Shown: piece by piece, positions 1-27,262 of the stretch
Layout of the letters: every line of letters begins with the position of its first letter
Position numbering within the stretch: the first letter of the stretch is position 1
DNA from: a virus
Direction: 5' to 3' (one strand)
DNA length: 27,262 nucleotides
Virus record (IMG/VR): IMGVR_UViG_3300001849_000235
Coordinates: 1-27,262 of that record
Translations under genes and position numbers: made by a program
The notes under the pieces: model-generated
Database searches by the model: none
Seen by the model: the letters and a program-made list of their open reading frames with translations, nothing else
What the model was told of the DNA's origin: nothing

Positions 1-288
1 ACCGAACAAGAACGCCGTGAGGTGGGCATGTTTGGCTGCACCCAAGCACAGATGCGTGAAGCAGTTGAACAGAGCCTGACCTATCGTTTCTCGGGCGCGG
101 CCATGTATGTAATGAGTCTGCTGTCGGATGCACAAGAGATGGTTGCATATGGTCCTTATGATAGCGACACGCTGGCCAACATCCTGGAAGACCAGCGCCA
201 GCTGATGAACCGTGCCAAGTGGATCCTGAGCACCTACTGCATGAAAGATCGCCTATCCAATAGCTCAATTGGAGCATCTAGGGGTTGA
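1..288 (+). CDS. Hypothetical early protein, 5'-partial
   Basis: The reading frame is open from the first base of the window, so the 5' end is probably cut off. An in-frame ATG at 28, preceded by GAGG, could also be the true start and would give an 86-aa protein. I do not recognise the product. The visible part is mixed alpha-helical with a run of Met, Ala and Leu residues around MYVMSLLSDAQEMVAYG. The stop codon TGA at 286-288 lies inside the -35 box of the next promoter and gives the protein a C-terminal glycine, a pattern repeated across this region. Confidence 0.6.
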   Translation, partial: TEQERREVGMFGCTQAQMREAVEQSLTYRFSGAAMYVMSLLSDAQEMVAYGPYDSDTLANILEDQRQLMNRAKWILSTYCMKDRLSNSSIGASRG

Positions 289-313
289 CAAATGGTTTTA
301 CCTGTGCTATAGT
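285..313 (+). promoter_or_regulatory. Early sigma70-type promoter
   Basis: TTGACA at 285-290, 17 bp spacer, TATAGT at 308-313 with an extended TG (TGCTATAGT). It drives the genes at 343 and 587. The -35 box contains the stop codon of the preceding gene. Confidence 0.9.
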
Positions 314-342
314 ATTGACACACTAACAATTAGGAGCGAGCA

Positions 343-585
343 ATGGCAAATTCCCGTAGCCCTAACATGAGCTACTGCATGTTCGAAAACACTGCTGCGG
401 CTATGGAGCAGATCCTGGATCACCTGCGTGAAGCACTGGACGAAGGTCCCGAAGCTGTGCAGGAGTTCATGAAAGATCTCGGCAGCAACGAGCGTTCTAG
501 CTGGACTGAGCTTATGGAGCAGGCCAGTGAACTCAACCTCTTGACTTCAGAGATGGATGCTGCACTTACACTAACAAGGAGCTGA
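343..585 (+). CDS. Small conserved phage protein (MSYCMFENT motif)
   Basis: An 80-aa protein with a good Shine-Dalgarno (GGAGC, 8 nt before ATG). The segment NMSYCMFENT near residues 8-17 resembles a motif I know from uncharacterised small proteins of T4-type phages. The rest is predicted helical and acidic (HLREALDEGPEAVQEFMKDL). Function is unknown. It is the first gene of a two-gene transcript from the promoter at 285: its stop is one base before the ATG of the next gene, so the two are probably translationally coupled. Confidence 0.75.
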   Translation: MANSRSPNMSYCMFENTAAAMEQILDHLREALDEGPEAVQEFMKDLGSNERSSWTELMEQASELNLLTSEMDAALTLTRS

Positions 586-586
586 C

Positions 587-814
587 ATGTTTAATCATCG
601 TAAAACCCGCGAATACACCTGCATGTTGTACGACCTCATGGACGAGGGTACCTTGGATCCCCGTTCAGTGGCAGAGATGTGCCTTGTCTACATGAGCGAA
701 GATGATGTTAAAGACATGTGTCGCAACAACGACATCCTGCCCTACGGCGAGGAAGAGTATGATGGGCAGCCCGACGAAGCGCAAGAGTGGGCCGACTTTG
801 ATCCTGATTGTTAA
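587..814 (+). CDS. Small acidic protein, paralog of the gene at 1465
   Basis: A 75-aa protein starting at ATG 587, with AAGGAG at about 575-580 inside the end of the previous gene. Its core VYMSEDDVKDMCRNNDILP (residues about 34-52) matches KYMSSDEVRGMLDSNELSP in the gene at 1465, so the two are diverged paralogs. The C-terminus is strongly acidic. The function is unknown. It is the second gene of the transcript from 285. Confidence 0.75.
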   Translation: MFNHRKTREYTCMLYDLMDEGTLDPRSVAEMCLVYMSEDDVKDMCRNNDILPYGEEEYDGQPDEAQEWADFDPDC

Positions 815-818
815 GTGG

Positions 819-847
819 TTGACAGGGTGTCTTTTTGATGCTATAAT
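819..847 (+). promoter_or_regulatory. Early sigma70-type promoter
   Basis: TTGACA 819-824, 17 bp, TATAAT 842-847 with extended TGC. It serves the gene at 875. Confidence 0.9.
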
Positions 848-874
848 ACACACATACACTAAAAAGGAGCGATC

Positions 875-1132
875 ATGAAAAACGTTTACAAGGTCTACAG
901 CGGACGGGCAGGTGCTTGCATGTGCGGTTGTGCGGGTAAGTATAGTTATACAGAACGTGCCGCTAAACGCGAGAGCAGAGCGGGCTATGATGTGTCAGAC
1001 AGCGTGAGTGAGCGCAGTGTTAAAATTATTACCGGAAAACTGTTGAGAAATCCTAAAACAAAGTGTGACAAAGACGCCGGTGCGCTGATACTCGAGCAAA
1101 ATGGTCGGGTATTGGTTGCGTATTTTGACTGA
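875..1132 (+). CDS. Cys-rich conserved phage protein (CMCGCAGKYS motif)
   Basis: An 85-aa basic protein; Shine-Dalgarno AAGGAGC, 6 nt before ATG. The N-terminal motif YSGRAGACMCGCAGKYSY (residues about 8-25) has three clustered cysteines and resembles a recurrent SGxxGCMCGCxGxY motif in uncharacterised phage proteins. I infer possible metal binding, but no full zinc-finger set is visible (one more Cys lies in KTKCDKD). Its own promoter is at 819. The 3' end overlaps the promoter at 1116. Confidence 0.75.
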   Translation: MKNVYKVYSGRAGACMCGCAGKYSYTERAAKRESRAGYDVSDSVSERSVKIITGKLLRNPKTKCDKDAGALILEQNGRVLVAYFD

Positions 1133-1144
1133 CCGTGCTATACT
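1116..1144 (+). promoter_or_regulatory. Early promoter with weak -35
   Basis: TTGCGT 1116-1121, 17 bp, TATACT 1139-1144 preceded by TGC. The -35 deviates from the array consensus but spacing and extended -10 fit. The -35 lies inside the 3' end of the upstream gene. Confidence 0.6.
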
Positions 1145-1171
1145 ACACACATACCTAAACAGAGGGTCGCA

Positions 1172-1411
1172 GTGAAACTTGATGTTAATGAAGTAATACA
1201 ATGGACCGGCGCCTTTTTCATCGGAGCAGGACATGTTCTAAACACCTTAGGCAGTGCCTATCATAGGGATTTTTGGAACATTGCAGCCTTTGCCGTAGGC
1301 ACTATACTGTTTCTTGCTTGGACAGTACGTGCGGCCAATAAGCCACAGATGGCAGTAAACGTTGTGGCTTTGGCCACAATGGCTGTAGGGTTATTTCGTG
1401 CATGGGGTTGA
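1172..1411 (+). CDS. Small inner-membrane protein, three predicted TM segments
   Basis: A 79-aa protein with a GTG start at 1172 preceded by AGAGGG. Three hydrophobic stretches (about residues 10-27, 35-53 and 60-76) separated by short polar loops predict a small integral membrane protein. No family recognised. The C-terminal RAWG ends in a TGA embedded in the next -35 box. As an early phage membrane protein, a role at the host envelope is possible but is only a guess. Confidence 0.7.
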   Translation: MKLDVNEVIQWTGAFFIGAGHVLNTLGSAYHRDFWNIAAFAVGTILFLAWTVRAANKPQMAVNVVALATMAVGLFRAWG

Positions 1412-1436
1412 CAAAGTGGTAAAAACTCTGTATAAT
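1408..1436 (+). promoter_or_regulatory. Early sigma70-type promoter
   Basis: TTGACA 1408-1413, 17 bp, TATAAT 1431-1436. The stop codon of the previous gene (1409-1411) lies inside the -35 box. Confidence 0.9.
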
Positions 1437-1464
1437 TAAGGCTTAGACACTAAAGGAGCGAACC

Positions 1465-1707
1465 ATGCTTACAGACAACAAGCTGTTCAATAGCGATCCC
1501 CGAGACTTTGCACTTCAACTCGTTAGAGACGGGCAAGTGGATGCAGAGAGACTACTCCTAGCCGCCCTCAAATATATGAGCTCTGACGAAGTTCGTGGCA
1601 TGCTGGACTCAAACGAACTGAGCCCTCGCTTCTTTGAATACGATCCTATAGACGCGATGGGCGCGTTGAACGACTTCAACTATGTTGGTTCACGCCATCA
1701 CTATTGA
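1465..1707 (+). CDS. Small protein, paralog of the gene at 587
   Basis: An 80-aa protein with AAAGGAGCG before ATG 1465. Residues about 29-52 (ALKYMSSDEVRGMLDSNE) align with the core of the gene at 587, and the preceding part shares a helical Leu-rich pattern. Homologs with a KYMSxDxVxxML core occur as unknown small proteins in other phages, from memory. Function unknown. It is first in a three-gene transcript with the genes at 1720 and 1919. Confidence 0.75.
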   Translation: MLTDNKLFNSDPRDFALQLVRDGQVDAERLLLAALKYMSSDEVRGMLDSNELSPRFFEYDPIDAMGALNDFNYVGSRHHY

Positions 1708-1719
1708 TTAGGAGCAAGA

Positions 1720-1926
1720 ATGAACGAACGAATCCGAGAACTTGCTGAGCAGGCTGCTAAAGACACTAGCGATGGTTACCCTGTAACTAACAAATTTGCT
1801 GAAAAATTCGCCGGGTTGATTGTGAGGGAATGTATGGATAATTTGTCATGGCACGGGCATGATGAAGCTGTTTCGCAATTGGAATGGTTCAAGGTTAATC
1901 GCTTAGGAATCAAATCCTATGTTTAA
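1720..1926 (+). CDS. Conserved small phage protein (MNERIRELAEQA family)
   Basis: A 68-aa protein with TTAGGAGC before ATG. The N-terminus MNERIRELAEQA and the later KFAGLIVRECMD are typical of a widespread uncharacterised family in tailed phages. It is predicted to be mostly helical. It is middle gene of its transcript, and the next gene starts 8 nt before this one stops. Confidence 0.8.
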   Translation: MNERIRELAEQAAKDTSDGYPVTNKFAEKFAGLIVRECMDNLSWHGHDEAVSQLEWFKVNRLGIKSYV

Positions 1927-2095
1927 GGTCACTTGGATTTTTCGCAACGAACACGAATGGACCAACACCTTCGACAGTGCCAAAGAGCGCGAACTCTTTA
2001 TCAACCGTTGTGGATTGGTCACTCATCCAGACATTGTGCGTGTCTTTGTAATGGATCCTGAAGGTGCTGAACGCGATATCCTGCGTGTAAGATAA
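1919..2095 (+). CDS. 58-aa protein, paralog of the gene at 6857
   Basis: This short gene (ATG 1919, TAA 2093-2095) overlaps the end of the previous gene by 8 nt. The product matches the 57-aa product at 6857 over almost its whole length: both read MF(K/R)V.W(I/V)FRN(E/D)HEW, then (L/F)INRCGL and HPDIVRV. Conservation between distant copies, mostly conservative replacements, shows that both are real genes under selection. Function unknown; possibly a small alpha/beta domain. Confidence 0.85.
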   Translation: MFKVTWIFRNEHEWTNTFDSAKERELFINRCGLVTHPDIVRVFVMDPEGAERDILRVR

Positions 2096-2107
2096 AAGCA
2101 AAAAAGG

Positions 2108-2136
2108 TTGACAAAGCAGAAATTTGGTGCTATACT
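2108..2136 (+). promoter_or_regulatory. Early sigma70-type promoter
   Basis: TTGACA 2108-2113, 17 bp, TATACT 2131-2136 with extended TGC. It serves the gene at 2169. Confidence 0.9.
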
Positions 2137-2168
2137 GCACACTTGTTCAACACACCAAGGAACAAAAG

Positions 2169-2405
2169 ATGTCTAATATGGGTCACAATACCCAAAAGCA
2201 GTTCTATATCTACGAAGAGACCACACACTGGCAACAGGTTCCCTGTTCAGATAACTATAATCATGTCTATGTGTTTACGGAACGACCTACAGGTCGTATG
2301 GCCACAGTAGTAGCCTATGTCAAACGAGGAACCAAAGAGCTGTTTCGTTTTGGAGGGCCGCGTAAAATTGATCTAAAGGGTAGGACTTTTAAACCCTTAG
2401 ATTAG
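2169..2405 (+). CDS. Hypothetical early protein
   Basis: A 78-aa protein. A longer frame reaches into the promoter, but the start is placed at ATG 2169 because it follows CCAAGGAAC and lies downstream of the expected transcription start. It is basic and aromatic-rich (QFYIYEETTHWQQVP near the N-terminus), with a beta-strand-like centre (VYVFTERPTGRMATVVAYVK). Function unknown. Confidence 0.7.
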   Translation: MSNMGHNTQKQFYIYEETTHWQQVPCSDNYNHVYVFTERPTGRMATVVAYVKRGTKELFRFGGPRKIDLKGRTFKPLD

Positions 2406-2408
2406 GGG

Positions 2409-2437
2409 TTGACAGATGGTAAAGTCGGTGTTATAAT
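2409..2437 (+). promoter_or_regulatory. Early sigma70-type promoter
   Basis: TTGACA 2409-2414, 17 bp, TATAAT 2432-2437 preceded by TGT. It serves the gene at 2469. Confidence 0.9.
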
Positions 2438-2468
2438 ACGCACATACACTAAACAAACAGGATAGTAA

Positions 2469-2723
2469 ATGATCACAGCAGACACGCTCAAGACCCTAAC
2501 CACGTTCAATTGCCACGGGCTGGCTATGGCCCTGCATCACAGCGGCTACACGGGTGCGTCATTTGAGACTGCCAAGTTCCTTGGAATTACCAACGGCGGC
2601 CAGTTCTGCTACCACGTTACATTCCATGACGATGGCGGCGGACCGGACACGGATGCTATTGCAGAGGGCAAGGTATTCCTGAGTTATGACCCTGCTTCCG
2701 GTAAGGTTAATGCGGACTACTAG
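2469..2723 (+). CDS. Hypothetical early protein
   Basis: An 84-aa protein with CAGGAT as Shine-Dalgarno. The N-terminal half is helical (ADTLKTLTTFNCHGLAMALH) and the second half contains strand-like segments ending KVFLSYDPASGKVNADY. I recognise no family. It is the single gene between the promoters at 2409 and 2725, and its stop TAG is directly followed by GTTGACA of the next promoter. Confidence 0.7.
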   Translation: MITADTLKTLTTFNCHGLAMALHHSGYTGASFETAKFLGITNGGQFCYHVTFHDDGGGPDTDAIAEGKVFLSYDPASGKVNADY

Positions 2724-2724
2724 G

Positions 2725-2753
2725 TTGACAGCCCTTAGGTTTGGTGTTATACT
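2725..2753 (+). promoter_or_regulatory. Early sigma70-type promoter
   Basis: TTGACA 2725-2730, 17 bp, TATACT 2748-2753 preceded by TGT. It serves the genes at 2783 and 3090. Confidence 0.9.
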
Positions 2754-2782
2754 GTAGTTGTATTAATAATAAGGAGCCTGAA

Positions 2783-3073
2783 ATGAAAAAGATCCTGTTT
2801 GCGTCACTGATGCTAACTTCGTTCGCTGCTGCTGCACATGGTTACGGCGTGACCGCACCATCTGCCCGCACAGTCTACGTGCATGGTCACGCCCACGGTG
2901 GTGGGTATGGTTGGGTAGTGCCCATGGTAATCGGTGGCGTGGTTGGTTATGGTGTAGCCCGTGCTCAACAGCCCTACTACACTGAGCAGGTTCAGGTTGT
3001 TCCGCAGTGCAGCCCGTGGCGTGAAATTCAACAACCTGACGGCACTATTGTTCGTGAACGAGTTTGCCGTTAA
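2783..3073 (+). CDS. Exported small protein with signal peptide and Gly-rich segment
   Basis: A 96-aa protein starting at ATG 2783 after AAGGAGC. Residues 1-18 (MKKILFASLMLTSFAAAA) form a classic Sec signal peptide: lysines, hydrophobic core, small residues at the likely cleavage site. A His/Gly-rich stretch and a hydrophobic Gly segment (VVPMVIGGVVGYGVA) follow, like a glycine-zipper. The C-terminus has two cysteines in QCSPW...ERVCR that could form a disulfide in the periplasm. Small proteins of this build occur in T4-type phages of aquatic bacteria, from memory. An envelope role is inferred. Confidence 0.75.
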   Translation: MKKILFASLMLTSFAAAAHGYGVTAPSARTVYVHGHAHGGGYGWVVPMVIGGVVGYGVARAQQPYYTEQVQVVPQCSPWREIQQPDGTIVRERVCR

Positions 3074-3089
3074 CTACTAAGGAGCACAC

Positions 3090-3236
3090 ATGAAAGTTGG
3101 CGATACCTATAAGACAAGCACCGGCGGCACTGTCACGATCACTAAGACAGGCCTGATACACAAATCAGGCAATGCCTACTCGAGCAAGATTGTTCAGCAA
3201 GAAGTCAAGCCACAGCCCGTCAAAAAGAAGGATTAA
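3090..3236 (+). CDS. 48-aa basic protein
   Basis: ATG 3090 follows CTAAGGAGC and the frame runs to TAA 3234-3236. The product starts MKVGDTYKTSTGGTVTITKT, beta-strand-like with many Thr, and ends in a Lys-rich tail PVKKKD. It lies 16 nt after the exported-protein gene on the same transcript. The strong ribosome binding site and tight packing support it as a real gene. Function unknown. Confidence 0.7.
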   Translation: MKVGDTYKTSTGGTVTITKTGLIHKSGNAYSSKIVQQEVKPQPVKKKD

Positions 3237-3240
3237 TTGG

Positions 3241-3269
3241 TTGACAGTTTGGCCAAGATGCGCTATAAT
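3241..3269 (+). promoter_or_regulatory. Early sigma70-type promoter
   Basis: TTGACA 3241-3246, 17 bp, TATAAT 3264-3269. It serves the gene at 3299. Confidence 0.9.
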
Positions 3270-3298
3270 ACACAAACACTAACACACTGGAGCGAGCC

Positions 3299-3529
3299 AT
3301 GAAAGTAGCAGATCTAATTGAAGAACTCAAGTACTGCAATCCAGAAGCAGAAGTTCACTTTTCTTACAACTATGGCGATCATTGGCGCACCCAAGTTGCA
3401 CCCAAAGTTGATAGTGTAGAGGAAGCCCACGTGGTTTGGTCCGAGTACCACAGCATGCCTAAGATTGCCGAGTACGACGGTGACGAAGAGGATGCAGAAA
3501 CCCTACAGACAGTAGTGGTATTAGGTTGA
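3299..3529 (+). CDS. Conserved phage protein (MKVADLIEELKYCNPEAEV family)
   Basis: A 76-aa acidic protein with TGGAGCG before ATG. The N-terminus MKVADLIEELKYCNPEAEV followed by SYNYGDHWRTQVA belongs to a widespread small-protein family that I recognise from tailed phages and prophages; no function has been assigned. The C-terminal part is very acidic (EYDGDEEDAE) and ends VVVLG, the glycine and stop codon coming from the GGTTGACA of the next promoter. Confidence 0.85.
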   Translation: MKVADLIEELKYCNPEAEVHFSYNYGDHWRTQVAPKVDSVEEAHVVWSEYHSMPKIAEYDGDEEDAETLQTVVVLG

Positions 3530-3554
3530 CAGCCTGCCCAAAAGGCGCTACAAT
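3526..3554 (+). promoter_or_regulatory. Early sigma70-type promoter
   Basis: TTGACA 3526-3531, 17 bp, TACAAT 3549-3554. The previous gene's stop codon lies in the -35 box. It serves the genes at 3585 and 3824. Confidence 0.85.
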
Positions 3555-3584
3555 AGAGACACAGTAAACAACTAGGAGCAAAAG

Positions 3585-3827
3585 ATGGGAATGTGGACTA
3601 CGGACAATCAGGACACTATGAAGGATGTGCTCAAGGCGTTTTCAGAGGCTGCTCGTGCTCGCTACGAGACTATGGCTTTCGAAGCTGGCTACCTTGAGAG
3701 CGTGATCGTTAGCATCCTGCCTGACATGCCCAAGCGCAAGCAGAAGACCTTGATTGAAGACATGGTCCGTGCTACTCAGAAGCTGGAGCAGGAAGTGATT
3801 GCCCGGATGAACAAGGAGACGGTATGA
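3585..3827 (+). CDS. Helical small protein
   Basis: An 80-aa protein with CTAGGAGC before ATG. It is almost entirely predicted helix, with a heptad-like C-terminal half (KRKQKTLIEDMVRATQKLEQ) that could form a coiled coil or dimer. Unknown function. It is translationally coupled to the next gene, whose ATG at 3824 overlaps its TGA. Confidence 0.7.
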   Translation: MGMWTTDNQDTMKDVLKAFSEAARARYETMAFEAGYLESVIVSILPDMPKRKQKTLIEDMVRATQKLEQEVIARMNKETV

Positions 3828-4036
3828 TGGTGCTTAACAAAGAACATGGCTCCCCATTTGATCGTGGGAGTGCAGACTCCTACTATGGTCGCCCACGTGA
3901 TCCCCACTATTGGCCCGAAGGCACCAATCGAGGTCGCCGCAGAGATATGGTTGAGATGACTGCCGAGCAGGTTCAGGAATATCTAGCAGGCTACGAAGAA
4001 AACGAACAATCTGGGGACAAGAAAAACTGGGGTTGA
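3824..4036 (+). CDS. Conserved phage protein (GSPFDRGSADSYYGR family)
   Basis: A 70-aa protein whose core HGSPFDRGSADSYYGRPRD (about residues 8-26) is one of the most recognisable small conserved phage motifs, found in many myoviruses and some prophages without a known function. It then has PHYWPEG and a C-terminal helix rich in Glu. ATG 3824 follows AAGGAG with 5-nt spacing and overlaps the upstream stop. The end KNWG plus TGA is encoded by the next promoter's GGTTGACA. Confidence 0.85.
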   Translation: MMVLNKEHGSPFDRGSADSYYGRPRDPHYWPEGTNRGRRRDMVEMTAEQVQEYLAGYEENEQSGDKKNWG

Positions 4037-4061
4037 CACCCTGGGCTTTTGGGCTTACAAT
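4033..4061 (+). promoter_or_regulatory. Early sigma70-type promoter
   Basis: TTGACA 4033-4038, 17 bp, TACAAT 4056-4061. The stop codon of the previous gene overlaps the -35 box. Confidence 0.85.
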
Positions 4062-4093
4062 AGAAGCATTGTTAGAAACAAGGAGCAAAGCAA

Positions 4094-4537
4094 ATGGGCA
4101 CCAATTCAACTATTGCAATCGAGTTCCCAGACGGTGCTATTCAGCAAGTCTATTGTCACTGGGACGGTTACATTGACCATAACGGCAAAATACTCTTTGA
4201 ACACTATCAGGACCCGTTGAAACTGCGTGAGCTGATTAACTTGGGCGACTTGAGTAGCTTGGCTCCTCGCATTGGCGAGAAGCACGAGTTTGATTGCCCG
4301 TACAAATACGGCACTCCTGAACACAAATCTTGGCGAGAGGTCTGTACCTTTTACGGGCGAGATCGTGGAGATGACGATGTAAGTGCCAAAAAGTTTAAGA
4401 ATTTTGCAGACTACAAGGCCAACCATCGGTATGAGCAATTCGAGTATATTCTACGTAAGGACGGCAATTGGTATGTCTGTCAGCACGGACGTGACTATGA
4501 GCTTTTGGATGAGGTGCTAGATGAACTAGAATATTAG
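4094..4537 (+). CDS. Conserved phage protein (MGTNSTIAIEF...HWDGY family)
   Basis: A 147-aa protein, the longest of the small early set apart from the ATPase. The N-terminus MGTNSTIAIEFPDG and the following YCHWDGYIDHNGKIL are hallmarks of a conserved family seen in T4-type phages. The middle (LINLGDLSSLAPRIG) and the aromatic C-terminal part (GNWYVCQHG) also look folded. The function is not established. AAGGAGC lies 9 nt before ATG. Confidence 0.85.
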   Translation: MGTNSTIAIEFPDGAIQQVYCHWDGYIDHNGKILFEHYQDPLKLRELINLGDLSSLAPRIGEKHEFDCPYKYGTPEHKSWREVCTFYGRDRGDDDVSAKKFKNFADYKANHRYEQFEYILRKDGNWYVCQHGRDYELLDEVLDELEY

Positions 4538-4621
4538 ACACCGAAGACACGATCTGACAAAATGAGATTGTTACTAGTGTGATCAAAAATGAAATCCAAT
4601 ACATAGACAAGGAGATTGCAG

Positions 4622-4813
4622 ATGAGTAAGAGGAATGACCTGAGCTACGAAATTGAACAACTTTATATCGACGGGTTTAGCCCAAGTCGTATTGCAAAGA
4701 TCTTAGAGTGCCCCGTTGGGCTAGTCTTTAACTGGCTTGAAGAAAATGGATTTGGTATGGCAAAAAAGCCACAGGAAGAAGAGTTTAGCCCTTTCAATAC
4801 ACTAAATTCTTGA
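4622..4813 (+). CDS. Small helix-turn-helix protein
   Basis: A 63-aa protein starting at ATG 4622, chosen over the in-frame TTG at 4616 because AAGGAG at 4609-4614 is correctly spaced. Residues about 9-43 (IEQLYIDGFSPSRIAKILEC, then FNWLEENG) fit a helix-turn-helix of the resolvase/sigma-region-4 kind; similar DLSYEIEQLYIDG proteins occur in T4-type phages. It could be a transcriptional regulator of the early promoter array, which is inference. No clear array promoter precedes it; the 84-bp gap upstream has only weak -10-like sequence. Confidence 0.75.
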   Translation: MSKRNDLSYEIEQLYIDGFSPSRIAKILECPVGLVFNWLEENGFGMAKKPQEEEFSPFNTLNS

Positions 4814-4823
4814 TACATTTCGG

Positions 4824-4852
4824 TTGACAGCCCGTCCAAAAGGTCGTATAAT
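4824..4852 (+). promoter_or_regulatory. Early sigma70-type promoter
   Basis: TTGACA 4824-4829, 17 bp, TATAAT 4847-4852. Unlike the others it lacks the ACACAGACACTA leader; the expected start is next to a hairpin at 4860-4878. Confidence 0.9.
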
Positions 4853-4859
4853 AAAATTA

Positions 4860-4878
4860 ATGGGAAATGGTTTCCCAT
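4860..4878 (+). promoter_or_regulatory. Inverted repeat at the 5' end of the transcript
   Basis: ATGGGAAA (4860-4867), 3-nt loop, TTTCCCAT (4871-4878): a perfect 8-bp stem only 8 nt after the -10 box, so the mRNA would begin with this hairpin. It could stabilise the mRNA against 5' decay or be an operator. Confidence 0.6.
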
Positions 4879-4911
4879 ACACACAGACAAACACAGAGAA
4901 AGGAACTCAAA

Positions 4912-5304
4912 ATGTCTAGTTTTAAATATGCAGGTGTTTCAACGCTGAATGGCAAGATCAAGGCTCGTTTTGCCAACGATCAGATGCGTGTCAAGGTTCT
5001 GGCTAAGAACGGCCACAAGGACATTGACATTATCGAGCTCAAGCATCCAATGACCAAGCAAGAAGCTGTGGCTTTCCTGCTGTCTATTAACTTCGACAAT
5101 GGTAATGCTAGTGTTCGTGCAGCTATCGAAGCTGAGGTTGAGAAGCGTACCTCAGTAACTACTCCTAAGCCTAAGGCTAAGGCTCCGGTCAAGAGCAAGC
5201 CCTCTATGGATGCAATCAAGGCCAAGGCTCAAGCTGCAAAGGCCAAGGAGACTAAAGTCACCAAGGCTGATGTCGAGGCTCAACTGGAAAACGAACCTTT
5301 CTAA
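4912..5304 (+). CDS. Conserved protein with histone-like Lys/Ala tail
   Basis: A 130-aa protein; start at ATG 4912 (AAAGGAACTC upstream) rather than further upstream, where the frame crosses the leader hairpin. Residues 1-80 form a compact domain with SFKYAGVSTLNGKIKARFAN and DIDIIELKHPMTKQEAVAFL, conserved in T4-type phages without known function. Residues about 80-120 are a low-complexity Lys/Ala/Pro tail like histone H1, suggesting nucleic-acid binding. Its own promoter and 5' hairpin suggest high expression. Confidence 0.8.
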   Translation: MSSFKYAGVSTLNGKIKARFANDQMRVKVLAKNGHKDIDIIELKHPMTKQEAVAFLLSINFDNGNASVRAAIEAEVEKRTSVTTPKPKAKAPVKSKPSMDAIKAKAQAAKAKETKVTKADVEAQLENEPF

Positions 5305-5369
5305 AGAGTGCCTTGTAATACAAGAAGGGGGAGTGATCGCGGAACACAAGAGTTGTTCCGCCTACTCTT
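5304..5369 (+). ncRNA. Candidate structured RNA, three-stem junction
   Basis: Directly after the stop codon of the previous gene come three nested or adjacent perfect helices: closing stem AAGAGT (5304-5309) with ACTCTT (5364-5369); stem CTTGT (5312-5316) with ACAAG (5320-5324); and stem GCGGAACA (5339-5346) with TGTTCCGC (5354-5361). They form a plausible three-way junction. No T-run follows, so it is not a plain intrinsic terminator. No known RNA family recognised. It could be a 3'-UTR element, a processing site or an sRNA. Confidence 0.35.
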
Positions 5370-5429
5370 AAACGACCGAAATAACTTGGCGCCCCTTATC
5401 TATATAATGCACAGCGGGGTATTACACAG

Positions 5430-5648
5430 ATGAGCAAATTGGCCTGTATGGGACGACCTTGGGTTGCCTTTGACGAGACTAACAAACAGCATCGTCGTTG
5501 GTACTTTGAATTCGTTAAACACAAGACTTGGGGTCGGTGTCCGGTTCGATTTATCGTTGCGGATGATCCCGGTGATCTGTTGCAGATGATCCAACGAAGG
5601 TTAAACCAGTATTACACAGAACGAGAATTTGGCAAGATTGACCGTTGA
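5430..5648 (+). CDS. Conserved phage protein (GRPWVAFDETNKQHRRWY family)
   Basis: A 72-aa basic protein. The motif MGRPWVAFDETNKQHRRWY followed by KTWGRCPVRF and DLLQMIQRRL resembles a family of small conserved phage proteins, from memory. The ribosome binding site is weak (GCGGGG about 12 nt upstream). Upstream TATAAT at 5403-5408 is a good -10, but no convincing -35 lies 16-18 bp away, so expression may come from read-through of the 4824 transcript. Confidence 0.7.
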   Translation: MSKLACMGRPWVAFDETNKQHRRWYFEFVKHKTWGRCPVRFIVADDPGDLLQMIQRRLNQYYTEREFGKIDR

Positions 5649-5673
5649 CCTTATGACAGTTCTCCTATAATAT
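5645..5673 (+). promoter_or_regulatory. Probable promoter
   Basis: TTGACC 5645-5650 with TATAAT at 5666-5671 (15 bp) or TAATAT at 5668-5673 (17 bp). It is weaker than the array consensus. A hairpin follows at 5682. Confidence 0.55.
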
Positions 5674-5681
5674 ATTTGATA

Positions 5682-5695
5682 ACTGCTTCGGCAGT
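5682..5695 (+). promoter_or_regulatory. 5'-leader hairpin with UUCG tetraloop
   Basis: ACTGC (5682-5686), TTCG, GCAGT (5691-5695): a stem closed by C-G around a UUCG tetraloop, the classic very stable RNA hairpin. It would sit near the 5' end of the mRNA, 21 nt before the ATG at 5717. Confidence 0.65.
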
Positions 5696-5716
5696 ACAAA
5701 AATAAGGAAACATAAT

Positions 5717-5986
5717 ATGTTAAAAATCAACAAAGGAACAAAGACCTTCAAGATGCTCACAGAACTGAAGGCAGGCGAGAAGTTTACCGCAAGTGAAGCT
5801 CACAAGCGTTTTGGTATCAAGAACATTGCCGCAGAAGCAAGCCGTATCCGTCAAGCTGGTTACGCTGTCTATGCAAACAGCCGCAAGGCCGGTAACGGTG
5901 TTCAGGTTACCGAGTACGAATTGGGCATGCCAAGCCGCCGTGTTGTGGCTGCTGGTTACCGCGCAATCCAATTAGGTCTAGCCTAA
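5717..5986 (+). CDS. Conserved protein, possible winged helix
   Basis: An 89-aa basic protein with AATAAGGAAAC before ATG. The pattern ELKAGEKFTASEAHKRFGI, then AEASRIRQAGYAVYAN and VTEYELG, fits a small winged helix-turn-helix: helix-turn-helix followed by a beta wing. Similar MLKINKGTKTF proteins are present in T4-type phages of aquatic bacteria, from memory. I infer a DNA-binding role; targets are unknown. It is preceded by a stable UUCG leader hairpin and followed by a strong terminator, so it appears to be a self-contained, probably highly expressed unit. Confidence 0.75.
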   Translation: MLKINKGTKTFKMLTELKAGEKFTASEAHKRFGIKNIAAEASRIRQAGYAVYANSRKAGNGVQVTEYELGMPSRRVVAAGYRAIQLGLA

Positions 5987-6002
5987 TAAGGTGCTCCAAA
6001 GT

Positions 6003-6043
6003 CCGGGGGTAGTGTCCCGGCCAGAGATCCTGCTCCGATCTCT
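6003..6043 (+). ncRNA. Two stem-loops ahead of the terminator, candidate 3'-UTR RNA
   Basis: Stem 1: CCGGG (6003-6007) with CCCGG (6016-6020). Stem 2: AGAGATC (6023-6029) with GATCTCT (6037-6043), 7 perfect pairs, 7-nt loop. With the terminator at 6056-6091 they make three consecutive stem-loops, the layout of a bacterial 3'-UTR-derived small RNA. No known family recognised. Confidence 0.4.
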
Positions 6044-6055
6044 GTGTTAGTGTCA

Positions 6056-6091
6056 GATAGGGCATGCCGAGAGGCATTGCCCTATCTTTTT
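6056..6091 (+). terminator. Intrinsic (Rho-independent) terminator
   Basis: GATAGGGCA (6056-6064) pairs with TGCCCTATC (6078-6086), extended inside by TGCC/GGCA around a GAGA loop, and is followed by TTTTT at 6087-6091. This is the clearest terminator of the window and closes the transcript of the gene at 5717. Confidence 0.9.
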
Positions 6092-6195
6092 GACCACTGC
6101 GCCTCATCAGATCAGATACTATACTTAAACCTTACACCTGTCAACCGGAAATTGAACTTGTTGCAGAAACGCCACATCTTGTTACAATTGAGTGG

Positions 6196-6224
6196 TTGAC
6201 TCTTTGCTGTTACTGTGCTATAGT
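6196..6224 (+). promoter_or_regulatory. Early sigma70-type promoter
   Basis: TTGACT 6196-6201, 17 bp, TATAGT 6219-6224 with extended TGC. It serves the gene at 6255. Confidence 0.85.
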
Positions 6225-6254
6225 ACACAGACACTAACGCAACAGGAGCACCAC

Positions 6255-6467
6255 ATGGGATACCGAGTTCTGGGCAAGACTGAAGATCTGTTCCGTGGCT
6301 ACCAAGCACGTCAGGGCCTGGAAGGTCCATTCCTCAAAGGGTCGAATCGCGTGGTCTATTACGATCCCAAAGAAGGCCGTTACTGGGACCCCAAGACTGA
6401 CTTTTACCTGGAGCAAGACGAAGTAGATCAGCTGGATCGAGAGCTGATGAAAATGTTGGCCAAATAA
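6255..6467 (+). CDS. Conserved phage protein (YRVLGKTEDLFRGYQAR family)
   Basis: A 70-aa protein; ATG 6255 follows CAGGAGC, and the longer upstream frame is excluded because it crosses the promoter. MGYRVLGKTEDLFRGYQARQ, then GPF and YYDPKEGRYWDPKTDFYL, is a widespread small phage family by my recollection. The repeated YDPKEG / WDPKTD pair resembles a beta-hairpin repeat. Function unknown. Confidence 0.8.
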   Translation: MGYRVLGKTEDLFRGYQARQGLEGPFLKGSNRVVYYDPKEGRYWDPKTDFYLEQDEVDQLDRELMKMLAK

Positions 6468-6470
6468 TGG

Positions 6471-6499
6471 TTGACATTCGGTAAAACCGGTGCTATACT
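6471..6499 (+). promoter_or_regulatory. Early sigma70-type promoter
   Basis: TTGACA 6471-6476, 17 bp, TATACT 6494-6499 with extended TGC. It serves the genes at 6529 and 6857. Confidence 0.9.
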
Positions 6500-6528
6500 G
6501 CACAGACACTAACGCAACGGAGATCCAA

Positions 6529-6846
6529 ATGTCCAAACTGCTAATCACCACTCAAGTGTTTGAGAACTACGCCTGGAACGAAGACGGTTCCTTGGGAGTT
6601 GGCGACAACGCCTACTGGAAGGCCAAGGGCGGTTCGGACTACGTGGTCAAGAAGTTCAAGGACTTCAACCGCGTCACAGAGGTTGTCATGGCCCTGCGCG
6701 GGCAGATTGAGACTGACAACGACGCCTTCCGCGAGCACATCATCGGCTGGGAAGTGGTTGCTGATGACTACATGACCCAGTTTGAGAAGGATCAGCTGGA
6801 GTACGAGGGCAAGGTTACTTTTGGTCCCCACGAGTTGGCTTGGTAA
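6529..6846 (+). CDS. Conserved hypothetical protein
   Basis: A 105-aa protein with ACGGAGATCC before ATG 6529. It begins SKLLITTQVFENYAWN and continues WKAKGGSDYVVKKFKDF; the segment reads as a small alpha/beta domain. I think homologs occur in other phages, but no function is known. The gene has a higher GC content than most neighbours. The next gene starts 10 nt downstream on the same mRNA. Confidence 0.75.
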   Translation: MSKLLITTQVFENYAWNEDGSLGVGDNAYWKAKGGSDYVVKKFKDFNRVTEVVMALRGQIETDNDAFREHIIGWEVVADDYMTQFEKDQLEYEGKVTFGPHELAW

Positions 6847-6856
6847 GGAGAAAGCG

Positions 6857-7030
6857 ATGTTTCGAGTCATCTGGGTGTTTCGTAATGATCACGAATGGTC
6901 TAACGACTTCAACAGCGTCGCCGAGCGTGACGACTTTATCAATCGCTGTGGTTTGATCAGTCATCCGGACATTGTTCGAGTCACGGTGCAGATAGGCGAG
7001 GAGAAGAAGGATCTCAAACGAGTCGGTTGA
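6857..7030 (+). CDS. 57-aa protein, paralog of the gene at 1919
   Basis: ATG 6857 is chosen because it follows TAAGGAG and because the alignment with the product at 1919 begins exactly here (MFRVIWVFRNDHEW against MFKVTWIFRNEHEW). The shared FINRCGL..HPDIVRV block gives strong support. The longer frame upstream is inside the previous gene. The C-terminal VG and stop come from the next promoter's GGTTGACA. Function unknown. Confidence 0.85.
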   Translation: MFRVIWVFRNDHEWSNDFNSVAERDDFINRCGLISHPDIVRVTVQIGEEKKDLKRVG

Positions 7031-7055
7031 CAGACACCGTGTTTGGTGCTATACT
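7027..7055 (+). promoter_or_regulatory. Early sigma70-type promoter
   Basis: TTGACA 7027-7032, 17 bp, TATACT 7050-7055 with extended TGC; the stop codon of the previous gene overlaps the -35 box. Confidence 0.9.
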
Positions 7056-7078
7056 ACACAGACACTAAAGGAGCAGAC

Positions 7079-7285
7079 ATGAACAAGGTTTACATCGTTC
7101 GTTGGGGTTCTGGTTTCTATCAACCCGAGAGCTACATCTTTGGCCTGTATCCCTCGCAGGCACTGGCAGACGCTCGCATAAAGGTGCTGACCAGCGAAGA
7201 CGAAGGGTATGATCCAGACGAGATCTGGACGGATGTGGTTGAAGTCGGGCCCAACGGTGCTGACTGCCGCTTGAGCAACCGCTGA
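7079..7285 (+). CDS. Hypothetical early protein
   Basis: A 68-aa protein with AAGGAGC before ATG 7079. It begins MNKVYIVRWGSGFYQPESYI, a strand-rich start, followed by a helix (SQALADARIKVLTSE) and an acidic C-terminal part. Unknown function. It heads a transcript with a 25-aa ORF and the gene at 7388. Confidence 0.7.
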   Translation: MNKVYIVRWGSGFYQPESYIFGLYPSQALADARIKVLTSEDEGYDPDEIWTDVVEVGPNGADCRLSNR

Positions 7286-7303
7286 ACATCAACGGAGTCT
7301 ATG

Positions 7304-7381
7304 ATGATCTCACGTGAACAATGGCTAAAATGGATTGAACAGACCTGGCTCTCTTGCCAGGAGAAGGCTTGGAAAGAGTAA
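7304..7381 (+). CDS. 25-aa Trp-rich peptide
   Basis: ATG 7304 has GGAG six nt upstream; ATG 7301 is in frame but too close. The peptide MISREQWLKWIEQTWLSCQE ends AWKE and has four tryptophans in an amphipathic helical pattern. It fills the gap between two genes with spacing typical of this phage (18 nt before, 6 nt after), which supports it, but it could be chance. Confidence 0.5.
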   Translation: MISREQWLKWIEQTWLSCQEKAWKE

Positions 7382-7387
7382 ATCTAA

Positions 7388-7609
7388 ATGAATATCACTA
7401 TCACTGGCCTTACGCCGCATCAGGTCTTGTTTGCAGACATCCTTTGGAAGTGCCAAGGGCGCGATCAAGTAGAAGCCTTCATCTGTAGCTTGCCTCAGCC
7501 CTTTCAAGGTGAAGCTCGCGTAGTTCTAGACATGATGGTAGCCTCTGTCTTTGACAACATCACCGAGACCACAATGGCTCGAGATCTGTTGTCAAAATAC
7601 AACAAATAA
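7388..7609 (+). CDS. Conserved phage protein (ADILWKCQGRDQVEAFI family)
   Basis: A 73-aa protein. The sequence MNITITGLTPHQVLFADILW, KCQGRDQVEAFICSLP and EARVVLDMMVASVFD match a conserved, function-unknown family of small proteins known from myoviruses and prophages. It is predicted helical. The ribosome binding site is weak (GGAAAGAG about 12 nt upstream), so translation may depend on the preceding 25-aa ORF. Confidence 0.8.
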   Translation: MNITITGLTPHQVLFADILWKCQGRDQVEAFICSLPQPFQGEARVVLDMMVASVFDNITETTMARDLLSKYNK

Positions 7610-7613
7610 AAGG

Positions 7614-7642
7614 TTGACAAAGTTTCCAAAAGATCGTATAAT
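7614..7642 (+). promoter_or_regulatory. Early sigma70-type promoter
   Basis: TTGACA 7614-7619, 17 bp, TATAAT 7637-7642. It serves the genes at 7673 and 7861. Confidence 0.9.
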
Positions 7643-7672
7643 ACACAGACACTAACAAAACAGGATCCCGCA

Positions 7673-7861
7673 ATGTATTATCCTCCCGAAATGACAGCAG
7701 AAGAGATACGTGAGTTTGAGCTGGAGATGAACGATCTCATTGATGCTGAGAACAAGGCCTATTACGACAGCCTTGAGCGTGATCACGACGAGCCCTACGA
7801 GCCCGATGCTGACTACAACGACAGCTGGTACGAAGAACAGTACGACCTGGGAGACTATTGA
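7673..7861 (+). CDS. Very acidic 62-aa protein
   Basis: ATG 7673 follows CAGGATCC. More than a third of the residues are Asp or Glu, and tyrosines are frequent (YYDSLERDHDEPYEPDADY). Highly acidic small phage proteins are sometimes DNA mimics that block host nucleases or nucleoid proteins; that is a possibility, not shown here. The stop TGA overlaps the next ATG by one base. Confidence 0.75.
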   Translation: MYYPPEMTAEEIREFELEMNDLIDAENKAYYDSLERDHDEPYEPDADYNDSWYEEQYDLGDY

Positions 7862-8061
7862 TGACTTGGAACAAAGAAGGCCAACACGTGGCCGGCGTAT
7901 ACCTCAAGGCCTACACAGTATCGGGCACTGTCACTGAAAGCCGTGTTCGCTACGGCGGCACGGTCCAGCACACAGTCAAGTTGGACCAGCCCGCTCAGGT
8001 GTTTGGGCGGAGTGCCGAGGTGTTGCTTTTAGACGACACCGACCTATTCCCTATCGGTTGA
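7861..8061 (+). CDS. Conserved phage protein (MTWNKEGQHVAGVYL family)
   Basis: A 66-aa protein starting at ATG 7861, coupled to the upstream gene through TGATG. MTWNKEGQHVAGVYL, RVRYGGTVQHTVKL and VLLLDDTDLFPIG form a small beta-rich domain that I recognise as a widespread uncharacterised phage family. The final Gly and stop codon are supplied by the following promoter's GGTTGACA. Confidence 0.85.
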   Translation: MTWNKEGQHVAGVYLKAYTVSGTVTESRVRYGGTVQHTVKLDQPAQVFGRSAEVLLLDDTDLFPIG

Positions 8062-8086
8062 CAAAGTCTTTGCCCGATGCTATACT
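8058..8086 (+). promoter_or_regulatory. Early sigma70-type promoter, twin of the one at 8307
   Basis: TTGACA 8058-8063, 17 bp, TATACT 8081-8086 with extended TGC. From GGTTGACAAAGTCTTTGC through ACACTAGCAAAAAGGAG it is nearly identical to the promoter at 8307. Confidence 0.9.
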
Positions 8087-8115
8087 ACACAGACACTAGC
8101 AAAAAGGAGACAAAG

Positions 8116-8298
8116 ATGGAACGCAAAGAAATCTTCAAGATGCTTAAAAAGACACATCCGGAGGCTACCAACATCTCCAAAAACGAGTTTGGACTGTGGG
8201 ATGTTGGGATAGAAGACGACTACGAAATTGTTACTTTGACCTATGCGGTAGAAGGCACTAAACTGCGGTTTATTGGCGAGATGACAGTAGAACAATAG
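8116..8298 (+). CDS. Hypothetical 60-aa early protein
   Basis: ATG 8116 follows AAAGGAGAC. It begins MERKEIFKMLKKTHPEATNI and continues FGLWDVGIEDDYEIVTLTYA, a helix followed by a strand-rich segment. The upstream in-frame extension is promoter sequence. It is a single gene between the twin promoters. Function unknown. Confidence 0.7.
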   Translation: MERKEIFKMLKKTHPEATNISKNEFGLWDVGIEDDYEIVTLTYAVEGTKLRFIGEMTVEQ

Positions 8299-8306
8299 AC
8301 TATTGG

Positions 8307-8335
8307 TTGACAAAGTCTTTGCTTGGTGCTATAAT
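8307..8335 (+). promoter_or_regulatory. Early sigma70-type promoter, twin of the one at 8058
   Basis: TTGACA 8307-8312, 17 bp, TATAAT 8330-8335 with extended TGC. Confidence 0.9.
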
Positions 8336-8365
8336 ACACAAACACTAGCAAAAAGGAGCCCTGCA

Positions 8366-8596
8366 ATGCAAACAAATTGCACATTACTTGCAAAAGTTAC
8401 AGTAAACAAACGTCTCAACACCTATAGAATTTTGTTTACTTTTGACAAGTATAATAAAATAACTGTTCGCAATGCTGTTCTCCTTACAGGAGACATTTGC
8501 GGCATTGAAAATGACAATGCAGAGCTTTATATTGAGCAAGCAATTAAAAAGGCTGTTAAAGACTTGCGTTGCACTAGTGCAACAATAGTTGAGTAA
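8366..8596 (+). CDS. Hypothetical early protein
   Basis: A 76-aa protein, ATG 8366 after AAAGGAGC. The sequence is strand-rich at first (CTLLAKVTVNKRLNTYRILF), then a helix near the C-terminus (ELYIEQAIKKAVKDL). It is noticeably more AT-rich than its neighbours, with Asn- and Lys-rich codons, which may mean separate acquisition. No family recognised. Confidence 0.7.
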   Translation: MQTNCTLLAKVTVNKRLNTYRILFTFDKYNKITVRNAVLLTGDICGIENDNAELYIEQAIKKAVKDLRCTSATIVE

Positions 8597-8621
8597 ACTG
8601 TAGGGCTATTGCACACAGCAC

Positions 8622-8650
8622 TTGACACAGAGCGGGTGCTGTGCTATAAT
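8622..8650 (+). promoter_or_regulatory. Early promoter flanked by an inverted repeat
   Basis: TTGACA 8622-8627, 17 bp, TATAAT 8645-8650. CACAGCAC (8614-8621) and GTGCTGTG (8636-8643) form perfect 8-bp arms around the -35 box, so a dimeric regulator could bind here. It is a near-duplicate of the promoter at 9027. Confidence 0.9.
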
Positions 8651-8679
8651 ACACAGACACTAACAAAACGGAGCGAAAC

Positions 8680-9006
8680 ATGCAGAAACTTACACTTGCA
8701 AATATTGACAAAGACACAGACTATGTAGTTTACAATTTTAACTGCGACTTTACTGTAACGACTGCTGGTGACGGCTTGTGGGGCTGTGAAGCAGGACGTA
8801 AAATTAAAGTGACTGGCATTAGCATTGTGCATAATGCATACGAGGCTGACGAGATTAGCACACTGGTAAATGTTACACACGACAGCACGTGGGACATTTA
8901 CACTGACAGCGGCTTTGAGGCTGCTATTAGTGACGCTGTAGGCTTTGATGTTGGCTTTACAGAACAGGGTATGCAGGAAGACGAACACGCGAGTATGGAG
9001 TGCTAA
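8680..9006 (+). CDS. Hypothetical early protein
   Basis: A 108-aa acidic protein with ACGGAGCG before ATG. It is predicted to be beta-rich (YVVYNFNCDFTVTTAGDG, KIKVTGISIVH) and has three cysteines, without a clear metal-binding pattern. No family recognised. It lies between the duplicated inverted-repeat promoters at 8622 and 9027. Confidence 0.7.
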   Translation: MQKLTLANIDKDTDYVVYNFNCDFTVTTAGDGLWGCEAGRKIKVTGISIVHNAYEADEISTLVNVTHDSTWDIYTDSGFEAAISDAVGFDVGFTEQGMQEDEHASMEC

Positions 9007-9026
9007 AAATAACACTAGCACAGCAC

Positions 9027-9055
9027 TTGACACAGAGCGAGTGCTGTGCTATAAT
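9027..9055 (+). promoter_or_regulatory. Early promoter flanked by an 11-bp inverted repeat
   Basis: TTGACA 9027-9032, 17 bp, TATAAT 9050-9055. TAGCACAGCAC (9016-9026) and GTGCTGTGCTA (9041-9051) are perfect 11-bp arms around the -35 and most of the spacer, a candidate operator. Confidence 0.9.
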
Positions 9056-9086
9056 ACACAGACACTAACAAAACAGGAGCGAACCT

Positions 9087-9404
9087 ATGTTAGAGAGCAT
9101 AGACATCTGGGACATCGAAGCAATGAGCTTGAGTGATGCCATTGCCTATGTAGAAGCAGGGCGACTGAACTACAATAAGAACTGTCCAGAAGATCGCCAG
9201 AACTTCCGCCAAACTGTGGAGATGATGGAAGAGTGCCACAGCACCTGCGGCACAGAAGAAGATGCCGCCTGTCTAAATGCCCTGGGCAAGGACTATCAGC
9301 GAGCACTCAAACAGTTTCAAAAGGACTATTTCAAACAGTTAGTACAACAGATAGATCGCAAGAGAGTCAAAGAGATGCAAGCAGATCCCGAGCTGTTTAA
9401 CTAA
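9087..9404 (+). CDS. Helical hypothetical protein
   Basis: A 105-aa protein with CAGGAGCG before ATG 9087. It is nearly all predicted helix, with three cysteines in MMEECHSTCGTEEDAAC and a charged C-terminal helix (DRKRVKEMQAD). Function not recognised. It is a single gene between two related promoters. Confidence 0.7.
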   Translation: MLESIDIWDIEAMSLSDAIAYVEAGRLNYNKNCPEDRQNFRQTVEMMEECHSTCGTEEDAACLNALGKDYQRALKQFQKDYFKQLVQQIDRKRVKEMQADPELFN

Positions 9405-9410
9405 AGAAGG

Positions 9411-9439
9411 TTGACACAGAGCGGGTTCTGTGCTATACT
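9411..9439 (+). promoter_or_regulatory. Early promoter with spacer palindrome
   Basis: TTGACA 9411-9416, 17 bp, TATACT 9434-9439. It is closely related to the promoters at 8622 and 9027, but the outer arm is lost; CACAGA (9415-9420) and TCTGTG (9427-9432) remain as an inner inverted repeat. Confidence 0.9.
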
Positions 9440-9466
9440 ACACAGACACTAACAAAACAGGAGCAT

Positions 9467-9655
9467 ATGATGAAACCCAAATTTGGAACCATTATTTTCA
9501 TTACCGGACTGTTGATTATGTTCGCTGTCGCAGGTGGTGTTGAGAAACTGCCCGCAGAAGCAGGACTTTTTGAATGGGCCTCCCTGATGGGTGGCGCTGC
9601 CTCTGGCATCATTCTGTCGCTGTTAGGTATCCGGCTCTACAAAGAGCAGAACTAA
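9467..9655 (+). CDS. Small membrane protein, two TM segments
   Basis: A 62-aa protein; ATG 9467 or 9470 after CAGGAGC. It has two hydrophobic helices (about residues 7-23 and 39-56) joined by a loop with EKLPAEAGLFEW and a basic end RLYKEQN, predicting an inner-membrane hairpin. Similar MKPKFGTIIFITGLLIM proteins are found in phages, from memory. Function unknown. The gene at 9668 follows on the same mRNA. Confidence 0.75.
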   Translation: MMKPKFGTIIFITGLLIMFAVAGGVEKLPAEAGLFEWASLMGGAASGIILSLLGIRLYKEQN

Positions 9656-9667
9656 CTAGGAGAGACT

Positions 9668-9919
9668 ATGAAATTCCGCTTTATTTCTGATCCTGGACAC
9701 GGCTGGCTTGAAGTGCCGGTTGACTTGGTAGATCGTGCTGGTGTTATTGGTGCAGTATCCAAGTATTCCTATCACAAGGGCGATCTTCTTTATTTGGAAG
9801 AAGACTGCGATGCGAGTCGGTTCTTGCAGGCCCTAAAGAAACAGGGTGTGAACTATGAAATTGAAGAAGTTCATCAGAATCCTACGCCCATCCGCAATTA
9901 CCCTCGTTTTAGGGGTTGA
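9668..9919 (+). CDS. Conserved phage protein (FISDPGHGWLEVP family)
   Basis: An 83-aa protein with TAGGAGAG before ATG. It begins MKFRFISDPGHGWLEVPVDL and then has SKYSYHKGDLLYLEEDCDA, a conserved family I know from phages and mobile elements, with no known function. The C-terminal RFRG ends in a TGA within the next -35 box. Confidence 0.85.
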   Translation: MKFRFISDPGHGWLEVPVDLVDRAGVIGAVSKYSYHKGDLLYLEEDCDASRFLQALKKQGVNYEIEEVHQNPTPIRNYPRFRG

Positions 9920-9944
9920 CAAGTTAGATACACGGTGCTATAAT
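9916..9944 (+). promoter_or_regulatory. Early sigma70-type promoter
   Basis: TTGACA 9916-9921, 17 bp, TATAAT 9939-9944 with extended TGC; the previous stop codon overlaps the -35 box. Confidence 0.9.
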
Positions 9945-9974
9945 ACACAGACACTAACAAAACAGGAGCCAAAA

Positions 9975-10319
9975 ATGAACTTTACCCAAAACCAAATCAA
10001 TACGATCGTTGCAGAAGCCCGAGATGCCGCACACCAGGCTGCTACCAATTACTTCCACACGGTACTACGCGGGCAGGATCAATACGCCTGTGGATTTGCC
10101 TGGGTTGACATCTGCGGTGTTAAAGGCAATACCCGACTGGGTCGGATGCTCAAAGCCGCTGGTGTTGAGCGTAGCGATTACAAGAAGTGTTTTAGTATTT
10201 GGAACCCCAGCGGTTTGCCCCTCCAGAACGTCGATGTCAAAGAGGCCGGTGCCTCTGCGGCTGCTCGGGTGTTTGAAAAATACGGATTCACTGCCTACGC
10301 AGGAAGCCGTTTGGACTAA
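9975..10319 (+). CDS. Conserved phage protein (CGFAWVDICGVKGNTRLG family)
   Basis: A 114-aa protein starting at ATG 9975 after CAGGAGCC; the longer upstream frame crosses the promoter and is rejected. The blocks CGFAWVDICGVKGNTRLG, FSIWNPSGLPLQNVDVKEAG and GFTAYAGSRLD at the C-terminus mark a strongly conserved family of unknown function, seen in many T4-type and other phages. Conservation of the exact C-terminus suggests a functional tail. Confidence 0.85.
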   Translation: MNFTQNQINTIVAEARDAAHQAATNYFHTVLRGQDQYACGFAWVDICGVKGNTRLGRMLKAAGVERSDYKKCFSIWNPSGLPLQNVDVKEAGASAAARVFEKYGFTAYAGSRLD

Positions 10320-10326
10320 TTAATTA

Positions 10327-10355
10327 TTGACAGGGGCCCTGTGCCCCTGTATAAT
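10327..10355 (+). promoter_or_regulatory. Promoter with embedded operator-like palindrome
   Basis: TTGACA 10327-10332, 17 bp, TATAAT 10350-10355. The spacer is filled by a perfect inverted repeat, ACAGGGGC (10330-10337), 5 nt, GCCCCTGT (10343-10350), overlapping the end of the -35 and the first base of the -10. A dimeric protein bound here would block the polymerase. It drives the AAA+ ATPase operon. Confidence 0.85.
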
Positions 10356-10387
10356 GCACACTCAACAACAGACAAAAGGAAACACAT

Positions 10388-11269
10388 ATGGCTCGTTCAA
10401 GCGCCGCTCGTAAGCCCAGCAAGGGCACCGTTATCAGTAACGTCATTGAGCTAGACACTGAAGCAATTGCCGCACGAGAAGCGGCTGTCCAGAAAAAGAC
10501 TGACGCAGAAATCCTAGAGCACCTTAATCAGCGTTTTGACATTTTGACTGAGATGACCAAGGCTGTCAAACGTGGCGATGTACGTGCTATGATTGTGTCA
10601 GGCCCCCCAGGTGTGGGCAAAAGCCATAACGTTGAGGCAGTCTTGCAAAAGGATGGCCTGTTTGACACACTGGGCGAGCGCAAGCCCAAGTTCGAAGTAG
10701 TCAAGGGTGCCATGAGCTCAATTGGACTCTACAGCAAACTCTACGAGTTCTCGGACGCTAAACATGTTTTAGTCTTTGATGACTGTGACGACATCCTGCA
10801 GGAAGAGCTGAGCTTGAACATTCTCAAGGGTGCATTGGATAGCTCAAATCGTCGTTTCATCAGCTGGAACACAGACAGCCGTATACTTCGCAGTGAAGGC
10901 ATTCCTGACAGGTTTGAGTTCAAGGGTGCGGCCATATTCATTACCAACATCAAGTTTGAGCACGTTCGCAGTAAGAAGCTCAAGAGCCACTTGGATGCAC
11001 TGGAAAGCCGTTGCCACTACATGGACTTGGAAATGGATACTCAGCGTGAAAAGATGCTGTGGATACACAATATTGTCAGTCGCGGCATGTTGGATCGATA
11101 TGAGTTTGAACCCGCAACGGTGCAGACTGTGCTGGACTACATTGCCCAGCACAAGGACCGCTTACGTGAGCTGAGCCTGCGTATGGTCCTAAAGATTGCG
11201 GATCTGCGTAAGGCTTTTCCCAACAGCTGGACTGTGATGGCTTCTACGACTTGTATGAAGCGAGGTTGA
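10388..11269 (+). CDS. AAA+ family ATPase
   Basis: A 293-aa protein with AAAAGGAAAC before ATG. Walker A is GPPGVGKS at residues 72-79, Walker B LVFDDCDD at about 128-135, and a sensor-1-like segment AIFITNIKF at 182-190 with Asn187. These mark a P-loop AAA+ ATPase. The N-terminal 50 residues are charged and helical. It is not similar to the T4 clamp loader gp44 by sequence features I can see, so I leave the role open: remodelling of a nucleoprotein or regulatory complex is likely. It heads a three-gene operon with its own palindrome-containing promoter. Confidence 0.85.
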   Translation: MARSSAARKPSKGTVISNVIELDTEAIAAREAAVQKKTDAEILEHLNQRFDILTEMTKAVKRGDVRAMIVSGPPGVGKSHNVEAVLQKDGLFDTLGERKPKFEVVKGAMSSIGLYSKLYEFSDAKHVLVFDDCDDILQEELSLNILKGALDSSNRRFISWNTDSRILRSEGIPDRFEFKGAAIFITNIKFEHVRSKKLKSHLDALESRCHYMDLEMDTQREKMLWIHNIVSRGMLDRYEFEPATVQTVLDYIAQHKDRLRELSLRMVLKIADLRKAFPNSWTVMASTTCMKRG

Positions 11270-11271
11270 GC

Positions 11272-11466
11272 ATGTTGGCCCGAATAGTCCTATACCTAAC
11301 TCTGGGCTTCCTAATAGGCACCATGGGCGCACATTGGGACACTTGGCAGTTCTGGTGCATCCTAGGACTATTCTGGGCCGTAGAGCAAAACACCCGACTA
11401 GAACTATTAGATCAACTTAAACACGAGCTAGAACAGCTACGCCGTAGGTATCCCAACAATGACTAA
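11272..11466 (+). CDS. Small membrane protein with coiled-coil tail
   Basis: A 64-aa protein, ATG 11272 two nt after the ATPase stop, with GCGAGG upstream. Two hydrophobic segments (about residues 4-19 and 26-38) are followed by a charged amphipathic helix LELLDQLKHELEQLRRRYP likely to form a coiled coil in the cytoplasm. The small size and early context suggest a host-membrane effector or a partner of the ATPase. Function unknown. Confidence 0.7.
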   Translation: MLARIVLYLTLGFLIGTMGAHWDTWQFWCILGLFWAVEQNTRLELLDQLKHELEQLRRRYPNND

Positions 11467-11704
11467 TCTATCACAGTGCCAGTGGATAGGCCCGGAACAA
11501 ACAGGCCCCACATATCTTATGAGTTGCTCTTGCCCTAGCCTAGAGGGCCGTAACTACTGTAGTGATCACCTCTACAAAGTCTATCAGGAAGGTACAGCAC
11601 TACGCAAGCGTCGGAAAGATCTACGCATAGCCAATTCAGTATGGGATCTAGAACAACTATTTCGAGAAGTTGTGGAGGAACTGGAGTCAGAAGGTCTGAT
11701 CTGA
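11459..11704 (+). CDS. Cys-rich conserved protein, probable zinc binding
   Basis: An 81-aa protein overlapping the previous gene by 8 nt. The first half, CQWIGPEQTGPTYLMSCSCP followed by NYCSDHLYKVY, has Cys/His spacing suited to a zinc site (Cys7, Cys23/25, Cys34, His37). The CQW...YC..H layout recalls GcrA-like proteins, but the similarity is too short to assign. The C-terminus is helical and acidic. It ends the early plus-strand block. Confidence 0.75.
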   Translation: MTNLSQCQWIGPEQTGPTYLMSCSCPSLEGRNYCSDHLYKVYQEGTALRKRRKDLRIANSVWDLEQLFREVVEELESEGLI

Positions 11705-11720
11705 AAGGGTGGGGTGGTCT

Positions 11721-11758
11721 GGTGCTACTGCTAGCAACACAAGCTGCTAGCTAGCACC
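11721..11758 (+). terminator. Large imperfect hairpin closing the early block
   Basis: GGTGCTA (11721-11727) pairs with TAGCACC (11752-11758), and an inner TAGCA pairs with TGCTA. It starts 16 nt after the last early gene. No immediate T-run follows, so it may be a processing or mRNA-protecting stem rather than a true intrinsic terminator. The 212-bp gap to the next gene otherwise contains only the AT-rich late-promoter module. Confidence 0.4.
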
Positions 11759-11856
11759 GCATGCCAAAAGTTCTCTCATTTCTCTCATTTTCTTCACCCC
11801 TTAAAAACCTTGACTTAGAGTAAAACCGGTGGGGCAGAAATCTCCAAACCTTGCAG

Positions 11857-11921
11857 AATTTTTTTTTGCAAAATTTTGCCCTACTATAAGACCGGTTTTT
11901 ACCAAATAAATACGGGGTGCG
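11857..11921 (+). repeat. AT-rich late-promoter module, copy A
   Basis: It begins AATTTTTTTTTGCAAAATTTT, then GCCCT, then GGTTTTTACCAAATAAATAC and GGGGTGCGA. The same order of blocks occurs at 12337-12405. Both copies end in the GTG start codon of a gene. Confidence 0.8.
11905..11912 (+). promoter_or_regulatory. Late promoter motif AATAAATA
   Basis: AATAAATA is one mismatch from the T4 late consensus TATAAATA, which is read by polymerase with the phage late sigma and clamp. Only 4 nt separate it from GTG 11917. Confidence 0.6.
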
Positions 11922-12330
11922 ATCATTTAGACTCACTCTGTTTTTCACACTCACACTCACACTCATGCTCTTGCTTTCAGCCTGTACCAGTACTGGCACC
12001 ACTAGTCCGTCAGCAGTTCCCTCTGCTGCCACTGCTGCGGCTCTGGACACTGCTACCACTGCGCTGGCCTTAGCACAGGGAGCTCGCGAGCTCAATCCCT
12101 TGGGTTTTTGGGGAGTGTTAGCGGGCAAGATCACCTACTTTGCTCTAGCGCCCCCTAGCATTAAACAAACTTATGAGCGTACAGCCAGTCAAATATGGAC
12201 CACGGCTGCTTTGCACAATTTACTACAGCTGGCGCTGGGCGGCACTGTGCCTGTGCCATTTACTCTGGGTTTGAGCTTTGTTCTAGTTGAAGGATGGTTT
12301 AACCATTGGTCGCAGAGGCCCAGTCCCTAG
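11917..12330 (+). CDS. Phage lipoprotein
   Basis: A 137-aa protein with a GTG start at 11917. The signal peptide is MRSFRLTLFFTLTLTLMLLL followed by the lipobox LLSAC at about 19-23, so signal peptidase II would cleave before Cys23. The GTG is needed to complete the signal. The mature part is Ala/Thr-rich, then has hydrophobic segments (NPLGFWGVLAGKITYFALAP, VPFTLGLSFVLVEGW). The TLTLTL run is encoded by a short TCACAC repeat. Lipoproteins of phages can act in superinfection exclusion; that is possible but unproven here. The start has no room for a Shine-Dalgarno. Confidence 0.8.
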   Translation: MRSFRLTLFFTLTLTLMLLLSACTSTGTTSPSAVPSAATAAALDTATTALALAQGARELNPLGFWGVLAGKITYFALAPPSIKQTYERTASQIWTTAALHNLLQLALGGTVPVPFTLGLSFVLVEGWFNHWSQRPSP

Positions 12331-12336
12331 GTCAAA

Positions 12337-12405
12337 AAATTTTTTTTTGCAAAATTTTAGCCCTTATATACCCAGGTTGGTTTTACCAAATAAATACAGG
12401 GTGCG
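12337..12405 (+). repeat. AT-rich late-promoter module, copy B
   Basis: It shares with copy A (11857-11921) the nine-T run followed by GCAAAATTTT, then GCCCT, GGTTTTACCAAATAAATAC and GGGTGCGA, at nearly the same spacing. Confidence 0.8.
12389..12396 (+). promoter_or_regulatory. Late promoter motif AATAAATA
   Basis: Identical to the motif at 11905 and at the same 4-nt distance from a GTG start (12401). Confidence 0.6.
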
Positions 12406-12652
12406 AGCTCTCAATGATTTTCCACTTACTCTGCCCTATACAGCGGTAGTTCCTTGGCCTTTGGTGGAACGCCTTGGTCAGCCAGACTGGATCAGTGCTG
12501 TGTCGTCAGTGACCACATGGTTGGAATGTTCAATAGGGCCACACTACAGTCACTGGGTTTGGAGCACTTGGAACCAGCATCAAACGCACATGTGTTCGGT
12601 ATCGTTTGCTCGTGAGCCTGACACCACTCTGTTCTTACTGCGTTGGGGTTGA
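12401..12652 (+). CDS. Hypothetical late protein
   Basis: An 83-aa protein. The open frame extends upstream to 12287, but that part overlaps the lipoprotein gene; GTG 12401 is chosen because it sits in exactly the same place relative to the repeat module as the lipoprotein GTG. It is Trp-rich (six in the central third and C-terminus) with a strand-rich look. No family recognised. The end LLRWG with TGA resembles the promoter-derived ends of the early genes, but no promoter follows. Confidence 0.65.
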   Translation: MRALNDFPLTLPYTAVVPWPLVERLGQPDWISAVSSVTTWLECSIGPHYSHWVWSTWNQHQTHMCSVSFAREPDTTLFLLRWG

Positions 12653-12751
12653 GGGTTGGGGTTGTCAAAATCATAGTTTAACCGCATGCCGCTGTCGCGG
12701 CTCTACTACCTGGAAATTGTCACCTTTTTTCTTGTTCTAGATAAGTAAGCA

Positions 12752-12759
12752 TATAAACA
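12752..12759 (+). promoter_or_regulatory. Late promoter motif TATAAACA
   Basis: One mismatch to TATAAATA, 6 nt before ATG 12766. A small hairpin GCCGC-TGTC-GCGGC lies upstream at 12688-12701. Confidence 0.5.
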
Positions 12760-12765
12760 TATCAC

Positions 12766-13233
12766 ATGAGTCGCTTACACACAATTACGTCTCTACAAGA
12801 TCCCCTAATACGCTTGGTTGAGGATGACCCTGTTCGACCGGAAATACCTGCTAGTTTTCGTGTCAGTGAGACCAGCGAAATCTTTGTGCTACAGAATTCA
12901 GATAGTTTTGAACCCGAAGCGGTAGTCTGTGTAGCCTATCGTGACTCGACACCTGCGGACATATTGGAACTGGCCCGCGAACCCGAGGGCATGGTCAATA
13001 CCGCGGTATTCTATACCATTTGGAGTTATAAACCCGGGGCCGGTCGACGCTTAATCGATCAAGCTGTCTGCTCTATCCGAGCTCGATGGGATTCCATAAC
13101 AGAATTTGTTACACTAAGTCCGCAGACTGAAATGGCTCGACAGTTTCACTTGGGCAACGGTGCCCGAGAATGGCGCAGAAATAGTGATACTGTAAACTAT
13201 CTCTACGGTTCTAGACAGAACTCAGCATCATAA
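12766..13233 (+). CDS. GNAT-like acetyltransferase domain protein
   Basis: A 155-aa protein. The second half, VFYTIWSYKPGAGRRLIDQA with a following FVTLSPQTEMARQFHLGNGA, has the layout of a GNAT fold: strand, acyl-CoA-binding GxGxx-like turn (KPGAGRRL), helix, strand. From memory it is close to a conserved protein of T4-type phages of marine and freshwater bacteria with FVTLSPxTEMAxxFHLxNGA. Substrate is unknown. It overlaps tail-to-tail by 23 bp with the minus-strand gene at 13211. Confidence 0.7.
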   Translation: MSRLHTITSLQDPLIRLVEDDPVRPEIPASFRVSETSEIFVLQNSDSFEPEAVVCVAYRDSTPADILELAREPEGMVNTAVFYTIWSYKPGAGRRLIDQAVCSIRARWDSITEFVTLSPQTEMARQFHLGNGAREWRRNSDTVNYLYGSRQNSAS

Positions 13234-13927
13234 GCGCCGGCAATAATGCCCTGTCCGGTTGTGAAAGATAAGAGGATAGGATGTCTTGATTCACAATTCC
13301 ATTGATTCTAACTTGAGTTCTCCTGCTAGATACTTGACCTACACCATGCCAGCAATCATCTTCAAAAATAAAACAAGGATCATTAAATTCGTAAAATTCA
13401 CCGTCAATCTGTGCAGTTAACGGTTGACCTCCATCTTCTAAATTGAGTGTCACACTAGTATATTTTTTATAATAAGATGATTCCGAATCATCTTTATGCA
13501 CAGGACCAAACCCGCCAGGATTTATGATCATGGCCCGAATATTTTGTATTGAAACGAACCCCAAATCTTGCACAATTTTTTTAAGATAATCGCAGGTTAC
13601 CTCAGGTTTCCACATCCACTCCTGTCCTTTTGCTCTATCGGAGTTTCTTCCATAAACAGAGTCTCGATCCCCAGGAACATAGGTAAAATTATAACCCTCC
13701 CAGCTAGATATAGTTCCGGGTATTTTTTTTCCGTTAAATTCTTTATTGTAAGGGTGTCTTGAATCAACTCTTTCGTAGAACTCGTCGGGAACAATACTGA
13801 ATGGTCTTTTTTTAAAGTTTTCTTTTAATGCAAGTATTTCATAAAATTTTTCAGTATTCTTATAGATCTCATCTAATACCTGACTTTTGTCATAAACATA
13901 ATTTAATTTTTTATACTTGGTCTGCAT
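13211..13927 (-). CDS. Putative 2-oxoglutarate/Fe(II) oxygenase (aspartyl hydroxylase-like)
   Basis: A 238-aa protein. The iron-binding triad fits GPVHKDDSESS (His144, Asp146) and CWHGVGQ (His194), followed by SSRRTQVRING, whose arginine could bind 2-oxoglutarate. The core between them (YTSVTLNLEDGG, CFIFEDD) fits a double-stranded beta-helix. The start ATG 13927 overlaps the upstream gene by 17 nt. It is AT-rich and last in the minus-strand accessory operon. It would hydroxylate a protein side chain or small molecule; the substrate is unknown. Confidence 0.7.
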   Translation of the reverse strand: MQTKYKKLNYVYDKSQVLDEIYKNTEKFYEILALKENFKKRPFSIVPDEFYERVDSRHPYNKEFNGKKIPGTISSWEGYNFTYVPGDRDSVYGRNSDRAKGQEWMWKPEVTCDYLKKIVQDLGFVSIQNIRAMIINPGGFGPVHKDDSESSYYKKYTSVTLNLEDGGQPLTAQIDGEFYEFNDPCFIFEDDCWHGVGQVSSRRTQVRINGIVNQDILSSYLSQPDRALLPALMMLSSV

Positions 13928-14438
13928 ATTGATATAATCCTATGTTGCCATTCTTTTCAAAAGTCTGCCTAATAGTATTGTAATTAATAGTAGTACAACC
14001 AATTGATACACAAAATCTAGTTTCTGTTTTACTATTATTTCTAACATAATGAAGTTTTGTTGTATTCAGTAATACCATCTGATTTTTGATATAGGGAATT
14101 GGATAGCTTTCACTTTTATCTTCATTGACAAATCTAATATCAAAGTCGGAACTTTCGTCTACTAATACCATATTAATTGAAAAGAGTCTTATTGTATCTC
14201 TATGTAGGGGATATTTCCAGCCTGGGAAATTTTGATAACAGCCTAAATCTGATATTTCAAATGGCATTAATTTTTTAAATTTTTCTTCGAGAGATCCGTG
14301 AAAATTTATTCTAAAATTTTTATTTGGACTGTAATAAAAATCTTTTATGTGAAATTTCACATATTCATTAATTTCAGTTATTAATTCGGGCATGTTCAGC
14401 TCAAATTTTAAATAAGTAAAATATGAAGAATCTAACAT
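13911..14438 (-). CDS. Second putative 2-oxoglutarate/Fe(II) oxygenase-like protein
   Basis: A 175-aa protein. ATG 14438 is preferred to ATG 14456, since GGAGAG lies 6 nt before it. HxD is seen in KYPLHRDTIR (His79, Asp81), a distal histidine in TTKLHYVRN (His130), and an arginine in ETRFCVSIG (Arg141), an order typical of the Fe(II)/2OG beta-helix fold. It differs strongly from the neighbour at 13211. Very AT-rich. Together the two suggest successive oxidations, which is inference. Confidence 0.6.
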   Translation of the reverse strand: MLDSSYFTYLKFELNMPELITEINEYVKFHIKDFYYSPNKNFRINFHGSLEEKFKKLMPFEISDLGCYQNFPGWKYPLHRDTIRLFSINMVLVDESSDFDIRFVNEDKSESYPIPYIKNQMVLLNTTKLHYVRNNSKTETRFCVSIGCTTINYNTIRQTFEKNGNIGLYQYADQV

Positions 14439-14490
14439 AAATCTCTCCAAAGGCATAATATTAATTATCTAAAAACAAAACATGAGCAAA

Positions 14491-14583
14491 TTAAACAAAC
14501 TGAATCCACATTTTTGTCTCAGCCCATTTAACAGCATCAGCATCAGTCCCCGGGGGATTATTTGCCCGTGTTGCTGGCAGCAT
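14491..14583 (-). CDS. Possible 30-aa peptide
   Basis: ATG 14583 to TAA 14491-14493, starting 8 nt after the sulfotransferase-like gene. The peptide begins MLPATRANNPPGTDADAVKW and ends MWIQFV. Its composition is more like a real protein end than chance in AT-rich DNA, and its local GC content is higher than its neighbours, so it may be a remnant of an older gene. No good ribosome binding site. Confidence 0.3.
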   Translation of the reverse strand: MLPATRANNPPGTDADAVKWAETKMWIQFV

Positions 14584-14591
14584 ACTTGAAT

Positions 14592-15284
14592 TTATTCCCA
14601 AACGAGAGCGATCGCTCTTTGTCTTTCAAGGTAGGCATACCAACCTTTTACTTCGTTGATATTCGATACCAATGATTCTAAATTAAGATGTTGGTCGTTT
14701 GAATTAACAGAGTAGCTGCTGTCTAGTGCCGTTTCTTTTCCTGAAATGAGTCTATCAAAATTAATTAATGTACATTTATTTTCTTTTATCAACCAATCTT
14801 GTAATTCACAGATTCGATAGTAATCCCAGAAACTTTTTTGAAAAGCTTCATATTTAAATTCTACTGGTTGGCTAATCTTTTCTCCATCAAAGTTTTCATT
14901 CTTAGAACTTATATAATAACTTAGTAGCTGATCAAAAACGTTTCTTCTAATTCCCACGTAATAATAATCTTTGAAATGATTATATAGAAAAGGAAAATCA
15001 GACATAACATTTGGCCAAATCGTTACTACAGATTTTTCTCTGTGTTTAAATAATCCTAGTCTAGTTTTGAGAGCCCGAAGATCCTGGTATCTACCTTTAG
15101 ACACTGTGTCGTATGTAGAATGTGAAGACTTCCGTTCAACTTGACCATTATTAATTACTGTTGACCTAAGTGAAAACCATTCGCCGTGAACATGGTAACC
15201 AAAATTTTGAAAAATACCAGCCAACAGTTTAGTTCCAGTTCTTGGGTGGGAGAAGATTACAATTTTATTATGATCTAACAGCAT
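14592..15284 (-). CDS. Sulfotransferase-family protein
   Basis: A 230-aa protein. IVIFSHPRTGTKLLAGIFQN at residues 9-28 matches the 5'-phosphosulfate-binding loop of PAPS-dependent sulfotransferases (the (S/F)xPRTGT/SxxL signature), and YYYVGIRRNVFDQLLSYYI at about residues 107-125 matches the 3'-phosphate-binding RRNxxDxxxSxY segment. Both key motifs are in the right order. A sulfate group would be moved from PAPS to a hydroxyl or amine acceptor, unknown. The start lies 8 nt after the broken ORF upstream. Confidence 0.75.
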   Translation of the reverse strand: MLLDHNKIVIFSHPRTGTKLLAGIFQNFGYHVHGEWFSLRSTVINNGQVERKSSHSTYDTVSKGRYQDLRALKTRLGLFKHREKSVVTIWPNVMSDFPFLYNHFKDYYYVGIRRNVFDQLLSYYISSKNENFDGEKISQPVEFKYEAFQKSFWDYYRICELQDWLIKENKCTLINFDRLISGKETALDSSYSVNSNDQHLNLESLVSNINEVKGWYAYLERQRAIALVWE

Positions 15285-15291
15285 AGTAAAT

Positions 15292-15418
15292 TTAGAGATT
15301 AAATTCTTTTATCTTTCTTATTTCCTGTTGCATTTGTTTATCGAGGTATTCTACACAGAAGTGGATGCGGTCTTAGGTACACGTATGTAAATGAATTTTT
15401 AGCATAATTTATAAACAT
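15292..15418 (-). pseudogene. Possible frameshifted small gene
   Basis: An ORF from ATG 15418 (MFINYAKNSFTYVYLRP) runs into a stop, while an overlapping +1/-1 frame continues with RIHFCVEYLDKQMQQEIRKI and ends KEFNL with TAA at 15292-15294, 8 nt before the next start. Joining the frames near CTAAGACCGC would give a compact ~40-aa protein that exactly fills the gap. It could be a decayed gene, a programmed frameshift or a sequencing error. Confidence 0.3.
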
Positions 15419-15424
15419 CTTGGG

Positions 15425-16345
15425 TCAAAAATTCCAGTCTCTAAATTCTTTAACAGTCCCTGAACAAGATTTAAAATGTTCCGTTAATTCTTGATAACAT
15501 ACACTCACATGAGTTTCAGTTGGATAGTTAAAATGTGGGACCATCCAGTCGGGATATTTTTCATAGCCAGTGGCCTTTGCTGGCCATAGAATATCTTTTT
15601 TAAAGTATTGTCCCTTTAGAAATCCTTTAACATAATAGTTGAATCTGTCCGCAGCACCAACCGGTTTGTAATTTTTCTTGGCACTTACTAGATCATTCAT
15701 GATATAGTAGTTTTTAACATCGGCCCATGTTTTTATAAGGTTGTCACAATAGTAAGCAGCCAGACTTTCTGCACTATAGGGAAAATCCAACATTGTTCTA
15801 TGTTGTCCGAGCAACCTAAATCTTAAAAGAAGACTTTCACTGTAGTTGTGATAGATGTAGACACCTTTCTCAGAACCGCCGATTAGTGCAGGCTCGTTGG
15901 CTCCACTCATGATCATAGGAAAGTTTTCAGGCAGTTGTTGACTGGCCCATTCAAACGGATAATGAATTAGAGTTAAATGTTTCTCGTCCATCTTTCTACG
16001 TAACCATCTCATCTTAAATTCTTCAATATCAAGTTTTAATACATTGATACTGATCCCATAGAACTGTTCAGATTCTTTAACTACTTTGTACTCAAAATCG
16101 TTTAGTCCTTTTACATATAGGAAGAACGGTTCAAAGTCTGCTTTCATGTCCAAGAAACAACGTAGCATGACCTGGCTGTCAACACCCGAGCTAAATGCTA
16201 GGTATACTTTTCCGTATTTTTCGTTAATTTTTTTAACATCGTTGTTTAGCTCTTCTCTAAGATCGCCAAACGGTCTACTTGGGCTAAGATACTTAACAAC
16301 GAACCCTTTATCCCCTATTTCATAGGTAATTGGATTATCATTCAT
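15425..16345 (-). CDS. PP-loop (N-type) ATP pyrophosphatase-like protein
   Basis: A 306-aa protein. VYLAFSSGVDSQVMLRCFL at residues 48-66 is a PP-loop, the SGGxDS ATP-pyrophosphate-binding motif of asparagine synthetase B, QueC, ThiI and PAPS reductases, with Ser in place of the first Gly. A strand and FPMIMSGANEPAL follow, similar to the asparagine synthetase/QueC arrangement. There is no glutaminase domain. It would adenylate a carboxyl, carbonyl or sulfur group. ATG 16345 overlaps the stop of the GNAT gene (ATGAATGA), so the pair is coupled. Confidence 0.75.
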   Translation of the reverse strand: MNDNPITYEIGDKGFVVKYLSPSRPFGDLREELNNDVKKINEKYGKVYLAFSSGVDSQVMLRCFLDMKADFEPFFLYVKGLNDFEYKVVKESEQFYGISINVLKLDIEEFKMRWLRRKMDEKHLTLIHYPFEWASQQLPENFPMIMSGANEPALIGGSEKGVYIYHNYSESLLLRFRLLGQHRTMLDFPYSAESLAAYYCDNLIKTWADVKNYYIMNDLVSAKKNYKPVGAADRFNYYVKGFLKGQYFKKDILWPAKATGYEKYPDWMVPHFNYPTETHVSVCYQELTEHFKSCSGTVKEFRDWNF

Positions 16346-16802
16346 TGTTGTTGGATAATGTTCTATATGTTCCTACTATGAAGATATCTTTCTTTAGGGT
16401 CTTTAACATATCCATCATGTGTTTATTTTTAATTCTCACGTAAGAAAGAATACCATCGTATTTTTTTTCGATAGCAAATTTTTCTAACTCACGATGCAGT
16501 ACTCCGTAGGCACCGATTTCTCTGTATTCAGGGGTTATATGTCCCATGAGGATCTTTAATGTAAGTTTGTTATTGCCGGTGTCAGGATCAAGGTGATATG
16601 AAATAATACCAATAACAATATTGTTCTTTGTCATTACAATGGCACCAACTTTTTTGTCATCCCATTTGGTTTTGTTTGAACAAATCCCTGCTTTAATACC
16701 ATTGTTAACAGCATTTTTCAAATAGTTAGAGACCTCTATATTTTCAGAAATAGGAGAAACTCTAAATACCTCAACCTGATCACCATTTTTTAATTCTATC
16801 AT
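16338..16802 (-). CDS. GNAT-family N-acetyltransferase
   Basis: Residues about 90-125, HITPEYREIGAYGVLHRELE, contain the (R/Q)xxGxG/A acetyl-CoA-binding motif of GNAT enzymes, following two beta strands (VGAIVMTKNNIVIGIISYHL). The start is uncertain: ATG 16802 (154 aa) lies 7 nt after a perfect TATAAATA late motif, while GTG 16826 (162 aa) has AGGA five nt upstream but would be upstream of that promoter's start site. It is the first gene of the AT-rich accessory operon. Confidence 0.75.
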   Translation of the reverse strand: MIELKNGDQVEVFRVSPISENIEVSNYLKNAVNNGIKAGICSNKTKWDDKKVGAIVMTKNNIVIGIISYHLDPDTGNNKLTLKILMGHITPEYREIGAYGVLHRELEKFAIEKKYDGILSYVRIKNKHMMDMLKTLKKDIFIVGTYRTLSNNNE

Positions 16803-16809
16803 AGTAAGA

Positions 16810-16817
16810 TATTTATA
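16810..16817 (-). promoter_or_regulatory. Late promoter TATAAATA
   Basis: A perfect match to the T4 late consensus on the minus strand, 7 nt before ATG 16802 of the GNAT gene; it probably drives the accessory operon down to 13211. Confidence 0.7.
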
Positions 16818-16827
16818 TACGCCCACA

Positions 16828-16843
16828 ATTCCTAATTAGGAAT
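16828..16843. repeat. 16-bp perfect palindrome
   Basis: ATTCCTAATTAGGAAT reads the same on both strands. It spans the last base of the nucleotidase stop region and the Shine-Dalgarno of the alternative GTG start of the GNAT gene, and lies just upstream of the late promoter, so it could be a regulator site. Confidence 0.5.
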
Positions 16844-17397
16844 CAGATCATGCTAGACATCATTAGTTCGTGAAAGATTTTCTCTAATTCTATTAGAGCT
16901 TGACCATAGGCTCCGGCTCGTACCTGAATGGCAGTACCACCGGCAGCTTGCCACTCTGCACAGTTTGATGTGCGGTCATCTACCAGTATATCATCTCTGC
17001 CACGGCAATGCCGTGCCTTGTCGTGACTATAGGGACCAAAATGCACACGCAGGTCATGTGCTCCGTAGTGATGGTTAATCCAGTCGATCTTATCGTGAAA
17101 TGCTTCGGGCATGTCGTTGCCCTTGGGTATTGCGGTCAGTATTCGTAGATCGTAGTTGAGATTATCTCTAAAACGCAGGGCCAGTTCTACCATCTTGTCG
17201 GCCCATTCCATCTTGGGTAGATCTAGATAAAAGTTTGCCTGCTCTGCAAGCTGACGCCATTGCTGGTCGGGCCAACGTCCACGCTGCTCAATTTGCGCTG
17301 CTTCTTTGGGCGGCATTCCAAGTAATTTTGCAGCTCCGGCATTGAAATCTGCTAGGACCCCATCCATGTCCAAGTATAACGTGGGTTTATTTTTCAT
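16843..17397 (-). CDS. HAD-family 5'(3')-deoxyribonucleotidase-like protein
   Basis: A 184-aa protein. LYLDMDGVLADFNAGAAKLL carries HAD motif I (Asp10, Asp12), RILTAIPKG gives motif II, and DDILVDDRTSNCAEW gives motif IV; the DMDGVLADF form and the length fit the NT5C/YorS-type 5'(3')-deoxyribonucleotidases. It would dephosphorylate deoxynucleoside monophosphates and so tune the nucleotide pool during phage replication. ATG 17397 lies 2 nt after the stop of the upstream nucleotidyltransferase gene, so they are co-expressed. Confidence 0.8.
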   Translation of the reverse strand: MKNKPTLYLDMDGVLADFNAGAAKLLGMPPKEAAQIEQRGRWPDQQWRQLAEQANFYLDLPKMEWADKMVELALRFRDNLNYDLRILTAIPKGNDMPEAFHDKIDWINHHYGAHDLRVHFGPYSHDKARHCRGRDDILVDDRTSNCAEWQAAGGTAIQVRAGAYGQALIELEKIFHELMMSSMI

Positions 17398-17399
17398 TG

Positions 17400-18092
17400 T
17401 TAGATACTTAGTTCTTGGTCGTGTAACCGATCAATAAGTCTGGTCATACCGTCTATTACCTGATCATTGCGTAGGCTTTTATAGACTAGGTTTGGCATAC
17501 TGAACTCGCCTGCGGCGGTGGCTAGACCTTTCTTGCGATAGGTTCGCAGTAATTTTAAGGCCTTTCTGCAGACCTCTAAATCCCCGGTCATAGTAGCTCG
17601 CCGTAGAATTTTTTGCCAAACTGCGACCCAATGAGCCAGTTCTTGCTCGTCGATTTTGGGAACATCCCGACTGGGTTTGCGTAGCCATCGATCTTGACTT
17701 ATGCTAAACATGCCCGCAGTAACTCCGGGTGTGCGATGATCTTCGATGTAGAGTTCTACAGGTATACCATAGATTTCTAACTGATACTGTCGCTTGTAGA
17801 GCAGACGTTTGCTGTCAAATAGTTCAGCAGTTTCACGCTCGCAGCGAACGCTATCAAAGTCTGCTACAATGTGCAGATCGATGTCCGAATTTTTGGTATA
17901 GGTATAGTTAACATTACCACCGGTAATTACTATATCTCGGACGTCTACAGGCACTTCAACAAACTCTAAGAAGTCTTCGGCCATGCGTAGTAGAGCACCA
18001 CGCACATCGGGTTTGAGGTGATCATGGTCCCAAATCTTGGGATTTAGTACGGTATTTTGACCTATCGGTTCGGCGTATTCGGTTTGTATCAT
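17400..18092 (-). CDS. Nucleotidyltransferase-fold protein
   Basis: A 230-aa protein. IVITGGNVNYTYTKNSDIDL at residues 54-73 matches the Pol-beta/MNT nucleotidyltransferase signature GGxxN...SDIDLxI, giving the metal-binding aspartates Asp70 and Asp72; a third acidic residue may lie in VELYIEDH. The C-terminal half is helical with a basic segment. Such proteins are conserved in T4-type phages of aquatic bacteria. The acceptor (RNA, protein or small molecule) is unknown. It starts 6 nt after a TATAAATA late motif. Confidence 0.75.
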   Translation of the reverse strand: MIQTEYAEPIGQNTVLNPKIWDHDHLKPDVRGALLRMAEDFLEFVEVPVDVRDIVITGGNVNYTYTKNSDIDLHIVADFDSVRCERETAELFDSKRLLYKRQYQLEIYGIPVELYIEDHRTPGVTAGMFSISQDRWLRKPSRDVPKIDEQELAHWVAVWQKILRRATMTGDLEVCRKALKLLRTYRKKGLATAAGEFSMPNLVYKSLRNDQVIDGMTRLIDRLHDQELSI

Positions 18093-18098
18093 ATTGAA

Positions 18099-18106
18099 TA
18101 TTTATA
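18099..18106 (-). promoter_or_regulatory. Late promoter TATAAATA
   Basis: A perfect late consensus on the minus strand, 6 nt from ATG 18092. It lies in the short divergent gap facing the AlgH-like gene. Confidence 0.7.
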
Positions 18107-18123
18107 CGGTAAATATGAATAGT

Positions 18124-18678
18124 ATGACGAAGAAAAAATATCCAGGTTATCTATTGGTTGCTAATCCCAACAATCCCAGAGATGAACTTAGCAAGAGTGT
18201 GCTATTGGTAGCAAACCATACAGGCAATTTGGGTATAGGACTACAGATTAATAATCCCATGGAAGACATTAATCTAGAAACAGTGGCCAACAACATAGGC
18301 ATGGCCTGTTCTCGAAATGATCCTTTATGGTACGGTGGTAATATTGCTACAAATAAGATACATGTAGTTCATAGCACGGATTGGAAGGGCATGACCACTG
18401 CCAAACTCAGTGATGAAATCTGTGTGACCAATGATGTCAGTGTGTTGGCTGCTATCAGCCTTGGTGAAGGTCCTAAATTCTTTAGAGCCTGTGCGGGTTA
18501 TTGGCTCTGGGAAGATGGACGTCTTGATCGTATGCTAGATCCCAAAGATCGAGAAGAAACTCACAAGTGGGAAGTTACCCCTGCAACATTAGAAAGCGTG
18601 TTCAACGGAGAAGGACCTGATCAATGGCGTGATTGCCTAGACAAAGCCGCCAAGTATCAGGTCAGTGCTTGGTTTTAA
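18124..18678 (+). CDS. AlgH/YqgE (UPF0301)-like protein
   Basis: A 184-aa protein starting at ATG 18124; ATG 18115 is also in frame. GYLLVANPNNPRDELSKSVL, then GNLGIGLQINNPM, YGGNIATNKIHVVHS and AGYWLWEDGRLDRML follow the order of conserved blocks in bacterial AlgH/YqgE (G.LLvA.P, Gl.iN.p, GGp...vLH, GyagW..GQLe), although the GQLE block is changed to GRLD. The family's biochemical function is not settled. It is the only plus-strand gene in the 13.2-22 kb region and its stop overlaps the helicase stop. Upstream GGTAAATA is a poor late motif. Confidence 0.75.
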   Translation: MTKKKYPGYLLVANPNNPRDELSKSVLLVANHTGNLGIGLQINNPMEDINLETVANNIGMACSRNDPLWYGGNIATNKIHVVHSTDWKGMTTAKLSDEICVTNDVSVLAAISLGEGPKFFRACAGYWLWEDGRLDRMLDPKDREETHKWEVTPATLESVFNGEGPDQWRDCLDKAAKYQVSAWF

Positions 18679-20141
18679 TCCCGTTCCGGGTTAAGATTAC
18701 TGATCATAGTTCTAATCAGAGCACCATTGCTAGGCTTAGCCGGCAGACTCTTTATACTGGATCCCTGTTTAGGATCAACTTCTATGATTTCTCCAGTTTC
18801 CGGATCAGTGGTTGTACTCACAGTACTGGTACGTTTTAGACTGCTATAGATTCCACCACCCGGTCCCTGTGGCCGCCCGCCTCCCTGATTGAGGCTGGGC
18901 TGTGCATCTCCCTCGTCACCTAGATCTGTAATTCTTAATGTGTCCAAATTAAACTCTAGATCTACTTTTTGTCCAACGCCACTGCTACTACGTGTCTTCA
19001 TAAACTGTATTTGATAACGTCCACGTTCTTTCATGGCACGGCTGGTAAAGATACCAATAACATTATCTGCGGTCATGATCTTACTCAGCCCGCCACTGAT
19101 ATGGCTGTGGTCAAACTCGATTTCTTCAACCGCCGAACGATTCAACTGACTGGCTGTTACAGTAATACATTGTGTCTCCATTGCTAGATTTCGAATCTCT
19201 TCCGACACATATTTGTCTTTAATAAACAGATCACTGGGCGATACTTTCACACTTAACGGCATCATTAAATCCAGGTAATCTATCAATAAAACGTCTGGTT
19301 TCATGCCGGTTTTGACCTGGTATTCTTTAAGATATGCGCGAATATCGTTGCAATTTTTTCCTGAGGGCATATACTTGATCTGTAGGTGCCCGCTCTTCTT
19401 TTCTAACATCTTAACTTTGAGTTCAACATCGTCGATGTTCTTAAAAATCTCTCTAGTTGGGATTCCAGTCATCATACTGTCTAAGCGCATACTGACTAGG
19501 TTTTCACTAAGTTCGAATGTTAGATAGATTACATTCAGTCCTGTCAAAGCCCAATTAATGCCTAGATTAGCCAAGAACAAACTCTTACCGCCACCCGATG
19601 CTGCTGCAAAGATATTAAGTTCTCCGCGATTAAATCCACCGTAGAGTTTCTTGTCAACGCTGGGCCATCCGGTACTGATTTGTCCGTTGCTACTTTTCAA
19701 TCTTTCCAGTCGACCCCTTGGATCTTCAAAGTAGTTTGTGCCCATGTCCTTGTTCAAACTAATCTGTATAGCGTCCTTGATCAGTTTTTCCACAGGATTA
19801 TAGTTACCATCTTCAAGCAGATCACTGCTCTTGATAATTGCACGTTCTAGACCTTTGTGTCGACTGAATGTTTCAAATTCATCCATGAGCCAGTTATAGT
19901 TTTCTTCAGGTAGCTTTACTGGTTGAAAATCTATTCCAGTAGCCGCGTTCACGATCTGCGTTTCGGGCATGATCTTGTATTCATCTACATATTTTGTGAT
20001 AAATTCTGCAGAAGCCCTGAGACGCTGATCAAAGTTCTCTGGATCAAAAATGTTTTGACAGCGAGCAAAGGTTACTGCATCGCTGAGAAACATTTCGATA
20101 TACAGTTTCTGCATATCATAATTGTAATTTGGTTTATTCAT
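18675..20141 (-). CDS. 41: Replicative DNA helicase, T4 gp41/DnaB-like
   Basis: A 488-aa protein, close to the ~475 aa of T4 gp41. Residues about 168-195 contain GGFNRGELNIFAAASGGGKS, with Walker A ending at Lys186-Ser187; Walker B is PDVLLIDYLDLM at about 282-293; TASQLNRSAVEE fits the later RecA-core motif. The N-terminal ~130 residues are the helical primase-interacting domain, and the C-terminus is a Gly/Pro/Ser-rich linker plus tail. It unwinds DNA 5' to 3' at the fork. Its ATG overlaps the primase stop (ATGAATAA), as expected for partners in the primosome. Confidence 0.93.
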   Translation of the reverse strand: MNKPNYNYDMQKLYIEMFLSDAVTFARCQNIFDPENFDQRLRASAEFITKYVDEYKIMPETQIVNAATGIDFQPVKLPEENYNWLMDEFETFSRHKGLERAIIKSSDLLEDGNYNPVEKLIKDAIQISLNKDMGTNYFEDPRGRLERLKSSNGQISTGWPSVDKKLYGGFNRGELNIFAAASGGGKSLFLANLGINWALTGLNVIYLTFELSENLVSMRLDSMMTGIPTREIFKNIDDVELKVKMLEKKSGHLQIKYMPSGKNCNDIRAYLKEYQVKTGMKPDVLLIDYLDLMMPLSVKVSPSDLFIKDKYVSEEIRNLAMETQCITVTASQLNRSAVEEIEFDHSHISGGLSKIMTADNVIGIFTSRAMKERGRYQIQFMKTRSSSGVGQKVDLEFNLDTLRITDLGDEGDAQPSLNQGGGRPQGPGGGIYSSLKRTSTVSTTTDPETGEIIEVDPKQGSSIKSLPAKPSNGALIRTMISNLNPERD

Positions 20142-21126
20142 CTAAATTCTCTAGTTTTTTCTTTATTAGATTTATTTTTATCTCGCCCGAGACTCTGTAG
20201 TGTAAGATTGTGGCTAGCACATAGAGTCTACCGTATTTCTTTACAGCATCGGCCACGTCTTTAAGGTCGTCGCCCCAGGGTGGCAGGCTCACAGACCATT
20301 CATTCTTTATGGCGTGCTTTAACATCTTACTGCCCGGTCGATCTCGATCAGGTACGCATATAACTTCTCGTCCTAGTGCATTGATTCGTGCAACTTGAGT
20401 GTCGTTTGGCTCGTTGGTCATAATGGCTACACCATCTACAGCTATGGCATCAAATTGTCCTTCTACGACTATGACGTATGCCCTATCACGAGTCTGACGA
20501 TCTAGGTTAAACACATAACCACTTTGGCTGTCTGTAAGATACTTAGGTTTACCTTCTGTGACCTTGCGTCCAGTATACCCTACTATCTTTCCATCTTGGT
20601 AAAAAGGTATCAGCAATCTATCTCGATAACCAGGTGCCGAGCTCCAGTGCCAGTTGTACCATTCCCATTCCATTCCCCTTGACAGTAGGTACTCAACTAC
20701 GGCTATTAGATCAGGATCGTCACTGCCTGTGTTTAACCAATCGACTATGGATAACGAATTATCTGGTAAAGGTATCTCTTTTAATGTAAAGTTGAATGCC
20801 TTGCTTTCTTGTGGCATGCTCTCTTGATACTTAAGAGCAACTATGCCTAGCTTACCTATGTCGTTGTCGCCTAGCCCTAGCCATTTAAACAGCATCTTTG
20901 TGTTGCCGCTTAGAAGCTTACCCGGTGACCAGCCTGCCTTATAACTGCAATTGAAACAGTGATAGGTCCATGCTTCACCGTCAATCTTTATACCACCGCG
21001 CCTGCGTCGATCGGCTTTTTCACCTCTATGGTGGCAGCAGACAGCGTTGAAGCTTTCCCATCCCCCGGTGGTGATTTTACGACCCTGCGGTAGTAGAGCC
21101 AAAAGTGTAGACTGTATTTCGTTCAC
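20134..21126 (-). CDS. 61: DNA primase, T4 gp61-like
   Basis: A 330-aa protein (T4 gp61 is ~342 aa), GTG start at 21126. The N-terminal zinc-binding site is CCHH at residues 30-33 with CFNC at 57-60. The TOPRIM domain shows VIVVEGQFDAIAVDG (Glu219, Asp223) and VICVPDRDRPGSKM for the second acidic motif. It makes RNA primers for lagging-strand synthesis with the helicase. It is co-transcribed with the helicase gene. The start is preceded by TAAAATAAAGT inside the end of the upstream gene, without an obvious Shine-Dalgarno. Confidence 0.92.
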   Translation of the reverse strand: MNEIQSTLLALLPQGRKITTGGWESFNAVCCHHRGEKADRRRRGGIKIDGEAWTYHCFNCSYKAGWSPGKLLSGNTKMLFKWLGLGDNDIGKLGIVALKYQESMPQESKAFNFTLKEIPLPDNSLSIVDWLNTGSDDPDLIAVVEYLLSRGMEWEWYNWHWSSAPGYRDRLLIPFYQDGKIVGYTGRKVTEGKPKYLTDSQSGYVFNLDRQTRDRAYVIVVEGQFDAIAVDGVAIMTNEPNDTQVARINALGREVICVPDRDRPGSKMLKHAIKNEWSVSLPPWGDDLKDVADAVKKYGRLYVLATILHYRVSGEIKINLIKKKLENLDE

Positions 21127-21134
21127 ACTTTATT

Positions 21135-21977
21135 TTAGCATCTATAAAGTACTTTGTCAAAATTTCCGTAGTAAGCAGGATTGTCATTATTACTTTCTGC
21201 TGGAGCAGTATCTGGTATAAAGGTAAACCGAACATAGCTGAAGATACCGTTGAAGTTAAAGTAATCTATTCCGGTAAAACCATTGTAAGTTTGGTCGGCA
21301 ATAGTTACGTATCGGTTAAAGCTAGCCGGGCTGTTGTACAAGGTGCCCTCAACTAACAAGCGACCTTTAAAATTGGTCATGTAGGCTGCTGCGGTGTGCA
21401 GGGCTGTGTTGCTGTTATACTCTGGATAGGCGTAGATGTTGCCGCTTCTGTGAATATATTTGTGTAGGTCGTCATCGTAGACCTTTTCAAAAGCAACTAC
21501 TTCTTGGCTGGGTTGAAGTACAGGATACACATCTTGCGATAGTTTTAAAAATCCGGCAACTCCATAGTATGTATTGCTATAAGCGGGTAGGTAAGTACCG
21601 TCGGTGTCTAATTTTTTAACACTAAACTGGTAGTCGCTAACGTCGAGGTCCATTGTATCGCTTTCGTTGAATGTTAGCTCTGCTAGTCCTCTAGTAGCAA
21701 ATGTTGAACCGTCATCTAACACCGTTAACTGTTTTTCTAAGAGTAGTCTTTGATTGGTAGCATCAAACAAGCTGAATACAAACACATCATCTTCACTAAT
21801 TGGTATACGTTTTTGATCGCTGTTTTTGAATTGAATACGAACTTTGTTCTTTATACCTTTTTGTATTTTTAGGTCGCGTTGGTACATAACTCGATTGGCT
21901 CCTTTTACTATGGGGTCCAAATCTAATATAATATCGAGTGCGTTGGGATATAAATAGATTGGTAAACTTTGCATCAT
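21135..21977 (-). CDS. Conserved beta-rich protein, possible virion protein
   Basis: A 280-aa protein starting at ATG 21977 or 21974; the upstream TTG would be third choice. Strand-rich throughout with many aromatic residues (IYLYPNALDIILDLDPIVKG, YQFSVKKLDTDGTYLPAYSN, YNGFTGIDYFNFNG). The composition and a late promoter motif four nt upstream suggest a late structural protein, perhaps a neck, baseplate or fibre accessory component, but I recognise no specific family. It ends 8 nt before the primase start, so the replication genes may also be read from this late promoter. Confidence 0.65.
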   Translation of the reverse strand: MMQSLPIYLYPNALDIILDLDPIVKGANRVMYQRDLKIQKGIKNKVRIQFKNSDQKRIPISEDDVFVFSLFDATNQRLLLEKQLTVLDDGSTFATRGLAELTFNESDTMDLDVSDYQFSVKKLDTDGTYLPAYSNTYYGVAGFLKLSQDVYPVLQPSQEVVAFEKVYDDDLHKYIHRSGNIYAYPEYNSNTALHTAAAYMTNFKGRLLVEGTLYNSPASFNRYVTIADQTYNGFTGIDYFNFNGIFSYVRFTFIPDTAPAESNNDNPAYYGNFDKVLYRC

Positions 21978-21981
21978 CAAG

Positions 21982-21989
21982 TATTTATT
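21982..21989 (-). promoter_or_regulatory. Late promoter motif AATAAATA
   Basis: One mismatch to the late consensus, 4 nt before ATG 21977, and the same AATAAATA form as the modules at 11905 and 12389. Confidence 0.6.
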
Positions 21990-21994
21990 TTATA

Positions 21995-22378
21995 ATGATT
22001 TCACCTAGTGTGTTCCAAGACAATTACCCGTTCATATCCTGCATAAAGAGCAATGAGGTCGAATATGTAGGAATTATTATCAACCTAGATAATTTCGTTA
22101 CCAGCATATATGACATAACAACTCTACGGAATGAGGACGAAAAGAAGGTATTTCTAGAAATGGGAGATGTTTGGTGGTGGGAAAGTAACAGAAAAATCCC
22201 CATCAATATCTTTTTGAAAAAAGAAATGCAGTTGTTCAGATACGCTATTAAGACATTTAATAGCAAGGATGTAGAGCTTATTTTTGGCCCTACGGTCAAT
22301 CTAAGCGAGATTGCAGAGAAACGCATCAAACGCAAACTGATACAACTAGTCCGAAATCCTAGGAGTATCCGTAGCTAA
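21995..22378 (+). CDS. Conserved phage protein of unknown function
   Basis: A 127-aa protein; ATG 21995 (MISPSVFQDNYPFIS) is preferred because the upstream extension covers the divergent gene's start. Blocks PSVFQDNYPFISCIKSNEVE, DVWWWESNRKIPINIFLKKE and LIFGPTVNLSEIAEKRIKRK look highly conserved; similar proteins are present in T4-type phages of cyanobacteria and other aquatic bacteria, by memory. The basic C-terminus suggests nucleic-acid contact. It has no Shine-Dalgarno; the ATG directly follows TTTTATA. Confidence 0.7.
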   Translation: MISPSVFQDNYPFISCIKSNEVEYVGIIINLDNFVTSIYDITTLRNEDEKKVFLEMGDVWWWESNRKIPINIFLKKEMQLFRYAIKTFNSKDVELIFGPTVNLSEIAEKRIKRKLIQLVRNPRSIRS

Positions 22379-22937
22379 TCTGCTCACAGATCAGGTTCAT
22401 ATGTACCACAATAGCGACTGCATAACTATGGGCATGGCTCTTCTTAAAATGGTATTCACCGTTAGTCGGCTTCTCCCATATCGAATCCATAATACTTTTC
22501 TTCGTCCCATCTTGTAGGTGCCGCTTCCCGGGGCGGATTAAGGCCAGGCACACGGCCAGATCTTCTATACTCCTCGGCTTCTGCTTCCGTAGCAAGTCTC
22601 CATATCCGCTTATGTGAAACAATAAATTCGTGAAACTGTCGTTCTGTAGTAGATCCCATAGTGGTTCAGTCTCCATTAATTGAATGAGGTGCGCTTCATC
22701 TTTTATGCCGTTATATATACTGACATTTAAGAAGTCAATTTTAAAATAGTTACGTTCTTCAGCTTCTTTATAGTCTATGCTTGCTGTGCCAGTTAGTGGA
22801 TTAACTGGAATAGAAGTACAATATACACCGGTATTATGTTTTTTAAAAATACCATTTGTTTCGATTGCCGCAGGAACATGCTTGATCAAGTCAAGTATTT
22901 TTGTTCTATCTGGAAAATCTAAATCAATATCTGGCAT
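22359..22937 (-). CDS. Miniature DnaE/C-family polymerase palm-like protein
   Basis: A 192-aa protein. MPDIDLDFPD at the very N-terminus matches the palm motif PDxDxDF of DnaE/PolC (E. coli MPDFDVDF, catalytic Asp401 and Asp403); YFKIDFLNVS at residues 64-73 matches KFDFLGL (catalytic Asp555); KPRSIEDLAVCLALIRPG at 120-137 and FKKSHAHSYAVA at 164-175 match finger blocks. All are in the right order but about 60 residues instead of 150 separate the aspartates, and PHP, thumb, most fingers, beta-binding and tail domains are absent. Whether it polymerises is unknown. Phages of this type normally carry a B-family polymerase, so this may be an accessory or inhibitor protein. Confidence 0.8.
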   Translation of the reverse strand: MPDIDLDFPDRTKILDLIKHVPAAIETNGIFKKHNTGVYCTSIPVNPLTGTASIDYKEAEERNYFKIDFLNVSIYNGIKDEAHLIQLMETEPLWDLLQNDSFTNLLFHISGYGDLLRKQKPRSIEDLAVCLALIRPGKRHLQDGTKKSIMDSIWEKPTNGEYHFKKSHAHSYAVAIVVHMNLICEQISYGYS

Positions 22938-23031
22938 TTTTAATTTCTTCTAGAGTCGTTGTATAATTTCCACAATGTTGTATGATAACGCAAGTTGCTG
23001 CATTTGTATATATTATAGAGTCATCAATCAC
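22924..23031 (-). CDS. Possible 35-aa protein upstream of the mini-DnaE gene
   Basis: GTG 23031 to TGA at 22924-22926, overlapping the mini-DnaE start by 14 nt. The peptide begins MIDDSIIYTNAATCVIIQHC and ends EEIKNARY, protein-like in composition. A CATAAATA late-like motif (23045-23052, minus strand) lies 13 nt upstream. Overlap with the next start is usual in this operon style. No family recognised. Confidence 0.4.
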   Translation of the reverse strand: MIDDSIIYTNAATCVIIQHCGNYTTTLEEIKNARY

Positions 23032-23342
23032 ATGTGTAAAGAGGTATTTATGTGCATGAGCTGTTAGGAAGAATGTATTCGTTTATATCCGTTTGATATT
23101 GTAGGTCATATCTTTATCTGCCAAATGTACGCTTTTACCATACTGAAACACACTGCCTAAACAGTCACAAGTGTCCGTTAGTCCCTCGCGGGTGTCCTTG
23201 AATGGTAGGGGTCGAACCTACGTGTTTCAATATGGTGCGTGATATTTCTACCATGACCAACTGGCAAGCATATACTAAATCTCTCGGTTTTACTAATTAT
23301 TTTCTTGCAAGGCTATTGATCATAGTATCAATTTCTAATGAT
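23032..23342. other. Gene-poor spacer
   Basis: A 311-bp stretch without a supportable protein gene. It holds the CATAAATA late-like motif at 23045-23052 (minus) and the degenerate tRNA-like sequence at 23197-23285. The plus-strand frame starting MVGVEPT is an antisense product of the tRNA T-arm and not a gene. Confidence 0.6.
23197..23285 (-). other. Degenerate tRNA-like sequence
   Basis: On the minus strand a perfect T-arm is present: GTAGG (23221-23217), loop TTCGACC, CCTAC (23209-23205). Upstream, GCCAGTTGGTCATGGT resembles a D-arm with the GG of the D-loop, and AATAT/ATATT could be an anticodon stem, but with an 8-nt loop lacking the usual U33. The expected acceptor stem (CATTCAA on the 3' side) pairs at only about four of seven positions and no CCA is encoded. 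It could be a decayed tRNA or a tRNA-like element. Confidence 0.4.
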
Positions 23343-23702
23343 TTAATTTTGACTATCTCCCTTACCTATCCGATAGTTATCTTCGACACTATCAGGTGTA
23401 CTGACCTCAATTAATACACCCTCCTCGACACAGATAACTTGGTGCGGAAATAGAGGAGGATTGTGCCACACGTCGTTGGCTTTAAGTTCAATTTCCTTTG
23501 TTGATGCATCTTTTGTTTCAATATAACGAACTAAGAATTTGCCCGACAAAACAAACCAAGTCTCGTCTTTTTCTGCGTGAAAGTGCATACTAAACCTGGC
23601 ATCTTTGTTGAACTTCAAAAGTTTACCACAATATTTGTCGTTAGTAGCAAAGATAAATTCACTACCCCAACCTTTTTCAACAAACCCCTGCAGGCGAGTC
23701 AT
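23343..23702 (-). CDS. Cupin-domain protein, mannose-6-phosphate isomerase type II-like
   Basis: A 119-aa single cupin with AAGGAGC 8 nt before ATG 23702. Motif 1 is MHFHAEKDETWFVLSG (His40, His42, Glu47), motif 2 includes PPLFPHQVI (His87). VEKGWGSEFIF and SMHFH resemble the C-terminal domain of bifunctional GMP/phosphomannose isomerases, so a sugar-phosphate is a likely ligand. Related cupins are found in marine T4-type phages. It may serve sugar-nucleotide or glycan modification, which is inference. It is the last gene of the minus-strand operon. Confidence 0.8.
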   Translation of the reverse strand: MTRLQGFVEKGWGSEFIFATNDKYCGKLLKFNKDARFSMHFHAEKDETWFVLSGKFLVRYIETKDASTKEIELKANDVWHNPPLFPHQVICVEEGVLIEVSTPDSVEDNYRIGKGDSQN

Positions 23703-23815
23703 TTGGTCTGCTCCTTAAATCTTTGCAAAAAACTTTCGAGGTAATAGATATGTAGAACACGAAATTTTAATCCGTCGGTTAAGTTCCAGATACTTCCGTT
23801 CGTGGGTGTTTTCAT
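23699..23815 (-). CDS. 38-aa protein in an overlapping operon
   Basis: ATG 23815 has GTGGAG upstream, overlaps the stop of the preceding gene (ATGA), and its own TGA overlaps the ATG of the cupin gene (ATGA). The peptide starts MKTPTNGSIWNLTDGLKFRV and ends RFKEQTK. Overlap on both sides plus a ribosome binding site make it a convincing gene despite its size; it even contains the cupin Shine-Dalgarno. Function unknown. Confidence 0.75.
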   Translation of the reverse strand: MKTPTNGSIWNLTDGLKFRVLHIYYLESFLQRFKEQTK

Positions 23816-24207
23816 ATTTCTCCACTTTCTGCCAGTTTAAGAATTAGGCTGTAGTGCTCATAGGCTTTTTTAACAGCCGGATAATTATCTTTCAAAAACT
23901 TTTCTCGTTCTTTCTGTTCCATTAGATGTTCGAAAAGACCATAGTGTCCATTGACTCGCATATTATTAAATACCTGCGATTCAAATTCAGCTATTTTGTG
24001 CAATTCGCTTTCTGCTATTTCAAGAGTGTAAAGAGGTTGTGTTTCAAACCTAACAAGCTCATCTCTGATTACCTTATTGTAGTCACGAGCATCTGTAAAA
24101 TATTTTACATTTAGAGGTGGGTGAACATAGGCTCGCTTATTAGTGTCAATAATTTTTACACTATGTTGTCTACACCATTCTTCGACTATTTTTTTCTGAT
24201 CAATCAA
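23812..24207 (-). CDS. Hypothetical helical protein with TTG start
   Basis: The frame opens with TTG at 24213, but AGGAGG at 24219-24214 lies directly against it, whereas the next in-frame TTG at 24207 has an ideal 6-nt spacing, giving 131 aa. The protein is largely helical (ELHKIAEFESQVFNNMRVNG, EQKEREKFLKDNYPAVKKAY), with an N-terminal segment EEWCRQHSVKIIDTNKRAY. Not recognised. It overlaps genes on both sides. The weak start codon behind a perfect Shine-Dalgarno may set its level. Confidence 0.7.
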   Translation of the reverse strand: MIDQKKIVEEWCRQHSVKIIDTNKRAYVHPPLNVKYFTDARDYNKVIRDELVRFETQPLYTLEIAESELHKIAEFESQVFNNMRVNGHYGLFEHLMEQKEREKFLKDNYPAVKKAYEHYSLILKLAESGEI

Positions 24208-24895
24208 TTCCAACCTCCTGACATATTTCTTTTACAAGGGCAACGTCTGCAGGGACTTCTCTAAATTTACGAACCCAGAAAGGTACATCAAATGCTGGTG
24301 CAATTATGTCTAACTGTTCATCGTTCATTTTTTGAATCATCTCTTTGCCCGTTACCGTATTTAAAATAACCCACGAGCTTAGGTTTCCATTTCTAATATC
24401 GTATACAGCCTTGTTTAGGCTTGCATACAAAAAATAGTGATTAAAGTTTGCCTGGTGCTCGTCCCCCCATTCCATCATTGTTTGTAGTGTTCTTTGTATT
24501 GCGCTTTCAACAGGCTCAGTTTTTAGCATTTCAAAAAGATATCGATCATAGAGTTCGTCCTTACACCAATGATCTAGCTTGACTCCACTTTTTATAACAT
24601 AGTCAATAAATTTTTCTGGATAGATAGGATTCACATTGTTAACAAAACTACCAAATTTTACAAAGGCGTTATAGTAGGCTGTGTCACAGAATTCATCATA
24701 GGTTTTTTGTTTTGTTGCGCCCTGTGCCAGTTGCCACCAACGATTAAACGCCATGTATCCTGCCTGTACACGCTTTTCATCTCGTTGTAGGGCCCGCCGC
24801 TTTCTTTCACACATATGAGCAACTAGAGTTTTTTCCTGCATAAAACTCTTACCGCAATGATTACAACGATGGGGTTGCGCTACTAGGTCAATCAC
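24200..24895 (-). CDS. Zinc-finger protein (C2HC) of conserved phage type
   Basis: A 231-aa protein with a GTG start at 24895 overlapping the upstream stop. Residues 11-29, CNHCGKSFMQEKTLVAHMC, form a classical zinc-finger with Cys11, Cys14, His27 and Cys29 as ligands, followed by a basic helix ERKRRALQRDEKR. The remaining 180 residues are helical without known motifs (FNRWWQLAQGATKQKTYDEF). Its place in this operon suggests a nucleic-acid transaction; it is not otherwise recognised. Confidence 0.75.
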   Translation of the reverse strand: MIDLVAQPHRCNHCGKSFMQEKTLVAHMCERKRRALQRDEKRVQAGYMAFNRWWQLAQGATKQKTYDEFCDTAYYNAFVKFGSFVNNVNPIYPEKFIDYVIKSGVKLDHWCKDELYDRYLFEMLKTEPVESAIQRTLQTMMEWGDEHQANFNHYFLYASLNKAVYDIRNGNLSSWVILNTVTGKEMIQKMNDEQLDIIAPAFDVPFWVRKFREVPADVALVKEICQEVGID

Positions 24896-25356
24896 TCGTA
24901 TTCTTTCCTTTGTTTTTTATCAAAACCCATTTGATCAAACAGTTCTTCTTTGTCCTGATCTGTCATTAATGATGCTAGTAATTTAATATCTGATAGTTTC
25001 CGTGCAGGATATAATTCGGCCAATAATTTTTCAATCTTGTTAGCTTTTTCTTTTTTTCCTGCCGCAAGATAGGGGTGAAAACATGGAATACCTGCACCAC
25101 AGGCAGCAAACAATTTCCATAACAAGGCCTTGTGATTCTTACTTAAATCCCAGTGATTTTTGTTAATGAGCTCGTTGGTCATTTCAAGAAACCATTCTTG
25201 TATTTCCCTGTCACCTTGAACATTACTAACGTATCTCATTAAGACATAGGGGCTAAATGCTTTTCTTTCTTCGTCAGATAACTTATCATAGAAGTCGTAG
25301 ACTTTACGATCCACGGCATTGAGTTCTCTTTTAATGTCAAGTTTTGCTGTTGCCAT
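24892..25356 (-). CDS. Conserved protein, possibly gp62-like clamp-loader subunit
   Basis: A 154-aa helical protein. FSPYVLMRYVSNVQGDREIQ, then FLEMTNELINKNHWDLSKNH and LLWKLFAACG have the layout I associate with small clamp-loader subunits (gp62) of aquatic T4-type phages: a Pro-Tyr-x-x-x-Arg block, an MTNE/MN block and a long helical end with DQDKEELFDQMG. The similarity is of pattern, not of many identical residues, so the call is tentative. No gp44 gene is visible next to it. ATG 25356 lies inside the previous gene's end. Confidence 0.5.
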   Translation of the reverse strand: MATAKLDIKRELNAVDRKVYDFYDKLSDEERKAFSPYVLMRYVSNVQGDREIQEWFLEMTNELINKNHWDLSKNHKALLWKLFAACGAGIPCFHPYLAAGKKEKANKIEKLLAELYPARKLSDIKLLASLMTDQDKEELFDQMGFDKKQRKEYE

Positions 25357-25570
25357 TGTCTTTGCTTAGATAGTAGGTTGTTCGTAATTTGTCTAATGCC
25401 GATTTTATCGCAGGGTTAGTTTCTGCCATTTCAAGAATTTCTTGCCATTCCTTATATAATTCTACAGAGCTTGGAGAAGACGATGTACCTACCATTAGGT
25501 TACCATTTGAGACAAGTCGCATAACTTCTCGTGTAGTAAATCCTGTAGTTGAATAAAAATTAGTTGTCAT
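25337..25570 (-). CDS. Small protein, tandem paralog of the gene at 25560
   Basis: A 77-aa protein. Its C-terminal half, EWQEILEMAETNPAIKSALD followed by YYLSKDNGN, aligns with the neighbour's LWADILNESKNNPCLKEAVE and YYLSKNNDN. The N-terminal half has FYSTTGFTTREVMRLV. Duplicate ends are nearly identical in DNA around AGCAAAxACAATG, where each gene's end contains the start of the next. Function unknown; a short helical interaction domain is likely. Confidence 0.75.
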   Translation of the reverse strand: MTTNFYSTTGFTTREVMRLVSNGNLMVGTSSSPSSVELYKEWQEILEMAETNPAIKSALDKLRTTYYLSKDNGNSKT

Positions 25571-25835
25571 TGTTTTTGCTCAGATAATATATCATTTTAC
25601 ACTTTTCTACTGCTTCTTTCAAGCAGGGATTGTTTTTAGATTCGTTCAATATATCGGCCCATAGTATGCTGTTAGCAAGTTTTATATCTTCTCGTTTATA
25701 AGCATCGTAAGTTTTTCCTATTTCAAACCTTTCGGACGTTGGGGCACCGGCTTCTCTTGCGTAGACTACTCCGTTTACATTTTCATATGTATATGTTACT
25801 CCAGGTTTTAACCTTGATTTGTCTGTTACCAACAT
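25560..25835 (-). CDS. Small protein, tandem paralog of the gene at 25337
   Basis: A 91-aa protein with a basic N-terminus containing TYTYENVNGVVYAREAG, likely a beta-hairpin, then the shared C-terminal repeat ending YYLSKNNDN. ATG 25835 overlaps the stop region of the upstream gene and its own stop overlaps the ATG of its paralog. The duplication is old, since only the C-terminal ~35 residues remain alike. Function unknown. Confidence 0.75.
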   Translation of the reverse strand: MLVTDKSRLKPGVTYTYENVNGVVYAREAGAPTSERFEIGKTYDAYKREDIKLANSILWADILNESKNNPCLKEAVEKCKMIYYLSKNNDN

Positions 25836-26329
25836 TTTGTGAAATCCACAAGTTCACTCTGTCGACTAACTTCTTTTACAAAATAGGCACACAGGGGTTT
25901 TTCGCCGGCGTGTAGTGGGGTACAGAGAAGTTGGCCTGTTTTCATTTTAGGAAAATACCATTTAACATCTTGATAGATATCAATGATATCGATCTCAAGA
26001 AACTCCGGTCTAAATCCGCTAATAGGATTGAAGCAGAATGTTTTAAAGCCGCGGTCATTGAGGCTGGTTAATGGTAGTATCTCCATTTCCGGACCTTCGG
26101 GATCGCCGACTATGGTACACCAATCTAGGGGCATAGTCACTTCATGTGTTCCTATTCTTAGGACAACTGCTGGTCCCGTAAAACTTTCTAGGAAAATTAG
26201 GGGGATAAAAAAATGGTCAGGATTGTTGCTGTCTGAATTATCCAAGACGGCGAACCTGAGATCGTCTTCAATTTCCTCAGGTAGATCGTTTAGATAAAAG
26301 GTTTGGTTTTCTAGTGTTAATATTTGCAG
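25826..26329 (-). CDS. Conserved protein with non-standard start codon (CTG or ATT)
   Basis: The first standard start in frame is TTG 26245 (139 aa), but protein-like sequence continues upstream for 28 codons (LQILTLENQTFYLNDLPEEI, then RFAVLD) to an AAGGAG Shine-Dalgarno at 26342-26337. At the right distance lie ATT 26332 and CTG 26329, and a stop codon closes the frame just beyond. The core LPLDWCTIVGDPEGPEMEIL with GFKTFCFNPISGF and VKWYFPKMKTGQLL appears conserved in T4-type phages; I recall no function. First gene of the overlapping operon. Confidence 0.65.
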   Translation of the reverse strand: MQILTLENQTFYLNDLPEEIEDDLRFAVLDNSDSNNPDHFFIPLIFLESFTGPAVVLRIGTHEVTMPLDWCTIVGDPEGPEMEILPLTSLNDRGFKTFCFNPISGFRPEFLEIDIIDIYQDVKWYFPKMKTGQLLCTPLHAGEKPLCAYFVKEVSRQSELVDFTKCW

Positions 26330-26345
26330 AATATATCTCCTTTAT

Positions 26346-26353
26346 TATAAATA
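26346..26353 (+). promoter_or_regulatory. Late promoter TATAAATA
   Basis: A perfect late consensus on the plus strand, 64 nt upstream of the endonuclease ATG. The leader contains a GCCGGT/ACCGGC stem (26359-26364 with 26384-26389). Confidence 0.65.
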
Positions 26354-26417
26354 CAGTTGCCGGTCGCGATACTTGCAATATCCACCGGCTCTAACAGTTT
26401 ATAAGGAACTATCAGCG

Positions 26418-27134
26418 ATGTATTTACAAAACAAGTACACTAGTGTTTATAATAGCATTATTGAAAGAGCAAAGTCAAGGATTTTGCCAAAAGAAATCTA
26501 TACAGAAAATCACCATATTATTCCAAAAAGCCTAAGTGGAACTGACGACTCTGCTAATTTAGTAAAGTTGACTGCTCGAGAACATTTTATATGTCATCTT
26601 CTTTTACCAAAAATGGTCACTGGTATCTACAAAAGAAATATGTGTTTTGCATTATGGTCTATGATTACAATGGATCATTCTACAGCGAGAACTCGATATA
26701 AAATAAATTCTAAAATGTTTCAGGCAATAAAGACGCAAGTTGCCCAAGCAAAATCAGACCTACATAAAGGCAAAGTAGTATCAAAAGAAACCCGTAAGAA
26801 AATGTCAGAAGCACGTAAAAAACACGCCGGCCCAAATAAAGGTAAAGCAATGTCTGAAGGGCAGAAGCAAAAACTATCTAAAGCACATACTGGAAAGGTT
26901 GTTGCCCAATCAACAGTTGATAAGATATTAGAATCTCGAAAAGGATATAAACATTCTGAAGAAACTAAAAGGAAGATTTCATCCAGACAGATAGGAAAAA
27001 AAATGCCCGCTAAAACAGAAGAACAAAAACGAGTTGTTTCAGAAAAATTAAAAGGTAGAGTATTTTCTGAAGAAACTAAAAGGAAAATGTCAGAGTCTCG
27101 TAGCGCATATTGGGATGCTAAACGGGCCACCTGA
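26418..27134 (+). CDS. HNH homing endonuclease with NUMOD3 repeats
   Basis: A 238-aa protein, ATG 26418 with AAGGA about 10 nt upstream. ENHHIIPKSLSGTDDSANLV with AREHFICH at about residues 31-65 is an HNH nuclease core. The C-terminal 100 residues contain repeats of the NUMOD3 DNA-binding type: (S/K)KETRKKMSEARK, SEETKRKISSRQIGKK, SEETKRKMSESRS. Such free-standing enzymes (Mob/Seg-like in T4) cut phage DNA lacking them and spread by gene conversion. It is on the opposite strand to its neighbours and abuts the next gene's 3' end with zero spacing, typical of an invading element. Confidence 0.88.
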   Translation: MYLQNKYTSVYNSIIERAKSRILPKEIYTENHHIIPKSLSGTDDSANLVKLTAREHFICHLLLPKMVTGIYKRNMCFALWSMITMDHSTARTRYKINSKMFQAIKTQVAQAKSDLHKGKVVSKETRKKMSEARKKHAGPNKGKAMSEGQKQKLSKAHTGKVVAQSTVDKILESRKGYKHSEETKRKISSRQIGKKMPAKTEEQKRVVSEKLKGRVFSEETKRKMSESRSAYWDAKRAT

Positions 27135-27262
27135 TTATTGGTATTTCACTTTCTCAATCGTAAACGGATATTTGGCCTCTTTATAGAACTTCTTACGCTC
27201 TGTAAGATGCCTCTTCGCGTACTTTGTAGATGCCGTAATGTCCCAGATCTGGACAAAGTCTT
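27135..27262 (-). CDS. C-terminal end of a minus-strand gene, cut by the window
   Basis: A frame open from the window end runs to TAA at 27135-27137. The last 41 residues read DFVQIWDITASTKYAKRHLT, then ERKKFYKEAKYPFTIEKVKY and Q, clearly protein-like and basic. I cannot name the protein from this piece. Its stop codon directly abuts the stop of the endonuclease gene, so the two genes end tail to tail with no spacer. Confidence 0.7.
   Translation of the reverse strand, partial: DFVQIWDITASTKYAKRHLTERKKFYKEAKYPFTIEKVKYQ

Follow-up and report, generated by a model that had tools for sequence, protein, structure and literature searches.

The 192-aa protein encoded on the minus strand of a 27,262-nucleotide stretch of viral DNA (IMG/VR record IMGVR_UViG_3300001849_000235; hereafter the window) is almost certainly the C-terminal part of a split, minimal version of the bacterial replicase subunit Pol III alpha (DnaE), and the window itself comes from a large, T4-related environmental phage. 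We think it probable, from sequence and gene context, that this C-half combines with a separately encoded N-half into a heterodimeric minimal DnaE with one active site, which would carry out short, distributive synthesis at the phage replication fork; this overall judgement blends near-certainty about the identity of the C-half, good confidence that the pair is catalytic and an evenly balanced view of the fork role. The family and its split nature are already known, since Iyer et al. (2021; PMC7824862) described group 2.2 jumbo phages as having, in addition to a family-B polymerase, a ‘phage-specific minimal version’ of Pol III alpha that consists of two standalone proteins encoded at distant loci, the N-terminal one NTP-binding and the C-terminal one binding Mg and template. 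That 2021 paper was the only one found in a literature search for later or bench work on the split enzyme. Added here are conservation at the level of single residues, the precise position of the break, the replication context of both halves, a co-occurrence count and one smaller phage. The gene for the C-half and the motifs that it encodes are as follows.

22359..22937, minus strand: assigned C-half of the split mini-DnaE, 192 aa, family phrog_11778; DNA- and metal-binding palm half with a reduced finger domain
22914..22934, minus strand: PDIDLDF; Asp3 = E. coli D401 and Asp5 = D403 (metal ligands), Asp7 = D405 (DnaE marker); 136/136 clusters, alignment to E. coli DnaE
22821..22841, minus strand: KHNTGVY, equivalent of KHAGGVV (E. 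coli 510-516), with H34 invariant; read from the sequences
22728..22742, minus strand: KIDFL; Lys66 = K553, Asp68 = D555 (third metal ligand); 137/137 clusters, profile alignment
22524..22544, minus strand: ALIRPGK, finger motif (E. coli ALFRPGP 636-642); R135, P136 and K138 invariant
22419..22448, minus strand: FKKSHAHSYA, O-helix of the fingers; His168 = steric gate H760, Lys166 = K758

The open reading frame runs from 22937 to 22359 and begins MPDIDLDF. An in-frame stop lies only four codons 5' of its ATG, so that, barring a non-standard start, this is the true N-terminus and the catalytic motif lies at the very beginning of the protein. The plus-strand frame over 22359-22937 is full of stops, and a 65-aa ORF at 22462-22659, in another frame of the same strand, had no family match and was taken as spurious. 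The original prediction that DnaE palm and finger motifs occur in the correct order within 192 residues was borne out: PDIDLDF (residues 2-8), KIDFL (66-70), ALIRPG (132-137) and KKSHAHSYA (165-173) are all present and follow the order of bacterial DnaE. Its description of them as ‘DnaE/PolC’ signatures holds for the C-family core and can be narrowed to DnaE, because D405 is conserved in DnaE and replaced by Asn in PolC (PMC3919608), and the equivalent Asp7 is Asp in 136/136 clusters, which rules out a PolC-type identity. The same alignment amends the proposed catalytic set of Asp5, Asp7 and Asp68. Asp5 (D403) and Asp68 (D555) stand; Asp7 is the DnaE marker D405, and the ligand that had been missed is Asp3 (D401), the roles of D401, D403 and D405 being those given in PMC3919608.

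A search of the PDB with the single C-half sequence gave nothing significant (best E=0.032), so profiles were needed to place the protein. It matched phrog_11778 (‘DNA polymerase’, 197 positions) over residues 3-186 with E=2.3e-62, and each of the 95 aligned C-half sequences matched that profile too; since the match covers the whole ORF and about 140 distinct homologs retain the DnaE motifs, the motifs are not there by chance. Comparison of the C-half profile with E. coli DnaE aligned the motif residues, but taken alone this match is weak (probability 33%). An AlphaFold2 model of the C-half, built from the 95-sequence alignment, had a mean pLDDT of 93.3 and a pTM of 0.81, with predicted strands at 4-8, 21-27, 30-39 and 67-71 and, starting at residue 166, a long helix at the C-terminus; D3/D5 and D68 thus lie at or in two of the predicted strands. 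The 13 PDB structures that resemble the predicted fold best all belong to Pol III alpha (the match after them has E=1.1), with modest Foldseek TM-scores of 0.39-0.53 and rmsd of 5-12 A. Likewise, the best 13 matches of the N-half fold are all Pol III alpha or PolC, with weak E-values.

Homologs proved to be abundant among phages. Relatives of the window C-half were found by tblastn in 92 phage records, 87 of them covering at least 80% of its length, and also on hundreds of IMG/VR contigs; carriers among the 92 include 121Q, RaK2, CBB, GAP32, PA5oct, Paride, Atu_ph07, XacN1 and SCTP-2. All 92 are less than 60% identical to the window protein, and identity to any annotated-collection phage reaches about 50% at most, while one contig matches the window at 99.8% identity across 8.9 kb. 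A plasmid search for the C-half returned no match. A search of bacterial and archaeal genomes returned 11 loci, all on contigs from MAGs or uncultured bins, and as these resemble binned phage DNA, no cellular family was found.

Conservation was computed over 137 C-half clusters and 59 N-half clusters at 80% identity. In the C-half, D3, D5, D7, H34, K66, D68, R135, P136, K138, H168 and Y172 are invariant, with one gap in each of three columns; His168, the equivalent of the H760 steric gate, which touches the incoming dNTP at its sugar (PMC8485763), is found in 137/137 clusters. In the N-half, GRGS, R109 and E113 are invariant across the 59 clusters. The median dN/dS is 0.16 for the C-half (670 pairs) and 0.24 for the N-half (177 pairs), and the length of the C-half is constant (165-257 aa, stop to stop). 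We conclude that purifying selection acts on both halves. The original prediction that the catalytic aspartates are kept by selection and not left over from decay is upheld, as homologs keep them in 136-137 clusters; its word ‘relic’ has to be abandoned, because a protein with an invariant active site and low dN/dS behaves neither as a relic nor as a decoy.

What the same prediction calls a mini-palm protein is not self-contained: it is one of two separately encoded halves, and the nucleotide-binding GRGS loop is absent from its chain, being found in the separate N-half in 59/59 clusters. The N-half is phrog_11127, a protein of about 170 aa that occurs in every relative genome examined; it was not found in the 27-kb window, which is itself a fragment. 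By profile alignment the N-half corresponds to E. coli DnaE 321-393, ending at FLN393, and the window C-half starts at the equivalent of M399. As the FL motif is no more than two residues from the end in 74 of 87 N-half ORFs, the break is both precise and constant, and it falls in the loop that leads into the catalytic DxD strand. No ORF joining the two was found among 219 distinct C-halves and 86 distinct N-halves.

The chain is also much reduced inside and at its end. By direct sequence comparison, E. coli F406-K510, about 100 residues that include the thumb, is represented by about 25 residues; between the RPG motif and the O-helix, the roughly 115 residues of E. coli have shrunk to about 28; and nothing of DnaE past the O-helix remains. 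Neither half matched the Pfam PHP or HhH families and both are too short to contain them; PHP and tandem HhH domains are near-universal in bacterial C-family polymerases (PMC3919608).

Both halves are encoded among replication genes. The conserved neighbours of the C-half gene in the window are listed here, with the number of C-half loci that have them.

18675..20141, minus strand: DnaB/gp41-type helicase (62 of 87 loci, 69 of which are long enough)
20134..21126, minus strand: DnaG-type primase (78/87 loci)
21135..21980, minus strand: virion structural protein-like gene, phrog_14467 (82/87 loci)
21938..22378, plus strand: small convergent gene, phrog_11637, overlapping the 3' end of the C-half gene (86/87 loci, always on the opposite strand)
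24200..24895, minus strand: zinc-finger protein, phrog_11058, conserved upstream neighbour (84/87 loci)
24892..25356, minus strand: phrog_11758 protein, a conserved upstream neighbour and possible gp62-like small subunit of the clamp loader

The primase, helicase, structural and convergent genes keep a constant relative strand across the 87 loci, and the same gene order is seen in the annotated records of 121Q, Phosso, Paride, XaC1 and GAP32. The context of the N-half gene was read from 121Q, Atu_ph07, Paride, Phosso, Vibrio 2.275.O and CBB: a gp44-like clamp loader, or an AAA/P-loop ATPase in its place, follows a few genes downstream. With the C-half by primase and helicase and the N-half near gp44, both halves therefore sit with fork proteins. 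In Slicko01 the N-half, gp44, a putative gp62, the zinc-finger gene, the C-half, primase and helicase all lie on one strand within about 16 kb. The Slicko01 counterpart of the phrog_11758 protein (L361 4452-4880) comes directly after gp44 and matches phrog_225 (clamp loader) with E=3e-4, and this protein is a candidate for the missing gp62-like small subunit of the clamp loader; the CBB paper (PMC5259590) describes phage CBB as having no gp62. Elsewhere in the window, an HNH homing endonuclease with NUMOD3 motifs (26373-27134, plus strand) lies at the edge of the minus-strand replication cluster and an NTP_transf_2 nucleotidyltransferase-domain protein, phrog_36119 (17400-18092, minus strand), just past its helicase end. 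A long run of small ORFs, mostly of 60-150 aa, occupies 22-12650 on the plus strand, where an AAA ATPase, phrog_1250, is encoded at 10388-11269.

In 24 large records searched with profiles, the N-half turned up in all, and the C-half and a family-B polymerase in 23 each. A single 191-kb contig, probably a fragment, has the N-half and neither of the others. Slicko01, at 141 kb not a jumbo phage, carries both halves and a family-B polymerase, so that 24 of 25 phage-size records have all three and the split system reaches beyond jumbo phages. The half-genes are between 11 kb (Slicko01) and about 225 kb (Phosso) apart in named phages, and their co-occurrence partly reflects shared ancestry. The prediction that this is not the main, family-B polymerase of the phage agrees with these counts, as relatives carry that enzyme too; none was found among the ten main genes scanned in the window, a genome fragment. 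We also noted that the family-B polymerase gene is in two frames in several phages (Slicko01 L361/L363, Atu_ph07 and Paride; for example 578+322, 418+578 and 825+379 aa), and that the N-half ORF of the 191-kb contig (L107 2518-3447; 310 aa) has about 138 extra residues ahead of the N-half domain.

Our preferred reading is a two-chain enzyme. The C-half would contribute Asp3, Asp5 and Asp68 as metal ligands, a conserved lysine, the RPG motif of the fingers and the O-helix that carries the steric-gate histidine; the GRGS loop, which holds the phosphates of the incoming nucleotide, would come from the N-half, encoded elsewhere in such genomes. Since the chain is broken in the loop before the catalytic DxD strand, the halves most likely dock and rebuild one active site, and we are fairly confident that the pair is catalytic. 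Such an enzyme should be distributive, because the PHP, thumb, HhH, OB and clamp-binding parts and most of the fingers are absent; a C-family enzyme with no thumb and gutted fingers may fail to hold primer-template. As both genes lie among replication genes and the family-B replicase is kept, the enzyme would most likely make short stretches of DNA at the fork, by primer extension or gap filling before or after the family-B enzyme acts; this placement is a reasoned guess to which we would give an even chance.

Other functions can be weighed against this one. The halves could form an active nucleotidyltransferase other than a fork polymerase, for example one for end-tailing or repair or one that works on RNA or protein, as the loss of the thumb and most DNA-binding parts beside invariant catalytic residues, and the presence of a family-B replicase, would allow; we consider this unlikely given that the O-helix and its deoxynucleotide-selecting steric-gate histidine (PMC8485763) are kept and that both genes are found in the company of primase, helicase and clamp-loader genes. 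It is similarly improbable that the palm and finger pieces are a catalytically dead scaffold that binds DNA, nucleotides or replisome proteins and only regulates the family-B replicase. So extreme a reduction could leave one half or both persisting as protein-protein modules in a replication cluster, but a scaffold does not require the metal ligands, K553, H760 and GRGS to stay invariant over such great divergence. The host-takeover decoy of the original prediction, which would bind host clamp, tau or nucleotides and halt host replication, found no support and is very unlikely: resemblance to host DnaE speaks for it and nothing else, while by length and alignment the protein lacks the C-terminal parts with which DnaE binds clamp and tau, the catalytic residues are invariant, and phages of very different hosts keep the gene within a conserved replication cluster, and on the missing parts and this context we reject it. 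Decay of a captured host dnaE, suggested by the shortness and the missing PHP, HhH and OB domains, is refuted by the constant length in 92 phage records and hundreds of viral contigs, the median dN/dS of 0.16 and the invariant active site.

If the halves of the proposed heterodimer do reassemble into an active enzyme, it would be much the smallest of the C-family polymerases and would delimit the part of the bacterial replicase that catalysis needs. It would also place a bacterial-type and an archaeal/eukaryotic-type polymerase in one replisome. By analogy with the handover from eukaryotic Pol alpha to Pol delta, one may tentatively imagine a two-polymerase fork in which a heterodimeric core of the C family, with about 365 residues much smaller than any bacterial replicase of its class, extends primers for the family-B replicase, also outside jumbo phages (Slicko01). 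With a precisely placed break, a conserved partner and conserved residues, the pair lends itself readily to a two-protein reconstitution test.

The closest known system is the minimal, two-piece Pol III alpha found in jumbo phages of group 2.2 (PMC7824862), which belongs to the same family and shares the size and, going by the relatives of the window, probably also the two-way split at distant loci and the company of a family-B polymerase; the window differs in that its sequence is new and the partner lies outside the contig fragment. The truncated ‘Pol III alpha’ proteins CBB_328 (PMC5259590) and Atu_ph07 gp316 (PMC6102473) are N-half partners in this same system, the opposite half of the split enzyme, and the available portions of the CBB and Atu_ph07 papers make no link to a C-half. 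Four PHROGs, 13169 (463 positions), 7513 (461), 11165 (782) and 12219 (823), are DnaE-related, much shorter than full DnaE and mostly match one half only, a hint at further split DnaE lineages. With bacterial DnaE (E. coli Pol III alpha; PDB 2HNH, 4IQJ) the window protein shares the palm strands with D401/D403/D405 and K553/D555, the RPG motif and the H760 O-helix, but the split enzyme has two chains in place of one, about 365 residues in all against 1160, no PHP, thumb, HhH, OB or clamp-binding parts, and fingers shorter by about 90 residues. PolC and the full-length phage DnaE (phrog_405) have the same C-family catalytic core but are full-length single chains, and PolC has Asn at the position of Asp7.
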